Origin: Cryptosporangium arvum DSM 44712
GTDB taxonomy: Bacteria > Actinomycetota > Actinomycetes > Mycobacteriales > Cryptosporangiaceae
DNA: 64,000 bases
Direction: 5' to 3'
Assembly (NCBI RefSeq): GCF_000585375.1
Contig: NZ_KK073874.1
Span: 2,170,001-2,234,000, forward strand
Each line of letters starts with the position of its first letter. Within the stretch, counting starts at the first letter, position 1. The position numbers and the translations under genes are program-made. Under the pieces are notes generated by a model. That model searched no databases and had not been told where the DNA came from. It saw nothing but the letters and a program-made list of their open reading frames with translations. Positions 1 through 64,000 of the stretch are shown here, in pieces.

Positions 1-296
1 GTCCCGGCGGCGGCCTCGGCGACCGGCTGGAGGGCCTGGGTGAGGTCGAGCGCGCCCATCGGGCTCTCGGCCAGCGCGTCGACGAGATCCTGGCTGACCG
101 CGACCAGGAGCTGACCCTGGGCGGCGCCGGAGAAGCTGGCGAGGACACCCTGACCGACCAGACCACCGCTGTCCGGGACGACCTGCGGCTCACCGGCGGT
201 GAGCGGGTCGACCGCAGGCAGCAGCGGCAACGCCGCGGTGGCGGCGGCGCCGACCCGCGCGAGCACACTCGCCGCGGCCTCCGTGGATGCGGTCAA
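1..296 (-). CDS. fliN: FliN/FliY-type flagellar motor switch protein (5' part only)
   Basis: Only the first ~98 codons are inside the window; the gene runs off the left edge. The visible part (MTASTEAAASVLARV..., then LVGQGVLASFSGAAQGQLLV) resembles the CheC/FliY-like region that precedes the SpoA domain in larger actinobacterial FliN proteins, so the SpoA domain should lie outside. The start is a TTG that overlaps the fliM stop (TTGA, 293-296) and has a purine-rich Shine-Dalgarno site (GAGAGGA) about 10 nt upstream, which points to translational coupling. Identity rests on position after fliM plus this similarity. FliN forms the C-ring with FliM and FliG at the cytoplasmic face of the motor. 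Confidence 0.8.
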   Translation of the reverse strand, partial: MTASTEAAASVLARVGAAATAALPLLPAVDPLTAGEPQVVPDSGGLVGQGVLASFSGAAQGQLLVAVSQDLVDALAESPMGALDLTQALQPVAEAAAG

Positions 297-1249
297 CGCC
301 TGGCGTCCTCTCTCGGGGGATCGACGACCAGACACGCCAGCCGCGCCCCGTGGTTACCGGGGACGGCGTGGGCCAGCGTGATGCCGTTGGTGCTGACCGT
401 GAGGGGCCGGTTGACCGGGTGGCCGAGGGAGACCACGTCGCCCGGCTCGAGCGCGACGATCTGCTCCGGGTACATCTGGGTCGTGCCGAACCGCACGACC
501 ACCGGCAGCTTCGCGCCCAGCAGACCGCCGGTGAGGTTGCGCAGCGCCAGGTCCTTGGCCATCCGCTCGGCCGGGGTCAGCGCGGTCGCCTCGTCCGCCT
601 TCTGCAGCGCCTGCATCACCGCCGCGAACGGCAGGCACATCGTGGCGATGCACTCCTGGCTGCCGACCTTCATCTCCAGCGACACGACGACCATCGGGTC
701 CGACGGCGCCGCGGCCTGCGCGAACTGGGGGTTGTACTCGATCGCGCCCGCCTTCGGCTCGATCTTCTTGACGGTGTCGAACGAGTACCGGAACTCGCCC
801 AGGATCCGGTCGAGCAGCCCCCGGAACAGGACCGTCTCGATCTCTGAGAGCTCGCGCTGCGGCTGCGCCCCGCCCGGCCCGCCGAGCAGGTGGTCGATGC
901 ACGCCAGCGCCATGTCGACCGGGATCTCGAGCAGCGTGATGCCGGGCAGCGGGGAGAGCGTCACCATCGTGAGCAGCGTCGGGTTGCCGATCTGGGCGAT
1001 GTACTCGTCGTAGCTGAGCTGCTCGATCGAGACCAGGCTGACCTGGGAGATCGCCCGCAGGCTCGAGGTGAGCAGCGTCGTGTACTGCCGGGCGAACGTC
1101 TCGTAGGTCATCTGCAGCGTCCGGGCGTGCTCCCGGGACAGCTTCGTCGGCCGACGGAAGTCGTACGGCTGCGGACCGGCGCCCTTGGATCGCCGCGACA
1201 GCCGGCCGGCGGTGCGGGGGGCGCCGGCGGGCGCGGACGACGAAGTCAC
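293..1249 (-). CDS. fliM: Flagellar motor switch protein FliM
   Basis: FliM links FliG to FliN in the C-ring and normally receives CheY-P. The 318-residue protein has the CheC-like middle domain (about 45-235, with the LLGGPGG glycine motif) and a C-terminal SpoA domain (about 245-315, LGHPVNRPLTVSTNGI). The usual N-terminal CheY-binding peptide (EIDALL type) is not present: the first 35 residues are Ser/Ala/Arg-rich, and in-frame codons upstream of the GTG do not encode it. The GTG start is 9 nt after a FliA-like -10 element (separate entry), so this gene may head a transcript of its own. It follows fliL and overlaps fliN. Confidence 0.95.
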   Translation of the reverse strand: MTSSSAPAGAPRTAGRLSRRSKGAGPQPYDFRRPTKLSREHARTLQMTYETFARQYTTLLTSSLRAISQVSLVSIEQLSYDEYIAQIGNPTLLTMVTLSPLPGITLLEIPVDMALACIDHLLGGPGGAQPQRELSEIETVLFRGLLDRILGEFRYSFDTVKKIEPKAGAIEYNPQFAQAAAPSDPMVVVSLEMKVGSQECIATMCLPFAAVMQALQKADEATALTPAERMAKDLALRNLTGGLLGAKLPVVVRFGTTQMYPEQIVALEPGDVVSLGHPVNRPLTVSTNGITLAHAVPGNHGARLACLVVDPPREDARR

Positions 1250-1258
1250 GTCGGCCCG

Positions 1259-1284
1259 ATCGGACGTGAGCCTTGGTTTCTGAG
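1259..1284 (-). promoter_or_regulatory. Candidate FliA-type promoter for fliM
   Basis: On the minus strand CTCA is followed by 16 nt and then TCCGAT, one base away from GCCGAT. The hexamer ends 9 nt before the fliM GTG, the same spacing as at flgB and flbD, which implies a leaderless or nearly leaderless message. Pattern match only. Confidence 0.5.
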
Positions 1285-1325
1285 AAGAATGCCCTGTATG
1301 TGATTGTGAACGGCGATAGCGCTCG

Positions 1326-1790
1326 TCACTGGATGACGAACTCCGTGAAGTACACCGCCATCACGTATTCGAGTTTCTCCTCGGTGTAGGCCTTGACCAC
1401 CTTCTCGGTCAGCTCGGCCTTCTCCGCTTCGCGCTGCTTGTTCGTGGACAACTCGGCCACTTCCAGGTTGCTGAACTGCGAGATGACGATGTCCAGGGCC
1501 TTGCTGGTGTCCACGGCCTCGACGGCGTTCGTCGTGGTCTGGAGCGCGATGGCGATCTTCAGGTAGTGCCCGTCGGCCAGGTTGACCGTGATGGCCTCGG
1601 CCACCACGACGGCGCTCGGAGTCGGCTCGGGATGAGCGTTCTCCTCGCCGGAGTGGGCGAAGAAGGCGAAGTAGGCGCCGACGCCACCGCCGCCGAGCAC
1701 CACCACCGCGGCCACGATGATGATGATGAGCAGCTTCTTCTTGCCGCCCTTCTTCTTCTCGTCTTTTTCGTCCTTGTCGTCCTTAGCCAT
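1326..1790 (-). CDS. fliL: Flagellar basal body-associated protein FliL
   Basis: FliL is a single-pass membrane protein that surrounds the stator and supports motor torque. The 154-residue product has a short Lys/Asp/Glu-rich cytoplasmic N-terminus, one transmembrane helix (about 20-46, IIIIVAAVVVLGGGG) and an extracytoplasmic FliL domain with the typical end EYVMAVYFTEFVIQ. It lies between motB and fliM on the minus strand. The 85-nt gap to motB and 76-nt gap to fliM are large for this tightly packed cluster. The ATG start is the natural N-terminus because the charged segment directly precedes the membrane helix. Confidence 0.93.
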   Translation of the reverse strand: MAKDDKDEKDEKKKGGKKKLLIIIIVAAVVVLGGGGVGAYFAFFAHSGEENAHPEPTPSAVVVAEAITVNLADGHYLKIAIALQTTTNAVEAVDTSKALDIVISQFSNLEVAELSTNKQREAEKAELTEKVVKAYTEEKLEYVMAVYFTEFVIQ

Positions 1791-1875
1791 CGCACGTCCT
1801 GGTCGTCATTTTTCGCACTTTAGTGGTGTGAATCGGTCTCCGTCGAGCTATCGGGGCTCGTGGCGGACCGGGGCC

Positions 1876-2772
1876 TCAGATCGCTTTCGCGGCGGCCGGC
1901 AGCAGCGAGCTGGTGTCGTCGGGCAGATCGGAGAGCACGATGATCTCCACCCGGCGATTCAGCTTGACCGAGCGGACGTCGCTCGGGCTGATCAGCGGTT
2001 TCGTGCCGGCGAAGCCGACCGCTCGCAGCCGGTTGGCCGCGATGCCCTCGTTGCTGATCAGGTACCGCACGACCGCGCTGGCCCTGGCTGTGGACAGCTC
2101 CCAGGCCGACGGGTAGTTGCGCGTCGGCACCGGCAGCTGGTTGGTGTGGCCGTCGACCTCGATGTCGTTGGGCAGCGACTTGAGCGTGGGGCCGACGGCG
2201 TCCAGGATCTGCTGGCCGCCCGAACGCAGGATCGCGCTGTCGCCGGAGAACACCACCGAGCTCGTCACCACGGTGACGACCAGGCCACGCGAGTCGATCG
2301 TGAACGACGCGTCGCCTTCCAGGCCGCTCTTCTTCAGCGCGGCTTTGATCTTCTTCTCGGCCTCGGTGAGGTTCTGGGCCTCGGCCTCGGCGGCCAGCAT
2401 GCGGGTCTGGGCCTTGGCCAGTTCGGCCGCCGACACGGCTTTCTTGACCAGCGCCTGCTCGGACTCGGTCATCTGCCCGGCCGGGCCCGATCCGGCCGCC
2501 AGATCCAGCCCGGCGCTGTCCGAGGCGCTGCTCTGCAGGACCGAGCTCGAGCCCTGCAGCACGGCGTTGGTGCCGAACGCCTGGTTGAAGCCCTCCTGCA
2601 GCTGGATGACCTTCGTCTGGTCGACGTTGCTCATCGCGAAGAGCACCAGGAACAGGACCATGAGCAGCGTCATCATGTCCGAGTAGCTGACGAGCCACCT
2701 TTCGTGGTTCTCGTGCTCCTCGTGCTCTTCGTGCTTCTTGCGTTTGCCGCCCCCGTGGCCCCCGCCCGACAT
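1876..2772 (-). CDS. motB: Stator protein MotB
   Basis: MotB pairs with MotA to form the ion-driven stator and anchors it to peptidoglycan. The 298-residue protein has a His/Glu/Lys-rich N-terminus, one transmembrane helix carrying the conserved ion-binding aspartate (Asp32 in SYSDMMTLLMVLF), a plug/linker region and a C-terminal OmpA-like domain (about 165-285, DGHTNQLPV and RAVGFAGTKPL) that binds peptidoglycan. It starts 1 nt after the motA stop, so the pair is co-translated. The ion (H+ or Na+) cannot be decided by eye. Confidence 0.95.
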   Translation of the reverse strand: MSGGGHGGGKRKKHEEHEEHENHERWLVSYSDMMTLLMVLFLVLFAMSNVDQTKVIQLQEGFNQAFGTNAVLQGSSSVLQSSASDSAGLDLAAGSGPAGQMTESEQALVKKAVSAAELAKAQTRMLAAEAEAQNLTEAEKKIKAALKKSGLEGDASFTIDSRGLVVTVVTSSVVFSGDSAILRSGGQQILDAVGPTLKSLPNDIEVDGHTNQLPVPTRNYPSAWELSTARASAVVRYLISNEGIAANRLRAVGFAGTKPLISPSDVRSVKLNRRVEIIVLSDLPDDTSSLLPAAAKAI

Positions 2773-2773
2773 G

Positions 2774-3541
2774 TCAGGCGGCCGCCTTGGCGGGTGCCGG
2801 GTTCGGGAGCAGCGCCTTCAGCTTCTGGGCGACCAGACGCGGGTTCGCTCCGGCCTGGATCGCCATGATGCCCTCGATCGACAGGTTCATCTGGTCGACC
2901 TCGAGCTCGCTGACGCGCTTGACCCGCGAGGCGATCGGCAGCCACATCAGGTTCGACGACATCAGACCCCACAGGGTCGCGACGAACGCGGCCGCGATGA
3001 CGTGACCGAGTTTCTCCGGCTCGGCGAGGTTCTCCAGCGCGTGGATCAGACCCGTGGTGGTACCGATGATGCCGATCGTCGGTGCGTAGGAGCCCAGGTC
3101 GGTGAAGAACTTGGCCGCCGCCTTGTCCCGCTTCTTCTTCGCCTCGATCTGGCCCTCGAGGATCTCACGCAGCTCTTCCGGGTCGGTGCCGTCGACCGCG
3201 AGCTGGAGCCCGTCCTTGAGAAACGGGTCGTTGACCTCCTTGATCGCGTCCTCGAGCGCGAGCAGACCCTCTTTACGGGCCCGCTCGGCGAGCTTGACGA
3301 TCGTGTCGACCGACGCGCCGGCGTCGATCTTCTTCGCGGTCAGCGCGCCGATGAAGTTCTTCCCGAACGCGATCGTGTCCTGCATCGTCGCGCCGGTCAT
3401 CGAGGCGCAGATCGCACCGCCGAACACCAGCAGCAGCGGAGCGGGCAGAAAGATCGACCCGATGTGGCCGCCCTCGAGGATGATCGTGGTGAAGACGATC
3501 GCGAACGCCACCACGATCCCGATGATGCTTGCGGGGTCCAT
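2774..3541 (-). CDS. motA: Stator protein MotA
   Basis: This is the membrane stator subunit that converts ion flow into torque on FliG. The 255-residue protein has four membrane helices (about 3-22, 30-50, 152-172, 178-205) and a large cytoplasmic loop with the charged segments ARKEGLLALEDAI and DPEELREILEGQIEAKKK, typical of MotA/PomA. Its ATG overlaps the flbD stop by one base and its stop is 1 nt before motB, giving a compact flbD-motA-motB unit probably driven by the promoter at 3832-3857. Confidence 0.95.
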   Translation of the reverse strand: MDPASIIGIVVAFAIVFTTIILEGGHIGSIFLPAPLLLVFGGAICASMTGATMQDTIAFGKNFIGALTAKKIDAGASVDTIVKLAERARKEGLLALEDAIKEVNDPFLKDGLQLAVDGTDPEELREILEGQIEAKKKRDKAAAKFFTDLGSYAPTIGIIGTTTGLIHALENLAEPEKLGHVIAAAFVATLWGLMSSNLMWLPIASRVKRVSELEVDQMNLSIEGIMAIQAGANPRLVAQKLKALLPNPAPAKAAA

Positions 3542-3822
3542 CAGCGCTCCGGACGGTGCAGCGGGACGACGATCTGCGAGGCAGCGTCGTCCGTGGCGGT
3601 CAGGGTCGGGTTCTGCGGCTCGAGCACGGCTCGCTGGGCCTCGGCGATGACCGCGGCCCGGTACTGACGGATGAGCCGGGTGACGTCGGCCAACGACTCC
3701 AGGACGACGTACTTCGTGTTGTCCACGAGCGTGATGACCGTGTCGGGCGTGACGTCGGCGCGCTCGATCAAGTCCGGGTTCAGCGCGAACTCCTGGCCGT
3801 TCAGCCGCGTCAACACGATCAC
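3541..3822 (-). CDS. flbD: FlbD/SwrD-family flagellar protein
   Basis: This is a small soluble protein of the FlbD family (SwrD in Bacillus, reported there to increase flagellar torque). The 93 residues begin with the family signature MIVLTRLNGQEFALNPDLIE and contain TVITLVDNTKYVVLES; the remaining ~35 residues are a variable tail. Its position between flgE and motA is the usual one in Gram-positive flagellar clusters. The GTG start lies exactly 9 nt downstream of a FliA-like -10 box, so the message may be leaderless. Not to be confused with the unrelated Caulobacter response regulator FlbD. Confidence 0.9.
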   Translation of the reverse strand: MIVLTRLNGQEFALNPDLIERADVTPDTVITLVDNTKYVVLESLADVTRLIRQYRAAVIAEAQRAVLEPQNPTLTATDDAASQIVVPLHRPER

Positions 3823-3831
3823 ACCTGTGTC

Positions 3832-3857
3832 ATCGGCGGGTGGCGCGCGAGGGTGAG
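3832..3857 (-). promoter_or_regulatory. FliA-type promoter for flbD-motAB
   Basis: Minus strand CTCA, 16-nt spacer, GCCGAT: the best match of its kind in the window. It lies between the flgE hairpin and the flbD GTG, with only 9 nt from hexamer to start codon. Confidence 0.65.
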
Positions 3858-3869
3858 GAAACGGTGCAG

Positions 3870-3909
3870 GACGGGTGCGAGCCGGGCCCGTGCCCGTCCC
3901 GCACCCGTC
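3870..3909 (-). terminator. Hairpin after flgE (possible terminator)
   Basis: A perfect 10-bp inverted repeat (GACGGGTGCG ... CGCACCCGTC) encloses a 20-nt GC-rich loop directly downstream of the flgE stop and just upstream of the flbD promoter. There is no U-tract, so it would be a weak intrinsic terminator or a transcript-end stabiliser. The terminator-then-promoter order marks a transcription-unit boundary. Confidence 0.5.
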
Positions 3910-3912
3910 AGG

Positions 3913-5112
3913 TCACCGCTTGAGGTTGATCAGGTCGTTGAGCAGCTCGTCGGAGGTGCTGATGATCTTCGAGTTCGCCTGGAAGCCGCGCTGGGCGATG
4001 ATCAGGTTGGTGAACTCGCTGGCCAGGTCGACGTTCGACATCTCCAGCGTGCCGCCCATGATCGCGCCCCGGCTGCCGCCGCCGGGCGTCCCCATCTGGG
4101 GCACGCCGGAGTTGACGGTCGTGCGGAACATCGAGCCGCCGGCCTTCTCCAGACCGGCCGCGTTGTTGAACGACGCGAGCGCGATCTGGCCGAGCGGCTT
4201 GCGCAGGCCGTTGGTGAACGACCCGACGAGCTGGCCGTCCTTGGTGATCGAGAAGCCCTGCAGCGAGCCCATCGCGTAGCCGTCCTGCTTCTGCGGCGCG
4301 ACGGTCGTGGTGCCGGCGTAGTTCGTCAGGCCGGCGATGTCGACCGCGATGTCGCCGGCGGCGCCCGGGAACGTGAGGGTGGCCGGGTCGGGCGTGGTGC
4401 CGGTCGCGGAGAACGTGATGTCGCCGCCGTCGAAGTCGGTGGTGCCGTCGCTGACCTTCACCGCCCAGGTGTCGGTGGACGCGCCCTTGGTGAGCGTGAG
4501 CGTCAGCTCGGAGGCGTTGCCGGAGCCGTCGTAGACGGTCAGCGACGGGGTGATGACCGTGCCTTCCTTCGCGTCGCTCGGCAGGTTGCCGGAGAACGTC
4601 ACCTCGGTGCTCTGGGACGGCGCGAGCAGCGTGTTGATCGGCAGCGACATGTCGGTCGGGGTCGTGTTCGACGCGATGACCCCGTCGGCGTCGGCCACCC
4701 AGCCCTGGACGCGGGCGCCGTCGTTGGTGACCAGGCCGCCGTTCGCGTCGAACGAGAACGAGCCGGCCCTGGTGTAAAGGGTCTCGGCGCCGGTCTTCAC
4801 GGTGAAGAAGCCGTCGCCGCTGATCATCAGGTCGGTGCTGCGGCCGGTGGTCTGGGCCGAGCCCTGGGTGAAGTTCGTGGAGATGCCGGCGAGCTGGACA
4901 CCCAGGCCGACCTGGGCGGGGTTCGTCCCGCCCTGGACCGCTCCCTGCGGTGAGGCCGGTGCCTTGAGCATCTGGTTCAGCGTGTCCTGGAACACCGCCT
5001 GGCTCGACTTGAAGCCGGCCGTGTTGACGTTCGCGATGTTGTTCCCGGTCACGTCCATCATCTGCTGGTGGGCGCGGAGACCGCTGATACCGGAGAAGAG
5101 CGAGCGCAGCAT
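3913..5112 (-). CDS. flgE: Flagellar hook protein FlgE
   Basis: FlgE polymerises into the hook that joins rod and filament. The 399-residue product starts with the rod/hook signature MLRSLFSGISGLRAHQQMMD followed by GNNIANVNTAGFK, has the FlgE central domains (GDGFFTVKTG, YTRAGSFSFD) and ends with the heptad-rich FlgBB C-terminal helix (EFTNLIIAQRGFQANSKII). The reading frame stays open upstream into flgD sequence, but the ATG at 5112 is preceded by AAAGGAA 8 nt away and matches the family N-terminus. It follows flgD after 32 nt. Confidence 0.96.
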   Translation of the reverse strand: MLRSLFSGISGLRAHQQMMDVTGNNIANVNTAGFKSSQAVFQDTLNQMLKAPASPQGAVQGGTNPAQVGLGVQLAGISTNFTQGSAQTTGRSTDLMISGDGFFTVKTGAETLYTRAGSFSFDANGGLVTNDGARVQGWVADADGVIASNTTPTDMSLPINTLLAPSQSTEVTFSGNLPSDAKEGTVITPSLTVYDGSGNASELTLTLTKGASTDTWAVKVSDGTTDFDGGDITFSATGTTPDPATLTFPGAAGDIAVDIAGLTNYAGTTTVAPQKQDGYAMGSLQGFSITKDGQLVGSFTNGLRKPLGQIALASFNNAAGLEKAGGSMFRTTVNSGVPQMGTPGGGSRGAIMGGTLEMSNVDLASEFTNLIIAQRGFQANSKIISTSDELLNDLINLKR

Positions 5113-5144
5113 AGATCGGTTCCTTTGCTTCGGTAGCGCGGGCG

Positions 5145-5948
5145 CTAGGCGCCGGGGTCGGTGGCATCCGGCGCGGTGCCGGGTGTGGTCGGGCCGGGCG
5201 GCGTGGTCGGCGACGCGGTAGCGGGATCCGGGCTCCCGGTACTCACGCCCCCGGGAGCGGTCCCACCCGGGGCCGCGGTGCCGGGCGTCGTGGTTCCGGG
5301 TGTCGTGGTGCCCGGCGCCGTAGTGCCTGGCGCCGCGGTGCCGCCGGGCGCCGTCGTGCCCGGCGCCGTCGTGCCCGGCGACGTCGGGCCGCCCGGGGCG
5401 GTGGTGCCCGGGACCGTGGTGGGCAGCGGGGACTGGGGCGTGGTGGCGCCGGGCACCGCGTCGCCGATGGGCGTCACCATGTCTCCGGAGCCACCCGCCA
5501 CCGGCGACGTGCTGGTCGCCAGCCCGACCTTCCCGACCGCGGTGACGCTCGACATCGGGATCGACAACCCGTTCACGGTGACGCTCGGGTTCGAACCCAG
5601 CGTCGCGCCCTCGACCTTCCCGGTCACCGAGTTGCCGGTCGCGTCGGTGTAGGTCACGTCCTTGCCGACGAGGTTCGCCGCGCCGAGCGTCAGCTGCGCG
5701 GTGAGCATCTGCTGCTGCACCTCGGCCAGGTCCGTGAGCTTCTCGACCGTGGTGAACTGCGCGGTCTGCGCGACGAACTCGGTGCCCTGCGCCGGGTTCA
5801 TCGGGTCCTGGTACTTCAGCTGGGCGACGAGGAGCTTGAGGAACGCGTCCTTGTCCAGGTCGGCCGACGGCGGCTTCACCGGGGCGGCACCGAGCGCCTG
5901 GTTCAGCGTCGCGCCGACGTTGCTGGACTCCGAAAGCGGGGCGGTCAT
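5145..5948 (-). CDS. flgD: Hook-capping protein FlgD with Pro/Gly/Thr-rich tail
   Basis: FlgD caps the growing hook and guides FlgE assembly. The N-terminal ~70 residues carry the family core (DKDAFLKLLVAQLKYQDPMNP and FVAQTAQFTTVEKL); a shorter cap region with ATLGSNPSVTVNGLSIPMS follows. Roughly residues 155-267 form a low-complexity tail built from PGTTAPGTTAPGG-type repeats that is not part of the usual FlgD fold and may be disordered or surface-exposed. The ATG has GAGGAG 8 nt upstream; both lie within a potential long hairpin (5941-5985) that could limit translation. Confidence 0.9.
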   Translation of the reverse strand: MTAPLSESSNVGATLNQALGAAPVKPPSADLDKDAFLKLLVAQLKYQDPMNPAQGTEFVAQTAQFTTVEKLTDLAEVQQQMLTAQLTLGAANLVGKDVTYTDATGNSVTGKVEGATLGSNPSVTVNGLSIPMSSVTAVGKVGLATSTSPVAGGSGDMVTPIGDAVPGATTPQSPLPTTVPGTTAPGGPTSPGTTAPGTTAPGGTAAPGTTAPGTTTPGTTTPGTAAPGGTAPGGVSTGSPDPATASPTTPPGPTTPGTAPDATDPGA

Positions 5949-5985
5949 GACAGCTCCTCGCTACGCTCGCAGCCGTCATGACCGC
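5941..5985 (-). promoter_or_regulatory. Long inverted repeat covering the flgD start codon
   Basis: GCGGTCATGAC (5941-5951) and GTCATGACCGC (5975-5985) form a perfect 11-bp inverted repeat around 23 nt. In the mRNA the right arm contains the flgD ATG and the loop contains its GAGGAG ribosome site, so folding would hide the start. No experimental support. Confidence 0.5.
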
Positions 5986-6030
5986 GGGGCGACTCTGTTT
6001 CCCGGACCTCGCGCGAGCGCTCGCTCATGG

Positions 6031-7947
6031 CTACACCTGCAGGTCGAGAGCGTGGCGGCCGGCGCCGGTCGGCGTCGGCTCCGGGTATCCGCCCGGTCGC
6101 GGCGCGGCCGGGCGGCCGGTCTCGGCGCCGGGATCACCGGGCTGGCCGTTGCGGCCGGGCTGCCCACCGGGCCCCTGGCCGGTGGCCGCGAACTGGCGGT
6201 TCTGCTGGCCGGCGGGGGAGTCGCCGAAGTCGAACGCCGCCCCGCTGAACCCGGCGTCCTCGAGCTGCTGGCGCAGCTCGGGCAGCGCGGCCCTGAGCGT
6301 CTCCCTGGTCATCTCGTTCGCACCGCCGAAGTGCAGGTGGACCTGGCCGTTGCGGATCTCCGCGACGACGCTGATCGTGCCCAGGTCGTCGGGGCGCAGC
6401 TCCATCGCGATCCGGTGGACGCCGTCACCCTGCGTACGCAGCGGAATGATCTGCTCGGCCACTTGCGCGGCCGGCGGCGGGGGAGGCGCCTGGTCGGGTG
6501 CGTTCGCGCCGGTGAGGTCGAGCTGCTGGGGCTGGCTCACGTCCGGCGTGTGCAGCGGGGTGAACGCGGTCGCGTCCGGAGCCGCCGGTGCGTCGGCCGC
6601 GGCCAGCGCGTCGGTGAAGCCCTCCTCGCGGCCCCCCTCGGTGCCGCTCCCGGTACCGGCGTCGCCGGTGGTGCCCGGGCCGACGCCGAGCGCGCCCGGA
6701 ACGTAGCCGGGCAGGTCGATCGGCGCCGGGATCGGTCCGCCGGGCGCCGGGACCGGCGCCGCGGTGAGCACGGGGTCGGCCGCCAGAAACTGGTCGAGCT
6801 GCGCCGCGGTGGCCTGGACCGCCGCCACCTGGGCCGCGGCGTTCTGCGCGGCGGTGGCCTGGGTCGCGGCGAGTTCGGCGGGCGAGAGCTGCCGTCCGGA
6901 CTTCGTGACGACCGGTGGTCCACCCCCGGCCTCGAGGCCGGCCAGGCCGCTGAGATCGATGCCCTGGCCCAGGCCGGCCGCCTCACCGGTCGCACCGGCC
7001 CCGGGCGGGGCGGCACCGGGCCCACCGGCACTGGGCCCACCGGCACCGGGCCCACCGGCACTGGGCCCACCGGCACTGGGCCCACCGGCACCGGGCCCAC
7101 CGGCACCGGGAGCGCCGGCGCCGGGGATCCCCGCCCCGGGCGCGGGCGCCGCTCCGAGCCCGTCGCCGAGCGCACCCGCCTCGCCGAGCGCGCCGGTGAA
7201 CGCGGCCAGATCGACCTCGGCCAGCGACGCCGCGGCGGCCGCGCTGTCGGCGTTCGCGGTGATCGCCGCCTCGACCGCCGGCCGTGCCTCGGCCGCGCCG
7301 ACCACGGTCAGCTCCGGCAGCCCGAACGCGCGGGTGCTCGGCGAACCCCCGTCCGGGGGCGCCACGCCCGGTACGTCCGGTCCGGCGAGCCCGCGGAGCC
7401 CGGCCAGGCCGGTGAAGGTCGGCGACCCCTTCGCGTTCAACCCCAGCGTCGCGGGGTTCAGCACCGGCCCGGTCGCGATACCGCCCTCGCCCTCGGTGAC
7501 GACGCCGATGCCGATGACGGCGACCGGCGGGGCGTCGGCGCCGATGTCGCCGGTGGCGCCGGAGCCCAGCGCGAGCTGGCCGTGGGCGAGCAGCGCCGCG
7601 GGCAGCGCGAGCGCACCGGCGGTGTCCGACGGCGGCATTCCGGTCATCGTCGTGTGCCAGGCCTGGTTCAGCACCGCGCGCCGGCCGCTGTCCTCCTCCG
7701 GCGCCTTGCTGGGCTTCTGCTTGGTCTTCGGACCTTCCGAGGAGTCCTGCTCGGAGATCGTCGTGTCGTCGGCGCCCTTGCTGCCCGAGGCCGCCTGGAG
7801 CGCGGAGACGAACCGTTCGTCGTCGTCCTGGCCCTGCCGGGGGCCGTTGTCGCTGCCCATCTCACCGGCCGGCCGGGCGGGAGTGGTGTTGGTCGCGGCC
7901 ATCAACGACATGGTCGACTGGGACGCGGGAAGGGGAGAGATGCTCAC
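6031..7947 (-). CDS. fliK: Flagellar hook-length control protein FliK
   Basis: FliK is a secreted molecular ruler that ends hook growth by switching FlhB specificity. The 638-residue protein is mostly Ala/Gly/Pro-rich and probably extended. The conserved FliK C-terminal domain lies near residues 520-590 (HRIAMELRPDDLGTISVVAE and GQVHLHFGGANEMTRETL), followed by a Gln/Gly/Pro-rich tail. A 15-nt repeat (7021-7110) encodes GAGGP/SAGGP units in the middle of the ruler. The GTG start overlaps the stop of the upstream hydrolase gene (GTGA). Confidence 0.9.
   Translation of the reverse strand: MSISPLPASQSTMSLMAATNTTPARPAGEMGSDNGPRQGQDDDERFVSALQAASGSKGADDTTISEQDSSEGPKTKQKPSKAPEEDSGRRAVLNQAWHTTMTGMPPSDTAGALALPAALLAHGQLALGSGATGDIGADAPPVAVIGIGVVTEGEGGIATGPVLNPATLGLNAKGSPTFTGLAGLRGLAGPDVPGVAPPDGGSPSTRAFGLPELTVVGAAEARPAVEAAITANADSAAAAASLAEVDLAAFTGALGEAGALGDGLGAAPAPGAGIPGAGAPGAGGPGAGGPSAGGPSAGGPGAGGPSAGGPGAAPPGAGATGEAAGLGQGIDLSGLAGLEAGGGPPVVTKSGRQLSPAELAATQATAAQNAAAQVAAVQATAAQLDQFLAADPVLTAAPVPAPGGPIPAPIDLPGYVPGALGVGPGTTGDAGTGSGTEGGREEGFTDALAAADAPAAPDATAFTPLHTPDVSQPQQLDLTGANAPDQAPPPPPAAQVAEQIIPLRTQGDGVHRIAMELRPDDLGTISVVAEIRNGQVHLHFGGANEMTRETLRAALPELRQQLEDAGFSGAAFDFGDSPAGQQNRQFAATGQGPGGQPGRNGQPGDPGAETGRPAAPRPGGYPEPTPTGAGRHALDLQV
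7021..7110 (-). repeat. Six 15-nt tandem repeats inside fliK
   Basis: Six copies of a 15-nt unit (CCCACCGGCACTGGG and a one-base variant on the plus strand) encode Gly-Ala/Ser-Gly-Gly-Pro pentapeptides. Copy-number slippage would keep the frame and change the FliK ruler length by five residues per unit. Confidence 0.85.
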
Positions 7948-9020
7948 GAGGCGTCCTTTCCGAGCGCACGCAGGGCGTTCTGCACCTTGACGACGTACTG
8001 CTGGGTCTCCGCGTACGGCGGGATGCCGTCGTAGCGGCGGACCGCGCCCCCACCCGCGTTGTAGGCGGCGAGGGCCAGTGGCAGCGACCCGAACTCGTTC
8101 AGGTGCTGCTTGAGCAAGCGGGCGGCGCCGTCCACGGCCTGCCGGGCGTCGAACGGATCGACGCCCAGTTCGCGGGCAGTGGCCGGCATGATCTGCATCA
8201 GGCCGCGCGCGCCGGCGCGGCTCACGGCGTCGGGATCGTAGTTCGACTCGATCTTGGCGACCGCCGCCAGCAGCGCGGGAGAGATCCCGCGGCGGGTTCC
8301 GGCCGAGGTGAACAGGTCGGCGAACGGCACCCCGGCGAGCACCCCACCGCTGCCGGCCCCGCCGGCCGACGCGGCCGAACCGAGCGCGGCGTTACGCAGC
8401 AGGCTGCCGGCGGCGTTGAGCGCGGAGGTCTGCAACTCCTCGGCGGGCAGCACCCGGCGGATCGAGGTCGGGGTCTCGTAGACCGGGCCGATCTTCACCT
8501 GCTCGCCGGGCTCCGGCGCGTGCAGCATCTTGCCCTTGCCCAGGTAGATGCCGATGTGCTCGTAGCCGTCGAAGACCAGCAGGTCACCGGGCTTGGCCTG
8601 GCTCAGCGACGCGACCGGGGAACCCTCCAGCCGCTGGTGGCGCACCAGCCGGGGAACCTCGACGCCGAGGTCCCGGAAGACCCGCTGCACCAGCCCGGAA
8701 CAGTCCAGGCCCTTGGCCGGGTCGGTGCCGCCGAACACGTAGGGCACGCCGAGGTACTTGCGGGCCGCGGTGACCACGTCGGCGCCGGTCGGGCCGCCGG
8801 GGCTGAGCGCGTTCCCGACGCGGTCGACGGTGCTGCTCCCCGCGGTGCCCCCGGTGGCCGCCGTGGCCTCGGTGGCCTCGGACGCGCTCGTCTGGGCCGC
8901 GCTGAGCGCTCCGGCGAACCCGGACGGCTGCCCCACCCCGGCGCCGAACCGCGTCGCTGTCTGCGCGATCTGGCTCTGGATCGCCAGCATTCGCGACGTG
9001 ACCTCCGCCAAACCGGTCAA
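7944..9020 (-). CDS. Bifunctional NlpC/P60 endopeptidase - SLT lytic transglycosylase
   Basis: This is a predicted flagellar peptidoglycan hydrolase, in the place where other bacteria use FlgJ. The 358-residue protein has an NlpC/P60 cysteine peptidase domain (about 75-190; catalytic Cys in GLDCSGLVQRVF, His in EHIGIYLG) followed by an SLT transglycosylase domain (about 240-350; catalytic Glu in AAVAKIESNYDP, then GLMQIMPATA and AYNAGGGAV). There is no obvious signal peptide, so export through the flagellar apparatus is an inference. The chosen start is TTG 9020 (LTGLAEVTSRMLAIQ) with GAGGGGG 6 nt upstream, 22 nt after fliJ. Confidence 0.85.
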   Translation of the reverse strand: MTGLAEVTSRMLAIQSQIAQTATRFGAGVGQPSGFAGALSAAQTSASEATEATAATGGTAGSSTVDRVGNALSPGGPTGADVVTAARKYLGVPYVFGGTDPAKGLDCSGLVQRVFRDLGVEVPRLVRHQRLEGSPVASLSQAKPGDLLVFDGYEHIGIYLGKGKMLHAPEPGEQVKIGPVYETPTSIRRVLPAEELQTSALNAAGSLLRNAALGSAASAGGAGSGGVLAGVPFADLFTSAGTRRGISPALLAAVAKIESNYDPDAVSRAGARGLMQIMPATARELGVDPFDARQAVDGAARLLKQHLNEFGSLPLALAAYNAGGGAVRRYDGIPPYAETQQYVVKVQNALRALGKDAS

Positions 9021-9042
9021 CGATGCCCCCTCGTCCCCTGCT

Positions 9043-9516
9043 TCAGGAGCCTTCGTCGCCCCCGGCAGAGTTCTCCGTGTTGTCCATCGGCGGCTTCGTC
9101 CGCGACCTTCGGGTTGTGGCCAATTCGTCGACGAGCACCTGGTCCTCGGCCAGCTCGGCCGCGGCCCGTTCGGCCTTGTGACGTTCCTCGAGCTTCTCCA
9201 CGGCCCGCCGGGCCTGGGACGCGTCGGTGTAGTCGCGCAACTTCGCCGCGACCGCCTCCTGCGCGTCCACCACGACGCGCTGGGCCGCGAAGAGCTCACC
9301 GGCCAGCGCCTGCCGGGCCGAGATCGCGGCCACGTACGACCGGGCCAGCGCCGACTCCGGGAGCTGCCGCCCCCGCAACGTCTCGCCGCTGCGCTCCACC
9401 ATCAGCTCCGCTTCCCGTAGCGCCGCCCGCGCGGCGAGCACCTCGCCGCGCAGCGCGTCCTCCTTCGCCTGACGCGCACGCAGCACGGTGGCGAGCCGGA
9501 ACCGTTTCTTCGCCAT
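9043..9516 (-). CDS. fliJ: Flagellar export chaperone FliJ
   Basis: FliJ is the coiled-coil stalk of the FliH-FliI-FliJ ATPase complex, and escorts substrates to the export gate. The 157 residues begin MAKKRFRLATVLRARQAKED, the usual FliJ opening, and are almost entirely charged alpha-helix rich in Ala, Arg and Glu. Its ATG overlaps the fliI stop by one base, so it should be co-translated with fliI. Sequence conservation in this family is low; the call rests on length, helical pattern and position. Confidence 0.85.
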   Translation of the reverse strand: MAKKRFRLATVLRARQAKEDALRGEVLAARAALREAELMVERSGETLRGRQLPESALARSYVAAISARQALAGELFAAQRVVVDAQEAVAAKLRDYTDASQARRAVEKLEERHKAERAAAELAEDQVLVDELATTRRSRTKPPMDNTENSAGGDEGS

Positions 9517-10868
9517 CAGCTGGAGTTCAGCAGCTGGGCCATGGCGTCCCAGGCGGCGCCGGCCGGATACGGATCCCCGAGGCTCTGCCGCAGGAACGCG
9601 GTGATCGCCGGCCAGAGCTCGCGGGCCCGGTCGGCGTCGGGGTTGGTGCCCGGCACGTACGCGCCGATCTCCAGCAACTCCCGCACGTCCCGGTACGCGG
9701 CCATCAGCCGGCGCAGCTCGCTCGCCATCGCTTTCTGCTCGCGGGTCGTGATCGCGCCGGAGACCCGGGACACCGACTCCAGCACGTCGATCGCGGGGAA
9801 GTGCCCGGAGGTCGCGAGCTTGCGGTCGAGCACGACGTGCCCGTCCAGGATCGAGCGGGCGGTGTCGGCGATCGGCTCGTTCTGGTCGTCGCCCTCGACC
9901 AGCACGGTGTAGAGCCCGGTGATCGTGCCCGCGGACCCGGGCCCGGCCCGTTCGAGCAGCCGCGGCAGCAGCGCGAACACCGACGGCGGGTACCCCCGGG
10001 TGGCCGGCGGCTCACCGGCCGAGAGCCCGACCTCGCGCTGGGCCATCGCGGTCCGGGTGAGGCTGTCCATCATCAGCAGGACGTCCTTGCCGCGGTCGCG
10101 GTACCATTCGGCGATCCGGGTCGCGACGAAACCGGCACGCAGCCGCACCAGCGGGGGCGTGTCCGAGGTCGCGACGACCACGACGGCGCGGGCCAGGCCC
10201 TCCGGCCCCAGGTCGTGTTCGAGGAACTCGCGGACCTCACGCCCGCGTTCCCCGATCAGCGCGACGACCGTGATCTCGGCCTCGGTGCCCCGGGTGATCA
10301 TCGACATCAGGCTGGACTTGCCGACGCCGGAGCCGGCGAAGATGCCGATGCGCTGACCCCGGCCGCACGGCACCAGCGTGTCCAGCGCGCGGACGCCCAG
10401 CGGCAGCGGGAAGCGGATCAACCCGCGTTCCATCGCGGTCGGCGGCTCGCCCTCGACCGAGACCCACTCGGTGTTGACGAGCGGCGGCCCGTTGTCCATC
10501 GGGCGCCCCAGGCCGTCGAGCACCCGGCCGCGCAGCGACTCGCCGACCTGGATCTGCAGCGGCGACCCGGTGTTGACCGCGCGGTCACCGGCTCCGACGC
10601 CCCCCAGCGGGCCGAGGGGCAGGCAGGACAGGCGGGCGCCGTCGAGCGCCACCACCTCGGCGGCGATCGTCGTGTTGTCGCCGCGCCCGGAGCCGCTCCG
10701 GATGCCGGCCATCCCGCCGATGCCGCCGATCCGGACCAGGTCACCGACCCGCCCGGGCACACCGACGACCGACACCGACAGACCGAGCACCGAGTCGACG
10801 CGGCCGGTGACCTCCGGCTGGGCCGCGCGGATCGCGGGCGCCAGCCGGTGCTGGAGCAGCCGGCTCAC
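9516..10868 (-). CDS. fliI: Flagellum-specific ATPase FliI
   Basis: FliI is the hexameric ATPase of the flagellar type III export apparatus. The 450-residue protein is related to the F1 beta subunit and shows Walker A (GIFAGSGVGKSSL), Walker B (VLLMMDSLTR) and the family segments GRPMDNGPP and PATRGYPPSVFALLPRLLER. The true start is GTG 10868, which overlaps the fliH stop (GTGA) and gives MSRLLQHRLAP; the frame extends further upstream but only through fliH sequence. It lies in the overlapping block fliF-G-H-I-J. Confidence 0.96.
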   Translation of the reverse strand: MSRLLQHRLAPAIRAAQPEVTGRVDSVLGLSVSVVGVPGRVGDLVRIGGIGGMAGIRSGSGRGDNTTIAAEVVALDGARLSCLPLGPLGGVGAGDRAVNTGSPLQIQVGESLRGRVLDGLGRPMDNGPPLVNTEWVSVEGEPPTAMERGLIRFPLPLGVRALDTLVPCGRGQRIGIFAGSGVGKSSLMSMITRGTEAEITVVALIGERGREVREFLEHDLGPEGLARAVVVVATSDTPPLVRLRAGFVATRIAEWYRDRGKDVLLMMDSLTRTAMAQREVGLSAGEPPATRGYPPSVFALLPRLLERAGPGSAGTITGLYTVLVEGDDQNEPIADTARSILDGHVVLDRKLATSGHFPAIDVLESVSRVSGAITTREQKAMASELRRLMAAYRDVRELLEIGAYVPGTNPDADRARELWPAITAFLRQSLGDPYPAGAAWDAMAQLLNSS

Positions 10869-11590
10869 CACGGCTGATCGGTCGCGTCGACCATGCCCAG
10901 CGCTTCGCCGACGCGCAGGAGAGCCGCGGAGAGCCGGGCGTCGACGACCGTCGCGTCGCTCTCGGCGATCGCGTCGCCGCTGGCCAGCGATGCGTCCGGC
11001 TCGAGGGTCACGGTGCGCCCGTCGATGACGAGCGGGCCTTCGTGGTCGGCTTCCGCGGTGAGCGTCGCGTGGTCGGCCGGGTTGACCCGCACCAGCACCG
11101 GGCGGCCGACCGGCACCAGCTCGAGCGCGCGCGCCACCGCGTCGCGCCCGGGTGAGTCGGCCAGCGCGAGCTCCCGGCCCAGTACCGCCTCTGCGAGGAC
11201 GAACGCCGCGCTGACCAGCTCGTTCTCTAGCTCCATCGCGCTCGGCGCGGCCCGCTGCTCCAACGCGTTCGCGGCCGCCGCGACGGTCTGCAACGCCCGC
11301 TGCAGGCCCGCTTGCCGAGCCTGGTCGAACCGCTGGGTCTCCTCCTCGGCGAGCCGGCGGGCGGCTTCGGCCTCCAGCTTCGCCGCGCGTCGGCCCTCGG
11401 CCCACCCGGCGGCGAACCCGGCGGCCTTCGCGGCTTCTTTCGCCGCCGTGAGCTCGGCGTCGACCGCGGGGACGCGCGGCACCCGCCCCCCGGCCCGGCC
11501 GAGGTTCGTGTCGAACGACGCGCTGACGGCGACGTCGGCCGCCGCGCCGCGCAGCACGCCGGTGGCGGTCGGGTCAGGCGACGAACTCAT
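10865..11590 (-). CDS. fliH: Flagellar assembly protein FliH
   Basis: FliH is the peripheral stator-like regulator that inhibits FliI and docks it to the C-ring. The 241-residue protein has a variable N-terminus, a long Ala/Glu coiled coil with GxxxG-type spacing (AAGFAAGWAEGRRAAKLEAE) and a C-terminal globular domain (VLVRVNPADHATL and the glycine-rich LASGDAIAESDATVVDARLS) like V-ATPase subunit E. Its 5' end overlaps fliG by 17 nt and its stop overlaps the fliI GTG. Confidence 0.9.
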   Translation of the reverse strand: MSSSPDPTATGVLRGAAADVAVSASFDTNLGRAGGRVPRVPAVDAELTAAKEAAKAAGFAAGWAEGRRAAKLEAEAARRLAEEETQRFDQARQAGLQRALQTVAAAANALEQRAAPSAMELENELVSAAFVLAEAVLGRELALADSPGRDAVARALELVPVGRPVLVRVNPADHATLTAEADHEGPLVIDGRTVTLEPDASLASGDAIAESDATVVDARLSAALLRVGEALGMVDATDQPW

Positions 11591-12587
11591 CGTCGTCTCC
11601 CCGCCGGATCGTGATCTGGCCCGACGCTTCCAGCGCCCGGATGTTCTGGACGACCTTCGCCTGGGCCTCCTCGACCTGGCGGAGGCGGACCGGGCCGAGC
11701 ATCTCGACCTCGTCGGCGAGGTTCTCGGCGGCCCGGCCGGACAGGTTGCGCATGATCTTGTCGCGCACCGCGTCGTTGACGCCCTTGAGCGCGGTGGCCA
11801 GGTCGGCCGACTCCACCTGGCGGAGCACCAGCTGGATGGACCGGTCCTCGAGCCCGATGATGTCCTCGAACATGAACATCTTGCTGCGGACCTCTTCGGC
11901 CAGCTCCGGGTTGAGCGTCTCGAGGCCCTCGAGGATCATCTTCTCGGTGCCGCGGTCGGCGCGGTTGATGATCTCGACCAGCGGTTGCAGGCCGCCGACC
12001 ACCGACATCTCGGTCGGCTGGAGCACCGAGGAGAGCTTGCGTTCGAGCGTCTCCTCGACCTGCCGGATCGTGTCGGGCGACGTCCGGTCCATCACCGCGA
12101 TGCGGTTGGCGACGTCGGCCTGGAGGGTGGGGGAGAGCCCGGACAGGATGCCCGAGGCCTGGGTCGCGGTCATGTGGGCCAGCACCAGCGCGATCGTCTG
12201 CGGGTGCTCGTCCTGGAGGAACGAGAGCAGCTGGCGGGCCTCGGCCCGCTGCAGGAAGTTGAACGGGACGTCCGCGATGCTCTTGGAGAGCCGCCCGATG
12301 AGGTCGGCCGCCCGTTCCGCGCCGACCGAGGCTTCCAGTAGGTCGCGCGCGTAGTCCAGGCCGCCCTGGCCGGCGTACTTGTTCGCGGTGGCCAGGTCGT
12401 GGAACTCGAACAGGACGTCGTCGGCGGTCTCGGTCTCGATCTGCCCGAGCCGCGCGATCTCCGCGGTCAGCTCCTCGATCTCGTTCTCGCGCATCTGCGC
12501 GAGGATCTTCGAGGACGCCTCCTTGCCCATCTGCACGAGCAGGATCGCGGTCTTGCGCAGCCCGGTCATGTCGGTGGTGGTGGTCAT
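11574..12587 (-). CDS. fliG: Flagellar motor switch protein FliG
   Basis: FliG is the rotor protein that contacts MotA and sits on the FliF ring. The 337-residue protein contains the FliG N domain (TGLRKTAILLVQMGKEASSK), the middle domain with EHPQTIALVLAHM, and the charged torque helix of the C domain (MFMFEDIIGLEDRSIQLVLRQ). The length is normal for the family. Its ATG overlaps the last base of fliF and its end overlaps fliH. Confidence 0.97.
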   Translation of the reverse strand: MTTTTDMTGLRKTAILLVQMGKEASSKILAQMRENEIEELTAEIARLGQIETETADDVLFEFHDLATANKYAGQGGLDYARDLLEASVGAERAADLIGRLSKSIADVPFNFLQRAEARQLLSFLQDEHPQTIALVLAHMTATQASGILSGLSPTLQADVANRIAVMDRTSPDTIRQVEETLERKLSSVLQPTEMSVVGGLQPLVEIINRADRGTEKMILEGLETLNPELAEEVRSKMFMFEDIIGLEDRSIQLVLRQVESADLATALKGVNDAVRDKIMRNLSGRAAENLADEVEMLGPVRLRQVEEAQAKVVQNIRALEASGQITIRRGDDDEFVA

Positions 12588-14200
12588 CAGCGCGACACCT
12601 CCCGGCGGTCACCGAGCCAGCTGCGGAGCAGCTGTGCCACCTCCTCGGGCTGCTTCTCCACCATCTCGGCGATCTCGCGCTGACGGGTCTCCTTGTCCGG
12701 GCCGAGACGGGTCGGACCGGCTTCGATCGCGGCGGGGCTGTTCGCCGCCTCGAGTTCGCGCATCCGCTCCCGTTCGAGCGCGGCCTGCATCTCCTCGAGC
12801 TGCAGCCGCTCGGACGGGGTGAGCGTCGTCCGCTGCTGCTTCTTGCGGTTCTTGCGGCTGACGAACGCGGCGATCAGCATCAGCAGCGCGATCAGCCCGA
12901 TCGCGGCGCCGCTCTTGATCGTGCCCATCATCTGGGCCTGCTTGGCCGCGGCCTGGGACTCGGCCAGCTCCTTGGCCGCGGCCTTCGCCGCCGACTCGTC
13001 GAACGGCAGCGCGGTGACCGCGAGGCTGTCGCCGCGGGTGGTGTCGAGCGCGGCCGCGGACTGCACGAGAGTCTGGATCTTCGCGGTGTTCGCCGACGCG
13101 GGGACGTTGGAGTCCAGCAGCACCGCGATGCCCATCCGGCGGATGGCGCCCGGCGCGGAGTTGCGGGTCTCGGTCACCGAGTTCACCGCGTTGTTCTTCG
13201 TCGTCGTGCTGTTCTCGTAGTTGTTCGAGCCGTTGGACCCGCTCGGCACCTGGATGTTGTCGGGCCCGAGGACACCGCCGACCGCGTTGCCGTTGCCGGA
13301 GAACGTCTCGGTCTTCTGGGATTCGGCCAGCGGCTGGGTGTTCGCGTCGGAGTTGTAGGTCTGGGTCTTGGTCTGGGTGTTGTCGTAGTCGAGGTCGGCG
13401 GTGACCGTGACCGCGGCCTTGCCCTTGCCGACGACCTGCTCGAGCATCGTGCGGATCGAGTCCTGCATGTCGTCCTCGAAGGCCTCGGTCTGCTTCGAGC
13501 TGGAGTCGCCGCCGGCCGCGGTCGTGGTCTGACCGCCCTTGGCCAGTACGGAGCCGTCGGCGCCGGCCAGCGTCACGTCGGAGGAGTCCATGCCCTCGAC
13601 GCTGGAGGAGACCAGGTTGATGATGGCCTGCACCTGGCTGTCGGTGAGGTCCTTGCCGGCCGCGGTCTTGACCAGCACGGACGCCGTGGGCCTCTGCTGG
13701 TCGTCGGCGAAGACGTCCTTCTGCGGCAGTGCGAGGTGGACGGTGGCCGCCTCCACGCCGTCGATCGAGGAGATCGTGCTCGCCAGCTCCCCTTCGAGCG
13801 CGCGCTGGTAGCTGACGTGCTGCATGAACTCCGACGTCGTCACGCCCTGCTTGTCCAGCAGCGAGTAGCCGGTGTCCTCACCGGCCGGCAGCCCCTGCCC
13901 GGCCATCTGCAGGCGCAGGTCGTAGACCTGGTCGCGCGGCACCATGATCGTGGCGCCGCCGTCGGCCAGCTCGTACTCCACGTTCGCGGCGCCGAGCTTC
14001 TCCACGATCGCCGACGCGTCGGTGGCCGACAGGTTGCTGAACAGCGAGGCCATCGTCGGCTTCGACGCCCAGGAGGCGAAGAAGTAGCCGCCGACGACCA
14101 GGGCCAGGACCGCCACGACGAGCACGGCCTTCTGCCCCGCGGAGAAGGCCTTGAAGCCTTCGACTCCGCGGCCCAGGGCACGCTTCAGGCGGTCGACCAT
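12587..14200 (-). CDS. fliF: MS-ring protein FliF
   Basis: FliF builds the membrane-embedded MS ring on which rotor and export gate are assembled. The 537-residue protein has transmembrane helices near residues 25-46 and 431-448, a YscJ/FliF ring domain between them (ATDASAIVEKLGAANVEYEL, QRALEGELASTISSIDGV), and a cytoplasmic C-terminus ending in the FliG-binding helix (PEEVAQLLRSWLGDR). It starts 3 nt after the fliE stop. Confidence 0.96.
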   Translation of the reverse strand: MVDRLKRALGRGVEGFKAFSAGQKAVLVVAVLALVVGGYFFASWASKPTMASLFSNLSATDASAIVEKLGAANVEYELADGGATIMVPRDQVYDLRLQMAGQGLPAGEDTGYSLLDKQGVTTSEFMQHVSYQRALEGELASTISSIDGVEAATVHLALPQKDVFADDQQRPTASVLVKTAAGKDLTDSQVQAIINLVSSSVEGMDSSDVTLAGADGSVLAKGGQTTTAAGGDSSSKQTEAFEDDMQDSIRTMLEQVVGKGKAAVTVTADLDYDNTQTKTQTYNSDANTQPLAESQKTETFSGNGNAVGGVLGPDNIQVPSGSNGSNNYENSTTTKNNAVNSVTETRNSAPGAIRRMGIAVLLDSNVPASANTAKIQTLVQSAAALDTTRGDSLAVTALPFDESAAKAAAKELAESQAAAKQAQMMGTIKSGAAIGLIALLMLIAAFVSRKNRKKQQRTTLTPSERLQLEEMQAALERERMRELEAANSPAAIEAGPTRLGPDKETRQREIAEMVEKQPEEVAQLLRSWLGDRREVSR

Positions 14201-14203
14201 CGG

Positions 14204-14587
14204 TTACTGCATCCGCATGATCTCTTGGAACGCGGCGACGGCCTTGTCCCGCACGGCGACGGTCAGCTGGGTCGCCAGCGCGGCTTCGGTCGCGGCGACC
14301 GTGTAGTCGTGGACGTCGGTGAGGCTGCCGGTGGCGGCCTTCACGGCCAGGTCGTCCTTGCGGGTCTGCAGCGCCTGGAGGTTCTGGAGGCTGTCGGCGA
14401 GCTGGGCGGCGAAGCCCTTCGCGCTCTCCGAGGTCTCCTCGGTGTTGCCGGCGGCCGGCAGCGCGCTGCTGGTGCCGCTCATCCCGATGCCGGAGACCGC
14501 GATCGGGGCGATGGGGTCACTGGCGCCGCCGGCGCCGATCGCGCCGACGGCGCTGAACGAGCCGATTGAACCGATCGGAGTCGTCAC
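14204..14587 (-). CDS. fliE: Rod-MS ring junction protein FliE
   Basis: FliE connects the MS ring to the proximal rod. The 127-residue product has a Gly/Ser/Ile-rich N-terminus and the conserved C-terminal ~70 residues ([48 protein letters not shown], ending AFQEIMRMQ). It starts with GTG and lies between flgC (3-nt gap) and fliF (3-nt gap). The usual family length is about 100 residues; the extra N-terminal part is low complexity. Confidence 0.92.
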
Positions 14588-14590
14588 TTA

Positions 14591-14995
14591 TCAGCCCTTC
14601 CCGAGTTGGATGGCCTGCGTGTAGGAGTCCTTCGCGCGGTCGATCACGGCCAGGTTGGACTGGTAACCGCGCTGCGCCATCAGCAGCTGGCCCATCTGGT
14701 CGGCCAGGTCGATGTCGGGCATCCGGACGTACCCCTCGGCGTCGGCCATCACGTTGTCCGGCGCGTAGACCAGGCGCCCCTCGGCCGGACCTTCGACGAT
14801 GCCGCCGACCTGGACGCCGCCCTTGCCGTCGCCGTAGTCGACCGCCTGCGCGATGACCTGTTTGGCGCGGTAGGCCTCGCCGCTGGTCGGCCGGACGTCG
14901 TTGATGTTGGCGAGGTTGTCGGAGATCGCGTCCAGCCACTTGCGGTGCACGGTCACGCCGGTGCTGGAGATGCCGATGGCAGGAAAGAGGGACAT
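14591..14995 (-). CDS. flgC: Flagellar basal-body rod protein FlgC
   Basis: FlgC is a proximal rod subunit. The 134-residue protein begins MSLFPAIGISSTGVTVHRKW with the rod motif ISDNLANINDV and ends with the rod C-terminal helix (MGQLLMAQRGYQSNLAVID, SYTQAIQLGKG). The reading frame is open further upstream, but ATG 14995 has AGGAG about 6 nt away and fits the family N-terminus. It follows flgB by 14 nt and precedes fliE, the typical flgB-flgC-fliE order. Confidence 0.95.
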   Translation of the reverse strand: MSLFPAIGISSTGVTVHRKWLDAISDNLANINDVRPTSGEAYRAKQVIAQAVDYGDGKGGVQVGGIVEGPAEGRLVYAPDNVMADAEGYVRMPDIDLADQMGQLLMAQRGYQSNLAVIDRAKDSYTQAIQLGKG

Positions 14996-15009
14996 TCGCA
15001 CTCCTGGAG

Positions 15010-15408
15010 CTACGCGCCGCCGCCGGCGGCCACGGTGCGGATCGCGCCGTACTGGTCGTCCATCGCGCGGATCATCAGCTGGTACCGCAGCTGGGTGTCG
15101 ATGTTCGAGATGACCTCGTGGTCGAGGTTGACGTTGTTGCCGTCGGTGCGGGTCGGCTCGAGCGACCGGGCCATCGACGGCTGGGTGGCCTCGTCGGCGA
15201 GCGCCGCGCGGCTGATCGCGGCCCTGGTCTCGCCGTCGAAGCCGGCACCGGCGTCCACGGCCTGACGCAGAGCGTCCTCGAACTGGACGCGGCCGGCCAG
15301 GAACTGGGGGGTGTTGACGTTGGCGACGTTGTCGGCCGTCACGCGCTGGCGCATCGCCAGGCCGTCCATGGCGGTCTTGATCACGCTGGAAGTGACGGTG
15401 TCGAACAC
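15010..15408 (-). CDS. flgB: Flagellar basal-body rod protein FlgB
   Basis: FlgB is a proximal rod subunit and the first gene of the long flgB-to-flgE block. The 132 residues start MFDTVTSSVIKTAMDGLAM, contain VTADNVANVNTPQF and end with a rod-type helix (LRYQLMIRAMDDQYGAI). The start is GTG 15408, not the overlapping out-of-frame ATG at 15410. A FliA-like promoter ends 9 nt before this GTG, so the long basal-body transcript probably begins here with little or no 5' leader. Confidence 0.94.
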   Translation of the reverse strand: MFDTVTSSVIKTAMDGLAMRQRVTADNVANVNTPQFLAGRVQFEDALRQAVDAGAGFDGETRAAISRAALADEATQPSMARSLEPTRTDGNNVNLDHEVISNIDTQLRYQLMIRAMDDQYGAIRTVAAGGGA

Positions 15409-15417
15409 ATCTCCCCC

Positions 15418-15443
15418 TACGGCTCTCGGGAGCAGTTCCTGAG
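15418..15443 (-). promoter_or_regulatory. Candidate FliA-type promoter for the flgB operon
   Basis: Minus strand CTCA, 16-nt spacer, GCCGTA, then 9 nt to the flgB GTG. It lies in the 54-nt gap between the preceding small gene and flgB, and has the same geometry as the fliM and flbD promoters. Confidence 0.55.
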
Positions 15444-15462
15444 TAGTTCTGGTGCACTGCGG

Positions 15463-15855
15463 TCAGATCGCTTGATCCAGGTACGCCGGGCGGGCGGCGC
15501 CGCTGTCGAAGAGCTCGATCTTGCTGGTCAGCGCGGCCTGCCTCCGGTTTCCGGCCATCGCTCTGGCGATCGCCTCGGCGGCCGCGAGCTGCCGGGCCAG
15601 GATGCGGTCGGCCCGCGGCCGCAGGTCGAGCGGGAGCGGGCCGATGCCCTCCGGCGGCGCCCAGGCGTCCGACGGCGGTGTCTCACGCAGGAACTGGTCG
15701 GCGCGCAGGAGTTCCTCGATCTCCGCGACGTCGGCCTCCAGGTGGTCGAGCGCGTCCACCCAGGCCGACCGCCAGTCGGTCAATGAACTCTTTTCAATCT
15801 CACGGATTACCGCCGGCTGGGCGCCGTCCGCAGGGGTCGATCGAAAAGAATTCAT
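15463..15855 (-). CDS. Small helical flagellar-cluster protein of unknown function (fliT position)
   Basis: I do not recognise the family. The 130-residue product is soluble and mostly helical, with segments such as WRSAWVDALDHLEADVAEI and RADRILARQLAAAEAIARAM, and has no membrane segment or signal peptide. It starts 3 nt after fliS and ends just before the flgB promoter, which is where many bacteria place fliT, the FliD/FliC chaperone. A FliT-like or other export-chaperone role is inferred from size, helicity and position only. The ATG start follows directly on the fliS stop. Confidence 0.75.
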   Translation of the reverse strand: MNSFRSTPADGAQPAVIREIEKSSLTDWRSAWVDALDHLEADVAEIEELLRADQFLRETPPSDAWAPPEGIGPLPLDLRPRADRILARQLAAAEAIARAMAGNRRQAALTSKIELFDSGAARPAYLDQAI

Positions 15856-15858
15856 CCG

Positions 15859-16248
15859 TCAGGCCGACCCGACGGCCATCGCGGCCTCGCGCCAGGCGTC
15901 GCGCAACTCGTTGGCCAGCTCGAGCGTCGACGCGGCCTTCCCGGCGTCCTGCTTGATGTTGGCCTGGACGAGCTCCGAGAGCATCCAGCGGTAGAGCGCG
16001 GCGACGTTCTCGGCGCCGTCCCAGGCGGTGAGGTCGAGGGTGGCCAGCAGCTCGCTGATGATGTCCTGCGCGTGCATCAGACGCTCACCGGCGAGCAGCC
16101 GGTTGCCTTCGCGGATCGCCTGTTCGCCCTGGGCGATGTCCTGGACGAGACGGTCGTAGAGCATCACCAGCAGCCGGGCCGGCGACGCGGTGCTGATGCT
16201 GTCGGCCAGGTAGCGGGCGCGTGCGGCGCCGGGTGGCGGGTACGTCAT
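15859..16248 (-). CDS. fliS: Flagellin export chaperone FliS
   Basis: FliS binds the disordered C-terminus of flagellin and keeps it monomeric until export. The 129-residue protein shows the family core: ARYLADSISTASPARLLVML, then YDRLVQDIAQGEQAI, AGERLMHAQDIISELLATLD and ALYRWMLSELVQANI. It starts 13 nt after the fliD stop and belongs to the fliC-fliD-fliS late gene set. Confidence 0.95.
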   Translation of the reverse strand: MTYPPPGAARARYLADSISTASPARLLVMLYDRLVQDIAQGEQAIREGNRLLAGERLMHAQDIISELLATLDLTAWDGAENVAALYRWMLSELVQANIKQDAGKAASTLELANELRDAWREAAMAVGSA

Positions 16249-16261
16249 CAGGTACTCACTC

Positions 16262-17593
16262 CTAGGAGTTGCTCGCGTTGCTGGCCGCCGTCTGGCTGCT
16301 GAGCCAGCTGGACTGGCTGGACACCTTCGCCAGGGCGCTCTCCATCGCGGAGAACTGGCGTTGCAGCGCGGTACGGCGATCGGCCAGCTTGGTGTCCCAG
16401 TCGAGGATCTCCTTGTTCAGCCGGGAGATCATCGTCGTGCCGCTCTTGATCTTCTGGGTGAGCGTGCCGTTGATCGTGTCGGTGGCGGTCTCGCCGACCT
16501 TCTGCAGGCCACCGGCCAGCCCGTCGGTGACGGCCTTCTGCACCTTGGCCGGATCCTCGGCGTAGGCCTTGAGGAAGTCGTCCTTCTTGAACTCGAGCTT
16601 GCCGCCCTGGGTGAGCTGGACGCCCATCTGCTTGAAGCTGCCGAAGCCCGACAGGCCCTGGCTCACCGTGCTGAGGACCTGGCTGGCGAGCTGGCGCACG
16701 GTGTAGTCGCCGGCCAGCGGCCCGGCCGACGACTTGGCGCCGGGGGAGGTCGCGATGCCGGGCGCCGACGACGAACTGATCTGCGCCAGCGCGCTGTTGG
16801 CCGCGTCGACGAGGGCCTGCATCTTGTTCGCGATGCCCTCGGTGTCCTGGTTGACGCCGATCGTCACGTCGGTGGCGAGCTTGCTCGCGGTGATCGTCAC
16901 GCCCGGCATCGCGCCGGTGAACGTGTTGCTGCTGCTGGAGATCTTGAAGCCGCCCTGGTCGGGGTCGCCGACGGTGAGCTCGGCGTCGGCGCCTGCGCTC
17001 ATCACCTTGGCGTCCGAGGTGAGGCCGGTGACCTCGAAGGCGTTGGCCTTGCCGGTCTTCGTCGAGGCCAGCTGGAGCACCGGCCCGGAGTCCGTGGTCA
17101 CGACCGAGGCGCGGACCGACAGGCCGGCCTTGTTGATCGCGTCGGCCACGCCCTGGGGTGTGTTCTCGTCCACGGTGAGGCTGGTGGTCACCGCGTCGCC
17201 GCCGGTGCCGATCGTCAGGTCGAAGGTCCCGTTCGACGTCGCCGGGGTGTCGGTGCCGGCGAAGGCCGAGGTCACCCGGTGCGCGGCGGCCAGCTTCGTG
17301 ACCGAGAACGTCAGGTCGCCGGTCTGCGCGCCGGTGGACGCCGTCGCGACCACGTCGGTGGAGGAGGACGTGGCCTTCGCACCTTTGAACGCGTCGAACT
17401 TCGTCAGTTCCTTCGCCGCGTCCAGCACGGCCTTCATCTTGTTGTTGACGGTCTGATAGGCCGTGTTGTTCGTGGTGTAGTCGGAGACTTTGGTCTTGAG
17501 GTTGGTCTGGGGCGCGGCTTCGGCTGTGATCAGGGCATTGATCAGCGACGTGGTGTCCATGCCGCTGGCCAACCCGCCGAGACTGGTGACCAT
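16262..17593 (-). CDS. fliD: Flagellar filament cap protein FliD
   Basis: FliD caps the filament tip and helps flagellin fold. The 443-residue product begins MVTSLGGLASGMDTTSLINA, the usual FliD N-terminus, has the FliD middle domains and ends with a coiled-coil C-terminus (LNKEILDWDTKLADRRTALQ, FSAMESALAKVSSQSSWLSS). An in-frame codon lies further upstream, but ATG 17593 has GGAGGAA 6-7 nt away and gives the conserved start. A strong hairpin between fliC and fliD (17612-17643) probably lowers fliD expression relative to fliC. Confidence 0.95.
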   Translation of the reverse strand: MVTSLGGLASGMDTTSLINALITAEAAPQTNLKTKVSDYTTNNTAYQTVNNKMKAVLDAAKELTKFDAFKGAKATSSSTDVVATASTGAQTGDLTFSVTKLAAAHRVTSAFAGTDTPATSNGTFDLTIGTGGDAVTTSLTVDENTPQGVADAINKAGLSVRASVVTTDSGPVLQLASTKTGKANAFEVTGLTSDAKVMSAGADAELTVGDPDQGGFKISSSSNTFTGAMPGVTITASKLATDVTIGVNQDTEGIANKMQALVDAANSALAQISSSSAPGIATSPGAKSSAGPLAGDYTVRQLASQVLSTVSQGLSGFGSFKQMGVQLTQGGKLEFKKDDFLKAYAEDPAKVQKAVTDGLAGGLQKVGETATDTINGTLTQKIKSGTTMISRLNKEILDWDTKLADRRTALQRQFSAMESALAKVSSQSSWLSSQTAASNASNS

Positions 17594-17611
17594 GGGGTTC
17601 CTCCAATGGAA

Positions 17612-17643
17612 CAGGGGCGGTGCGCGGATGCGCACCGCCCCTG
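17612..17643 (-). terminator. fliC terminator/attenuator
   Basis: A perfect 14-bp stem (CAGGGGCGGTGCGC / GCGCACCGCCCCTG) with a 4-nt loop lies between the fliC stop and the fliD ribosome site. The run after the stem is only weakly U-rich, so partial termination (attenuation) is more likely than a complete stop. Confidence 0.75.
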
Positions 17644-17660
17644 GCCGTCAGTCAGACGAA

Positions 17661-18530
17661 TCAGCCGAGGAGCTTGAGGACGCCCTGGCCGCTCTGGTTG
17701 GCCTGCGCCAGCATCGACGTACCGGCCTGCTGCAGGATCTGGTTCTTCGAGAACTTGACCATTTCCGAAGCCATGTCGGTGTCGGTGATGCTCGACTTCG
17801 ACGCGCTCAGGTTCTCGATCGCCACGTTGACGTTGTTGATCGTGTGCTCGAAGCGGTTCTGGATGGCACCGATCTGCGAGCGGACCGTGGAGACACCCTT
17901 GATCGCGGTGTCCAGCGCGTCGATCGCCGCGCTGGCGTCCGTGGTCAGGTCGAGGTCCTTCACGCCGAGACCCTCGGCGTTCAGGCCCGTCAGGCCGGCC
18001 TTGCCGAGCGCGCCGTCGGCGCTGCCGGAGGTCAGGTCGATGCTGATCTGCGCGGCGGCGTTGGTGTTCTTCGAGGCCGAGTCGACCTGGAACGCGCCGT
18101 TGTAGCTGCCGTCGAGCAGCGACTGGCTACCGAACTTCGTGCTGGAGACGATGCGGTCGAGTTCCTTGTTCAGCTCCTGGAACTCCGTGTTCGCCGCGGC
18201 CTTGGCGTCCGAGTCCTGCGAACCGGAGTTCGCGGCCTGGACGGACAGGTCACGCATGCGCTGCAGGATCGACGAGGTCTCGCCGAGCGCGCCGTCCGCG
18301 GTCTGGGCGACGTTGACGCCGTCCTGCGCGTTGCGCGCCGCGACCGTGAGGCCACCGATCTGCGACTTCAGACCTTCGCTGACGGAGAGGCCGGCCGCGT
18401 CGTCCGCGGCGCGGTTGATCCGCAGACCGGAGGACAGCTTCTCCATCGAGCCCGACACGGACTTGTCGTTGACCGACAGGTTCCGGTAGGCGTTGGCGGC
18501 CGAAACGTTGGTGTTGATGCGAAGCGACAT
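17661..18530 (-). CDS. fliC: Flagellin FliC
   Basis: This is the major filament subunit, exported and polymerised under the FliD cap. At 289 residues it is a short flagellin: D0/D1 N-terminal region (MSLRINTNVSAANAYRNL, SSGLRINRAADDAAGLSVSE), a small variable centre (about 140-195), and the C-terminal D1/D0 region (RFEHTINNVNVAIENLSAS, SMLAQANQSGQGVLKLLG). The D1 stretch ILQRMRDLSVQAANSG corresponds to the TLR5-recognised segment of other flagellins. ATG 18530 has AGGAGGA upstream. The leader (18531 to about 18588) has CsrA-like sites and the promoter is FliA-like. Confidence 0.97.
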   Translation of the reverse strand: MSLRINTNVSAANAYRNLSVNDKSVSGSMEKLSSGLRINRAADDAAGLSVSEGLKSQIGGLTVAARNAQDGVNVAQTADGALGETSSILQRMRDLSVQAANSGSQDSDAKAAANTEFQELNKELDRIVSSTKFGSQSLLDGSYNGAFQVDSASKNTNAAAQISIDLTSGSADGALGKAGLTGLNAEGLGVKDLDLTTDASAAIDALDTAIKGVSTVRSQIGAIQNRFEHTINNVNVAIENLSASKSSITDTDMASEMVKFSKNQILQQAGTSMLAQANQSGQGVLKLLG

Positions 18531-18531
18531 T

Positions 18532-18579
18532 CTGGTGTTCCTCCTGGACGAATCGTGCTTCTGGCCGGACCTTCCGTGG
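18532..18579 (-). promoter_or_regulatory. csrA site: CsrA-like binding sites in the fliC leader
   Basis: In the mRNA, CCACGGAAGGU (18569-18579) resembles the CsrA consensus ACANGGANGU, and a second GGA pair forms the Shine-Dalgarno sequence (CCAGGAGGAAC, 18537-18547). Two spaced GGA sites, one on the ribosome site, is the layout CsrA uses to block Bacillus hag translation. csrA and fliW are both in this window. Confidence 0.55.
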
Positions 18580-18595
18580 ACCGATCAATGACGAC

Positions 18596-18621
18596 ATCGC
18601 CCGGGGTGCCACTCGTCTGAG
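18596..18621 (-). promoter_or_regulatory. FliA-type promoter of fliC
   Basis: Minus strand CTCA, 16-nt spacer, GGCGAT. The expected transcript starts about 57 nt before the fliC ATG, unlike the near-leaderless flgB, flbD and fliM promoters. The -35 element overlaps a 6-4-6 hairpin-type repeat (CCACTC GTCT GAGTGG on plus, 18609-18624). Confidence 0.6.
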
Positions 18622-18649
18622 TGGTTTCGCGTAAAACTTTCCGGGGAAG

Positions 18650-18670
18650 CGCGTGAGGTAACTTCACGCG
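18650..18670. promoter_or_regulatory. Inverted repeat between fliC and the histidine kinase
   Basis: CGCGTGA and TCACGCG form perfect 7-bp arms around 7 nt, immediately 5' of the kinase reading frame and about 30 nt upstream of the fliC -35. It could be an operator acting on either divergent gene. Function unknown. Confidence 0.4.
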
Positions 18671-18673
18671 TGT

Positions 18674-19855
18674 TTGATGGTAATTCGGGTGCTTGCTGCC
18701 AGTATGGGCGGCATGGATCTCCGGGCGGAGCCCGACTTCGACTCGATCGCACACCTCGCCGCGGAGATCTGCGGCGCGCCGATCGGGCTCGTCACGCTCG
18801 TCGACGGCGAGCAACTGTGGTTCAAGGCCCGCGTCGGGTGCGCGCTCACCCACACCGAGCTCGACTCCTCGTTCTGCCGGTGGGCGCTCGACGTCCCGGA
18901 CCTGCTCGAAGTGCCCGACGCGCTGGCCGATCCGCGGTTCGCCGACAACCCGATGGTCGCCGGCGAACCGTACGTCCGGTTCTACGCGGGCGCGCCGCTG
19001 CGGGTCGGGGACGACCGGGCGCTGGGCACGGTCTGCGTGCTCGACCACCGCCCGCGCCGGCTCACCGAGGCGCAGCAGCGGGCCCTGCGCGCGCTCGCCC
19101 GGCACGCGACCGCCGAGGTGGAGCTGCGCCGGTACGCGCGGGAGGCGTCGGGTGCCGCCGGGCGGGCCCGCGACCTGGAAGCGCTCGAGGAACGGATCCT
19201 CACCACCGTCGGGCACGAGCTGCGTACGCCGCTGTCGTCGATCCGCGGGTATCTGGAGATCCTGCTCGACGACACCGAGCCGCTGGATCCGGCGACCGCG
19301 CGCCAGTTCCTCGGCGTGATGCAGCGCAACTCCGAGCGGCTGCTCCGGCTCGTCGACGACATGCTCACCGCGGCGGAATTCAGCAACGGTGGCATCTCGC
19401 TGCGGCTGGCCGACGTGGACCTGACCGAGCTCGTCGCGTCGGTGGTCGAGCAGAGCCGTCCGCTCACCGACCACTCCGCGGTGCGATTGCTCTGGGAGGC
19501 GCCGGGCACGGTCCGGGTCACGGCGGCCCGGCGGCCGCTGGAGCAGGCGCTACGTCATCTGCTGCTGAACGCGATCCGGTTCACGTCGGCGGGGGAGATC
19601 CGGGTGCGGGTCGAACCGTCGATCCCGGCGGTCCTGGTGAGCGACACCGGAACCGGCATCGCGGCCGAGGACCTGCCCCGGCTGTTCGACCCGTTCTACC
19701 GCTCGGCGGCGGCCGAGGCGGACGCCGTGCAGGGCGCGGGCCTCGGCCTGACCGTCGTCCGGGCGATCGTCGAGGCGCACGGGGGCGCGGTGGCGATCGA
19801 CAGCACGCCGGACGTCGGAACCACCGTGCGGCTGACGCTCAATGCCGTTTCTTGA
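18674..19855 (+). CDS. GAF-domain sensor histidine kinase (soluble, orphan)
   Basis: This is a predicted cytoplasmic two-component kinase. Residues about 20-150 form a GAF sensor domain of the class starting FDSIAHLAAEICGAPIGLVT. A HisKA dimer domain follows with phospho-acceptor His181 (GHELRTPLSSIRGY), then HATPase_c with N box (LRHLLLNAIRFTSAG), G1 (VSDTGTGIA) and G2 (GAGLGLTVV). There are no membrane segments. No response regulator lies next to it, so it is an orphan. The start is uncertain: ATG 18674 and ATG 18713 (MDLRAEPDF) are both in frame and neither has a clear ribosome site. It is divergent from fliC, and its 3' end overlaps the PHP gene by 17 nt. Confidence 0.9.
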   Translation: MMVIRVLAASMGGMDLRAEPDFDSIAHLAAEICGAPIGLVTLVDGEQLWFKARVGCALTHTELDSSFCRWALDVPDLLEVPDALADPRFADNPMVAGEPYVRFYAGAPLRVGDDRALGTVCVLDHRPRRLTEAQQRALRALARHATAEVELRRYAREASGAAGRARDLEALEERILTTVGHELRTPLSSIRGYLEILLDDTEPLDPATARQFLGVMQRNSERLLRLVDDMLTAAEFSNGGISLRLADVDLTELVASVVEQSRPLTDHSAVRLLWEAPGTVRVTAARRPLEQALRHLLLNAIRFTSAGEIRVRVEPSIPAVLVSDTGTGIAAEDLPRLFDPFYRSAAAEADAVQGAGLGLTVVRAIVEAHGGAVAIDSTPDVGTTVRLTLNAVS

Positions 19856-20693
19856 GGACCCAGAAGTCGTAGGGGTGCGCGCCCGGGCCGAAGCCGTGGG
19901 TCTCGACCATCGCGGCGGCCTCGGGTAGGCCGGTGGCGAGCAGGTCGGGGCGGTGGGCGTCGCTGCCGAAGCTCACCGCGGTGCCGCCCTCCTCCCGCCA
20001 CCAGCGGACGATCACCGGGTCGAGCGGGTTGCGCGTGTTCACCTCGAGCGCGCGACCGGTCCCGGCGAGGGCGCGGAGGGCGTACCGGTACTCCTCCTCG
20101 AACGCGTACGGATCGCACGGCCCGGCGGACGCCGGCCAGTAGCGGACGGCGAAGTCGATGTGCGCGAGGACGTGGAAGACGTCCGACCCGGCCGCCAGCT
20201 CGGCCACCTCGGCGAGGTACTGCCGGACGACGGCGTCGGCGGGGAGCGCGTTGAAGGCGTCCCCGGCGTCGTAGTCGAGTTCCGGGGTGTGCCGGATCGT
20301 GTGCACCGAGCCCAGCGCGCGGTCGAAGCGCCCGAGCGTGACCAGGTCGGTCGCGCTCCGGTGGTGCCAGTGCGGTTCGCTCAGTTCGACGCCGGTGAGA
20401 ATGCGCAGGTCGGGAAAGAGGTCGCGGCACCGGGCGACTTCGGCGAGGTAGCCCTCGACGTCCAGCGCCGGGGGAGTGACCACGCCGTCGGCGTCGGTGT
20501 GTTTCGCCAGCCAGTCCGGCAGGTCGTGGTGCGGGTCGACGAGCGTCGTGAGGCCGAAGTCGGCGTGTTCGGTGAACGCGATCGACGGCAGCCCCAGTTC
20601 GACGGCGCGCACACACGTCCGCTCCATGTCCCCGAGCGGGGCGTCCCACGAGAACTGGGTATGCACGTGCCCATCAGGTGGATACGAGGTCAT
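19839..20693 (-). CDS. PHP-domain phosphoesterase (histidinol-phosphatase-like)
   Basis: This is a metal-dependent phosphoesterase of the PHP superfamily, closest in layout to HisK/HisJ-type histidinol phosphatases. The 284-residue protein shows the metal-binding motifs in order: GHVHTQFSWD near the N-terminus, FTEHADFG, GVELSEPH, GSVHTI, LAHIDFA and FGSDAHRP. ATG 20693 (MTSYPPDGHVH) is chosen because the PHP domain begins at once; the frame extends upstream only through the sigma-factor gene. No other histidine genes are nearby, so the substrate is unproven. Confidence 0.85.
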   Translation of the reverse strand: MTSYPPDGHVHTQFSWDAPLGDMERTCVRAVELGLPSIAFTEHADFGLTTLVDPHHDLPDWLAKHTDADGVVTPPALDVEGYLAEVARCRDLFPDLRILTGVELSEPHWHHRSATDLVTLGRFDRALGSVHTIRHTPELDYDAGDAFNALPADAVVRQYLAEVAELAAGSDVFHVLAHIDFAVRYWPASAGPCDPYAFEEEYRYALRALAGTGRALEVNTRNPLDPVIVRWWREEGGTAVSFGSDAHRPDLLATGLPEAAAMVETHGFGPGAHPYDFWVLKKRH

Positions 20694-20706
20694 GCGTCCA
20701 GTCTTG

Positions 20707-21591
20707 TCACCCGGCGGCTCTGGTGGGAGTGCCGAGCGGTGTGGTGTGGGACAACCTGGTGCGCAGGTCGCCGCGGGCGGCGACGTCGGCGTAGTACGCG
20801 GCCCGACGCCGGGCGACGCATCCCTCCGGGCGGTCGGCCCCGGCGACCTGGTCCGGGTCGAGCTGGGAGTTGATGCCGTCGCGGAGCAGGGTGAGTGCTT
20901 CGGCGCGGAGTTGGGAGACGCGTGATTCGGTGACGCCGAGTTCGGTGGCGATGACGGCCATGGGGCGTTCGTCGAGGAAGTAGGACTCGACGACGGTGCG
21001 GAGGCGTTCGGGGAGGGCGGAGATGGCTTGGTGGAGGTAGCCGATTTTTTCGCGGTGGAGGAGGAGTTCTTCGGGGCCTTGGGTGCGGTCGGGGACGAGG
21101 TCTTCGGCGGTGCCGGCGGCGAAGCCTTGGAGGGAGAGGACGACGGCGCGTTGGACGTCGTCGGCGGCGGAGTGGAGTTCGGCGACGGCGACGCCGAGGG
21201 TTTCGGCGAGTTCGGTGTCGGTGGGGGTGCGGCCGAGTTGGGCGGTGAGTTCGGCGGTGGCGGTTTCGATTTTGCGGGCGCGGTGGCGGACGGAGCGGCT
21301 GGCCCAGTCGAGGCCGCGGAGTTCGTCGAGGAGGGCGCCGCGGATGCGGACGGTGGCGAAGGAGCCGAAGGGGGTGCCGCGGGTGGGGTCGAAGGAGCGG
21401 GCGGCGGCGGCGAGTGCGGCGAGGCCGGCGGAGGTGAGGTCGTCGCGGTTGACGTGGGCGGGGACGCGGCCGAGCATTTCGCGGACGAGGTGGCCGACCA
21501 GCGGCAAATGCTCACGCACCAGGTCCTCGTTGTGCCGGTTGGCGTTGGCACCGGTACTCACGGTGCCCACGGTGTCAGCGGTGAGGCGCAC
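20707..21591 (-). CDS. fliA: FliA/WhiG-type sigma factor (sigma-28 family)
   Basis: This is the alternative sigma factor expected to read the CTCA-N16-GCCGAN promoters in this window. With the GTG start at 21591 (AAAGGG about 8 nt upstream) the protein has 294 residues: region 2 (LVREHLPLVGHLVREM, DDLTSAGLAALAAAARSFDP, GTPFGSFATVRIRGALLDEL), region 3, and region 4 (LPERLRTVVESYFLDE, IATELGVTESRVSQLRAEAL). A ~50-residue tail extends past region 4. About 200 codons (roughly 20895-21495) use CTC, GAA, CAA and AAA almost exclusively, unlike the neighbours or this gene's own ends. No flgM is adjacent. An in-frame upstream ATG at 21708 is possible but less likely. Confidence 0.9.
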   Translation of the reverse strand: MRLTADTVGTVSTGANANRHNEDLVREHLPLVGHLVREMLGRVPAHVNRDDLTSAGLAALAAAARSFDPTRGTPFGSFATVRIRGALLDELRGLDWASRSVRHRARKIETATAELTAQLGRTPTDTELAETLGVAVAELHSAADDVQRAVVLSLQGFAAGTAEDLVPDRTQGPEELLLHREKIGYLHQAISALPERLRTVVESYFLDERPMAVIATELGVTESRVSQLRAEALTLLRDGINSQLDPDQVAGADRPEGCVARRRAAYYADVAARGDLRTRLSHTTPLGTPTRAAG

Positions 21592-21733
21592 AGGAACGGC
21601 CCTTTCACGTTCGTCGACGGTCCCCGGGAGACCGGGATCCACCGGACGCTTCGCGCGGCTACTGATGTCACTGCGGAGCGCCCCAGTTGCAGGGTGTAAC
21701 CCTGACAACCATCAAAAACACTAATCCGAACAT

Positions 21734-21751
21734 TTGCAACAAAAGTTGCAA
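21734..21751. promoter_or_regulatory. TTGCAAC-AAAA-GTTGCAA palindrome in an AT-rich island
   Basis: Perfect 7-bp arms around AAAA lie in the 275-bp divergent region between the sigma-factor gene and flgN, in an unusually A/T-rich stretch for this genome. Its location suits an operator for a flagellar master regulator. Confidence 0.5.
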
Positions 21752-21781
21752 GAAGGTTCGCGCCCGGGTGCGACGAAACCT

Positions 21782-21807
21782 CTCAGGCTTTTCGCGGTGC
21801 TGCCGAC
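21782..21807 (+). promoter_or_regulatory. FliA-type promoter of flgN-flgK-flgL
   Basis: CTCA, 16-nt spacer, GCCGAC, about 60 nt upstream of the flgN GTG. The spacer length equals that of the other four flagellar promoters seen here. Confidence 0.6.
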
Positions 21808-21866
21808 GGTCAGAGCAGCAAGGGGTGCCGTTCCGGTGCTCCGCCGGAGCAGAGAAGGGTCGACCC

Positions 21867-22349
21867 GTGGCTTTTGCGGATCTGTCGAACATCCTCTGGC
21901 GCGGACGGGAGATGCTCGAGCTGCTGCTCTTCAAGCTGGAGGAGGAGCAGTTGGTCCTGGCGTCGGCCCGGACCCGCTGGCTCGCTCACGCCACCCGTGA
22001 GGTCGAGCTCGTGCTGGAGCAGATCCGTCAGGTCGAGGTGCTCCGGGCCGCCGAAGTCGAAGTCGTCGCCGCTCTGCTGGGCCTGCCCCCGAACCCGAGC
22101 CTGTCCGCGCTGTCCGAGGCCGCGCCGGACCCCTGGGGAAAGCTGTTCGCCGAGCACCGCAAGGCCTTCCTGACCCTGACCGCCGAGATCACCGCACTCG
22201 CCGACGCCAACCGCGACCTGCTCACGTCCGGCCACCGCGCGGTCCGCGAGACGTTGCTGACGGTCGGCGGCGCGGTCGAGACCTACGGCCCGCGCGGCGG
22301 CACCGTGACCACCGGCGCGCGTCCGCGGCTCGTGGATGAGGCGATGTAG
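21867..22349 (+). CDS. flgN: FlgN-family export chaperone
   Basis: FlgN is a cytoplasmic helical chaperone for the hook-filament junction proteins FlgK and FlgL. The 160-residue protein is helical throughout (LELLLFKLEEEQLVLASART near the N-terminus, VELVLEQIRQVEVLRAAEVE, ANRDLLTSGHRAVRETLLTV), which is the FlgN pattern. The GTG start at 21867 has GAAGGG about 8 nt upstream; the longer in-frame stretch covers the promoter region. It lies 2 nt ahead of flgK, its expected client. Confidence 0.88.
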   Translation: MAFADLSNILWRGREMLELLLFKLEEEQLVLASARTRWLAHATREVELVLEQIRQVEVLRAAEVEVVAALLGLPPNPSLSALSEAAPDPWGKLFAEHRKAFLTLTAEITALADANRDLLTSGHRAVRETLLTVGGAVETYGPRGGTVTTGARPRLVDEAM

Positions 22350-22351
22350 CC

Positions 22352-23734
22352 GTGTCCAGCACGTTTTCCGGTATCTCGACGGCGCTGAGCTCCCTGCGGG
22401 CCCAGCGTCAGGGCCTCGACGTCTCCGGCCAGAACATCGCGAACGTCAACACCGAGGGATACAGCCGGCAGCGCACCGAGATGTCCTCGGTCGAAGGCGT
22501 CTCGAACGTCCCGACGATCTGGGCCAAGCAGGACCCGGTCGGCACCGGGGTGAACGTCGGCGACGTCACCCGCATCCGGGATGAGCTCCTCGAAGCCCGG
22601 GTGCGCACCGAGCACGGCAACAACGCCTACCACAGCGGTCAGAGCCAGATCTACGACAGCGTCCAGGCCGTGTTCAAGGAGCCCAGCGACACCGGGCTGC
22701 AGGAACGCCTCTCCTCGTTCTGGTCGGACTGGCAGGACCTCTCGAACTCGCCGGGTGACGGCGCGGTGCGCACGAAGGTCATGCAGCAGGGCGGCGCGGT
22801 CGCGACCGGGCTCAACCAGGCGCACAGCCAGCTCTCGACGATCTACAGCTCGGCCCACGCGGGGGCGGCGGCGCAGGTCAAGGACATCAACACCGCCGCG
22901 GCCGAGATCGCCAGCCTCAACAAGGGCATCATGCAGGCGAAGGTCGGCGGATTGCCGGCCAACGAACTCGCCGACCGGCGCGACGGGCTGGTGCTCAAGC
23001 TGGCCGACCTGGCCGGCGCCACCGCGACCGTCCGTGACACCGGCGCGGTCGACGTCTCGCTGTTCGGTTCGACGCTCGTCAGCGGCACCGCGGCCCGGGC
23101 GCTCGCGCTCAACGGCTCCGAGACGCTGAGCGAACAGGGCAGCAACCCGCCGTCGCTGACGTTCACCGACAACGGCCAGCCCGCGATCGTGACCTCGGGC
23201 GAGCTCGGTTCGTCGATGGACTCGCTCAACACCGTCCTGCCGAAGTACGCGAAGTCGCTCGACGACGTCGCGGCGAAGCTGGCGGCCACGGTGAACGGGA
23301 TCCACCAGAGCGGGTTCGACCGCAACGGCGACGCCGGCGAACCGTTCTACACCGGCACCGACGCGGAGTCGATCACGATGGCGATCTCCGACCCCGACAA
23401 GGTCGCCGCGTCGGGCTCGGCGAACGGCCGGCTCGACGGCAGCATCGCCGACGCGCTCGGCGACGTCGCCACGTCCGGCACCGGGCCGGACGTCACCTAC
23501 CGCCAGCTGGTCGCCGACCTCGGCGTCACCGCCAAGAGCGCGACGCTGAAAGCGGAGACCCAGTCGACGATCACCGCCGACCTCGACAGCAACCACCAGT
23601 CCACGTCCGGTGTGAGCCTCGATGAGGAGATGTCGAACCTGCTCCAGTACCAGCGGGCCTACGAGGCCGCCGCGAAGCTGATGAGCACGATCGACCAGAC
23701 GCTCAACACCCTGATCAACAACACCGGCCGGTAG
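22352..23734 (+). CDS. flgK: Hook-filament junction protein 1, FlgK
   Basis: FlgK is the first junction protein between hook and filament. The 460-residue product begins MSSTFSGISTALSSLRAQRQ with GQNIANVNTEGYSRQRTEM, has the FlgK helical region (QERLSSFWSDWQDLSNSPGD) and ends with the conserved C-terminal helix (VSLDEEMSNLLQYQRAYEAA, NTLINN). It starts with GTG 2 nt after flgN and is followed 11 nt later by flgL. Its length is typical. Confidence 0.96.
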   Translation: MSSTFSGISTALSSLRAQRQGLDVSGQNIANVNTEGYSRQRTEMSSVEGVSNVPTIWAKQDPVGTGVNVGDVTRIRDELLEARVRTEHGNNAYHSGQSQIYDSVQAVFKEPSDTGLQERLSSFWSDWQDLSNSPGDGAVRTKVMQQGGAVATGLNQAHSQLSTIYSSAHAGAAAQVKDINTAAAEIASLNKGIMQAKVGGLPANELADRRDGLVLKLADLAGATATVRDTGAVDVSLFGSTLVSGTAARALALNGSETLSEQGSNPPSLTFTDNGQPAIVTSGELGSSMDSLNTVLPKYAKSLDDVAAKLAATVNGIHQSGFDRNGDAGEPFYTGTDAESITMAISDPDKVAASGSANGRLDGSIADALGDVATSGTGPDVTYRQLVADLGVTAKSATLKAETQSTITADLDSNHQSTSGVSLDEEMSNLLQYQRAYEAAAKLMSTIDQTLNTLINNTGR

Positions 23735-23745
23735 GGGACAGCGCC

Positions 23746-24633
23746 GTGGTCATCCGCGTCACCGAACGCTCGCTCTCCATGAACGCGATGCGCGGGCTGC
23801 AGGCGAACCAGGGCCGGCTGAGCAAGACCGAGGAACAGCTGACCAGCGGCAAGCTGATCTCGAAGCCGTCGGACTCGCCGACCGGCACGATGACCGCGAT
23901 GCTGTTGCGCAGCGACATGCGCACCCAGGAGCAGTACGCGCGCAACGCCGCCGACGGCAAGAACTGGCTCAACACGATCGACTCCACGCTGGGCGCGACG
24001 CACGACAACGGCCTGCGCGTGCGTGACCTGATGCTGCAGGGCATGTCGGCCGGGGCCGGCGGCTCGGACACCGCGCGGGCGGGCATCGCCGCCGAGATCG
24101 ACCAGATCCGCGACGCGATGATCGGCCTGGCCAACACCAAGTACATCGACCGGCCGATCTTCGGCGGCACCACCGAGGGCCCGTCGGCGTACGACAAGGA
24201 CGGCACCTACCTCGGTGATTCCGGCGCGGTCACCCGGACGATCGCCGAGGGCACCAAGCTGCGGGTGGACGCCGGCGGCGAGGAGGTCTTCGGCACCGGC
24301 GACAACCAGGTCTTCAAGGTGCTCGCCGACATCTCCGAGCACCTGAAGAGCGACCCGTCGCAGCTCTCGGACGACCTGGACCGCCTGGACACCGCGCTGA
24401 CCACGATCCGCACCGCCCAGGCCAGCGTCGGCGCGCGGTCGAACCGCGTCGACTCCATGCAGCAGACCGCCAACGACCGACATCTGGAACTTCAGACCCA
24501 GCTGACCGAGGTCGAGGACATCGACCTGCCCAAAACCATCACGGACATGACCTTGCAGCAGACCGCGTATCAAGCCGCGCTGGGCGCTACCGCCAAGGTC
24601 ATCCAGCCCTCCCTGATGGATTTCCTCCGCTGA
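23746..24633 (+). CDS. flgL: Hook-filament junction protein 3, FlgL
   Basis: FlgL is the second junction protein, related to flagellin. The 295-residue protein has a flagellin-like N-terminus (MVIRVTERSLSMNAMRGLQA, LTSGKLISKPSDSPTGTMTA) and C-terminus (LQQTAYQAALGATAKVIQPS). The GTG start lies 11 nt after the flgK stop, so the three genes flgN-flgK-flgL form one operon. Confidence 0.95.
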   Translation: MVIRVTERSLSMNAMRGLQANQGRLSKTEEQLTSGKLISKPSDSPTGTMTAMLLRSDMRTQEQYARNAADGKNWLNTIDSTLGATHDNGLRVRDLMLQGMSAGAGGSDTARAGIAAEIDQIRDAMIGLANTKYIDRPIFGGTTEGPSAYDKDGTYLGDSGAVTRTIAEGTKLRVDAGGEEVFGTGDNQVFKVLADISEHLKSDPSQLSDDLDRLDTALTTIRTAQASVGARSNRVDSMQQTANDRHLELQTQLTEVEDIDLPKTITDMTLQQTAYQAALGATAKVIQPSLMDFLR

Positions 24634-24711
24634 CCGCGGACCACAGACGGCGCCATGCCGAAACGAGAAACCGACCGATCAGCCCCGCAGTTGAACAACC
24701 AGGAGGAGTAC

Positions 24712-25197
24712 ATGTCACCACGAACCAAGTCCGCGAAGTCTTCCACTGACATGGCAACGGACATGTCCCTCGAGGCGTCCGCGCAGAACGCGGAGGCGAA
24801 GGCCGCGGCTGCCGGCGAGCAGCTGCCGACCATCGAGTTCGTGTCGCCCATGCCCGGCTTCCCGGGACACAAGAGTTTCGTGCTGGTCCGCCTCGACGAG
24901 GTCGGCCTGCTGAACTCCCTGCGGTCGGTGGACGACCCCGAGCTGCGCTTCATCACGATCGCACCGCACCAGTTCTTCCCGGAGTACGCACCGGAGATCG
25001 ACGACGAGACGCTGGCCGCGATGGGGACCAAGGACCCCAGCCAGCTGCTCGTGCTGTTGATCGTGACTGCCGGTGACACCCCGCGGGACTCGACGGCGAA
25101 TCTGATGGCGCCGATCGTCGTCGACCCGATGACGATGAAGGCGGCGCAGTGCGTACTGACCGGGAGCAACCTGCCGGTGCGCGCTCCCCTCGCCTAG
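24712..25197 (+). CDS. fliW: Flagellar assembly factor FliW
   Basis: FliW binds flagellin and allosterically inhibits CsrA, coupling flagellin translation to its export. The 161-residue protein contains the family stretches [40 protein letters not shown] and [20 protein letters not shown]. The start is ATG 24712, preceded by a near-perfect AGGAGGAG (24701-24708); an in-frame ATG at 24655 lacks a ribosome site. The first ~30 residues are a Ser/Ala/Glu-rich extension absent from Bacillus FliW. csrA follows 52 nt later. Confidence 0.93.
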
Positions 25198-25249
25198 CCC
25201 GTCGCTCGGCTACGCTGCGGGTACTCGTCCTCGAGGGGGGATACCGCCC

Positions 25250-25492
25250 GTGCTCGTGCTGACCCGTCGGCCCGGTGAGAGCGTGATGGTCGGTGATGAC
25301 GTCGTCATCACCGTGCTCGAAGTCCGGGGGGACGTGGTCCGGCTCGGCATCCGGGCCCCCCGCAGTGTGCCCGTGCATCGGGAAGAGGTCTTTCTCGAGT
25401 TGCGCGCCGCCAACCAGGAAGCGGCGTCGTCCAGCGAGGACGCGGTCCAGGCGCTCAGCCGCCTGATCGGCAGCGACGGCGAGAAGGGCTGA
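25250..25492 (+). CDS. csrA: Translational regulator CsrA
   Basis: CsrA is a small dimeric RNA-binding protein that represses translation at GGA sites. The 80-residue protein begins [20 protein letters not shown], and has the core [15 protein letters not shown] with the RNA-contacting Arg44, plus a C-terminal helical extension. The GTG start has GAGGGGGG about 9 nt upstream. Directly after fliW, it completes the FliW-CsrA pair; its likely target is the fliC leader in this window. A strong hairpin follows the stop. Confidence 0.97.
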
Positions 25493-25506
25493 CCGGAGCG
25501 GTCTCA

Positions 25507-25541
25507 GGGCCGCGTTCCACCACCGTGGTGGAACGCGGCCC
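25507..25541 (+). terminator. Terminator after csrA
   Basis: A perfect 16-bp stem (GGGCCGCGTTCCACCA and its complement) with a CCG loop begins 15 nt after the csrA stop. Only a few T residues follow, which is usual for actinobacterial terminators. It ends the fliW-csrA unit. Confidence 0.85.
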
Positions 25542-25611
25542 CGCGCCCGTTTGGTCTTCGGGGCCTTCGGGGTACCAGCGCTGCATACCCGAGTGATGGA
25601 GGAGGCCCCCG

Positions 25612-25869
25612 GTGTCGTCTGTGACCGAGAACCCCGAGGTCGTGTCGGACAACGTCGGTCAGTCCGACGCGGTGGACGCCGTCGAGCTGGCCGAAGTCGT
25701 CGAAGAGGGCATCGCGGCCGCGTACGAGCAGGCCGCCGGTGCGCCCGTCGAGGCCGCGCTGGAGACCGTGCTCGACGAGGAACAGGCCCGTGGCGTCGAG
25801 CTGAACGAGGAGTTCGCCCGTCCCTTCGCCGAGGCGATCAGCCGCGGCGAGGATCCCCTCTCGAATTAA
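25612..25869 (+). CDS. Small acidic protein of unknown function
   Basis: An 85-residue, Glu/Ala/Val-rich, strongly acidic protein with no membrane segment; I recognise no family. It is supported as a gene by a GTG start with GGAGGAGG about 6 nt upstream, by GC-rich third positions, and by its position as a separate unit after the csrA terminator. The centre (DAVELAEVVEEGIAAAYEQA) looks like one amphipathic helix. Function unknown; its neighbours are csrA and a PAC2-family gene. Confidence 0.65.
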   Translation: MSSVTENPEVVSDNVGQSDAVDAVELAEVVEEGIAAAYEQAAGAPVEAALETVLDEEQARGVELNEEFARPFAEAISRGEDPLSN

Positions 25870-25910
25870 AGGCCGGGGCACCCGCGCCGGTACGGTGGGA
25901 GTGGGTGCCC

Positions 25911-25926
25911 CCACGGAATTCCGTGG
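25911..25926. promoter_or_regulatory. 16-bp perfect palindrome upstream of the PAC2 gene
   Basis: CCACGGAATTCCGTGG is self-complementary over 16 bp and lies about 95 nt before the PAC2 start. It follows a 9-bp inverted repeat (GGGGCACCC 25875-25883 / GGGTGCCCC 25903-25911) that may terminate the preceding small gene. Candidate operator. Confidence 0.45.
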
Positions 25927-26019
25927 CGCTCGGCTGACTTGCAACGGGTGAGCCGTGGAGGCTCCTTCGCCAGGCACCCCCGCCTGGTGACGAGCCCGCT
26001 GTCTGGAGAGGTCGCCGTC

Positions 26020-26943
26020 ATGCCGGACCCTGCGGAGCTGTACGAGATCGTCGGCGACTGGGAACCTCCCGCGGACAGTGGGCTGGTTCTGCTGCACGCC
26101 CTCGACGGTTTCCTCGACGCCGGCTCGGCCGCACAGCTCGCCGCCAACCACCTCGTGGAGACGCTCGACGGCGAGATCGTCGCGCGCTTCGACATCGATC
26201 TGCTGCACGACTACCGGGCGCGCCGCCCCCCGATGGTGTTCGTCGAGGACCACTACGAGTCCTACACGCCGCCGCAGCTGGTCGTACACGCGCTCAAAGA
26301 CTCCACCGGGGTGCCGTTCCTGCTGCTCAACGGCCCCGAGCCTGACGTCATGTGGGAGCGGTTCACCAGCGCGGTCGGCCAGATCGCCGAACGCTTCGGC
26401 GTCCGGCTGGTCGTCGGTCTCGGCGGGGTGCCGATGACCGTTCCGCACACCCGGCCCACCACGCTCACCGCCCACGGAACCCGGCCGGAGCTGGTGCGGC
26501 GCACCAACGTGTGGCGCGGCAACCTGCGCATCCCCGGTAGCGCGTCCGCGTTGCTGGAGCTGCGGCTCGGGGAGCGCGGCCAGGACGCGATCGGCTTCGT
26601 CGCGCACGTTCCGCACTACCTGGCGTCGGTGGAGTTCCCGCAGGCCTCGGCCGCGCTGCTCGACGGTGTCGCGGAGGAGACCGGGCTGCTGCTGCCGGTC
26701 GGGTCGCTGCACCAGGCCGGGGTCACCCGCCTGCGCGAGATCGACGCCCAGCTCGCGGACGACCCGCAGGCGGTCGGCGTCGTCAAGGCGCTCGAGGAGC
26801 AGTACGACTCGTTCGTGTCGAACCGCCAGCAGGCCGAACTCGGCGGCGAAATGGACGACAACGTACCCAGCGGCGAGGAGCTCGGCGCCGAACTCGAGCG
26901 CTTCCTGGCCCAGCTCGAACGCGGAGACGACGACAGCCGCTAG
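26020..26943 (+). CDS. PAC2-family protein
   Basis: A member of the PAC2 family (proteasome-assembly-chaperone-like), common in actinobacteria; its exact role there is not established. The 307-residue protein shows the family pattern LVLLHALDGFLDAGSAAQLA, HDYRARRPPMVFVEDHYESY, FLLLNGPEPDVMWERF and VVGLGGVPMTVPHTRP. The C-terminus is charged and helical (SGEELGAELERFLAQLE). ATG 26020 has GGAGAGG 9 nt upstream; an ORF extension to 25939 has no ribosome site. A small membrane-protein gene follows 35 nt downstream. Confidence 0.88.
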   Translation: MPDPAELYEIVGDWEPPADSGLVLLHALDGFLDAGSAAQLAANHLVETLDGEIVARFDIDLLHDYRARRPPMVFVEDHYESYTPPQLVVHALKDSTGVPFLLLNGPEPDVMWERFTSAVGQIAERFGVRLVVGLGGVPMTVPHTRPTTLTAHGTRPELVRRTNVWRGNLRIPGSASALLELRLGERGQDAIGFVAHVPHYLASVEFPQASAALLDGVAEETGLLLPVGSLHQAGVTRLREIDAQLADDPQAVGVVKALEEQYDSFVSNRQQAELGGEMDDNVPSGEELGAELERFLAQLERGDDDSR

Positions 26944-26978
26944 GTGTCACGGGGCCCGCGGCGGGGAACGGTGTTCGC

Positions 26979-27257
26979 ATGAATCCGCTCGCCCGGGCCC
27001 GCCACCACCGGCGGCCGCGCTGGATCGCCTCGGGCTTCTTCTGGGGCGTGCTGGTGCTGGCCGACCTGGCGATCCTCAGCCTGTGGGTCACGCTCGGCAC
27101 GTTGCTGCTCGGCGTGGTCTTCGCCGGCGGCTTCCTGCTGCGTCGCCGGCGGCTGCTCGCCGCCGGCGCGGCACCGGTGGTGCTGAGCCCGGCAGGCACC
27201 CCGCTGGAGGCACCGCCGGCCGGGATCGTCCCGCCGACGCCGGGTGACCCCGCGTGA
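26979..27257 (+). CDS. Small predicted membrane protein
   Basis: A 92-residue protein with an Arg/His-rich N-terminus (LARARHHRRPRW), a hydrophobic stretch of about 35 residues (about 17-52, able to form two short helices), an RRRR stop-transfer signal and a Pro/Ala-rich tail. No family recognised. It is codirectional with the PAC2 gene (35-nt gap) and may be cotranscribed with it. The ATG start is the only good candidate. Confidence 0.65.
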   Translation: MNPLARARHHRRPRWIASGFFWGVLVLADLAILSLWVTLGTLLLGVVFAGGFLLRRRRLLAAGAAPVVLSPAGTPLEAPPAGIVPPTPGDPA

Positions 27258-27292
27258 GTCGTTGAGACCACGCGCGCTTCTACAGTGGCCGG

Positions 27293-27721
27293 GTGAACAA
27301 ACCCGCGCTGGCGCAGCAACTGGACCTCGAGCCGCACCCGGAGGGCGGGTGGTACCGGCAGACCTGGCGGTCGCCGGTCTCGTTCGTCCCCGCCGGGTAC
27401 CCGGGCCCGCGCGCGGCCGCGACCGCGATCTACTTCCTGCTCGCGCCGGGGGAGGAGTCCCGCTGGCACGTCGTCCGGTCCGACGAGATGTGGCTCTGGC
27501 AGAGCGGTGGTCCGCTCACCCTGCGGATCGCTTCCGCCCCCGATGCCGACGACGTGCGCTCCGTGACGCTGGGCCCGGATCTCGACGCCGGGCAGCAGCT
27601 GCAGGGGTTGGTACCCGGTGGCCAGTGGCAGGCCGCCGCCCCGGCGGGGGAGACGCCGGTGCTGGTGAGCTGCGTGGTCGCGCCCGGGTTCGAGTACGAG
27701 GACTGGCAGCTCAGCGAGTGA
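27293..27721 (+). CDS. Cupin-fold DUF985 protein
   Basis: The 142-residue protein matches the cupin_5/DUF985 family: HPEGGWYRQTWRSP near the N-terminus, AATAIYFLLAPGEESRWHVV, SDEMWLWQSGGPLTLRI, and a C-terminal segment VLVSCVVAPGFEYEDWQL. The family is a small beta-barrel of uncertain enzymatic role. The start is GTG 27293, with a TACAGT -10-like element ending 6 nt upstream, so the mRNA could be leaderless. Its 3' end overlaps the convergent GNAT gene by 11 nt. Confidence 0.85.
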   Translation: MNKPALAQQLDLEPHPEGGWYRQTWRSPVSFVPAGYPGPRAAATAIYFLLAPGEESRWHVVRSDEMWLWQSGGPLTLRIASAPDADDVRSVTLGPDLDAGQQLQGLVPGGQWQAAAPAGETPVLVSCVVAPGFEYEDWQLSE

Positions 27722-28223
27722 GCATCGCCAGCGGATAGCCCTCGGGCGTCAGCCGCAGCGCGGCCACGACCTCGAAGCCGAACCGCTGGTAGAGGCGTTG
27801 GCTGGAGGGGGTCGTGGCCTCGAGGTAGGCGGGTCCGCCGATGCGACCGAGCCGGTGGGCGAGCAGCGCGCTCCCGATCCCGGCGCGACGAGCGGCGGCC
27901 ACGACCGCGATGTCGGAGAGATACCAGTGCGGCTCCTCCGGCCGGTGAGGTTGGCGGGAGTGGGTTTCGTCGGTGGGTGCTATCCAGGCGGCGACCCCGA
28001 GAAGGGGGCTGTCTTCCTCCCGCCGGGCGGTGTCCACGACCCCGGAGGCGAAGGCACCCCCCAGGAACCCCGCCGTGTAGAACGCGGTGAGCTGCCGGAG
28101 CCGATCACCCGGCCCTCTGGGCACCACCACCTCGACCACCGGATCGTCCCGTAACGCGGCCGCGACGATCGCGGCACAGGTCGGGATTTCCTCGCGCAGA
28201 GCTGGGCGGATGATCAGGCTCAT
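27711..28223 (-). CDS. GNAT-family N-acetyltransferase
   Basis: A 170-residue acetyl-CoA-dependent acetyltransferase. The acetyl-CoA-binding motif A is visible (LSDIAVVAAARRAGIGSALL), followed by the end of the fold (YLEATTPSSQRLYQRFGFEV). The ATG start has GAGGAG about 8 nt upstream. The substrate cannot be predicted. It is convergent with the cupin gene; its 5' side borders a 1.9-kb gene-free stretch. Confidence 0.9.
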   Translation of the reverse strand: MSLIIRPALREEIPTCAAIVAAALRDDPVVEVVVPRGPGDRLRQLTAFYTAGFLGGAFASGVVDTARREEDSPLLGVAAWIAPTDETHSRQPHRPEEPHWYLSDIAVVAAARRAGIGSALLAHRLGRIGGPAYLEATTPSSQRLYQRFGFEVVAALRLTPEGYPLAMLTR

Positions 28224-28713
28224 CGGCGACTCCTCACCTGGTACCCCAGCGTCCCAGCCGGACGGACCCCCTTCGAGCGGCTATCCACAGATTTGTGCTG
28301 CTCCTGTTCCGGACCCGGTGCGGCGGCCAGGATGGGTGCATGAGGGATCGGGGCGCCCGAGGCGGGCCTCGGGCGGGCCGATCCCACCAGGCTGGTCAGC
28401 GACCCCTGATGGTGCTGTCCTTTCGTGCTTCGAACTCGCGGCGAAGACCCATCCTCGAGCGATCGCCGCAGACCCACCCCGAGGTGCAGCCGACCCGGAT
28501 CAAGCCAGCCGGCACGATCCGCGCTCCGAGCCCAGGCCGCCCTGAACAGAGCCGACCGGCTTTCTGCCCGGAGCGGGGTTGGGTCCGAGGCCGGAGCCGG
28601 TGCTTGAGCCGGGTCGGAGTCAGAGTTGGAGCGGGATCCAAGGTCAGAACCGAGGCCGGGGCCGAAGTCAGAGCGGAGGCCTCGAGCCGGAGTTAGAGCC
28701 GGTCCTGGAGTCA

Positions 28714-28763
28714 GGGCCTGGAGCTGGGTCCGGAGTCGGGGCCTGGAGCTGGGTCCGGAGTCG
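28714..28763 (+). repeat. 25-nt tandem duplication
   Basis: Two exact adjacent copies of a 25-nt unit (starting GGGCCTGGAGCTGGG, ending GGAGTCG) lie within a longer stretch of degenerate GGAGCYGGAGYCGG-type sequence (28570-28830). Confidence 0.9.
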
Positions 28764-29185
28764 GGGCCGGCGCCGGGCCGGAGCCAAGGCCGGGCTGGAG
28801 CCGGAGTGAGGCTGGAGCCGAAGCGGGGCCGGGCCGAGCCGCGCCGCCGGAACGGATGTGAACGGATTCCTCCGAGCCGCTGACCCTACGGTGGCTTCTA
28901 GCAGTGCATTGTCCGAAGCCGTCGCCGAGAACGGGGCCACTCGAACCCGTCCCGAAACCACACCGCCGTGCCCGCCGAAAGGAGCCCATTTCAAGGAGTC
29001 TCCCTGAGAACCCGGGCGCACCGAACCGGACTATTCGAGCGAGCGCGGAGCCGCGACCACCACGATTCACCGGCACGCGGCGATCCCAGTTCATCGTCGA
29101 GCCCTACCCCCGCTCGCCGTCGAGCCCTACCCCCGCCCGCCGTCGAGCCGCGCCTCCGCTCGCCGTGAGTGGCACCCTGGCCCGC

Positions 29186-29780
29186 CATCGAGTGGTGCCC
29201 GGCCCATCATCGAGTGGCACGTGGGTCGTCACCGAGCGGCGCTTGGGCCCGTCATCGGGCGGCACCCAGAGCCTCATAAGGCGGGGCTCCAGCGTGTGGC
29301 CGAGTTGTGGTGCGGCCCGTCATCGAGTGGTGTTCGGGCAGGTGGTGGGTATGTCACTGAACAGTTTTCGGGCGGCTCAGCGTGTGGGTGTGCGGTGCTC
29401 CGTGCCGTCATCGGGTGGTGTCCAGGCAGGTGGTTGGGTGGTGCCGCTGGGCTGTTATCGGGCGCGGCCCAGCGTGTGGCCGGGGAGCGCCCCAAGTCAT
29501 CATCGGGAAGAGCCCTGCATGTGTCCGGGCAGCGCCCCGGCCATCGTCGGGTGGCGTTCGGGCAGGTGGTACCCCTGAGCTGTCGTCCGTCAAAGCTCCA
29601 GAGCGTGGTCGGGCGGTGCGCCGGCTCGGAATTGGGCGGTAGCCCGGCTCGGAATCGAGTGGTGTCCCGGCCAGGTGGTTCGGTGGTTCCACCGACTCGT
29701 CATTCAGCAGGGGCTCCACCATGCGATCGTGCGGTGGCCCGGCTCAAATCAAGTCGTCTACCGGCGCGGGATCGGGCGGT
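29186..29780 (+). repeat. Degenerate interspersed repeat family
   Basis: About a dozen copies of a core close to CATCGAGTGGTG / CATCGGGTGGTG recur at irregular intervals (for example 29186, 29205, 29321, 29408, 29538, 29670). Several are followed by TTCGGGCAGGTGG or TCCGGCCAGGTGG. A second element, CAGCGTGTGG, occurs three times. The copies are diverged, so this is an old expanded array. Confidence 0.7.
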
Positions 29781-29907
29781 GCGCCGGCTGAGTGAACGAG
29801 CAGAACCTGCCCCGGCCGGGCGGCGCTCACCCCGCGCCCGGATCTCTGCGCCGACATCCGCAGGACCAGCCCACCCTCGGAGCCGACCCCGGAACAAGCG
29901 CCCGAAC

Positions 29908-29955
29908 ACGCTCGGACGCTCGGACGCTCGGACGCTCGGACGCTCGGACGCTCGG
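29908..29955 (+). repeat. Six exact copies of ACGCTCGG
   Basis: An octamer microsatellite, (ACGCTCGG)6 followed by AC. The copies are identical, which suggests recent slippage or selection. Confidence 0.95.
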
Positions 29956-30069
29956 ACAAGGCTCTGCGGGGGCATCGAACACCGCTACGGGCACCCGGCA
30001 CACCCCCGGCGGCCGGAGGACGGAGCCGCGACCACCTACGGCGCGGCGGGACGACTCGGCCGCAGCCCA

Positions 30070-30101
30070 CGAAGGCCGGTCGCGGAAGCGACCGGCCTTC
30101 G
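30070..30101 (-). terminator. Terminator after narK
   Basis: A perfect 14-bp stem (CGAAGGCCGGTCGC / GCGACCGGCCTTCG) with a GGAA tetraloop lies 23 nt downstream of the narK stop on the minus strand. No U-tract. Confidence 0.85.
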
Positions 30102-30124
30102 CCCGGCAGGCGTGATCCGAGCTT

Positions 30125-31507
30125 TCAGACGCCCGCCAGCCGCGACGGAGACCTGCGCAGGTACACGAACCACGTGACCGCGAAGCACACCGCGTAGAGG
30201 GCGATGAAGCCCACGTACGCCGCGTCCGCGTTCTGGTACGTGAGGAACGACTGGCGGAAGACGATCTGCACGAGCGCACCCCCGCAGGCCCCGATCGCGC
30301 CCGCGACACCGACCAGGGCGCTGGAGAGGCGCCGCGCCTCGTTGACCTCCCAGTCGGCGTCGGCGCCGTCGGCCGCGTTGCGCTGGGCCTTGGCACGGAA
30401 GATCGCCGGGATCATCTTGTAGGTCGAGCCGTTCCCGACGCCGCTCAGGACGAACAGCGCGATGAAACCGACGTAGAACAGGGCCAGCGACTTCTGCTGC
30501 GACGCCATCAGCACGAGGGCGGCGAACAGGCCCATGCCGACGAACGTCCAGAGCGTGATCCGGGCGCCGCCGAACCGGTCGGCCAGCCAGCCGCCGGCCG
30601 GGCGGGCGATCGAGCCGAGCAGCGGGCCGAGGAAGATCACTTTCAGGGCGTCCACCGGCGTGACGCCCTGGACGGCGATCAGCACCTGGCCGAACGCGAA
30701 GCTGAAGCCGATGAACGAGCCGAACGTGCCGATGTACAGCAGCGACATGATCCAGCTGTGCCGGTCGCGGACGACGTCACGCATCGCGCGCTTGTCGTTC
30801 GAGGCGTGGGTGAGGTTGTCCATGCGCACGGCCGAGAGCACGGTGACGACGAGGATCAGCGGGAGGTAGAGCCCCGGAACCAGCCGCGGTTCGACGCTCG
30901 CCGCGACGCCGCCGGCTGCCGCCAGCACGATCAGGCCGACGACCTGCACCAACGCGACGCCCAGGTTGCCGCCGGCGGCGTTCAGGCCGAGGGCCATGCC
31001 CTTGAGCCGGTTCGGGTAGAACGCGTTGATGTTGGCCATCGAGCTGGAGAAGTTGCCGCCGCCGACGCCGGCGAAGGCCGCCAGGATCAGCAGCGTGCCG
31101 AACGACACGCCTGGTTCGAGCAGCGCCGCGGTCAGGATCGACGGGACGAGCAGCAGCGACGCCGAGACGATCGTCCAGTTCCGGCCGCCGAACTTCGCCA
31201 CCGCGAACGTGTAGGGCAGGCGCAGGAACGCTCCGACGAACGCCGGGACGGCGGTGAGCAGGAACTTGTCGTCGGGGGTCAGGCCGTAGGCGTCGGCCGG
31301 GAGGAACAGCACCAGAACGGACCACATGGTCCAGATCGAGAACCCGATGTGCTCGGAAAGAATCGAGAAGATCAGGTTGCGGCGGGCGATGGCCGCGCCT
31401 CCGGACGCCCAGAAGGCCGGGTCCTCGGGGCGCCAGTCGTCGATCCATCGACCGGATCGGCGTGGGGCAACTGTGGGGTCAACGGGGGTGATCGTGGGCG
31501 CAGCCAT
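30125..31507 (-). CDS. narK: Nitrate/nitrite transporter, NarK (MFS, NNP family)
   Basis: This is a major-facilitator membrane transporter for nitrate uptake or nitrate/nitrite exchange. The 460-residue protein has about 12 hydrophobic helices and the nitrate signature FAGVGGGNFSSSMANINAFY followed by PNRLKGMALGLNAAGGNLGV. The second half has the matching GxG-rich helix (LFVLSGVGNGSTYKMIPAIF). ATG 31507 has GAGAGGG upstream; an in-frame extension to 31603 is unlikely. No nitrate or nitrite reductase genes are in the window. It is divergent from the GGDEF-EAL gene. Confidence 0.93.
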   Translation of the reverse strand: MAAPTITPVDPTVAPRRSGRWIDDWRPEDPAFWASGGAAIARRNLIFSILSEHIGFSIWTMWSVLVLFLPADAYGLTPDDKFLLTAVPAFVGAFLRLPYTFAVAKFGGRNWTIVSASLLLVPSILTAALLEPGVSFGTLLILAAFAGVGGGNFSSSMANINAFYPNRLKGMALGLNAAGGNLGVALVQVVGLIVLAAAGGVAASVEPRLVPGLYLPLILVVTVLSAVRMDNLTHASNDKRAMRDVVRDRHSWIMSLLYIGTFGSFIGFSFAFGQVLIAVQGVTPVDALKVIFLGPLLGSIARPAGGWLADRFGGARITLWTFVGMGLFAALVLMASQQKSLALFYVGFIALFVLSGVGNGSTYKMIPAIFRAKAQRNAADGADADWEVNEARRLSSALVGVAGAIGACGGALVQIVFRQSFLTYQNADAAYVGFIALYAVCFAVTWFVYLRRSPSRLAGV

Positions 31508-31686
31508 CGGGATTCCCTCTCGGTCCGGCGTCCGACCGACCGTAAAAATCCGCTGTTTCCCCGCGGTTGGCCGTGCGCGACGCCCGCGCAACATCTCCCG
31601 CACGTTGCGGAACGGTGGCGGTGCGGAGAGAACGTTGCCGACGGGCCGCGCGTGGTCGACAGGACGCTCGTGAGGGGGCGACGCGA

Positions 31687-33924
31687 ATGACCGAACGACC
31701 TGGGCGGCTCACCCGGGCGGCCCTGCTCGGTGCCCTGCTGAGCGCGGGCTATCTCCCCCTGGCGTGGAACGCGCCGATCGGCCCGGCCTGGATCGGGTGG
31801 ATCGCGCCAGGCGCCACCGTGCTCGTCGGGTTGGTGGCGGTCGCGCGCCTGGTGATCGCGACTCCACTGGAGGACGCGTCCCGGCGGTTCTGGCGCGTGC
31901 TGTGGGTGGCCGTCGGCATCATCGGCGCCGGCGGGGTCGGTCAGGCCGTGGACGCGCTGTCCGGGCCGGGAGGGCCCACCCAGATCATGTCGCTGCGCAC
32001 CGCGGGTGCGTTCGTCGTCGGGCTGTTGTTCGTCCTGGCCGCGCTGCTCCTGCTGCCCGTCGGCCGGTTGTCGCGCACCCAGTGGCTGACGTTCGGCCTC
32101 GACGCCGCCACGGTCTTTGCCGGTGCAACGCTGTTCACCTGGTACTTCGCGCTGCGCACGATGGACGACTTCGAGTCGACGAACGGGTCGGCGCTGCCGC
32201 TCGTCGCGATCGTGGTGTGCGGCTTCCTCGGTGTGTTCGCGCTGCTGAAGGTCTCGTTCGCCGGGGTGCGTCAGGTCGATCCGGGGGCGCTGCAGTACCT
32301 GGCGATCGCCGCGCTCACCGGGGCGAGCACGGCCGGGCTGGCGCCGCTGCTCGCGTCCCGGCCGTACCTGAACACCTCGTTCCTGGCGTTCCCGGCCGCG
32401 TTCCTGTTCCTCACCGTCGCCGCGGAACGCCAGCGGCGGGTGGCGCTGGCGGCGTTGGACGCCCCCGTCGAGGCGCCGCGCCGGCGCACCGGGCGGGCGC
32501 TGCACCTGCTGCCGTACGTGGCGGTCGCGCTCACCGACGGGCTGCTGCTGGTGAGCTCGTCGAGCCGGCCGGTGATCGTCGGCACCGTCGTGCTCACCGC
32601 GCTGGTCGGGGCACGTCAGTGGCTCAGTTCCCGGGAGAACGGGCGGCTGCTCGGGCAGCTGCGCTCCTCGGAGAACCGGCTGAGCCACCAGGCCGGCCAC
32701 GACGGGCTGACCGGGCTGGCGAACCGGACGTTGTTCGTGTCCCGGCTTGAGGAGTCGCTCGGGCCCGACGTCGCCGTCGCGCTCCTCGACCTCGACGACT
32801 TCAAACAGGTGAACGACCGGCTGGGGCACGGCGCCGGCGACGCGCTGCTGGTCGCGGCGGCCGCCCGGGTGCAGGGCGCGGTCGGACCGTCGGACACCGT
32901 GGCCCGCCTCGGCGGCGACGAGTTCGCGGTGCTGCTGCGTGGCCCGGTCGGTGACCGGCTCGACCGGATCCTGGCCGCGCTGGCCGAGCCGCTGCTCGTC
33001 GCCGGTGACGAGCTGCGCATCCGGGCGAGCATCGGGTTGGCCGAGGGCTGGGCCGGCGCGACGTCGAGCGAGCTCGTCCGCCGGGCCGACGTGGCGATGT
33101 ACGCCGCCAAGGCCGGCCGCGACGGCAGCTGGGCGCGCTTCGTCCCGGCGCTCGACGCCCCGGCCGCCGACCAGGCGCGCCTCGCCGCCGGCCTGCGCGA
33201 CGGGCTGGGCCGGGGTGACTTCCGGGTGCTCTACCAGCCGATCGTCGAGTTGCCCTCGCGGCGGATCACCGGTGTCGAGGCGCTGGTGCGCTGGCACGAT
33301 CCGGAGCGCGGGGTCATCCCGCCCGACCAGTTCATCCCGGTGGCCGAGCGCAGCGGGCTGATCGTGCCGCTCGGGCAGTGGGTGCTGCGTGAGGCGTGCC
33401 GCGACGCGTCGGCCTGGCCGGGGGTGTACGTGTGCGTGAACGTGTCGCCGCGTCAGCTCGACGATCCGGACTTCGTGGCCGACGTCGCGGTGGCGCTGGC
33501 CGACTCGGGTCTGCCGGCGGACCGGCTGGTGCTGGAGGTGACCGAGACCGCGGTGTTCAACGGCGGCCCGGCGGTGGACGCGCTGAACCTGCTGCGCGAG
33601 ATGGGCGTCCGGATCGCGCTCGACGACTTCGGCACCGGTCAGTCGTCGCTCGGGTTGTTGCTGACCTGCCCGGTCGACGTGTTGAAGGTGGACAAGTCGT
33701 TCGTCGACGGGGTCACCGAACCCGGTGAGCGGGCGGTGATCGTGCAGTTCCTCTCGCAGGTCGCGTCGGGGCTGAACCTGGACACCGTCGCCGAGGGGGT
33801 CGAGACGCCGGAGCAGGCGGAGCGGCTGCACGAGCTGGGCTACCGCAAGGCGCAGGGGTACCTGTTCTCCAAGCCGGTGCCGGCCTCGACGCTGTTCCTA
33901 GATCGGGTTCTGTCCTACCGGTGA
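31687..33924 (+). CDS. Membrane GGDEF-EAL protein (cyclic-di-GMP synthesis/turnover)
   Basis: A 745-residue protein with about eight N-terminal membrane helices (residues ~10-300), a GGDEF diguanylate cyclase domain (HDGLTGLANRTLF; intact GGDEF at 409-413) and a C-terminal EAL phosphodiesterase domain (GVEALVRWHDPERG; EAL at 531-533; NVSPRQL; DDFGTG; LKVDKSFV; EGVET). Both catalytic signatures look complete. The inhibitory RxxD site before GGDEF reads GPSD, so product inhibition may be lost. ATG 31687 has GAGGGGG 9 nt upstream. herA follows 16 nt later. Cyclic-di-GMP commonly controls motility, which fits this neighbourhood. Confidence 0.93.
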   Translation: MTERPGRLTRAALLGALLSAGYLPLAWNAPIGPAWIGWIAPGATVLVGLVAVARLVIATPLEDASRRFWRVLWVAVGIIGAGGVGQAVDALSGPGGPTQIMSLRTAGAFVVGLLFVLAALLLLPVGRLSRTQWLTFGLDAATVFAGATLFTWYFALRTMDDFESTNGSALPLVAIVVCGFLGVFALLKVSFAGVRQVDPGALQYLAIAALTGASTAGLAPLLASRPYLNTSFLAFPAAFLFLTVAAERQRRVALAALDAPVEAPRRRTGRALHLLPYVAVALTDGLLLVSSSSRPVIVGTVVLTALVGARQWLSSRENGRLLGQLRSSENRLSHQAGHDGLTGLANRTLFVSRLEESLGPDVAVALLDLDDFKQVNDRLGHGAGDALLVAAAARVQGAVGPSDTVARLGGDEFAVLLRGPVGDRLDRILAALAEPLLVAGDELRIRASIGLAEGWAGATSSELVRRADVAMYAAKAGRDGSWARFVPALDAPAADQARLAAGLRDGLGRGDFRVLYQPIVELPSRRITGVEALVRWHDPERGVIPPDQFIPVAERSGLIVPLGQWVLREACRDASAWPGVYVCVNVSPRQLDDPDFVADVAVALADSGLPADRLVLEVTETAVFNGGPAVDALNLLREMGVRIALDDFGTGQSSLGLLLTCPVDVLKVDKSFVDGVTEPGERAVIVQFLSQVASGLNLDTVAEGVETPEQAERLHELGYRKAQGYLFSKPVPASTLFLDRVLSYR

Positions 33925-33940
33925 GGTAGCGTCCCGCGAC

Positions 33941-35725
33941 ATGACGGCTGCACCGGAGATCGCGGGAATCGACCGGGGGACGCTTCCCTGGGTAGGCCGG
34001 GTGCTGGGCACCGAGGACGCCACTCCGCTGCAGTTCCACGTGGCCCTGCGCGAGGACGCCTACCTCCAGCTCGACGACGTCGTGGTCACCGTGCGGGACG
34101 TGCCCGGGCTCGGTCCGGTGCTCACCGCCGGTGTCGTCACCCAGGTCACGGCCCGGCACGAGGGCGCGCAGTTCAGCTCGGACGTGTTCCTGATCGCCGA
34201 CGGCGTGCTCCCGGCCCAGGTGCAGGAGGTCGCCGAGATCGCCACCACCCGGGTGGAGCCCGAGGTGTACGTGCCGCCGCGCCCGGGGGAGCCGGTGCGG
34301 CGCGCCACCGGCGAGGAGCGCGCGATCGCGCTCTACTTCGACCGGATGGAGCGCAAGGTCCCGGTCGGCCTCGGCCGCGACGGCACGCCGATCTACGTCA
34401 ACCTCGATTTCCTCGACGGCACCCGCGGCGCCCACATCTCGATCTCCGGCGTGTCCGGGGTGGCGACGAAGACGAGCTTCGCGCTCTTCCTCCTCTACGG
34501 GCTGTTCCGGTCCGGTGCGCTGGGGCGGCGCGCGGTCAACACGAAGGCGCTGATCTTCAGCGTCAAAGGTGAAGACCTGCTGTTCCTCGACCACACGAAC
34601 ACGAAGCTCGACGAACGTCTTCGCCAGCAGTACGCGATCATGGGCCTGCCGGCCGAGCCGTTCGCGTCCACGGGGTTCTTCGCGCCGCCGCTGCCGGGCG
34701 ACCTGACCGGCCGGCCCGACGTCCGCGAGCGCGCCACCGGCGTCAACGCGTTCTGGTGGACGCTGCACGAGTTCTGCCGTGACGAGCTGCTGCCGTTCGT
34801 GTTCGCCGACGCCGAGGACGAGCGCAACCAGTACACGATGGTCGTCCACCAGGTCGCGGCCCGCCTGCGCATGGACGCGGTGCCGGCCGGCACCGACGGG
34901 GCGATCGCGGTCGACGGGCGTCAGGTGCGCACGTACGACCAGCTCGTCGACCTGATCTCCGACAAGCTCAGCGACGACAACACCCGGTCGGCGTGGGCCG
35001 GGCAGGTCACCGGTATCGGCACCGTGAACGCGTTCCTGCGCCGGCTGCGCTCGTCGCTGCGTGCGCTGCGCCCGCTGATCCGGGGCGACCTGCCGGAGCG
35101 CCCCACCCGCCGGGTGTCCACCGAGAACCAGCAGCTCACCGTCGTCGATCTGCACAACCTGCCGGAGCGGGCCCAGCGGTTCGTCGTGGGTGTCGTGCTG
35201 GCCGCCGAGACGCGGCGCAAAGAGGAGGCCGGCGCCGGCGGCCTGTTGTTCACCATGCTCGACGAGTTGAACAAGTACGCGCCGCGTGAAGGGTCGAGCC
35301 CGATCAAGGAGGTGCTGCTCGACATCGCCGAGCGGGGCCGTTCGCTGGGCATCATCCTGATCGGCGCGCAGCAGACCGCCAGCGAGGTCGAGCGGCGCAT
35401 CATCTCCAACAGCTCGATCAAGGTGGTGGGCCGGCTCGATCCGGCCGAGGCGGGGCGGCCCGAGTACGGCTTCCTGCCGCCCGGCCAGCGCCAACGCGTG
35501 ACGCTGGCCAAGCCCGGCACGATGTTCGTCGCGCAGCCGGAGATCCCGGTGCCGCTCGCGGTCGAGTTCCCGTTCCCGGCCTGGGCCACCCGGTCGAGCG
35601 AGGCCGGCGAGCTGGGCGTGGCCGCGCCGCCGCCCGGAGTGAACCCGGTGACCGGCGAGATCATCGGCGGGCGCGACCCGTTCAAGCGCCTGCCGTCCGC
35701 CCCCGCCGACGACGCCCCGTTCTGA
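33941..35725 (+). CDS. herA: HerA-like ATPase with N-terminal HAS-barrel and atypical P-loop
   Basis: A 594-residue member of the HerA/FtsK superfamily, hexameric DNA pumps that work with NurA in end resection. Residues about 10-115 look like a HAS-barrel (PWVGRVLGTEDATPLQFHVA). The ATPase core has a P-loop reading ISGVSGVATKTS (Lys177), which has one extra residue and Thr in place of the usual Gly before Lys. Walker B is LLFTMLDELN, and a HerA-type sensor region follows (GIILIGAQQTASEVERRIIS, IKVVGRLD). It lies 16 nt after the GGDEF-EAL gene and 950 nt before sbcD-sbcC-nurA. Confidence 0.82.
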   Translation: MTAAPEIAGIDRGTLPWVGRVLGTEDATPLQFHVALREDAYLQLDDVVVTVRDVPGLGPVLTAGVVTQVTARHEGAQFSSDVFLIADGVLPAQVQEVAEIATTRVEPEVYVPPRPGEPVRRATGEERAIALYFDRMERKVPVGLGRDGTPIYVNLDFLDGTRGAHISISGVSGVATKTSFALFLLYGLFRSGALGRRAVNTKALIFSVKGEDLLFLDHTNTKLDERLRQQYAIMGLPAEPFASTGFFAPPLPGDLTGRPDVRERATGVNAFWWTLHEFCRDELLPFVFADAEDERNQYTMVVHQVAARLRMDAVPAGTDGAIAVDGRQVRTYDQLVDLISDKLSDDNTRSAWAGQVTGIGTVNAFLRRLRSSLRALRPLIRGDLPERPTRRVSTENQQLTVVDLHNLPERAQRFVVGVVLAAETRRKEEAGAGGLLFTMLDELNKYAPREGSSPIKEVLLDIAERGRSLGIILIGAQQTASEVERRIISNSSIKVVGRLDPAEAGRPEYGFLPPGQRQRVTLAKPGTMFVAQPEIPVPLAVEFPFPAWATRSSEAGELGVAAPPPGVNPVTGEIIGGRDPFKRLPSAPADDAPF

Positions 35726-35734
35726 GCGGTACGC

Positions 35735-36067
35735 CTACGACGCGTCGGAGGGGGACGGTTCGGGGCGGAGCGAGGAGCGGGACCGCGCCACGATGTCCTC
35801 GAGGGCGGCGACGTGCCCCTCGAACGCCGCCCGCCCGGCCGGTGTGAGCCGCACGGTGGTGCGCGGCCGCTTACCGGCTAAGGCCTTGTGGATTTCCACG
35901 TACCCGGCCTCGTTCAACGTCGTGAGCTGCTTGGACAGCGCCGAGTCGGACAGGTTCAGCGAGTCGCGGAGAAACTTGAACACGACCCAGTCGGCCGCGG
36001 CCAGCTGAGCGACGATGCCGAGCCGCGTCGGGGCGTGGATGAGCTCGTCGAACCGGGGGTCGGTCAT
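35735..36067 (-). CDS. Winged-helix transcriptional regulator (HTH_34/MarR-like)
   Basis: A 110-residue single-domain regulator starting MTDPRFDELIHAPTRLGIVA, with a recognition helix in LSDSALSKQLTTLNEAGYVE and wing KRPRTTVRLTPAGRAAF. This type (often called winged-helix DNA-binding domain protein) is usually encoded with a small membrane protein. The ATG overlaps the stop of that gene (ATGA, 36064-36067). The palindrome at 36544-36566 upstream of the pair is its likely operator. It is convergent with herA (9-nt gap). Confidence 0.9.
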   Translation of the reverse strand: MTDPRFDELIHAPTRLGIVAQLAAADWVVFKFLRDSLNLSDSALSKQLTTLNEAGYVEIHKALAGKRPRTTVRLTPAGRAAFEGHVAALEDIVARSRSSLRPEPSPSDAS

Positions 36068-36525
36068 CGGGCCGCGCGGCGGAGCATGACCCCACGCAGC
36101 CGTCGGTTGAGGATCGGTCCGGTCACGGCCATCACCGCCTCGGCCGTGCCGATGCCGATCGTCGCCGCGAATCGGACGTCGGCCGACGTGAGTGCGATGG
36201 CGACCGCCGCGCCGATCGCCGCCACGCTGAGCACGAACAGGAAGACGCTCACCACGTCGGCGCCGGTGAGCAGACCACGCCGCTGCCGGACCCCGGAGTG
36301 GAACACCGCCCACAGGACCGACCCCGTCATCCCGACCGCGAACACGACACCCCCGATCGCCTGGAGCACCGGGACGTGGCTCTCGATCGCGGCGGCGTAG
36401 AGAGTCGACACGGCCGCGATGGCGGCCCAGTACCCGTCCGGCACCACCGACGCCGCGATCACCGCCCGCTGCCGGGCCCGCACCTGTGCCAACGCCTCGA
36501 ACGCCTGGTTCCGATCGATCGGCAT
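36064..36525 (-). CDS. Four-helix membrane protein paired with the wHTH regulator
   Basis: A 153-residue protein with four predicted membrane helices (about 29-48, 52-72, 88-108, 117-138) and a short charged N-terminus (RNQAFEALAQVRARQRAVI). No enzymatic motif; family unknown to me beyond its regular pairing with small winged-helix regulators. The ATG has a GAGGAGAG site about 5 nt upstream. The pair's promoter region contains two palindromic TTTCCT/AGGAAA elements, which suggests autoregulation. Confidence 0.85.
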   Translation of the reverse strand: MPIDRNQAFEALAQVRARQRAVIAASVVPDGYWAAIAAVSTLYAAAIESHVPVLQAIGGVVFAVGMTGSVLWAVFHSGVRQRRGLLTGADVVSVFLFVLSVAAIGAAVAIALTSADVRFAATIGIGTAEAVMAVTGPILNRRLRGVMLRRAAR

Positions 36526-36543
36526 GACGCTCTCCTCGTCTGA

Positions 36544-36597
36544 CTACTTTCCTACTAGGAAAGTAGACCTGGCTTTCCTGGTAGGCAAGTACTTTCC
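36544..36597. promoter_or_regulatory. Palindromic operator pair upstream of the regulator/membrane genes
   Basis: Site 1 (36544-36566) is a perfect palindrome with arms CTACTTTCCTA and TAGGAAAGTAG around a single C. Site 2 (36573-36589) is CTTTCCT-GGT-AGGCAAG with one mismatch, and a further half-site ACTTTCC lies at 36591-36597. Its position, 18-72 nt before the divergent regulator pair and about 80 nt before sbcD, suits autoregulation and possibly control of sbcD. Confidence 0.75.
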
Positions 36598-36677
36598 GAG
36601 GCGCGCTGGGCGCGTTCTGTCACAGGAGTCGGCTAGCGTCGCCAGAGACGTCGTCCTTCGACCGCGAGAGAAGAGTC

Positions 36678-37835
36678 GTGAAGTTCCTGCACACGTCCGA
36701 CTGGCATGTGGGCAAGGTCCTCAAGGGCCGCAACCGCCTCGACGAGCAGCGCGCCGTCCTGCGCGAGATCGTGGGGCTCGCCCGCACCCACGAGGTCGAC
36801 GCGGTACTGGTCGCCGGTGACCTCTACGACTCCGCGGCCCCGAGCGCCGAGGCCCAGGAACTCGTCGTCCGCGCGCTGATGGCGTTGCGCGACACCGGCG
36901 CCGAAGTGATCGCGATCGCCGGCAACCACGACCACCCCCGCACGTTCGACGCCTACCGGCCGCTGATGAACATCGCCGGCATCACGATGGTCGGGTCGGT
37001 GCGCACCGCCGAGTCCGGCGGCGTCGTGAGCTTCACCGCGCCGCACACCGGCGAACCGGTGAAGCTCGCGGTCCTGCCGTTCCTCTCGCAGCGGCACGCG
37101 GTCAAAGCGGCCGAGCTCGTCGCCAAGACCCCGGCCGAGAACAGCGCGGGGTACGACCAGCTGATCCGCGATCTGCTCAACACCCTCACCGCGGGCTTCG
37201 GCGACGACGCGGTCAACCTCGTCACCGCGCACCTCACGGTCACCGGCGGCGCACTCGGCGGCGGCGAGCGCGCGGCGCAGTCGATCTTCGAGTACCACGT
37301 CCCGGCCGGCGCGTTCCCGGCCGACGCGCACTACGTCGCGCTCGGGCACCTGCACCGTCGGCAGACGCTCCCGGCGGCGTGCCCGGTGGTCTACTCCGGA
37401 GCACCGATCGCCGTCGACTTCGGCGAGCAGGACAACACGCCGACGGTGTGCCTGGTCGAGGCCACCCCGTCCACCCCGGCGCGCACCACGGATCTCCCGC
37501 TCACCAGCGCGAAACGGCTCCGCACGCTGCACGGCACGATCGCCGAGCTGGGCGAGCGGGCCGCCGAGCACGCCGAGGACTACCTGCGCGTCGTCGTCCG
37601 CGAACCGGCCCGGGCCGGCCTGCGCGAGGAGGTGCAGGCGATTCTTCCGGGCGCGCTCGAAGTACGCATCGACCCGGAGTTCGCGGCCCCGCTGCAGACC
37701 ACCCGGCCCGACCGGCGCGACGATCAGAGCGGCCCGGCCGAGCTGTTCGCCGAGTTCCTCACCGAACGCAAGATCGTCGACGAGCGGGTGCAGAGCCTCT
37801 TCACCCGCCTGCACGACGAAGTCACCACGGGCTAG
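36678..37835 (+). CDS. sbcD: DNA repair exonuclease SbcD (Mre11)
   Basis: SbcD is the nuclease subunit of the SbcCD complex, which trims hairpins and blocked or double-strand DNA ends. The 385-residue protein has the calcineurin-like phosphoesterase motifs in order: HTSDWHVGK (residues 5-13), AGDLYDSAAP, AGNHDHPRTF and GHLHRRQ, followed by a capping domain. The start is GTG 36678 with a weak purine-rich site (GAGAGAAGAG). It is followed 9 nt later by sbcC. The 5' side faces the regulator pair's operators. Confidence 0.96.
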   Translation: MKFLHTSDWHVGKVLKGRNRLDEQRAVLREIVGLARTHEVDAVLVAGDLYDSAAPSAEAQELVVRALMALRDTGAEVIAIAGNHDHPRTFDAYRPLMNIAGITMVGSVRTAESGGVVSFTAPHTGEPVKLAVLPFLSQRHAVKAAELVAKTPAENSAGYDQLIRDLLNTLTAGFGDDAVNLVTAHLTVTGGALGGGERAAQSIFEYHVPAGAFPADAHYVALGHLHRRQTLPAACPVVYSGAPIAVDFGEQDNTPTVCLVEATPSTPARTTDLPLTSAKRLRTLHGTIAELGERAAEHAEDYLRVVVREPARAGLREEVQAILPGALEVRIDPEFAAPLQTTRPDRRDDQSGPAELFAEFLTERKIVDERVQSLFTRLHDEVTTG

Positions 37836-37844
37836 GAGGTACCG

Positions 37845-40800
37845 ATGCGCCCCGTGCTCCTCGCCATGGACGGGTTCGGTTCGTTCCGGGAACCCACCAC
37901 CGTCGACTTCGCCGAAGCCGACTACTTCGCGCTGGTGGGCCCCACCGGCGCCGGCAAGTCGACGGTGATCGACGCGATCACGTTCGCGCTCTTCGGCAGC
38001 GTCCCCCGCTGGGACGACAAGCGGAAGGTATCGCTGGCGCTGGCCCCCACGGCCGCCCGCGGCACGGTCCGGCTGGTGTTCGACGTCGGGCCCGAGCGGT
38101 ACGTGATCGTGCGTGAGCTGCGCCGGGCGGCGTCCGGCGCGGTCACGGTCAAGAACGTCCGGCTGGAGCACCTGGCCGATCCGGCGGCGCTCGGCGACCT
38201 CGAGGACGACACCGAGCTGGTCGCGGCGGACAAGGAAGCCACGCCGGCGGTGGAGACCCTGCTCGGGTTGACGTTCGAGCACTTCTGCACCTGCGTCGTG
38301 CTGCCCCAGGGCGATTTCGCGGAGTTCCTGCACGCCCGCGCCGGCGACCGGCAGAAGATCCTGGTCAAGCTGCTCGGCCTGGAGGTCTACGACCAGATCG
38401 CCAAGGCCGCGAACACCGAGGCGGCCCGGGAGAAGCAGAACGCCGATCTGCTGGGTGACCAGCTCCTGCGTTACGGCGACGCCACCGAGGATGCGCAGCG
38501 CGCGGCGCAGGCCCGGGTCACCGCGCTGGCCGGGGCCGAGAGCCGGGTCGCCGCCGCGCTGCCGGTGCTGGCGTCCGCGTCCGCCGAGGCCCGCACCGCC
38601 CGCGAGGCCGTGGCCCGGCTCACCGCCGAGCGGGACCGGCTCACCGCGGTCGAGGTGCCCGAGAGCCTGGGCGAGCTCGACGCGCGGCTCCGCTCCGCCC
38701 GCGCCGAGGCCACCCGGGCCCAGGAGGCCCTCGCCGAAGCCGAGAGCGCCGACTCCGCCGCCCGCGCCGCGGTGGCCGCCGCACCCGCCCGCGGCCCGTT
38801 GGAGCAGGCCCGGCGCGCCCACGCCGAACTGGCGTCGGTGCGGGCGGGCCGCGCCGCGCTGGTGGACCGGCAGGCCACCGCGGCCACCGCGCTGAGCGCC
38901 GCGGAAGCGCGGGTCGCCGCCGCCGACCAGGCCGTCGAGCAGGCCCGCACCGCGCAGCTCGAAGCCACCGCCGGGGCCGAGGCCGCCCGCGAGGCCGTGG
39001 CCCGGCTCACCGCCGAACGCGACCGGCTCGCCGCCGTGCGGGTGCCGGCCGGCCTGAACGAGCTCGACGCCCGGCTCCGCGCCGCGCGTGAGGTGGCGTC
39101 GCGGGCGGCGGCCGCGCTCACCGAGGCGGAGGCCGCCGACTCCGCGGCCCGCGCGGCGGTCAGCGTCGCCCCGCCCCGCGGCCCGGTGGAGGAGGCCCGG
39201 CGGGCCCGCCACGAGCTGGATGCCGCGGTCGACGGCCGGCCGGCGCTGGTCGAGCGCCGCTCCCGGGCGGCGGCCGGGCTGGACGCCGCCGAACGCACGG
39301 TCGCCGAGGCCAGGGAGGCGGTCGAGCAGGCCCGGGCGGCCCGGGAGTCCGACGCCCGCGCCCGCACCGCCGCCGTCCTGCGTCCGCACCTGGTGGCGGG
39401 GGAGCCGTGCCCGGTCTGCGAACAGACCGTGGCCACCCTCCCGCCGCCGCTCGACGACCAGGCCGGCACCGCCGACGCCGACCGCCGCATCGCCGCGGCC
39501 CAGCGCGCCGCCGACACCGCCGCCGCGGACCGCTCGACCGCCGCGGCGGTCCTCCGCGACGCCGAAGCCGCTCTGGCCGCCGCCGACGAGACGATCGCCC
39601 GCAGGCAGGCCGCGCTCGGCGCGGAGAGCCTGCGGGTCACCGTCCACGGCGACGGGGCCGGCTCGGTGGAGATTCTCGGGCTCGCCGACCTCGAGCGCTG
39701 GCTCACCGCGCGCGACGCGCTCGACACCGCCGCCCGCGCGGCCGACCGCGAACTCGTGGCCGCACGCAGCGCCCGCGCCGACGCCGACCGCGACGCGGCC
39801 AAGGTCGACGCGGAGTCCAGCGGCGTGCGCACCGCGCTGCGCGAGACCCGCGACGCCGTGGCCGCGCTCGGAGCACCCGCCGGGCTCGTCGAGGACGTCG
39901 CGGCCGGCTGGGACGCGCTGGCGACCTGGGCGTCGTCGGCCGCCGCCGAGCGCACCACCGCGCTCACCGCCGCCGGCCGGGCCGAAACCACCGCCGCGAA
40001 GGCACTCACCGCCGCGGAGAAGACCCTCGCGCAGACCCAACAGCAGCTGGCCGACGCCCGGCGCGCGCACACCGAGGCCACGCGGGCCGAGCAGCGCGCC
40101 GCGGCCGAACTCACCGCCGCCGACCGCACCGCCGAAACCCTCACCGCGCAGCTCGGCGACGCACCCGGCGCGGAGGAGCTGGCCCGGTCCCTGGCCGAGC
40201 TCGACGCCCTCGACACCGAGGTGCGCGCCGCCGACGAACGCCTGCGCACCGCCCGCACCGCGCTCGGCGCCGCCCAGCGCACCGCGAAGGAGGCGTACGA
40301 GCAGGTGGCGGCCACCGTCCGCGGGCTCACCGCGGTGCGCGAGCCGCTGGTGGCGCTGGGCGCCCCGGCGATCCCGTCCGACGACCCGGTCGGGGGGTGG
40401 CGGGCGTTCGCCGACTGGGCGTCGGCCGCCGCGGCCGAGCGGGTGGATCAGCTGGCGGAGGCCGAACAGACGGTGCACACGGCCGACCGCGCGCTGGCCG
40501 ACCACGAACAGGCGCTGCGTGACCTGCTCGCCGACCTCGGCATCCCGCTCCCGGCCGACGGCGCCGCGCTCCCGTCGGCCCGGCCGGTCGCCGAGATCGC
40601 GCCGACGGCGGTCGCGCGGGCGCTCGCGGAGGCCCGCGCCGCCGAGGCGCGGATCACCGAGCGGCGCACGGAATGCGCCGACCTGGTCCAACGCCGCGAT
40701 GCCGCGGAGACCGCCCAGCAGGTGGCCCGGCAGCTCGGCCAGCTGCTCCGGTCGGACGCCTTCCCGCGCTGGCTGGTGGCCTCCGCGCTCGACCTGCTCG

Positions 40801-41225
40801 TCTCCGAGGCCTCCGCGACGCTCGCCGAACTGTCCGGCGGGCAGTTCGCGCTCACCCACGAGGCCGGCGAGTTCGTCGTCGTGGACCGGGCCGACGCCGA
40901 CAGCCGCCGCCCGGTCAAGACGCTCTCCGGCGGGGAGACCTTCCAGGCGAGCCTGGCGCTGGCGCTCGCGCTCTCCGCGCACCTGTCGACGATGGCCGCG
41001 TCCGGCGCCGCCCGCCTCGACTCGATCTTCCTCGACGAGGGCTTCGGCACGCTCGACGAGGCGACGCTCGAAGTGGTGGCGGCGACGCTGGAGAACCTCG
41101 CCGCCGGAGGTGACCGGATGGTCGGGCTGGTCACGCACGTGGCCGCGCTCGCCGAACGGGTGCCGGTACGGTTCGAGGTCAGCCGCGACCAGCGCACGTC
41201 CGTGGTGACGAAGGTGGTGCAATGA
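37845..41225 (+). CDS. sbcC: DNA repair ATPase SbcC (Rad50)
   Basis: SbcC is the ATPase/coiled-coil subunit of SbcCD. The 1126-residue protein has Walker A at 32-40 (GPTGAGKST), the Q-loop segment CVVLPQGDFAEFL, two very long Ala/Glu/Arg coiled coils, a zinc hook (CPVCEQ, near residue 524), the signature TLSGGETFQASLAL, and Walker B (DSIFLDEGFGTLDE). The ATG has a strong AGGAGGT 5 nt upstream. Its stop overlaps the nurA start (ATGA). The Ala-rich coiled coil is extreme, which also leaves long spurious open frames on the other strand. Confidence 0.96.
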   Translation: MRPVLLAMDGFGSFREPTTVDFAEADYFALVGPTGAGKSTVIDAITFALFGSVPRWDDKRKVSLALAPTAARGTVRLVFDVGPERYVIVRELRRAASGAVTVKNVRLEHLADPAALGDLEDDTELVAADKEATPAVETLLGLTFEHFCTCVVLPQGDFAEFLHARAGDRQKILVKLLGLEVYDQIAKAANTEAAREKQNADLLGDQLLRYGDATEDAQRAAQARVTALAGAESRVAAALPVLASASAEARTAREAVARLTAERDRLTAVEVPESLGELDARLRSARAEATRAQEALAEAESADSAARAAVAAAPARGPLEQARRAHAELASVRAGRAALVDRQATAATALSAAEARVAAADQAVEQARTAQLEATAGAEAAREAVARLTAERDRLAAVRVPAGLNELDARLRAAREVASRAAAALTEAEAADSAARAAVSVAPPRGPVEEARRARHELDAAVDGRPALVERRSRAAAGLDAAERTVAEAREAVEQARAARESDARARTAAVLRPHLVAGEPCPVCEQTVATLPPPLDDQAGTADADRRIAAAQRAADTAAADRSTAAAVLRDAEAALAAADETIARRQAALGAESLRVTVHGDGAGSVEILGLADLERWLTARDALDTAARAADRELVAARSARADADRDAAKVDAESSGVRTALRETRDAVAALGAPAGLVEDVAAGWDALATWASSAAAERTTALTAAGRAETTAAKALTAAEKTLAQTQQQLADARRAHTEATRAEQRAAAELTAADRTAETLTAQLGDAPGAEELARSLAELDALDTEVRAADERLRTARTALGAAQRTAKEAYEQVAATVRGLTAVREPLVALGAPAIPSDDPVGGWRAFADWASAAAAERVDQLAEAEQTVHTADRALADHEQALRDLLADLGIPLPADGAALPSARPVAEIAPTAVARALAEARAAEARITERRTECADLVQRRDAAETAQQVARQLGQLLRSDAFPRWLVASALDLLVSEASATLAELSGGQFALTHEAGEFVVVDRADADSRRPVKTLSGGETFQASLALALALSAHLSTMAASGAARLDSIFLDEGFGTLDEATLEVVAATLENLAAGGDRMVGLVTHVAALAERVPVRFEVSRDQRTSVVTKVVQ

Positions 41226-42166
41226 AGTTCTCCGTCGACGCCTGGGACCCCGGTTACGGCACCAGCACCGAGGACGACGCGGCCCGCAAGAAGTCGTCGG
41301 CCCAGCTGGACCTCGAAGTCGAGCGCCCCCAGGCCGACTGGAAGCCGATCGAGCCGCGTCCGGTCCCCGCGCCCTCCGCGGTGCTGTTCGTCGACGGCGT
41401 GCGGCGCATCGATGCCCAGCTCTGGGTGCACAGCGAGAACGCGGCGTCGCTGGCGATCTGCGCCTCCTACGCGGCCGGCGTCGTGTGCTGCACCGACTCC
41501 GGTGCCACCGTGCCCACCGTGCAGGTCCGCCGGGGTGTGTTCACCGCGGCCGAAGACGCCGCGCCGGTCTCCACGTCGGCCGGGACCTATGCCCTCTACA
41601 AGGTGCGCCGCGACGACGCCGACGCGCTCAGCCTCGGCGTGCAGAGCCAGCTCGCCGACGTCGAGATGGAGGCCGCCCGCCGCGCCCGCGAAGGCCTCGG
41701 CGAAGCGGCGTCCGGCACCGACCTGCTGGTGGTCGACGGCCCGCTCAAGGGGCGTCAACACCTGCCGCGGGCGCTCGGCTTCATCAAGACGCACAAGGCC
41801 GAGTACCTGCCCGCCCACCTCAACGGCGTGGTCGCGCGCCTGGAGGCGGCGCACCGCTCGCCGGTGTTCCGGATGGGCACCAGCTGGGACCGCTACGCCT
41901 GGTACCTGCGCCTCCCGGGCGCGGTCGGTTCCCCCTGGGCCGGCGTGGTCCGCGTCGAGTGCGCCGCCGAACTGACGGCCGCCGACGCGGTCGCACTGGC
42001 GAACCTGAGCCAGGAAACCCTGTGCCGGTACGCGTCGGTGGAGTTCAAGGATTCGCGCGCTCCCCAGAACCTGTTCCCGATCGCCGGCCTCGAACGGGCC
42101 CTGCGCCGCCGGCTGGGGGATCCGGGGCTCCTCTACCGGGCGTTGCGCACGGCCGCCCGCCCCTGA
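41222..42166 (+). CDS. nurA: NurA-like nuclease
   Basis: A 314-residue protein whose motif order fits the NurA domain, a 5'-3' nuclease that partners HerA. I see VLFVDGVRRIDAQ (Asp58, first metal site), LLVVDGPLKGRQ (Asp172), FIKTHKAEYL, RYAWYLRL, and a C-terminal DSRAPQNLFPIAGLERALRR like the NurA tail. No other family fits as well, but similarity is at motif level only. ATG 41222 overlaps the sbcC stop (ATGA), so it is translationally coupled to SbcC. With herA 5.5 kb upstream, all four partners of the archaeal resection system are present. Confidence 0.7.
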   Translation: MKFSVDAWDPGYGTSTEDDAARKKSSAQLDLEVERPQADWKPIEPRPVPAPSAVLFVDGVRRIDAQLWVHSENAASLAICASYAAGVVCCTDSGATVPTVQVRRGVFTAAEDAAPVSTSAGTYALYKVRRDDADALSLGVQSQLADVEMEAARRAREGLGEAASGTDLLVVDGPLKGRQHLPRALGFIKTHKAEYLPAHLNGVVARLEAAHRSPVFRMGTSWDRYAWYLRLPGAVGSPWAGVVRVECAAELTAADAVALANLSQETLCRYASVEFKDSRAPQNLFPIAGLERALRRRLGDPGLLYRALRTAARP

Positions 42167-42259
42167 TCCCCGGTCGCCGCCCCCGCGCGTTCAAGAGCGT
42201 GATCTAAAGGGTATAACCACGCATAAGCGGCTTAACTGGCGACGGAGAGGGGCTGGACC

Positions 42260-43855
42260 GTGCGGTCGGCGGCCACGCGGATGCGCTTCGGCTTCGCGAT
42301 CGTGATCGTCTTCCTCGTGCTCGCGGCCGTCGTCGAGTTCGCCTCCGGTGCCCTGCACGGCGGGATCTTCTCGCTGGGAGGCGCGATCCTGGTCGGCCTG
42401 ATCGGGGTTCGTCTCGGCCGCGAGATCGCCCAGCCGCTCGACGCCCTCGGGGACGTCCTGCACCGGGCCGCCGCCGGTGATCTCACCGCGCGTGCGCCGC
42501 TCGGCGGGCCGAAGGAGGCCGCCACCGTCTACGCGGCCGCGAACACCGTCATCGCCGAGTGCGAGCAGGCGACCTCGGTCGAGGAGACCCGCCGGCTGGT
42601 GCGCCGCCTCGCCGATCCCAACGGCGAGACCCCGAGCGCCAAGGGGCCCGAGGCCGCCCTCGCGGACGTCGTGCCCCGCGTCGGCGCCGCGCTCGCCGTC
42701 GACCGGGTGTTCGTGCGGGTCACCGCGGGGAAGACCTATGTCGCGCAGTGGCAGCGCGACGGGCTCCAGCCGGTGTCGGACGAGCTCCCGCTGCTGCCGC
42801 CCGACCCGCGCAGCTCCGAGCCGGTGGGAACTCCGGACGCCCACACGAACCTGCGCGGCGACCCGATCCTGTACGGCGACACCCCGCGTGCCCGCGCCGC
42901 CCGCACGCTCACCGAGGACGCCGATGCCCGGGCGCTCGTCACCACCCGCATCTCGGTGGCCGGCAAGCCGTGTGGCGCGCTGATGGTGATGGACAGCGGC
43001 GGCCCCCGGAGCTGGACGCCCGGCGAGCTCGACCTGCTCACCTCGGTCGCCGCCGACCTGAGCCGGATGGTGGAGAACGCGCAGCTGCGCGCCGACCAGC
43101 GTCGGCTGGAGAGCGAGAAGCAGTTGTTCATCGCGACCGCGTCCCACGAATTGCGGACGCCGCTCGCGAGCGTCCTCGGCTACCTCGAGCTGCTGGCGGT
43201 CGGCGACTTCGGCGGGCTCACCGAGGACCAGCTCAACGCGATCCGGGTCGTCGAGCGCAACACCACCCGCCTGCACGAACTGGTGCTCGACCTGCTGACG
43301 ATCTCCGGCATCGGACCGGCCGGCGACCTCACCGAGCGGCCGCCGGTCGACCTCAGTGACGTCGCCATGAAGGTCATCACGGAAACCGAGGCGCTGGCCA
43401 CCGAGGCTCAGCTCGAGCTGCGTTACCAGGAGAAGGACCCGGCGACCGTGCTCGGAGAGTCCCGGCAGATCGAGCGGGCGCTCACCGCGCTCGTGCACAA
43501 CGCGATCGTGTTCACCCCGGCGGGCGGATCGATCACGATCACGCTGGACCGCGACACCGGGGACGGCCGACCGATCGGCACCGCGCGGCTCGCCGTCGCC
43601 GACACCGGGATCGGTATCCCGGAGGCCGAGCGCGGGCGCGCGCTCGAACCGTTCTACCGGGGGACCAACGCGCTCGAACGCGGCATCGCCGGGTCGGGGC
43701 TCGGGCTGTCCATCGTGGCGATGGTCGCGCAGCAACACGCCGGAACGGTGACGCTCACCGCCCGGCCCGGCGGCGGCACCGAAGCCACGATCCACCTGCC
43801 GCTGGCCCAGTACACCGCGGCCGCGGTGTCCGGCGCGATCATCGGTTGGAGCTAG
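42260..43855 (+). CDS. Membrane sensor histidine kinase (HAMP-GAF-HisKA-HATPase)
   Basis: A 531-residue kinase with two N-terminal membrane helices (about 10-29 and 33-52) separated by only a few residues, a HAMP-like linker (REIAQPLDALGDVLHRAAAG), a GAF-like region (about 135-270), HisKA with His296 (ATASHELRTPLASVLGYLEL), and HATPase_c (HNAIVFTPAGG, VADTGIGIP, GSGLGLSIV). No response regulator is adjacent. The GTG start has GGAGAGGGG upstream; a TATAAC element at about 42212-42217 may be part of its promoter. The next gene is in the same direction. Confidence 0.9.
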   Translation: MRSAATRMRFGFAIVIVFLVLAAVVEFASGALHGGIFSLGGAILVGLIGVRLGREIAQPLDALGDVLHRAAAGDLTARAPLGGPKEAATVYAAANTVIAECEQATSVEETRRLVRRLADPNGETPSAKGPEAALADVVPRVGAALAVDRVFVRVTAGKTYVAQWQRDGLQPVSDELPLLPPDPRSSEPVGTPDAHTNLRGDPILYGDTPRARAARTLTEDADARALVTTRISVAGKPCGALMVMDSGGPRSWTPGELDLLTSVAADLSRMVENAQLRADQRRLESEKQLFIATASHELRTPLASVLGYLELLAVGDFGGLTEDQLNAIRVVERNTTRLHELVLDLLTISGIGPAGDLTERPPVDLSDVAMKVITETEALATEAQLELRYQEKDPATVLGESRQIERALTALVHNAIVFTPAGGSITITLDRDTGDGRPIGTARLAVADTGIGIPEAERGRALEPFYRGTNALERGIAGSGLGLSIVAMVAQQHAGTVTLTARPGGGTEATIHLPLAQYTAAAVSGAIIGWS

Positions 43856-43921
43856 GGCCACGTCGAAGGGAGGATACGGTTATCGTGAGCCGGTTTCGCC
43901 CTTCGACCTGAATGGACTCAT

Positions 43922-44287
43922 GTGCCGACGTTCCGTGTGACGCGCTACGTGCTCTCCTACGGCGCGGTGAAGACTGCCGGTGAGCGGCCGTTCCCCTGGC
44001 ACTCGATCATCCTCGTCTTCGACCCCGACGGACGGCCGCCGATCTCCGACGCGGTGGTGCTCTTCACGCCCAGCAACAGCCTGGGCAACATGAACACGCC
44101 CAACCGCCTGACCGCCTACCTCCCGGTCGAGGACTTCGACACCTACCACCGCATCCTGCAGACCGAGAGCCCGGTCTTCGCCGAGTGGACCGAGGACAAC
44201 GGGGGCCGGTTGACCAGCTTCTACCTCAAGACGCAGGAGGAACCCGTCGGCGAGGGCCCGGTGGACCGTTCGGAAGGACCCGGCTGA
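43922..44287 (+). CDS. Conserved-looking protein of unknown function
   Basis: A 121-residue soluble protein starting MPTFRVTRYVLSYGAVKTAG with the central segment PFPWHSIILVFDPDGRPPIS and NRLTAYLPVEDFDTYHRILQ; I do not recognise the family. It is mainly beta-strand-like, with no signal peptide or membrane helix. The start is GTG 43922 (the ATG two bases earlier is out of frame). Its stop overlaps the probable CTG start of the ketopantoate-reductase-like gene, so the two are probably cotranslated and may share a pathway. Confidence 0.7.
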   Translation: MPTFRVTRYVLSYGAVKTAGERPFPWHSIILVFDPDGRPPISDAVVLFTPSNSLGNMNTPNRLTAYLPVEDFDTYHRILQTESPVFAEWTEDNGGRLTSFYLKTQEEPVGEGPVDRSEGPG

Positions 44288-45285
44288 TCGACCGGGTCTG
44301 CGTCGTCGGCGCCGGCGCGGTCGGCGGCGTCCTGGGCACCCGGCTCGCGGCCGCCGGTGTCCGGGTCTCCGCGGTGGCCCGCGGCGCCACGCTGGCCGCG
44401 CTCCGCGAACACGGCTGGCGGCTGCGTGAGCGGAGCACCGGCGCTCTGCTCACCGCGCCCGCCGCCGCGAGCGGCGACCCGGCCGAGCTCGGCGTGCAGG
44501 ACCTGGTGGTGCTCTCGGTCAAAGCCACCGCCCTGGCCGACGCCGTGCGCGCGCTCCCGCCGCTCGTCGGGCCCGACACCGTGGTGCTCACCGCGATGAA
44601 CGGCGTGCCCTGGTGGTTCTTCGCCGCGGGCGCCGGTGTCCCCGCCGAGCTGCGGGGCCGGCCGCTGCGTGCGGTGGACCCGGACGGGGTCGTCGGGGCC
44701 ACCGTCGCGGCCGAGCGGGTGCTCGGGGGAGTCGTGCACTACAGCGCGGCGGTGTTCGAGCCCGGAGTCGCGGTGCTCAACGCGATCGGGCACGGGCTGA
44801 TCGTCGGCGAGCCCGACGGGAGCCGGTCGGAGCGTGCGGCCGGGGTCGTGCGGCTGCTGTCGGACGCCGGGATCCCGACCGTGCTCTCGACCCGGATCCA
44901 GGCCGACATCTGGTACAAGCTCTGGGGCAACATGACGATGAATCCGGTCTCGGTGCTCACCGGCGCCACCAGCGACCGGATCCTCGACGACCCACTGGTG
45001 CACGAGTTCTGCGCCGGGGTGATGCGTGAGGCGGCCGAGGTCGGTGACCGGATCGGATGCCACATCGACGAGACCGTCGCCGACCGGATGACCGTCACGC
45101 GTGGTCTCGGAGCCATGACGACGTCGATGCTGCAGGACGCGAGCTCGGGCCGCCCGATCGAGCTCGACGCGCTGGTCGGCGCCGTCCGCGAGATCGCCGC
45201 CGCCGTCGGCGTCCCCACCCCGGCGACCGACGCCCTGATGGGTCTGACCCGCCTGCACGCCCGGACACGCGGCCTGTACCCGTGA
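44284..45285 (+). CDS. Ketopantoate reductase-like NADPH oxidoreductase (apparent CTG start)
   Basis: A 333-residue member of the ApbA/PanE family, which reduces 2-dehydropantoate or related keto acids with NADPH. The Rossmann glycine motif VCVVGAGAVGGVLGTRLAAA starts at residue 5; then LVVLSVKATALADA (catalytic-type Lys), TAMNGVPWW, and the C-terminal domain with WYKLWGNMTMNPVSVLTG and SSGRPIELDALVGAV. No ATG, GTG or TTG lies in frame between the upstream gene and the Rossmann motif. The best start is CTG 44284, with GGAAGG about 6 nt upstream, overlapping the previous stop (CTGA). The physiological substrate is uncertain because no other pan genes are near. Confidence 0.85.
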   Translation: MIDRVCVVGAGAVGGVLGTRLAAAGVRVSAVARGATLAALREHGWRLRERSTGALLTAPAAASGDPAELGVQDLVVLSVKATALADAVRALPPLVGPDTVVLTAMNGVPWWFFAAGAGVPAELRGRPLRAVDPDGVVGATVAAERVLGGVVHYSAAVFEPGVAVLNAIGHGLIVGEPDGSRSERAAGVVRLLSDAGIPTVLSTRIQADIWYKLWGNMTMNPVSVLTGATSDRILDDPLVHEFCAGVMREAAEVGDRIGCHIDETVADRMTVTRGLGAMTTSMLQDASSGRPIELDALVGAVREIAAAVGVPTPATDALMGLTRLHARTRGLYP

Positions 45286-45316
45286 CCTCGTGTCGGGCCT
45301 GCGACGCCGGAAGACG

Positions 45317-46135
45317 CTAGTCGGGCACGGCCCAGTGGGGGAGGCGGCTCTCCAGGAGCGCGGCGATGCCCTCGCGGGCCTCAGGAGCCTCGCAGAGCTC
45401 CGACCACAGCTTCACCATCGCCGGACCCTGCTCGTCGAGCTGCGTGCGGATCGGGCGGGTGAGCAGTTCCTTCGTCGCGGCCAGCGCCCCGGGTGAACCG
45501 GCCAGCAGGCTCGCCACCGCGAAGTCGACCGCCGCATCCAGCATCTCGTCCTCGACGACCTGGCTGACCAGCCCGATCTCCTCGGCGATCCCGGCGTCGA
45601 TGGTGACTCCGGTCAGGTACGCGCGGGCGGCCGCCCGCGGGGCGAGCCGCGGCAGCGTCAGCAGCGCCGCGAGCGTCGGAGCGAGGCCGATCCGCGTCTC
45701 GGTGAAGCCGTACCACGCGCTCCGCTCCGAGATGACCAGGTCGCTCGCGCCCACCAGGCCGAGTCCGGCGGCGACCGCCTCCCCGTGGATCCGGACGACG
45801 ATCGGCTTCGGCAGTCGCACCATCGACCGCAGCAGCGCGAGGTAGGCCTCCGCCCAGATCTCCGGGTGGTGTTCGCCGGGCTCGGTGAGCTCGGTCAGGT
45901 CGGCCCCGGCGCAGAACACCTCACCTTCGGCGACCAGGACGACGACCCGGACCTCGTCGTCCCGGGCCGCCGTGTCCATCGCGTCGATCAGGCCGGTCAC
46001 GACCGGAAGCGAGAGCGCGTTCCGGTTGGCCGGGGAGTCGAGCATGACGACGGCGACCGCGCCGTCCAGGCGGGTCCGCACCGGCGGCCGCACCACGTCG
46101 ACCGGCGCCGACGCTCCCATGGTCGATTGCTCCAT
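45317..46135 (-). CDS. Enoyl-CoA hydratase/isomerase family protein
   Basis: A crotonase-fold enzyme of about 272 residues. Family segments: VAVVMLDSPANRNALSLPVV, VVLVAEGEVFCAGADLTEL (oxyanion-hole region), IHGEAVAAGLGLVGASDLVI, and GFTETRIGLAPTLAALLTL. The usual second oxyanion GGG is GLG here. The start is uncertain (ATG 46135 or ATG 46120; the latter has GGAG nearby). It is convergent with the panE-like gene and codirectional with the ABC-F gene 48 nt upstream. Likely role in acyl-CoA or aromatic-CoA beta-oxidation. Confidence 0.88.
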   Translation of the reverse strand: MEQSTMGASAPVDVVRPPVRTRLDGAVAVVMLDSPANRNALSLPVVTGLIDAMDTAARDDEVRVVVLVAEGEVFCAGADLTELTEPGEHHPEIWAEAYLALLRSMVRLPKPIVVRIHGEAVAAGLGLVGASDLVISERSAWYGFTETRIGLAPTLAALLTLPRLAPRAAARAYLTGVTIDAGIAEEIGLVSQVVEDEMLDAAVDFAVASLLAGSPGALAATKELLTRPIRTQLDEQGPAMVKLWSELCEAPEAREGIAALLESRLPHWAVPD

Positions 46136-46183
46136 ATCGCCCAGCCTTGCACATTTCACGCCCTCGTGATGTGAGCGAGGCTT

Positions 46184-47809
46184 CTAGCGCTCCGGTGTCG
46201 CCCCACCGGCCTCGGAGAGCACGCCGCCGTCCAGGCCTAGGCGGCGGGTGATCCCGAGCGACGCCAGAAACGCTTCGTCGTGGCTGACCACCACGAACGC
46301 GCCCTGGTAGGCCTCCAGCGCGCTCTCCAGTTGCCCGACGCTCACCAGGTCGAGGTTGTTCGTGGGCTCGTCGAGCAGCAGCAGCTGCGGGGCCGGCTCC
46401 GCGTAGAGCACGCAGGCCAGCGTCGCGCGCAGCCGCTCACCCCCGGAGAGCGCCCCGACCGGCAGGTGCGCCCGGCTACCGCGGAACAGGAACCGCGCCA
46501 GCAGCGTCAGCCGCTCGGACTCGGGCCGGTCGGGGGCGAACGCGGCGAAGTTCTCCGCCACCGTGCGCTCGAGGTCGAGCAGATCCAGGCGCTGGGACAG
46601 GTACGCGACCCGCCCCGGCCCGTGGCGCAGCACCCCGGCGTCCGGCGACCCACCCGACAGCAGCCGCAGCAGCGTCGACTTGCCTGCGCCGTTCGGGCCG
46701 ACCAGCGCGATCCGCTCCGGGCCCCGGATCGTCAGGTCGACGCCGTCCCCGGCGAAGAGCGAGCGGACCCGCAGACGCTCGCCGCTGAACACGGTGCGCC
46801 CGGCCGGTACCCGGGTTCCCGGCAGGTCCAGCGTGATCGTCGCGTCGTCGCGCAGCGCGCGCTCGGCGTCGTCGAGGCGGGCCTGGGCGCCCTCCAGGCG
46901 GGCGGCGTGCATGTCGTTCGCACGACCCGCTGATTCCTGGGCCCCCCGAGCCATGTTACCGGCGAAGATCTTCGGCAAGCCTGCGCTCTTGAGGTTGCGT
47001 GAGGCGGTGCTCGCGCGTCGCGCGGCCCGTTCCCGGGCCTGTTGCGCTCCCCGTTTCTCCCGCTTGACCTCCTGCTCCGCGCTGCGGACGTTCTTCTCGG
47101 CCACCTCCTGGGCGGCCGCGACCGCCTCCTCGTACGCGGTGAAGTTGCCGCCGTGCACGTGCAGTTCGCCGCGGTGGAGTTCGGCGATGCGGTCCATCCG
47201 GTCGAGCAGCGCCCGGTCGTGGCTGACGACGAGAACGCAGCCGCGCCACTCGTCGAGAACGCGGTAGAGCGCGTGCCGGGCGTCGGCGTCGAGGTTGTTG
47301 GTGGGTTCGTCGAGCAGCAGGACGTCGGGCCGGGCGAGCAGGCGCGCCGCGACGCCGAGCGAGACGACCTCGCCGCCGCTCAGCGTGTCCAGACGCTGGT
47401 CGAACGTGAGCCCGCCGAGGCCGAGCCGGTCGAGCTCGGCCCGGGTGCGGTCCTCGATGTCCCAGTCGTCGCCGATCGCGGCGAGCACCGCCTCGCCGGC
47501 GTCACCGGCCTCGAGCGCGTTCAGGGCCTGGATCACCGGTGCGACGCCGAGCACCTCGGCGACGGTCGGGTCACCGGTGAGGGGGAGTGTCTGCGGGAGG
47601 TACCCGAGCGTTCCCGAGACGGTCACGCTCCCGGCGGCCGGCCGGAGCTCGCCGACGATCAGCTTGAGCAGCGTGCTCTTCCCGGAGCCGTTGGGGGCGA
47701 CGAGACCGGTGCGGCCACCGCCGAGTGTGAACGACAGGGAGTCGAAGACCGGAGTGCCGTCCGGCCAGGAAAAGGACAGGTCGGAACAGCTGACGAACGC
47801 AGTGGACAT
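46184..47809 (-). CDS. ABC-F family ATPase (ribosome-associated)
   Basis: A 541-residue protein with two ABC ATPase domains and no membrane segments. Domain 1: GLVAPNGSGKSTLL, LSGGEVVSLG, VLLLDEPTNNLD. A charged helical linker of about 100 residues follows (EVKREKRGAQQARERAARRA), the ABC-F P-site tRNA interaction motif region. Domain 2: ALVGPNGAGKSTLLRLL, LSGGERLRAT, LLLLDEPTNNLD. ABC-F proteins act on the ribosome as translation factors or antibiotic-resistance factors; which one cannot be told by eye. The 186-nt leader has a long-range inverted repeat that could be an attenuator. Confidence 0.93.
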   Translation of the reverse strand: MSTAFVSCSDLSFSWPDGTPVFDSLSFTLGGGRTGLVAPNGSGKSTLLKLIVGELRPAAGSVTVSGTLGYLPQTLPLTGDPTVAEVLGVAPVIQALNALEAGDAGEAVLAAIGDDWDIEDRTRAELDRLGLGGLTFDQRLDTLSGGEVVSLGVAARLLARPDVLLLDEPTNNLDADARHALYRVLDEWRGCVLVVSHDRALLDRMDRIAELHRGELHVHGGNFTAYEEAVAAAQEVAEKNVRSAEQEVKREKRGAQQARERAARRASTASRNLKSAGLPKIFAGNMARGAQESAGRANDMHAARLEGAQARLDDAERALRDDATITLDLPGTRVPAGRTVFSGERLRVRSLFAGDGVDLTIRGPERIALVGPNGAGKSTLLRLLSGGSPDAGVLRHGPGRVAYLSQRLDLLDLERTVAENFAAFAPDRPESERLTLLARFLFRGSRAHLPVGALSGGERLRATLACVLYAEPAPQLLLLDEPTNNLDLVSVGQLESALEAYQGAFVVVSHDEAFLASLGITRRLGLDGGVLSEAGGATPER

Positions 47810-47838
47810 GCCAAGCCTTCACGGGGGAACGCGGGCAC

Positions 47839-47905
47839 GCCACCGGCGGGCCCGAACGGATCAGGGAACGACGAAATGGCCACGTCGGCGCACGGCGCCG
47901 GTGGC
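47839..47905 (-). promoter_or_regulatory. Inverted repeat in the ABC-F leader
   Basis: GCCACCGGCG (47839-47848) and CGCCGGTGGC (47896-47905) are perfect 10-bp complements 47 nt apart, 30-96 nt before the ABC-F start codon. Resistance-type ABC-F genes are often controlled by such leader structures. Regulatory role is inferred. Confidence 0.4.
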
Positions 47906-47995
47906 TCACCCCCGGAACTCATCCGGAGATGTCGTCGTCTCCCGCCACGGTTCGCTCCTCGGATCACCGATCTGACGTTTCGACGGTAGCAGGGC

Positions 47996-49354
47996 TCAGC
48001 GCTCGCCCGCCCGGACGACGAGCCGGGTGGGGGTTCCGGTGCGGTCGCCCGCGGCGAGGGCGACCTCGTGGGGGTGGGGTGCGCGCGGGCCGGACGAGCT
48101 CGGCGGCCGGAGTCTCGGCGGGTCGGATCCGGCCGGGGGAGCGCGGTGCGTCCCGGGCGGAGGCGTCACCGGCGGCGGTGGGGTGGTCTCCCGGGCCCGG
48201 TCGTGGCGCAGCGTCGCCAGGTAGATCGCGACCTGGTCGGCGGCCCGGCTCAGGTCCAGGCCGAGCCGCTCCTCGATCCGGCCGAGCCGGTAGAGCAGCG
48301 TGTTGCGGTGGATGTGCAGGGTCGCGGCCGTGGCCGTGCGGTCGAACCCGTACGCCACCAGCGCGTGCAGCGTCGCCCGCAGGTCGTCCGGCAGCGGGTC
48401 GTAGACGCGGGCGGCCAGCGCGTCGCTCACCTCGGGGCAGAGCTCCACCAGCACCTCGGGCGCGAAGTCCGCGAGCCCGATCTGGCCGGTGCGCCCCCGC
48501 CGCATCGCGACGTCGATGACGACGTGCAGGTCGTGGCAGGCGGCGCCGAGCCGGCCGCGCGATGCGGGCGGCCCGACCGCGACCGCGACCTCGTCCAGAC
48601 CGGCCAGCAGCTCCAGCGCGGACTGCGACCGGCAGATCCCGTCGATCCGCGTGCCCTCGCTGAACGCCAGCACACCACCGGCCGCGGTCAGCTCCGCGGC
48701 GAGGCGGGCGTGGTCGGCGGCGCTGCCGTCGCGTCGCGCGGCGGTGAACGGCAGGTAGGGACCGTTCGTGGAGAGCCCGATGTCGTCGGCCAGCTCGACC
48801 AGGTCGGCGGTGAGGGCGGCGGCGCCGTCCAGCGCGTCGAAGAGCCGGCGGAAGCGGCGCTCGCGCTCGGAGCGGCGCAGGTCGCGATCGTCGAGGCTGG
48901 CCTGGACGATCGCGGCCGTGGTCAGGTTGACGTAGGCCATCATCTCCTCGGTCACGGTCACGACCGCCGCGAGGTCCTCCGCCCCGGCCGCCGACCGGAC
49001 CGCCCGGGAGGCCGCCTCGGCCGCGACCCGGTAGGAGCGCAGCAACTCCTCGACCGGCGACTGGGACGCCGCCGCCGCCTGCCGGACGAGGGCACGCAGT
49101 TCGGCCCGGGTCGGCTGTTCACCGGAGTGCAGCATCCGGGTGAACATCCGCACGTGGTCGCGGACCAACGGCGGCACCGCCGTCCAGCGCGGGTTGCCGG
49201 CCCGCGGTTCGGCGGAGCTGTGGCCGTCCAGCCCGCGGCTCGCCCGCAGCGCCTGCAGGACGGCATCGGCGACGGTGTCCCGGTCGAGCGCGTCGATGAG
49301 ACGCCGGACGCGTGCACGATCGGACATCGAGGAGGGCTCATCGGACTCCGGCAT
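47996..49354 (-). CDS. PucR-family transcriptional regulator
   Basis: A 452-residue regulator of the PucR/CdaR type. The C-terminal HTH_30 region is clear: LRATLHALVAYGFDRTATAA, LHIHRNTLLYRLGRIEERLG (about residues 325-385). The N-terminal ~190 residues are a helical sensor region, followed by a GGDEF-like PucR middle domain. The last ~65 residues are a Pro/Arg-rich tail with no counterpart in the family core. It is divergent from the liv-type ABC operon across a 311-bp gap, so it is a likely local regulator of that operon. Confidence 0.88.
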   Translation of the reverse strand: MPESDEPSSMSDRARVRRLIDALDRDTVADAVLQALRASRGLDGHSSAEPRAGNPRWTAVPPLVRDHVRMFTRMLHSGEQPTRAELRALVRQAAAASQSPVEELLRSYRVAAEAASRAVRSAAGAEDLAAVVTVTEEMMAYVNLTTAAIVQASLDDRDLRRSERERRFRRLFDALDGAAALTADLVELADDIGLSTNGPYLPFTAARRDGSAADHARLAAELTAAGGVLAFSEGTRIDGICRSQSALELLAGLDEVAVAVGPPASRGRLGAACHDLHVVIDVAMRRGRTGQIGLADFAPEVLVELCPEVSDALAARVYDPLPDDLRATLHALVAYGFDRTATAATLHIHRNTLLYRLGRIEERLGLDLSRAADQVAIYLATLRHDRARETTPPPPVTPPPGTHRAPPAGSDPPRLRPPSSSGPRAPHPHEVALAAGDRTGTPTRLVVRAGER

Positions 49355-49665
49355 GGGACCTGAGCTTGCCCGCCATTTCTCGATGGGACGGCCGGCGGGG
49401 ACTGCGATAGGTCACCGATCGGGTTTCCTTAAGGTTTCCAGGTCGGCCTCGATTCAGCTCGTCAAGTGACGTAGAGAACCTGTCTGTCTGGGCGAATTGC
49501 GGCTCGGAGTAGCTCTCTGGCCTGCGGAGTCGCAAATGGTCGGTCCCTTGTGGAGACGAAGATCCGCACCATATTGACCGGCGGTCGTCACGCCTCTAGA
49601 TTGCCGAATCACGGCCCGGCCTTATGTGTCTCACGCCACAGGGCATCGATGCCAGGAGGTTCACC
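49355..49665. promoter_or_regulatory. Divergent promoter region between pucR-type regulator and ABC operon
   Basis: 311 bp with no gene. It holds the TTGACC/TAGATT promoter of the ABC operon (49574-49602) and the AGGAGG ribosome site (49654-49659). The half next to the regulator is A/T-richer (TTTCCTTAAGGTTTCC at about 49426-49441, a near-palindrome around CCTTAAGG) and may hold its operator. Confidence 0.55.
49574..49602 (+). promoter_or_regulatory. Sigma-70-type promoter of the ABC importer operon
   Basis: TTGACC (49574-49579), a 17-nt spacer and TAGATT (49597-49602): close to the housekeeping consensus with ideal spacing. The expected start is about 57 nt before the GTG of the binding-protein gene. 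Confidence 0.75.
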
Positions 49666-50856
49666 GTGCGGATCCGGATGGCGTCCCTACTCGCAGGCGC
49701 GCTCGTCGCGTCGACGCTCGCCGCTTGTTCGTCGAGCGGCGGTGATTCCGAGACCGGTCCGATCCGGATCGGGTTGACCGTGCCCTTGACCGGCAACTAC
49801 CAGGCGCTGGGCACCGGCGATCAGCAGGGTGCGCAGATCGCCGTCGAACAGATCAACGCCGACGGCGGGATCGACGGCCGGAAGATCGAACTCGTCATCA
49901 AGGACGACAAGACCCAGCCCGACCAGTCGGTGCTGGCGTTCAACGCGCACAAGAACGAGGGCGCGGTCGCGGTGATCGGCTCCTCGTTCTCCAACTCCGC
50001 GCTCGCGGCGATCCCGCTGGCCGAGCGCGCGTCGATGCCGTACCTGTCGCTCGCCGCGGCCGATCAGCAGGTCGATCCGGTACGCAAGTTCGCGTTCCAG
50101 ATCCCGGCCCGCTCGTCCACCTACGCCGAGCAGACGCTGAAGTACCTGCAGGCCACCAAGATCACCAAGATCGCGCTGGCGCACGACACGAAGAGCTCCT
50201 ACGCGGTCGCCGGGTACGACGCGGTGAAGGAAAAGGCGTCGCAGTACGGCGTGACGGTCGTCGTCGACCGGACGTTCGACACCGGCACGCAGGACTTCAG
50301 CGCGGTGTTCGCGCCGGTGCGCACGTCCGGGGCGCAGGCGCTGTTCTTCTGGGCCACCGGTCCGCCGGCCGTGATCGCCACCAAGCAGTTCGCGGCCTCG
50401 GGCCTGTCGATCCCGCTGATCCTCACCGGCGCGCAGGGCACCCCGCTGTTCAGCAAGCCGGCCGGCGCGGCGGCCGACAAGGTCGTGCTCTCCACGTCGA
50501 TCGGCGTGATCGGCAAGGACCTGCCGGCCGGCGACCTGAAGCAGGCCGTCGACAAGCTCGCCGGTGACTACCAGAAGAAGTACGGCACGTACCCGCCGCA
50601 GTTCGCCGCGGACGGGTACTGCGGGGTGATCGTGCTGGCCGAGGCGATCCGCAAGGCCGGGAGCACCGACGGCAAGAAGGTGCAGGCCGCGCTGGAGAAG
50701 CTGTCGCTGCTGACGCCGAACGGGCGGTACGAGTACAGCGCCGACGACCACTCCGGCCTCTCCACCGACAACATCGCGATCGCCCGGATCACCGGTGGGG
50801 CGTTCGTTCCGACGACCTGGATGACCGAACAACTCACGACGAACCTCCCGAAGTGA
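49666..50856 (+). CDS. ABC importer substrate-binding lipoprotein (LivK/branched-chain or aromatic-acid type)
   Basis: A 396-residue extracytoplasmic solute-binding protein, type I periplasmic-binding fold. It has a lipoprotein signal peptide with the lipobox LAAC (Cys21), then IRIGLTVPLTGNYQALGTGD, AVEQINADGGIDGRKIELVI and VIGSSFSNSALAAIPLAERA, the standard LivJ/LivK layout. The start is GTG 49666, with AGGAGG 6 nt upstream. Its stop overlaps the next gene's GTG. Regulators and an aromatic-acid decarboxylase nearby suggest an aromatic or short-acid ligand rather than branched-chain amino acids (inference). Confidence 0.92.
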   Translation: MRIRMASLLAGALVASTLAACSSSGGDSETGPIRIGLTVPLTGNYQALGTGDQQGAQIAVEQINADGGIDGRKIELVIKDDKTQPDQSVLAFNAHKNEGAVAVIGSSFSNSALAAIPLAERASMPYLSLAAADQQVDPVRKFAFQIPARSSTYAEQTLKYLQATKITKIALAHDTKSSYAVAGYDAVKEKASQYGVTVVVDRTFDTGTQDFSAVFAPVRTSGAQALFFWATGPPAVIATKQFAASGLSIPLILTGAQGTPLFSKPAGAAADKVVLSTSIGVIGKDLPAGDLKQAVDKLAGDYQKKYGTYPPQFAADGYCGVIVLAEAIRKAGSTDGKKVQAALEKLSLLTPNGRYEYSADDHSGLSTDNIAIARITGGAFVPTTWMTEQLTTNLPK

Positions 50857-51668
50857 CGCCGCCGGTCCTGCGGCTGGAGGGGCTCTCCCGCTCGTTCGGC
50901 GGGGTGTTCGCGGTCCGCGACGTGAGCCTCTCCGTCCCCTCCGGACAGACCCGGGGCCTGATCGGCCCGAACGGCGCCGGCAAGTCGACGCTGTTCAACC
51001 TCGTCGCGGGCCTGCTCCGGCCGGACGCGGGGGTGGTGGACCTCGGTGGCGACGAGGTCACCCGGTTACCCGCGCACCGCCGGGCGGCCTCCGGCGTCGC
51101 GATCGTCTTCCAGGGCGCGCGGGTGTTCCCCGGGCTCACGACGCTCGAGAACGTGATGGTCGGCGCGCACACCCAGGTCCGGCACGGGTTCCTCGCGGCG
51201 GCGATCCGGTCGCGGCGGTGCCGGCGCGAGGAACGGGACGTACGGTCGTCCGCGCTGGCCGCGTTGGAGCGGGTCGGGCTCACCGAGTGGGCCGACGTAC
51301 CGGCCACCTCGCTGCCGCTGGGCCAGCAGCGGCGCACGCAGCTGGCGCGGGCACTGTGCGCGCGGCCGCGGCTGCTGCTGCTCGACGAACCCGCGGCCGG
51401 GCTGCGCGGGGCCGAGCGGTCGGCGCTCGCGGAGGTCATCGAGGGCCTGCGTGGCGAAGGCCTGACGATGATGCTCGTCGAGCACGACGTCGGCTTCGTC
51501 TCCCGGCTCGCCGACCGGGTCACCGTCCTCGACCTCGGCGCGGTGATCGCCGAGGGCACCCCGGCCGAGGTACGCCGCGACCCCGCGGTCGTCGCCGCCT
51601 ACCTGGGCCCGGAGGCCGTCGACGCCGTGGCCGGCGGAGAGGGGGAGCCGGATGCTCGAGGTGCGTGA
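50853..51668 (+). CDS. ABC transporter ATP-binding protein, LivG type
   Basis: A 271-residue ATPase that powers the importer. Walker A GPNGAGKSTLFNLVAG, the LivG segment GLTTLENVMVGAHTQVRHGF, a shortened signature (SLPLGQQRRTQLARAL, in place of LSYGQQR), Walker B LLLLDEPAAGLRGAE, and switch His in MLVEHDVGFV. The signature LPLGQ is a mild deviation (Ser-to-Pro/Leu shift). The GTG start overlaps the previous stop (GTGA) and the 3' end overlaps livF by 17 nt. Confidence 0.95.
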   Translation: MTPPVLRLEGLSRSFGGVFAVRDVSLSVPSGQTRGLIGPNGAGKSTLFNLVAGLLRPDAGVVDLGGDEVTRLPAHRRAASGVAIVFQGARVFPGLTTLENVMVGAHTQVRHGFLAAAIRSRRCRREERDVRSSALAALERVGLTEWADVPATSLPLGQQRRTQLARALCARPRLLLLDEPAAGLRGAERSALAEVIEGLRGEGLTMMLVEHDVGFVSRLADRVTVLDLGAVIAEGTPAEVRRDPAVVAAYLGPEAVDAVAGGEGEPDARGA

Positions 51669-52350
51669 GCTGGTGGTGCGCTACGGCACCGCCACCGCGC
51701 TCGACGGGATCGACCTGGACGTCGCGCCCGGCGAGATGGTGGCGCTCGTCGGTGCCAACGGCGCCGGGAAATCCACGCTCGTCAACACGCTGTCGGGCAT
51801 CGTCCGCCCGGCGGCGGGGCGCGTCCGCCTGGACGGGCGGATGGCCCAGGTGCCGGAGGGGCGGCAGCTGTTCGCCACGCTGAGCGTCGAGGACAACCTG
51901 CGCCTCGGGGCGTGGCGCAACCAGCGGTCCCGGCGTGACCCGGCGCGTATCTACGACCTCTTCCCCGATCTCGTGCGCCTCCGGCAGCAGCTCGCCGGTT
52001 CGCTCTCCGGCGGCCAGCAGCAGATGGTGGCCGTCGGCCGCGCGCTGATGGCCGACCCCGACCTGCTCGCGGTCGACGAGCTCTCGCTCGGGCTGGCCCC
52101 GCTCGTGGTCCGTGACCTCGCCGCGCACCTCGCCGAACTCAACCGGGACCGCGGCCTTGCCGTGCTCCTGATCGAACAGGAGACGACGCTGGCGTTCGAA
52201 CTCTGCGGCCGCGGTTACGTGCTCGAAGCGGGCCGCGTGGTCGCCTCCGGTCCCTCGGCCGAGCTGCGGGCCAGCCCCGCCGTGGCCGCCGCCTACCTCG
52301 GCGGGCTCGCGCCCGCGCCCACCGGCCCGGCCGACGGGGGCGACGCATGA
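51652..52350 (+). CDS. ABC transporter ATP-binding protein, LivF type
   Basis: A 232-residue partner ATPase. Walker A GANGAGKSTLVNTLSG, VPEGRQLFATLSVEDNLRLG (typical LivF), signature SLSGGQQQMVAVGRAL, Walker B LLAVDELSLGLAP (Pro after Glu replaced by Leu), and IEQETTLAFELCGRGYVLE. The ATG lies inside the end of livG; its stop overlaps the livH ATG (ATGA). It is part of the tightly overlapped livKGFHM-like operon. Confidence 0.95.
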   Translation: MLEVRELVVRYGTATALDGIDLDVAPGEMVALVGANGAGKSTLVNTLSGIVRPAAGRVRLDGRMAQVPEGRQLFATLSVEDNLRLGAWRNQRSRRDPARIYDLFPDLVRLRQQLAGSLSGGQQQMVAVGRALMADPDLLAVDELSLGLAPLVVRDLAAHLAELNRDRGLAVLLIEQETTLAFELCGRGYVLEAGRVVASGPSAELRASPAVAAAYLGGLAPAPTGPADGGDA

Positions 52351-53201
52351 GCGAGTTCCTGGGGTATCTCGTGGCCGGCACCGCGCTCGGCTGCACGATC
52401 GCGTTGCTGGCCAGCGGATTCGTGGTCGTGCACAGGGTCACCGGGGTGGTGAACTTCGCCCAGGGCATGTTCCCGGTGGTCGCCGGGCTGGCCGCCGGTT
52501 CGCTGCTCTCGGCGCACTGGCCGCACGGTATCGCCGAGCTCGGCGGGGTCGCGCTGGCCGGCGCGGTCGGGCTGGTCGTCGGCATCGTCGCGATCGGCAA
52601 ACCCGGCACCCCGCCGCTGGCGTCGCTGGTGATCACGTTCGGGCTCGGGTTCCTCGGCTACGCGATCGAGATCATCGTCTGGGGCGACCAGCCCCGCGGC
52701 TTCGACGGCCTGTCCGGCGTCGTGACGATCGGCGAGGTCCGGATCCAGCACCAGTGGCTGCTCGTGATGCTCGTCGCGGCCGGTACGTTCGCCGCCCTCG
52801 GCGCGTTCTTCGGCCGCACCTACCTCGGCAAAGGGCTCACCGCCTGCGCGGCGAACCCCTACGCCGCCCGGCTGGCCGGCATCGACGTGCGCCGGATGGG
52901 GCTGTACGCGTTCGGGCTGGCCGGTGTGCTCGGCGGCATCGCCGGGGTCCTGCTGACCCCGCTGCAGTCGATCGCGTTCGACCGGGACGTCGCGCTGGCC
53001 GTCAACGGGTTCGCCGCGGCCGTCCTCGGTGGCCTCGACCGGCCGGGCACCGCGCTCGCCGGCGGCCTGCTGCTCGGCATCGGCCAGACCCTGTTCGCCG
53101 GCTACGTCGACGGGTCCTTCCAGACCGAGGTCGCGCTCGGCTTCATGGTGCTCGTCATGGTCGTCCGGGCCGTCCGCCAACCCCAGGCGGTGGCGGTGTG
53201 A
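52347..53201 (+). CDS. ABC transporter permease, LivH type
   Basis: A 284-residue inner-membrane permease with about eight hydrophobic helices. LivH-type segments: VVHRVTGVVNFAQGMFPVVA near the N-terminus, TACAANPYAARLAGIDVRRM (cytoplasmic coupling loop) and VNGFAAAVLGGLDRPGTALA. ATG 52347 overlaps the livF stop and its own stop overlaps the livM GTG, so all subunits should be made in matched amounts. Confidence 0.95.
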   Translation: MSEFLGYLVAGTALGCTIALLASGFVVVHRVTGVVNFAQGMFPVVAGLAAGSLLSAHWPHGIAELGGVALAGAVGLVVGIVAIGKPGTPPLASLVITFGLGFLGYAIEIIVWGDQPRGFDGLSGVVTIGEVRIQHQWLLVMLVAAGTFAALGAFFGRTYLGKGLTACAANPYAARLAGIDVRRMGLYAFGLAGVLGGIAGVLLTPLQSIAFDRDVALAVNGFAAAVLGGLDRPGTALAGGLLLGIGQTLFAGYVDGSFQTEVALGFMVLVMVVRAVRQPQAVAV

Positions 53202-54229
53202 ACCGGCTCGTCGGGATCGGGTTCCTCGTCGTCACGATGAGCCTGCCGCTGGTGCTCGACGACACGCGGCTCTCGATCTACGTCCTCATGGGCCTGGCGG
53301 TGCTCGCCGTCACCGGCATCAGCCTCCTGATGGGATACGCCGGGCAGGTCTCGCTGGGGCAGGCCGCGTTCTACGGGATCGGCGCGTACACCGCCGCGGT
53401 CCCGGCCGTGCACGGGTGGCCACCGATCGTCGGCCTGCTCGCCGCCCCGCTGGTCGCCGCCGGAGCCGCGGCGCTGCTCGGCGCGCTGCTGCTCCGGCTG
53501 CGGGGCCACTACCTCGCGTTCGCGACGCTCGCGCTGCAGCTGATCATCCTGTCGGTGGCCGCCGAGATCGAGTTCTTCGGCGGCGCGATCGGCCTGCAGG
53601 GCATCCCGCAGTTCGGAATCGGTTCGGTGACGCTCGACGAGCCCCGTGAGTACGCCTGGCTCACCTGGGCCGCGGTCGCGCTCGTGCTGCTGCTCACCGC
53701 CAACATCGTCGCCAGCCGCCCCGGCCGGGCGTTGCGTGCTCTCGCCGGCAGCGAGCAGGCCGCCGCGGCCAGCGGAGTGCCGGTGATCCGTTACAAGGTC
53801 ACCGTGTTCGCGCTGTCGGCGGCGTTCGCCGGTCTGGCCGGCGGTATCTACGCGTTCTTCCTCGGCTACATCGCGCCGGGCTCGTTCACGATCGCGATGT
53901 CCGTCGAGTGGGTGGTGATGGCCGTGTTCGGCGGGCTGGGTACCCGCTGGGGCCCGGTCGTCGGCACGGTCGCGGTCACGCTCGTCGTCCAGGTGCTCAA
54001 CGACCTGAGCACCCGGCCGGGCGCGCCCAGCTACGCGCCGACCGTCCTCGGGTACGCCGCGTACGCCGTCCTGCTCATCGGCGTACTGCTGTTCATGCCG
54101 GCCGGGGTGGTGCCGTGGATCGGCAATCGCCTGCGCCGGCGCCGGAAAACCCCCGACGAGCCGATTCGTATGATCCCGGAGTGGCCACCTCGACGAGAGC
54201 AGACGTCGCGGGCCACCACACCTCCATGA
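53198..54229 (+). CDS. ABC transporter permease, LivM type
   Basis: A 343-residue inner-membrane permease with about nine helices. LivM-type segments: GYAGQVSLGQAAFYGIGAYT, LRGHYLAFATLALQLIILSV, and ALAGSEQAAAASGVPVIRYK (coupling loop), with VMAVFGGLGTRWGPVVGTVA near the end. The start is GTG 53198 (GTGA overlap with livH). The 3' end overlaps the paaX-type gene's ATG, so the regulator is the last gene of the operon. Confidence 0.95.
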   Translation: MNRLVGIGFLVVTMSLPLVLDDTRLSIYVLMGLAVLAVTGISLLMGYAGQVSLGQAAFYGIGAYTAAVPAVHGWPPIVGLLAAPLVAAGAAALLGALLLRLRGHYLAFATLALQLIILSVAAEIEFFGGAIGLQGIPQFGIGSVTLDEPREYAWLTWAAVALVLLLTANIVASRPGRALRALAGSEQAAAASGVPVIRYKVTVFALSAAFAGLAGGIYAFFLGYIAPGSFTIAMSVEWVVMAVFGGLGTRWGPVVGTVAVTLVVQVLNDLSTRPGAPSYAPTVLGYAAYAVLLIGVLLFMPAGVVPWIGNRLRRRRKTPDEPIRMIPEWPPRREQTSRATTPP

Positions 54230-55110
54230 CGACGGTCCAGCTGCCCCGCCGGCAGGCCGGGACGTCGCCCCAGCACCTCCTGGTGACCCTCCTCGGCGAC
54301 TACTGGAACGGCCGCCGGGAGCACTTGCCGTCGGCGGCGCTCGTCGCGCTGGTCGAGGAGTTCGACGTCGGCGAGGTGAGCGCCCGGGCCGCGCTGCGCC
54401 GGCTGGCCCGGCGGGGCGTGCTGGAGTCCAGCAAGGTGGGGCGCAACACCTACTACGGCCTGTCCGCGTCGGCGACACGCACGATCGTCCAGAGCTCGAA
54501 GCGCATCGTCCACCTGGGAACCCGCGAGGAGTCGTGGGACGGCGTCTGGACCGTCGCGACGTTCTCGCTCCCGGAGGAGCAGCGCGACCTGCGCCACCTG
54601 CTGCGCAGCCGACTGCGGTGGCTGGGGTTCGCCCCGCTGTTCGACGGGGTGTGGGTCTCGCCGCGCGCGGCGACCGCCGAGGTGCGTGAGTTCCTCGACG
54701 AGCTCGCGATCAGCACGGCCGCGGTCATGCGGGCCGAGGAAGCGGTCGGCACCCCGCTCATCTCGGCCTGGGACCTCGACGAGATCCGGCACGCCTACGA
54801 GTCGTTCCTCGCCGACACGCTCCCGCTGCGTGAACGGCTCGACGGCGGCGACGTGGGGTCGGCCGAGGCGCTGATCGCGCGCACCCGGCTGATGGACGTC
54901 TGGCGGACGTTCCCCGCGCTCGACCCCGACCTACCCGAGCGGGTGCTGCCTGCCGACTGGCCCCGGCGGCGGGCCCGGGTGGTGTTCGGCGACCTCTACG
55001 ACGCGCTCGGGCCGCTCGCCGAGGCGCGGGTGCGTCAGGTGCTCGCCCGGTTCGACGCGGCCCTGGCCCCGCTGGTGCGCCATCACACCACTACCGAGCT
55101 GACCATCTGA
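54226..55110 (+). CDS. PaaX-family transcriptional regulator
   Basis: A 294-residue regulator of the PaaX type, whose best-known member represses phenylacetate catabolism in response to phenylacetyl-CoA. The N-terminal winged helix (QHLLVTLLGDYWNGRREHLP, ARAALRRLARRGVLESSKVG) is followed by the PaaX central domain (SWDGVWTVATFSLPEEQRDL, RSRLRWLGFAPLFDGVWVSP) and C-terminal domain (LPADWPRRRARVVFGDLYDA). ATG 54226 overlaps the livM stop; GTG 54181 is a possible longer start. Its 3' end overlaps the convergent iclR-type gene by 20 nt. Confidence 0.93.
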   Translation: MTTVQLPRRQAGTSPQHLLVTLLGDYWNGRREHLPSAALVALVEEFDVGEVSARAALRRLARRGVLESSKVGRNTYYGLSASATRTIVQSSKRIVHLGTREESWDGVWTVATFSLPEEQRDLRHLLRSRLRWLGFAPLFDGVWVSPRAATAEVREFLDELAISTAAVMRAEEAVGTPLISAWDLDEIRHAYESFLADTLPLRERLDGGDVGSAEALIARTRLMDVWRTFPALDPDLPERVLPADWPRRRARVVFGDLYDALGPLAEARVRQVLARFDAALAPLVRHHTTTELTI

Positions 55111-55891
55111 GCGTGCCGTTCGCGGTGTCGCGGGCCAGCTCCCGGGAGAGGGCCAGCGCGGCCGTGCGGACCGCGGGCGCGAGCCGCTCCAGGTCGAGGT
55201 GCTGCGCCCACCCGGTGATCGAGATCGCCGCGATCACCGAACGCTGGTGGTCGAACACCGGCGCGCCCACGGCCGAGACGCCGACCTCGGCCTCTTCCCG
55301 GTTGACGCCGTAGCCCCGCTCGAGCGTGCGGGCGAGCTCCTGGCGCAGCAGGCCCGGCATCACGATCGTGCGTGGCGTCAGCCGGGTCAGGCCCGCCTCC
55401 ACGACCTGGCGCAGCCGGTCGGGTGACCCGTAGGCGAGGAACACCTTCCCGGTGGCCGTGCAGTGCGCGGGGAGCCGCCCGCCGACCCGCGACACGATCG
55501 GCGTCGAGCGGCGTCCACTCACCTTCTCCAGGAACAGCGTGTCGTTGCCGGCCGGCACGGTGAGGTGGATGTTCTCGTGAGTGGCCTCGTAGAGGTCCTC
55601 CAGGTACGGCAGCGCGGCCTCGCGGAGCTCGCGGTGGCGGGGCACGCGCTGGCCCAGCACGAACAGGCTCATGCCGAGCCGGTAGCCGCGGGTCGTGCGC
55701 TCCAGACCGCCCCAGGTGACCAGCTCGTTGAGCAGCCGGTACGCGGTCGGCTTCGGCAGGCCGGTGCGTTCGGACAGCTCGGAGAGGCTCAGGTCGACGT
55801 CGTCGGGCCCGAACGCGTCGAGCAGCCGCAGCCCGCGTGCCAGCACCGACTTCGGGACGACGTCACTGCCGTCCCCGCGCCCGGGTTCCAT
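55091..55891 (-). CDS. IclR-family transcriptional regulator
   Basis: A 266-residue regulator: N-terminal winged helix (SVLARGLRLLDAFGPDDVDL, SELSERTGLPKPTAYRLLNE) and a C-terminal effector-binding domain (THENIHLTVPAGNDTLFLEK, GGRLPAHCTATGKVFLAYGS, EEAEVGVSAVGAPVFDHQRS). IclR proteins commonly control aromatic-acid catabolism. ATG 55891 gives the expected N-terminus; the frame upstream runs through the decarboxylase gene. It starts 41 nt after that gene and is likely cotranscribed with it. Confidence 0.93.
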   Translation of the reverse strand: MEPGRGDGSDVVPKSVLARGLRLLDAFGPDDVDLSLSELSERTGLPKPTAYRLLNELVTWGGLERTTRGYRLGMSLFVLGQRVPRHRELREAALPYLEDLYEATHENIHLTVPAGNDTLFLEKVSGRRSTPIVSRVGGRLPAHCTATGKVFLAYGSPDRLRQVVEAGLTRLTPRTIVMPGLLRQELARTLERGYGVNREEAEVGVSAVGAPVFDHQRSVIAAISITGWAQHLDLERLAPAVRTAALALSRELARDTANGTLRWSAR

Positions 55892-55932
55892 CCGCTGATC
55901 GTGGCGGCGGGCGTACCGCGCCGCAATCGTCT

Positions 55933-57672
55933 TCAGGTCGCCTCTGCGCTGGACCGACCGCTGGCTGCGGTGAACGCGTGCGTGGTCACCGGAACCTCGA
56001 CGAGCAGGGGCTGGGTCCGGTCGCCGGCCCCGGCGACGAGGGCGCGCAACTCGTCGGTGTGGCCGACCCGCGTCGACGCCAGACCGAAGAGTCGCGCGGC
56101 GGCCTGCCAGTCGAGTCCGGGCAGGTCGAGACCCAGGTAGGTGTCCTGCTCGGTGGAGCGGCTCTTCGTGCCGTCGAGCGTGTCCTTCAGCGTGCGGTAC
56201 TCGCCGTTGTTCACGACCACGAACGTCACCGGGGTGTCGTAGCGCGCGGCGCTCCACAGTCCTTGCAACCCGAACATCGCCGAACCGTCGCCGAGCACCG
56301 CGACGACCGGGCGGGCCGGATCGCCGAGGCTGCTGCCGACCGCGGCGCCGATGCCCCAGCCCAGGCCGCCGCCGACGGTGTGCACGTAGGACTTCGGGCG
56401 GTCCGGGCGGTACACCGAGCGCAGCGCGATGCCGGCCGTGATGGCCTCCTCGACCACGACCGCGTCCGGCGGCAGACCCGCCGCCAGCGCGTGCATCGCG
56501 GCCAGCGGGTCCAGCGGCGCCGGCCCGTACCGCGCCCGCGCCGCGTCGTCGACCGCGTCCCGCTCCGCCGCGGTCTCCGCCGCCACACGCGCGGCCCGCT
56601 CCCCGATCCGCGCCAGCCGCCTCTCGACCGCGGCCGCGGTCGACGCCGCGCTGTCCGCCGCCTGATCCGCGGGCCCGGCGGCGAAGGCCGTCGCCAGCGC
56701 GGTGTCGAGAGCCCCCAGCGTGGGGCCGATCGCGCCGACCAGGCCGGCGGCGACCGGGAAGTTGCGGCCGACCTCGTGCTGGTCGGAGTCGAGCTGCACG
56801 ACGGCGGTGCCGTCCGGAATCGCCGGCCCCGGCGTGTAGTGGTGCGGCATGAACGCATGGCATCCGACGATCAGCACGACGTCGTGCGGCTCCAGCGCCG
56901 CCCGGATCGACGCGTCGCGCGGCGGCAGCATGCCCCGGTGCAGCACGTGCCCACCGGGGAAGTTCACCCCGTCGAACATCGGCTGCGACCACACCACCGC
57001 ACCGAGCCGCTCGGCCACCGCCACCAACGCCGGCACCGCGCCCTCCCGGCCCACCCCGTCCCCGGCGATCACCACCGGGGCCGACGCCCCGGACAGCAGG
57101 CTCACCGCGTCGCCCAGGGCGGTTGCGGCGGGAAGGCCGGCCACCCGCGACGGTTCCGGAACCGCGACCGGACCGTCCTCCTCGAGGAGGTCCATCGGGA
57201 CCGACACGAACACCGGACCGGCCGGCGGACGTCGGGCCAGCGCGAACGCCCGGCGCAGCAGCACCGGCAGGTCGTAGGCCTGGTGCACCTCCACCGCGGA
57301 CTTCGCGACCGGAGCCGCGATCCCGACCAGATCGCCGGACAGCATCGGGTCGGCACGCAGGTGCCTGCGGTCCTGCTGACCGGCCAGCACGACCATCGGC
57401 GTCCGCGACCGGCTCGCGTTGAGCAGCCCGATCAGCCCGTTCGCCAGGCCGGCGGCGACGTGCAGGTTCACGAATGCCGTCCGCCCGGTCGCGCGGGCGT
57501 ACCCGTCGGCCATCGCGACCACCGAGGCCTCCTGCAGCCCCAGCACGTACCGCAGGTCGGGGGCGTCCACGAGCGCGTCGAGAAGCGGCAGCTCAGTGGT
57601 GCCGGGATTGCCGAAGACGTACTCGACGCCTTCGCCGCGCAGGATCTCCAGCAGTGCGTCCACGGGTTTCAC
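55933..57672 (-). CDS. mdlC: Thiamine-diphosphate enzyme, benzoylformate decarboxylase-like
   Basis: A 579-residue ThDP-dependent enzyme. The N-terminal domain closely resembles benzoylformate decarboxylase: GNPGTTELPLLDALVD, then GLQEASVVAMADGYARATGR (activating Glu) and TAFVNLHVAAGLANGLIGLL (active-site His). The C-terminal ThDP motif is GDGSAMFGLQGLWSAARY ending in VVNNGEYRTLK. The Ser of Pseudomonas MdlC in NPGSNELP is Thr here, so a different 2-keto acid is possible. GTG 57672 has GGAGG about 7 nt upstream. It sits beside IclR and PaaX regulators and a solute importer. Confidence 0.85.
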   Translation of the reverse strand: MKPVDALLEILRGEGVEYVFGNPGTTELPLLDALVDAPDLRYVLGLQEASVVAMADGYARATGRTAFVNLHVAAGLANGLIGLLNASRSRTPMVVLAGQQDRRHLRADPMLSGDLVGIAAPVAKSAVEVHQAYDLPVLLRRAFALARRPPAGPVFVSVPMDLLEEDGPVAVPEPSRVAGLPAATALGDAVSLLSGASAPVVIAGDGVGREGAVPALVAVAERLGAVVWSQPMFDGVNFPGGHVLHRGMLPPRDASIRAALEPHDVVLIVGCHAFMPHHYTPGPAIPDGTAVVQLDSDQHEVGRNFPVAAGLVGAIGPTLGALDTALATAFAAGPADQAADSAASTAAAVERRLARIGERAARVAAETAAERDAVDDAARARYGPAPLDPLAAMHALAAGLPPDAVVVEEAITAGIALRSVYRPDRPKSYVHTVGGGLGWGIGAAVGSSLGDPARPVVAVLGDGSAMFGLQGLWSAARYDTPVTFVVVNNGEYRTLKDTLDGTKSRSTEQDTYLGLDLPGLDWQAAARLFGLASTRVGHTDELRALVAGAGDRTQPLLVEVPVTTHAFTAASGRSSAEAT

Positions 57673-57767
57673 GTGAGCTCCTCCGAGTGCGTCGGCGACC
57701 CGGGCGGAGCGTCAGCCCGATCGCGTCGGAGGACAAGCGGGGCATTCCGGTGAATGAAAAGCGGCTG

Positions 57768-59135
57768 TCAGTTGGCCCAGGTGGTGTAGGCACGGACGTG
57801 GCGGGCGGGCAGCGGATGGCCGTAGTGCCACCCCTGCGCCCGGTCGACGCCCAGCCGCCGGGCCAGGCCGGCCTCGGCGATGTTCTCGATGCCCTCGACG
57901 GTCGTCGTGAGGCCGAGACGCTGCGCCAGCGCGGTGACCGTCACCAGCACGTCGGTGCCGGCCTGCGCGGCCGGGAACGGCAGCTGACGCACCGGGTCGA
58001 GCAGCGCGCCGGCGAGCTTCAGACCGTGGATCGGCAGCACGGGGAGCATCGCCAGCCGGGACAGCCCGGTGCCGAAGTCGTCGAGCGTGAGCTGGGCGCC
58101 GGTCGCGGCGAGCCCTCGCAGGACCGGGAGGTCGGCGTCGGTGAGCGAGACGTCCTCGGTGATCTCCAGGTGCAGGAGCTCCGGGGCGAGGCCGGTGCGG
58201 TCGAGCAGGTCGCGGATGTCGTCGACCAGGGCGGGATCGCGCAGCTCGGCGGGGGAGAGGTTCACGCCGACGAAGAGCGGCCTGGCCGCCTCGCGCTGCC
58301 AGCTCACCGCGGTCTCGCACGCCTCCGTGCGCAGCCGCTGACCGAGCGCGCGGAACAGCTCGGACTCCGACGCGTCGGGCAGGAACGCCGCCGGGGGCAG
58401 CGTGCCCCGGACCGGGTGCTCCCAGCGGGCCAGCGCCTCGAAGCCCAGCAGCCGCTCGTCGTCGAGCGCGACGATCGGCTGGAAATAGGGCACGACCTCG
58501 CCGCGGTTCAGTGCGGCGGGCAGCTCGGAGCGGTATCCGGTGTCGAGCACGCGCCCGGTGCGGCCGGTTCGTCCGGCGCCGGTCGTGTCCGGGGTGTCGT
58601 CGGTCGCCCTGGTCCCGGTCGTGGTGGTCTCCTCGGTGGGAAGGTTCGCGGCGGCCAGCTGGGTACGCAGAGCGCGCTCGGCGCGCTGGCGCGCGACCAG
58701 GTCGGACGTTCGGATCGCGTCCTGCTGCTCCAGCGTCCGATCGTGGGCCGCTCGCGCGAACCCCACTCCGACCGCCCCCACCAGTGACGCCAGCCGCTGC
58801 GGCAGCGCGCCGTCCGCGGGATCGACGCCCAGTTCGGCCGGCAACCGGGTGCCGAGCAGATACAACGTCCGGCCGAGCGCGTCCGGCGCGGCGAACCCGA
58901 TCGTCACCACGCCCTCGCCGATCGCCCGTCCGGCCGCCGCCGAGTCCGTGAGCCCGTGCAGCGCGTCCGCGGCCTGGTCGACGAGCAGGCGTAATCGCTC
59001 GACGATCACCGTCCGGTCGTCGGCCACCCAGCTCGTGCCGCTCAGGTTGCGGGCCCACTCCCACGCGAACACCGCGATGTCGACCGCGCGGTTGTGCTCC
59101 GCGCGACCGGCTCGCTGATCAGGCGCGGACGTCAC
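57768..59135 (-). CDS. EAL-domain cyclic-di-GMP phosphodiesterase
   Basis: A 455-residue soluble protein. The N-terminal ~150 residues resemble a helical sensor region (VDQAADALHGLTDSAAAGRA), followed by a Thr/Gly-rich linker and a C-terminal EAL domain (from about residue 195): YFQPIVALDDERLLGFEALA, GVNLSPAELRD, LHLEITEDVSL, LDDFGTGLSRLA, LKLAGALLD and TTTVEGIENIAEA. The main catalytic acids and the Lys are present, although LKxD reads LKLA. The start is uncertain: GTG 59135 is preferred; the frame is open to 59261. It is the second cyclic-di-GMP gene in the window. Confidence 0.88.
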   Translation of the reverse strand: MTSAPDQRAGRAEHNRAVDIAVFAWEWARNLSGTSWVADDRTVIVERLRLLVDQAADALHGLTDSAAAGRAIGEGVVTIGFAAPDALGRTLYLLGTRLPAELGVDPADGALPQRLASLVGAVGVGFARAAHDRTLEQQDAIRTSDLVARQRAERALRTQLAAANLPTEETTTTGTRATDDTPDTTGAGRTGRTGRVLDTGYRSELPAALNRGEVVPYFQPIVALDDERLLGFEALARWEHPVRGTLPPAAFLPDASESELFRALGQRLRTEACETAVSWQREAARPLFVGVNLSPAELRDPALVDDIRDLLDRTGLAPELLHLEITEDVSLTDADLPVLRGLAATGAQLTLDDFGTGLSRLAMLPVLPIHGLKLAGALLDPVRQLPFPAAQAGTDVLVTVTALAQRLGLTTTVEGIENIAEAGLARRLGVDRAQGWHYGHPLPARHVRAYTTWAN

Positions 59136-59282
59136 CGTGCCCGAAACCCACTCCGGACGGTCCACGCGCTGGCTCCCGGGTGTAGGCGGTGGTTGGGCGA
59201 TCCTAAGACCACTGTGGCCGGTGGTTGTTTCCGAACAACGTACGTTGAGCGCTTTTCTCATACTTTCTCGTTCGACGAGCGA

Positions 59283-59311
59283 AGCCCCGGCCGACGAGGG
59301 CGACCGGGGCT
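59283..59311 (-). terminator. Probable terminator after the aminotransferase gene
   Basis: AGCCCCGG (59283-59290) pairs with CCGGGGCT (59304-59311) around 13 nt, about 80 nt downstream of the aminotransferase stop on the minus strand. The gap also holds short GCGCGGGGTGYATCGGG-like direct repeats. Confidence 0.55.
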
Positions 59312-59389
59312 ACGTCGGTGGTGCTATGGGGTGCGGGGTGTCATGGGGCCGCAGGGTGTATCGGCGCGGGGTGCATCGGGCGCGGGGTG

Positions 59390-60682
59390 TTATCGGGCGC
59401 GGGCCATGCGCGGGCCGCCGAGCGGGTCGGAGCCCATCAGCGGCACGACCCGGTCACCCAGCGGGTCGTCGTCGATCAGCTGGTGGGTGCCGGTCTGCAC
59501 GCCGGAGGGCTGCGCGAACCGGCCGGCCAGGTCCATCGGCGTCGCGCCGTCGAGCGACTCGGAGAACGACGACGTCAGGTAGCTGCGGATGCCGGTGAGC
59601 AGCCGCTCGGTGTCGGCGCGGGGGCGCACGACCAGCCGCACGAACTGGCTGGTGATGCCGAGCTTGTTGCCGCACTCGCGGATCAGCACGCCGTGCCGCT
59701 GCAGCAGGTAGTCGCGCAGCCGGGGCCCCTCGACCTCGGCCGGCAACTTGACCAGCACGAAGTTGCCCTGCGACGGGAAGACCTGCATGCCGGGGATGCG
59801 GCGCAGCTCGTTGATCATCTCGTAGCGGTCGCGGGCCAGCAGGCGCAGGCTCTCGCGGTACTCACCGAGGTGGTCGCGGAGCATGAACACGACGCTCTCG
59901 GCCAGCGAGTTGAGGTTCCACTTCGGTAGCCGGGACCCGATCTTCTTGACCAGCGCCGGGTTGCCGACGACGTACCCGAACCGGATGCCGTGCAGGCCGA
60001 AGTTCTTGCCGAGGCTCTTGAGCACCACGACGTTGTTGCGCAGCATGGCTTCCTGCGCGATCGACGGCCGGTGCTCGGCGTCCACGAAGTCGATGAACGA
60101 CTCGTCGACGACGACCAGATCGCGGTCGGCGAGCGAGTCGACGAACCGGAGGACCTCCCACTTCGGGATGTAGTTGCCGTCCGGGTTGTTCGGGTTGCAG
60201 ACCACCGCCACCCGCGAGCCGCGCTCCCGGATGAACTCGATGTACGCGTCGATGTCGAGCGCGAACCCGCCGGCCTCCGGCAGCTGGAACATGTCGACGC
60301 GCTTGCCGGTCTCGAGCGACTGGTCGGTCCAGCGGCCGAACGTCGGCACCGGGGTGGCCATGCTCTCGGTGATCAGGAGGTGGTCGATCCAGGTGATCAG
60401 CTCGGTGGAGCCGTTGCCCATGGCGATCGTCTGCGGCGGCATCTGCAGGAGGCTGGCGAGCTGGCCGGTGATCGCGCCCGCGTCGGTCGGGTAGTACTTG
60501 AGCATCGTCTCGAGCTTGGAGGCCAGCTCGGCGAACATCTCCGGGGTGGGGAAATACGGGTTGCAGGGGATGCAAAAGTCGGAAAGGTCCTCGGCACCGG
60601 CGCCCATACTGCGTGAAAGGGTGGCGTACGACGGGCTGTGGTTGCCCTGTCGGAACATGCCCAGGTCCATCGAGTGCTTCAC
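59390..60682 (-). CDS. Class I/II PLP-dependent aminotransferase (HisC/CobD-like)
   Basis: A 430-residue PLP enzyme. Key residues: NPNNPDG (163-169), Asp193 in LVVVDESFIDFVD, and the Schiff-base Lys226 in LKSLGKNFGLHGIRFGY, followed by the PLP-phosphate-contacting Arg. The layout resembles histidinol-phosphate aminotransferases and threonine-phosphate decarboxylases. About 50 residues at the C-terminus (after YLTSSFSESLDG) extend past the fold. GTG 60682 has GGAAGGA about 6 nt upstream. It stands alone, without his or cob genes, so its substrate is open. Confidence 0.9.
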   Translation of the reverse strand: MKHSMDLGMFRQGNHSPSYATLSRSMGAGAEDLSDFCIPCNPYFPTPEMFAELASKLETMLKYYPTDAGAITGQLASLLQMPPQTIAMGNGSTELITWIDHLLITESMATPVPTFGRWTDQSLETGKRVDMFQLPEAGGFALDIDAYIEFIRERGSRVAVVCNPNNPDGNYIPKWEVLRFVDSLADRDLVVVDESFIDFVDAEHRPSIAQEAMLRNNVVVLKSLGKNFGLHGIRFGYVVGNPALVKKIGSRLPKWNLNSLAESVVFMLRDHLGEYRESLRLLARDRYEMINELRRIPGMQVFPSQGNFVLVKLPAEVEGPRLRDYLLQRHGVLIRECGNKLGITSQFVRLVVRPRADTERLLTGIRSYLTSSFSESLDGATPMDLAGRFAQPSGVQTGTHQLIDDDPLGDRVVPLMGSDPLGGPRMARAR

Positions 60683-60806
60683 GCAGGTCCTTCCATCGGG
60701 CCGGTCTAGGGGGTTACGCGGCTCGCAGGCGGTGCACTCTCACAGACGGGTTGCGGGGGACGGTGGTTCACCTGAGTTGCTGGTGTGAGGCACGTATTCT
60801 GCGGCG

Positions 60807-61217
60807 GTGAGCTTCGCCGCGACCGCCCTGGTGACCGCGCTCGGAGCGGGGTGCGCGGCGGGCACGCTGTGGCTGGCCCGCCGAGCCGAACAGGCCGAGC
60901 GCTTGACCCCGCCGGAGTCGTCCGGGGCTGGTGCGGTGGGTTCGGTGGCCGCGCGGTCGGGCGAGGTGGGGTCGCCGACTGCGGGCGCCGGTGGGGTGAG
61001 TGCGGCTGCGGCAGCGGTGGGTGCGGCTTCCGGGGGTGCGGCTTCCGGGGGTGCGGCTTCCGGGGGTGGGGCCTCGGTCGGGGGTGGGGCTTCGGGCGGG
61101 GAGGGGCGTTGGTGGGAAGCCGAGCCGTGGTGGGAGTCCCTTTCGGAGGACGAGCGGCGCTGGGTGGTCCGCAATCTCGCCGAGGCCGGTCATGCTCCCG
61201 AGGTGGACGTCGATTGA
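60807..61217 (+). CDS. Small membrane-anchored protein with Trp-rich C-terminus
   Basis: A 136-residue protein of unknown family: an N-terminal hydrophobic helix (about 3-22, FAATALVTALGAGCAAGTLW), a long Ser/Gly/Ala linker partly built from a 15-nt tandem repeat, and a compact acidic end with repeated tryptophans (WWEAEPWWESLSEDERRWVV). GTG 60807 lies 6 nt after a TATTCT -10-like element (60795-60800), so the message may be leaderless. The next gene, also a membrane protein with long low-complexity regions, follows from its own promoter. Confidence 0.6.
   Translation: MSFAATALVTALGAGCAAGTLWLARRAEQAERLTPPESSGAGAVGSVAARSGEVGSPTAGAGGVSAAAAAVGAASGGAASGGAASGGGASVGGGASGGEGRWWEAEPWWESLSEDERRWVVRNLAEAGHAPEVDVD
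61026..61070 (+). repeat. Three 15-nt tandem repeats in the linker
   Basis: Three adjacent copies of GCTTCCGGGGGTGCG (the last with one change) encode Ala-Ser-Gly-Gly-Ala pentapeptides. Confidence 0.9.
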
Positions 61218-61241
61218 CTCGTTGACAGGTTGCTCTAGTCT
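61214..61241 (+). promoter_or_regulatory. Promoter of the large low-complexity membrane protein
   Basis: TTGACT (61214-61219), a 16-nt spacer, TAGTCT (61236-61241), about 56 nt upstream of the ATG at 61298. The -35 overlaps the stop codon of the preceding gene. Confidence 0.6.
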
Positions 61242-61297
61242 CCGCGCTCAACCGAGCGCCACCGCATTGGTGGTGTGCGAGTGACTGGAGGGATCGG

Positions 61298-63421
61298 ATG
61301 CATCCGGACGGAGAGTTTGATAAGGGGTTAAATGGGGCGGTGATCGTGGCGGAGCCAGTGTCGGCTCCGGGCGACTCCGCAGTGCCGCCCGCTCCGGCGG
61401 TTTCCCCGCCTGGTGAGTCTCCAGTGAACGACGACGCACCGCCGGCCAGGAAAGCGTCGACCGCCCGCAAGACCTCCGCTCCCCGGAAGCCCTCCACCGC
61501 CCGCAAGGCGCCTGCCCCCCGGAAGGCGCCGGCCCGAAAGCCTCCCACCACTCCGACCCCTGATGCCGCCGCGGCTCCCGAGGTCGCTGCGGCTCCCGAG
61601 GCTGTCGCGGCTCCCGAGACCGCTGCGATTCCCGAGGCTGTCGCGGCTCCCGAGACCGCTGCGATTCCCGAGGCTGCGGCGGCTCTCGAGGCTGCTGCGG
61701 CGGCTCACAAGGCTGGGGCGGCTCGTGAGGCTGGGGCGGCTCGTGAGGCTGGACCGGTTCCCGAGGCTGGGGCGGCGCATGAGGCCGCGACGGCTCCTGG
61801 GGCCGCGACGGCTCCTGAGACCGCGACGGCTCCTGAGACCGCTGTGACTCCCGTGACTCCCGAAGCTCCGGCCAGGGTGAAGACTCCGGCGGCCCGGAAA
61901 GCGCCTGCTCGGAAAGTGCCTGCTCGGAAAGCCACTGCTCGGAATGCCGCTGCTCGGAAAGCGCCCGCCGCTCCGGAAACGTCTGCCACTCCGGAAACGT
62001 CTGCCGCTTCGAAAGTGTCCCCTGCGCGGAAGGCTCCGGCTCCCCGGAAAGCTCCGATCGCCCGGAAAGCTCCGGTCGCCCGGAAAGCCGCAGCGTTCGA
62101 GGAATCCCCAGTAGTTCAGACGGCCGATACGGCCGAGGCGGCTCGTGCAACCAAGGCGGCTCGTGCAACCAAGGCGGCTCGTGCAACCAAATCAGCGCCT
62201 GCAGCTGCGGTCGCTCCTGCCGCCGAGCTGACCCCGGCGATCGAAGTTGCTCCGGCGATTCAGGCAGCCCCCGCGGTTCAGGCCGCTCCCGCGGTTCAGG
62301 CAGTCCCCGCGGTTCAGGTGGATTCGGCAACCGACCTAGCTTCGGTCTCCTCGATCGAAGAGGAGCGAGTGAGCGCTCTGGCACCGGTCGGTGAGACGAT
62401 CGCCCCAGAGTCCAGCGCGATTGCATCGATCGGTGCAACGGATAGCGCGGCTTCGCGGCCCAAGACCCTGATCATCGAGCGGATCCTGCGCGACCGTGAA
62501 GGCCTCTGGCGCGACGTCCTCGCCGAGCGGAATCTCAACACGGTGCTGCGTCGCATGCTGGTCAGCTCGGTGATCTCGCTCGCGCTCTACGGGCTGGTGC
62601 TCGGCGCTTCGGCCGGACCGTTGCAGGCCGTCTCGTCGGCGGTGAAGCTGCCACTGCTGTTCCTGCTCACGCTGGCGATCTGCCTTCCGACGCTGTACCT
62701 GTTCAACCTGGTGTTCGGTGCCCGGTTGTCGATCCGGCAGGCGTTGGCGCTCGTGTTGGTGGCGATCACGGTCACCGGCGCGCTGACCCTCGCGTTCGCG
62801 CCGATCAGCCTGTTCTTCCTGGTCACGTCGAGCGACTACTCGTTCTTCAAGCTCCTCAACGTCGGCATCCTGATGCTGACCGGGTTCATCGGGCTCAGTC
62901 TGATGGTCGACGGCATGCGTGGTCTGAACCGCCTCTCGGGCCACGAGCCCGCTCCGCGCCCGGAGCCCCGCACCGCCTGGGACGCCCTCGACGCCAACGT
63001 CCACGGCCACTACGCGATCCACGGCGCCCCCGGCCTCCACCCCACCCCCGGTATGCACCCCACCCCCGGTATGCAGGCCGCCCCCGGTATGCAGGCCGCC
63101 CCCGGTATGCAGGCCGCCCCCGGTATGCAGGCCACCCCCGGTATGCACCCCGCTCCAGGTACACACCCCGCACCGAGTACACACCCCGTACCGGGTACAC
63201 ACCCCGCGCCTCGGGTCGAGACCGCGCCCGGCGCCTTCGATCGGCCGGTCAACACCCGGCTGCTCTACGTCTGGGCGCTGCTGTTCGGGTTCGTCGGCAC
63301 GCAACTGGCCTGGACCCTGCGGCCCTTCATCGGGGAGCCCAACCACCCCTTCCAGCTCTTCCGTGACATCGAGGGCAGCTTCTACTCCAACGTGCTCTCC
63401 ACGATCGCTTCGCTCTTCTGA
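61298..63421 (+). CDS. Large membrane protein with histone-H1-like Ala/Pro/Lys tail
   Basis: A 707-residue protein in four parts: a disordered N-terminus (about 1-390) with PEAVAAPETAAIPEA repeats and basic ARKAPARKVPARK repeats like bacterial H1-type DNA-binding tails; a membrane domain with about four helices (413-545, SSVISLALYGLVLGAS, LPLLFLLTLAICLPTLYLFN); a 6-residue PGMQAA/PGMHPT repeat (about 582-635); and a last helix followed by TLRPFIGEPNHPFQLFRDIE, a motif I associate with a widespread family of unknown membrane proteins. The ATG has GGAGGGA about 4 nt upstream. Function unknown. Confidence 0.75.
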   Translation: MHPDGEFDKGLNGAVIVAEPVSAPGDSAVPPAPAVSPPGESPVNDDAPPARKASTARKTSAPRKPSTARKAPAPRKAPARKPPTTPTPDAAAAPEVAAAPEAVAAPETAAIPEAVAAPETAAIPEAAAALEAAAAAHKAGAAREAGAAREAGPVPEAGAAHEAATAPGAATAPETATAPETAVTPVTPEAPARVKTPAARKAPARKVPARKATARNAAARKAPAAPETSATPETSAASKVSPARKAPAPRKAPIARKAPVARKAAAFEESPVVQTADTAEAARATKAARATKAARATKSAPAAAVAPAAELTPAIEVAPAIQAAPAVQAAPAVQAVPAVQVDSATDLASVSSIEEERVSALAPVGETIAPESSAIASIGATDSAASRPKTLIIERILRDREGLWRDVLAERNLNTVLRRMLVSSVISLALYGLVLGASAGPLQAVSSAVKLPLLFLLTLAICLPTLYLFNLVFGARLSIRQALALVLVAITVTGALTLAFAPISLFFLVTSSDYSFFKLLNVGILMLTGFIGLSLMVDGMRGLNRLSGHEPAPRPEPRTAWDALDANVHGHYAIHGAPGLHPTPGMHPTPGMQAAPGMQAAPGMQAAPGMQATPGMHPAPGTHPAPSTHPVPGTHPAPRVETAPGAFDRPVNTRLLYVWALLFGFVGTQLAWTLRPFIGEPNHPFQLFRDIEGSFYSNVLSTIASLF

Positions 63422-63431
63422 AACGACAGAA

Positions 63432-63462
63432 ACCCGCCCCGGCGCGAAACGCCGGGGCGGGT
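63432..63462 (+). terminator. Terminator after the large membrane protein
   Basis: A perfect 13-bp stem (ACCCGCCCCGGCG / CGCCGGGGCGGGT) with a CGAAA loop begins 10 nt after the stop. It may act for both converging genes, since the flavoprotein gene ends at 63552. Confidence 0.85.
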
Positions 63463-63551
63463 GACACATCGATGAAGCTCGTACCGGGTGCCCGTCGGCA
63501 GGTACCCCATCGATGCGGGTGTCGCCGGCCGTCACGCGGCCGGCCGCCGGG

Positions 63552-64000
63552 TCAGCCCGTCGCCGCCAGACGACGACCGTCGCGCGACAGGATGCCGGTG
63601 GGAACCTCCACCGGGCGACGCGGCGCGGAGAGCTCGTACCGCGGCTTCGCGTAGAGCAGCTCACGAGCCACCGTGACGAACTCCGACGGCGCGTTGATCG
63701 CCACGACGCCGACCAGGTCGCGGCCACGGTAGTGGCAGGTCAGAACGCCGTTGCGAGCGGTCTTGCGGTGCCCGGGGCGACGCTCGAGCCGACGCACGTC
63801 GCTCTCGTCGGAGATGTCGCCGCAGACCTGGACGCGCAGGCCCAACTGCTGCGACCAGTAGCGGGGGAGCAGGATCGCCGGGTGGCTGGCCGCGTCACCG
63901 GCGAGCAGCGACCGGGCCGCCTGCTGACCCTGCTCGAGCGCGGCGATCCACTGGCCGACCCGCCCGTTCTTGCCGTTCATCCAGTAGTTCGGCCACTTCG
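63552..64000 (-). CDS. Ferredoxin/rubredoxin reductase-type FAD oxidoreductase (C-terminal part only)
   Basis: The 3' 149 codons of a minus-strand gene that continues past the right edge. The visible part starts KWPNYWMNGKNGRVGQWIAA, followed by LEQGQQAARSLLAGD, the end of the FAD domain of pyridine-nucleotide-disulphide oxidoreductases. A reductase C-terminal domain follows (RYWSQQLGLRVQVCGDISDE, NGVLTCHYRGRDLVGVVAIN, ARELLY). The family transfers electrons from NAD(P)H to a ferredoxin, often for P450s or dioxygenases. The FAD/NAD-binding start is outside the window. Confidence 0.85.
   Translation of the reverse strand, partial: KWPNYWMNGKNGRVGQWIAALEQGQQAARSLLAGDAASHPAILLPRYWSQQLGLRVQVCGDISDESDVRRLERRPGHRKTARNGVLTCHYRGRDLVGVVAINAPSEFVTVARELLYAKPRYELSAPRRPVEVPTGILSRDGRRLAATG

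Follow-up and report, generated by a model that had tools for sequence, protein, structure and literature searches.

A putative bacterial-type HerA, SbcD, SbcC and NurA gene set in Cryptosporangium arvum with a layout best known from archaea

Within the window, a 64,000-nucleotide stretch of the Cryptosporangium arvum DSM 44712 genome, genes for HerA, SbcD, SbcC and NurA lie in a layout that mirrors the arrangement best known from archaea but that, judged by sequence comparison, encodes bacterial-type proteins. They specify a DNA pump, two nucleases and a clamp-like ATPase, which probably cooperate in trimming DNA ends at breaks. The positions given for the four genes in the original prediction agree with the list of open reading frames (Table 1). 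The predicted coupling of sbcC to nurA is likewise present, as an ATGA at 41222-41225 in which the sbcC stop TGA (41223-41225) overlaps the nurA start ATG (41222-41224). Two opposite-strand genes, overlooked earlier, split herA from sbcD, and the four plus-strand genes are therefore linked without forming one operon. Only sbcD-sbcC-nurA looks operon-like.

Table 1. Features of the herA-nurA region; coordinates are those of the window
Feature	Coordinates	Strand	Description
herA	33941..35725	+	HerA/FtsK-family DNA translocase, Deinococcus type
HTH_34 winged-helix regulator	35735..36067	-	Pfam HTH_34 9e-28; convergent with herA
153-aa ORF	36064..36525	-	ORF list; membrane-type by eye; ATGA overlap with regulator
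palindrome pair CTTTCCT-N3-AGGAAAG	36547..36589	no strand	36547-36563 perfect; 36573-36589 one mismatch
sbcD (Mre11-type nuclease)	36678..37835	+	GTG start; TIGR00619, Metallophos and SbcD_C in Pfam
sbcC (Rad50-type ATPase)	37845..41225	+	TIGR00618, SbcC_Walker_B; motifs read by eye
nurA nuclease	41222..42166	+	RNase H-like fold predicted; phmmer and Foldseek against 7f6d

The predicted HerA identity was borne out by a phmmer match to the D. radiodurans HerA of PDB 7f6d (E 3.8e-141) and by alignment, in which all seven of the drHerA residues K175, T176, D220, D487, E488, R495 and R552 are identical in the window protein, including the Walker A/B and pore arginine positions (functional roles in PMC9960219). 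Residues 17-319, where the N-terminal HAS-barrel region was sought, align with drHerA 14-339. HerA gave zero Pfam matches up to E 1, and its score with the HerA model for Thermoprotei was only 11.6 bits. A phage origin was rejected, as HerA matches occurred in two phage records only (26-28% identity). A weak match of 28% identity in genome G032 was set aside.

The nurA product is a putative NurA nuclease, predicted to adopt the NurA fold on which the original prediction had been staked. Its sequence matches the NurA of 7f6d (phmmer E 1.9e-19), and the best Foldseek match of its structure model (pLDDT 92.0) is D. radiodurans NurA 7f6d_G (E 6.5e-18), with further matches to T. maritima 1zup (6.4e-14) and Sulfolobus 2ygk (3.8e-6). 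Residues D58, K189 and R279 align with drNurA D53, K201 and R309, given an inferred 20-residue offset of the PDB sequence, and are invariant in the 55 rows of the alignment; roles of the three drNurA residues are described in PMC9960219 (section 12). By contrast, the profile search of 41222-42166 against the Pfam NurA domain, which had been proposed as a check, stayed below the cut-off (E 0.14, 12 bits against 21). The identification comes from the fold and the match to a solved structure, and the Pfam cut-off marks a detection threshold, not a biological feature. Since both HerA and NurA escape Pfam in this case, routine annotation can hide this four-gene system. With a pLDDT of 51, an earlier NurA model based on 11 rows was too poor to use, and a weakly matching NurA fragment with a stop in G028 (L013) was set aside; in G318 (L042), nurA is present as a C-terminal fragment only.

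The SbcD and SbcC identities also stood. SbcD scores 175.9 bits with TIGR00619 (1.2e-51; cut-off 77.65), contains Metallophos and SbcD_C domains, and is the only TIGR00619 match detected in the window genome. The best NCBIfam model for SbcC is TIGR00618 (E 1.1e-79), although its 268.6 bits fall below the cut-off of 478.5. Pfam finds SbcC_Walker_B (4.9e-12), and Walker A, CxxC hook, signature and Walker B motifs are visible by eye in the translation.

The term "archaeal-style", used in the original prediction, thus fits the gene layout but not the proteins. The Sulfolobus herA/mre11/rad50/nurA operon unites the same four functions in a cluster (PMC4351679 and PMC2288612, excerpts). PMC4351679 gives the order herA, mre11, rad50, nurA in its Results and a different sequence in its abstract. 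However, the window proteins fit bacterial models: SbcD reaches at best 60.7 bits with archaeal Mre11 models (Mre11_Sulfo), and among solved structures HerA and NurA are, by sequence, nearest to those of D. radiodurans. These profile and structure matches do not favour gene transfer from archaea. The D. radiodurans system (7f6d; PMC9960219) agrees with the window set in protein types, in catalytic residues and in the fold of NurA and performs translocation-coupled 5' resection, but it is treated as a two-gene nurA/herA operon (PMC9960219), and PMC4663267 calls its connection to SbcCD open. Linkage to herA and nurA had been called not textbook for bacteria. It is not unknown there: in a published example, Oceanithermus profundus, hepA-sbcD-sbcC also combines a bacterial HerA with downstream SbcD and SbcC, a single case in the Thermales for which SbcCD recruitment was proposed (PMC5448004, section 3.1).

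Conservation of the linkage in related genomes, on which the original prediction also depended, was found in 56 of the 65 HerA-bearing loci, which hold all four genes; none of the 65 has a reversed gene. Unlike the single Oceanithermus case, the set occurs repeatedly, in many families of the Actinomycetota and in two orders, A (n = 37) and B (n = 19), the latter resembling the Oceanithermus arrangement. We take order A to be the Sulfolobus gene order. Spacing between sbcD and sbcC never exceeds 300 bp in the 58 pairs measured (a fifty-ninth lay beyond the measuring range), and in 27 of the 37 order-A loci no more than 60 bp separate sbcC from nurA; the same holds for nurA and herA in 17 of 22. 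The loosest junction is herA-sbcD, with gaps above 300 bp in 14 of 60 pairs. Three loci without herA (L014, L017 and L022) fall outside the 65; L028 was dropped as a duplicate of L002 (same match identities), L001 and L005-L012 as short copies of loci present in longer form, and L077 and L078 were left out. Chance neighbourhood or misidentification of the genes, suggested by the Pfam results for NurA and HerA, is already refuted as to neighbourhood by the conserved linkage and is exceedingly improbable overall given the fold and solved-structure matches.

We favour, with some confidence, a dedicated bacterial module for processing double-strand-break ends, in which SbcCD opens or tethers ends and HerA-NurA resects them. 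The SbcCD activities used here are general knowledge. SbcC dimers would bridge and clamp the DNA end, and SbcD would make the first cut at blocked ends and hairpins. The HerA hexamer would then thread onto the opened duplex and pump DNA into the NurA dimer, which would remove the 5' strand and leave a 3' tail for RecA. We infer a transfer of ends from SbcCD to HerA-NurA, be it through direct contact or only because one acts after the other, and the proteins may form one complex. Support for this module comes from the HerA-NurA structure match, the kept catalytic residues, the linkage and tight spacing, correlated distances, the SbcD split described below and Ku/LigD neighbours, together with the interaction of Sulfolobus Mre11 with HerA (PMC2288612, excerpt) and the essentiality of all four genes in S. 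islandicus (PMC4351679, excerpt). Against it stand the herA-sbcD split in the window and the wide gaps elsewhere, a genome of the same genus (G001) with herA on a separate contig, AdnAB-like ORFs, the missing LexA-like site upstream of herA and sbcD, and the presence of Ku/LigD in few loci. Moreover, deletions of bacterial nurA or herA give modest or improved resistance to damage (PMC9960219, Background), whereas UV sensitivity is reported for Thermus (PMC5448004, excerpt), and this disagreement leaves the role of HerA and NurA in bacteria unsettled.

The SbcD trees bear on a second explanation, that HerA-NurA and SbcCD are separate, co-regulated enzymes that act on their own substrates and sit together only because they meet the same stress. 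The linked and stand-alone SbcCDs share enzyme family and motifs. In the second tree, however, 12 of 13 stand-alone SbcDs separated from all 49 linked ones on a branch with 100/100 support. This tree holds 62 of the 74 rows of the first; near-duplicates were removed, as were four order-B loci with long branches: L081, L073 and L075, which fell apart from the other linked rows in the first tree, and L069, which stood beside the stand-alone group there (support 84). Of the 18 stand-alone stretches available (17 plus L079), the trees include 13; the five left out are L091, whose frame is split, and L096-L099, which score weakly (60-90 bits). L017 is labelled A in the SbcD trees despite having herA on a separate contig; in the HerA tree, incomplete L015, L018, L023, L051, L061 and L076 carry the order-A label by default, and L058, L074 and L080 the order-B label from nurA-herA alone. 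Order-A SbcD, the window's included, thus appears set apart from ordinary stand-alone actinobacterial SbcD, and the description of the set as SbcCD with HerA and NurA added is not quite right. Over 55 of the 56 complete loci (truncated L041 omitted), the four proteins have correlated pairwise distances (r 0.90-0.94, uncorrected for the species tree). Mere co-regulation would allow any SbcCD; what counts against it is that the linked SbcD of most loci stands outside the stand-alone lineage, with distances that track those of HerA and NurA. Although the loose herA-sbcD junction, locus L080 with nurA-herA and no sbcCD in the next 6.9 kb, and the activity of the D. radiodurans pair in vitro without SbcCD (PMC9960219) speak for co-regulation alone, we consider it rather unlikely.

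Improbable, to a greater degree, is an anti-phage or anti-plasmid system in which HerA-NurA would join with SbcCD to destroy foreign linear DNA. NurA is patchy (18 of 296 genomes of the class), and copies of the set occur on a Streptomyces linear plasmid, adjoining a JetA2-D2 (Wadjet) locus, and on a conjugative cyanobacterial plasmid. The window HerA has PADLOC matches to mad8 (1.3e-9) and HerA (5e-6), and the NurA model matches TdpAB 8wfd, although much more weakly (Foldseek E 8e-5) than 7f6d. TdpAB is presumably a defence system with a HerA-like partner, and we know of no SbcCD in it. Against defence, PADLOC found only a generic ABC-type ATPase and a weak HTH_34 regulator match among 10 ORFs around and between the window genes, the GGDEF-EAL neighbour is common to genus mates, and the set holds the genome's only detected SbcD. 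Ku adjoins the set or lies within about 4 kb in 4 of 65 loci (L045, L051, L063 and L082), in three of them with the LigD primase-polymerase.

Returning to the end-processing module, we put forward more tentatively, at a little under even chances taken jointly, that it is a separate bacterial four-protein resection machine, whose cassette-specific SbcCD lineage co-evolved with HerA-NurA as the loading and end-opening partner, and that one rearrangement, independent of archaea, produced the Sulfolobus-like order, with the set as sole SbcCD in the genus, replacing the ordinary one. Some genomes with the linked set carry a second, ordinary SbcCD. To our knowledge, the step by which a DNA end passes from SbcCD (Mre11-Rad50) to a long-range resection enzyme is not settled. 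A bacterial set with its own SbcCD type, sometimes alongside an ordinary one, could make mesophilic versions, perhaps non-essential ones, available for genetic and biochemical work; the archaeal four-gene system has been studied in hyperthermophiles (PMC4351679, excerpt).

Of 52 genomes examined, 51 had a PF12705 match, whether or not they carried the four-gene set, so replacement of AdnAB by the set is unsupported. In the window genome, two neighbouring long frames match PF12705 and are named AdnAB-like from frame length and adjacency; the four-gene module would therefore not be the sole resection route. Motif scans found no LexA-type GAAC-N4-GTTC site (≤1 mismatch) just upstream of herA or sbcD, and 26 such sites in the window against 19.8 expected. 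A PafBC-like pattern (≤3 mismatches) occurred 32 times against 19.5 expected, including a match with 3 mismatches at 36617-36639, 38 bases before sbcD. The 153-aa ORF had no Pfam family above cut-off, and the HTH_34 gene was scanned over 35735-36070, its start being read from the sequence. Neither minus-strand gene had a tblastn match in related loci, and the pair does not belong to the conserved gene set. The palindromes between this pair and sbcD form a probable operator, and with at most one mismatch the motif occurs at these two sites only in the whole 9.2 Mb genome.

ORFs for herA, sbcD, sbcC, and nurA occur at the coordinates of the original prediction, and the claimed overlap of sbcC and nurA was found as a shared ATGA that supplies the sbcC stop and the nurA start. 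The claim that the four genes lie close together was borne out for linkage but needed one correction: two minus-strand genes, which overlap each other via ATGA, split herA from sbcD. Therefore, in this genome (one contig of 9.2 Mb), sbcD-sbcC-nurA is likely an operon and herA a separate unit.

Genes of the set and adjoining features (window coordinates)
Feature	Position	Strand	Remarks
GGDEF-EAL gene	31567-33924		herA starts 16 bases after its end
herA	33941-35725	+	ORF
HTH_34 winged-helix regulator	about 35735-36067	-	between herA and sbcD; Pfam 9e-28
153-aa ORF	36064-36525	-	between herA and sbcD; no Pfam family above cut-off
sbcD	36678-37835	+	ORF, GTG start
sbcC	37845-41225	+	ORF
nurA	41222-42166	+	ORF

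Two palindromes, CTTTCCT-N3-AGGAAAG, lie at 36547-36589, between this minus-strand pair and sbcD, and the palindrome pair has no other copy anywhere in the genome. They look like a private operator, which might act on sbcD-sbcC-nurA too. Beyond nurA, ARAGORN called a minus-strand tRNA-Pro(GGG) (42568-42656) inside an ORF of that strand (42191-43861) with about 50% identity to an ORF at L017, a locus from the same genus; the overlap means a false tRNA call or wrong bounds for the ORF.

Pfam by itself would overlook two key genes, since the HerA search gave no match and NurA scored under the cut-off (E 0.14). A search against solved structures matched both proteins to the Deinococcus radiodurans HerA-NurA entry 7f6d (3.8e-141 for HerA and 1.9e-19 for NurA). 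Seven HerA residues reported as important in D. radiodurans (K175, T176, D220, D487, E488, R495, and R552; PMC9960219) are kept in the window HerA. The NurA residues reported there (D53, K201, and R309) correspond to D58, K189, and R279, a matching that rests on an inferred 20-residue offset of the PDB sequence, and these three are invariant in an alignment of 55 rows. The best fold match of a NurA structure model built from 52 rows (pLDDT 92.0) was D. radiodurans NurA (6.5e-18), followed by Thermotoga maritima TM1739 (6.4e-14) and Sulfolobus NurA (3.8e-6). The predicted HerA identity and NurA fold were thus confirmed. The window SbcD is a bacterial SbcD (TIGR00619, 175.9 bits against a cut-off of 77.65), and the top NCBIfam model for SbcC was TIGR00618 (1.1e-79), yet below that model's cut-off. 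In the HerA P-loop (residues 169-179), the position ahead of the catalytic lysine holds T where G is usual. K177 does not vary across 8 aligned HerAs, nor do the residues around it (S172-S179), and all of these are the same in D. radiodurans.

Clear NurA and clear HerA matches fell in the same 9 genomes among 41 (the window's genome and 40 relatives). A NurA profile search of the window's class matched 18 of 296 genomes, 17 of which, the window's included, carry all four genes together. The remaining genome (G318) has only a C-terminal nurA fragment, which looks like a decayed copy, and its 20 kb stretch (L042) contained no herA, sbcD, or sbcC match. Across the phylum, a HerA profile search with a limit of 1e-3 matched 134 of 396 genomes; a hand count of the matches listed gave 77 with E < 1e-60, all but two of them (75) outside the window's class. 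Beyond two genomes already in the sample, loci were fetched from 33 of these 77, hand-picked for family spread, and from 3 further genomes with weaker HerA matches. All four genes lay within the fetched stretch in 28 of the 33. The other five showed three genes before a contig end, with NurA on a different contig (L076); nurA-herA with sbcD 5.3 kb further and then a contig end (L058); herA at a contig end, with NurA on a different contig (L061); HerA alone, with NurA about 18 kb off on the same strand (L051); and a nurA-herA pair only (L080).

The 65 HerA-bearing loci analysed included two actinobacterial plasmid-collection records and one cyanobacterial plasmid. The set was complete in 56, the linkage is kept in related genomes, and no gene was reversed relative to herA in any of the 65. 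The window's order, herA-sbcD-sbcC-nurA (order A), occurred in 37 loci and nurA-herA-sbcD-sbcC (order B) in 19. The loosest joint was herA-sbcD, with gaps >300 bp in 14 of 60 pairs, compared to none of the 58 sbcD-sbcC pairs measured (59 existed). Loose spacing also marks the window's genus: the gap is 952 bp in the window, two genus mates have gaps of about 1.15 kb and 2.1 kb, and herA sits on a separate contig in a third (G001). In a same-genus locus (L015), herA and sbcD have a repeat-rich stretch between them (about 3300-4230), and ORFs that cross it repeat one short motif many times. One genome (G464) has two divergent copies of the set (L081 and L082), each in order B. A Nonomuraea record (L026, NZ_LT559118.1) is filed as 'plasmid I' in the plasmid collection; its size, 11.85 Mb, fits a chromosome.

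The window's genome and three genus mates each have one SbcD match, the linked SbcD. A second SbcD above cut-off accompanies the linked one in G167, G226, G309, and five of six genomes of one group (f32 g90), where G188 shows one. A family mate of the window (G004) has only a stand-alone SbcD, and searches there found neither HerA nor NurA. A quick SbcD tree of 74 rows placed order-A rows in one group (support 95) and 12 of 13 stand-alone rows in another (support 100); long-branch order-B rows (L081, L073, and L075) were scattered, and order-B L069 adjoined the stand-alone group (support 84). In a careful tree of 62 rows, with these four left out, the stand-alone branch had support 100/100 and length 1.7, and order A had 96/87. 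The thirteenth stand-alone row (L086) fell among order-B rows; its genome (G017) gave no HerA or NurA match. The single, linked SbcD per genome and these trees imply that the genus seems to use cassette-type SbcCD in place of ordinary SbcCD. In the HerA tree, where six incomplete loci were labelled order A by default, order A formed one group (98) beside order-B rows, with the cyanobacterial row among the latter. This grouping suggests that nurA relocated once, with the root of the tree not fixed. Distances among the four proteins over 55 loci correlated at 0.90-0.94 without species-tree control, and none of 1000 permutations was as high.

The layout resembles the archaeal operon of these genes (PMC4351679; PMC2288612), whereas the window's proteins are bacterial, with HerA and NurA matching D. 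radiodurans. The original prediction of an archaeal-style set thus holds in part, for layout but not for protein type, with the linkage widespread within Actinomycetota. A bacterial precedent is reported for Oceanithermus profundus, where sbcD-sbcC lies downstream of hepA (PMC5448004). Within the part of the literature covered, titles and abstract openings among the matches listed gave no description of the actinobacterial set. Constantinesco 2004 and Iyer 2004 may mention further bacterial cases.

In the mechanism that we propose, SbcCD would tether DNA ends and open them, the HerA ring would then drive the duplex into NurA, and NurA would cut the 5' strand. HerA pumping and 5'-strand cutting by NurA are reported for D. 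radiodurans (PMC9960219), where the connection of SbcCD to HerA-NurA has been called open (PMC4663267). From the linkage, the set's own SbcD group, and the reported contact of Mre11 with HerA in Sulfolobus (PMC2288612), we infer that SbcCD may hand ends over to HerA-NurA.

When the loci were searched with sequences of Ku, ligase, and LigD polymerase, 4 of 65 proved to contain Ku. Three of these (L045, L051, and L063) belong to one family and carry ligase, Ku, and primase-polymerase upstream of herA, within about 6 kb; in L082, of another family, Ku adjoins nurA. These NHEJ genes near the set point to a role in double-strand-break repair in these lineages. Ligase without Ku occurs near L076 and at greater distance in L020, L021, and L024. 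On the other side, as a counterweight to this repair context, the set on a Streptomyces linear plasmid (L025) lies next to a divergent JetA2-JetB2-JetC2-JetD2 (Wadjet) locus (3980-12382), with two minus-strand genes in between, and order B occurs on a conjugative cyanobacterial plasmid. In the window, Pfam matches were obtained for 6 of the 10 neighbours scanned, all to ordinary families (including MFS transporter, ketopantoate reductase, and enoyl-CoA hydratase). The PADLOC matches around the set were limited to a generic ABC ATPase and a weak match to the HTH_34 regulator. AdnAB-like ORFs occur elsewhere in the window's genome, so the set is probably not its sole resection route.
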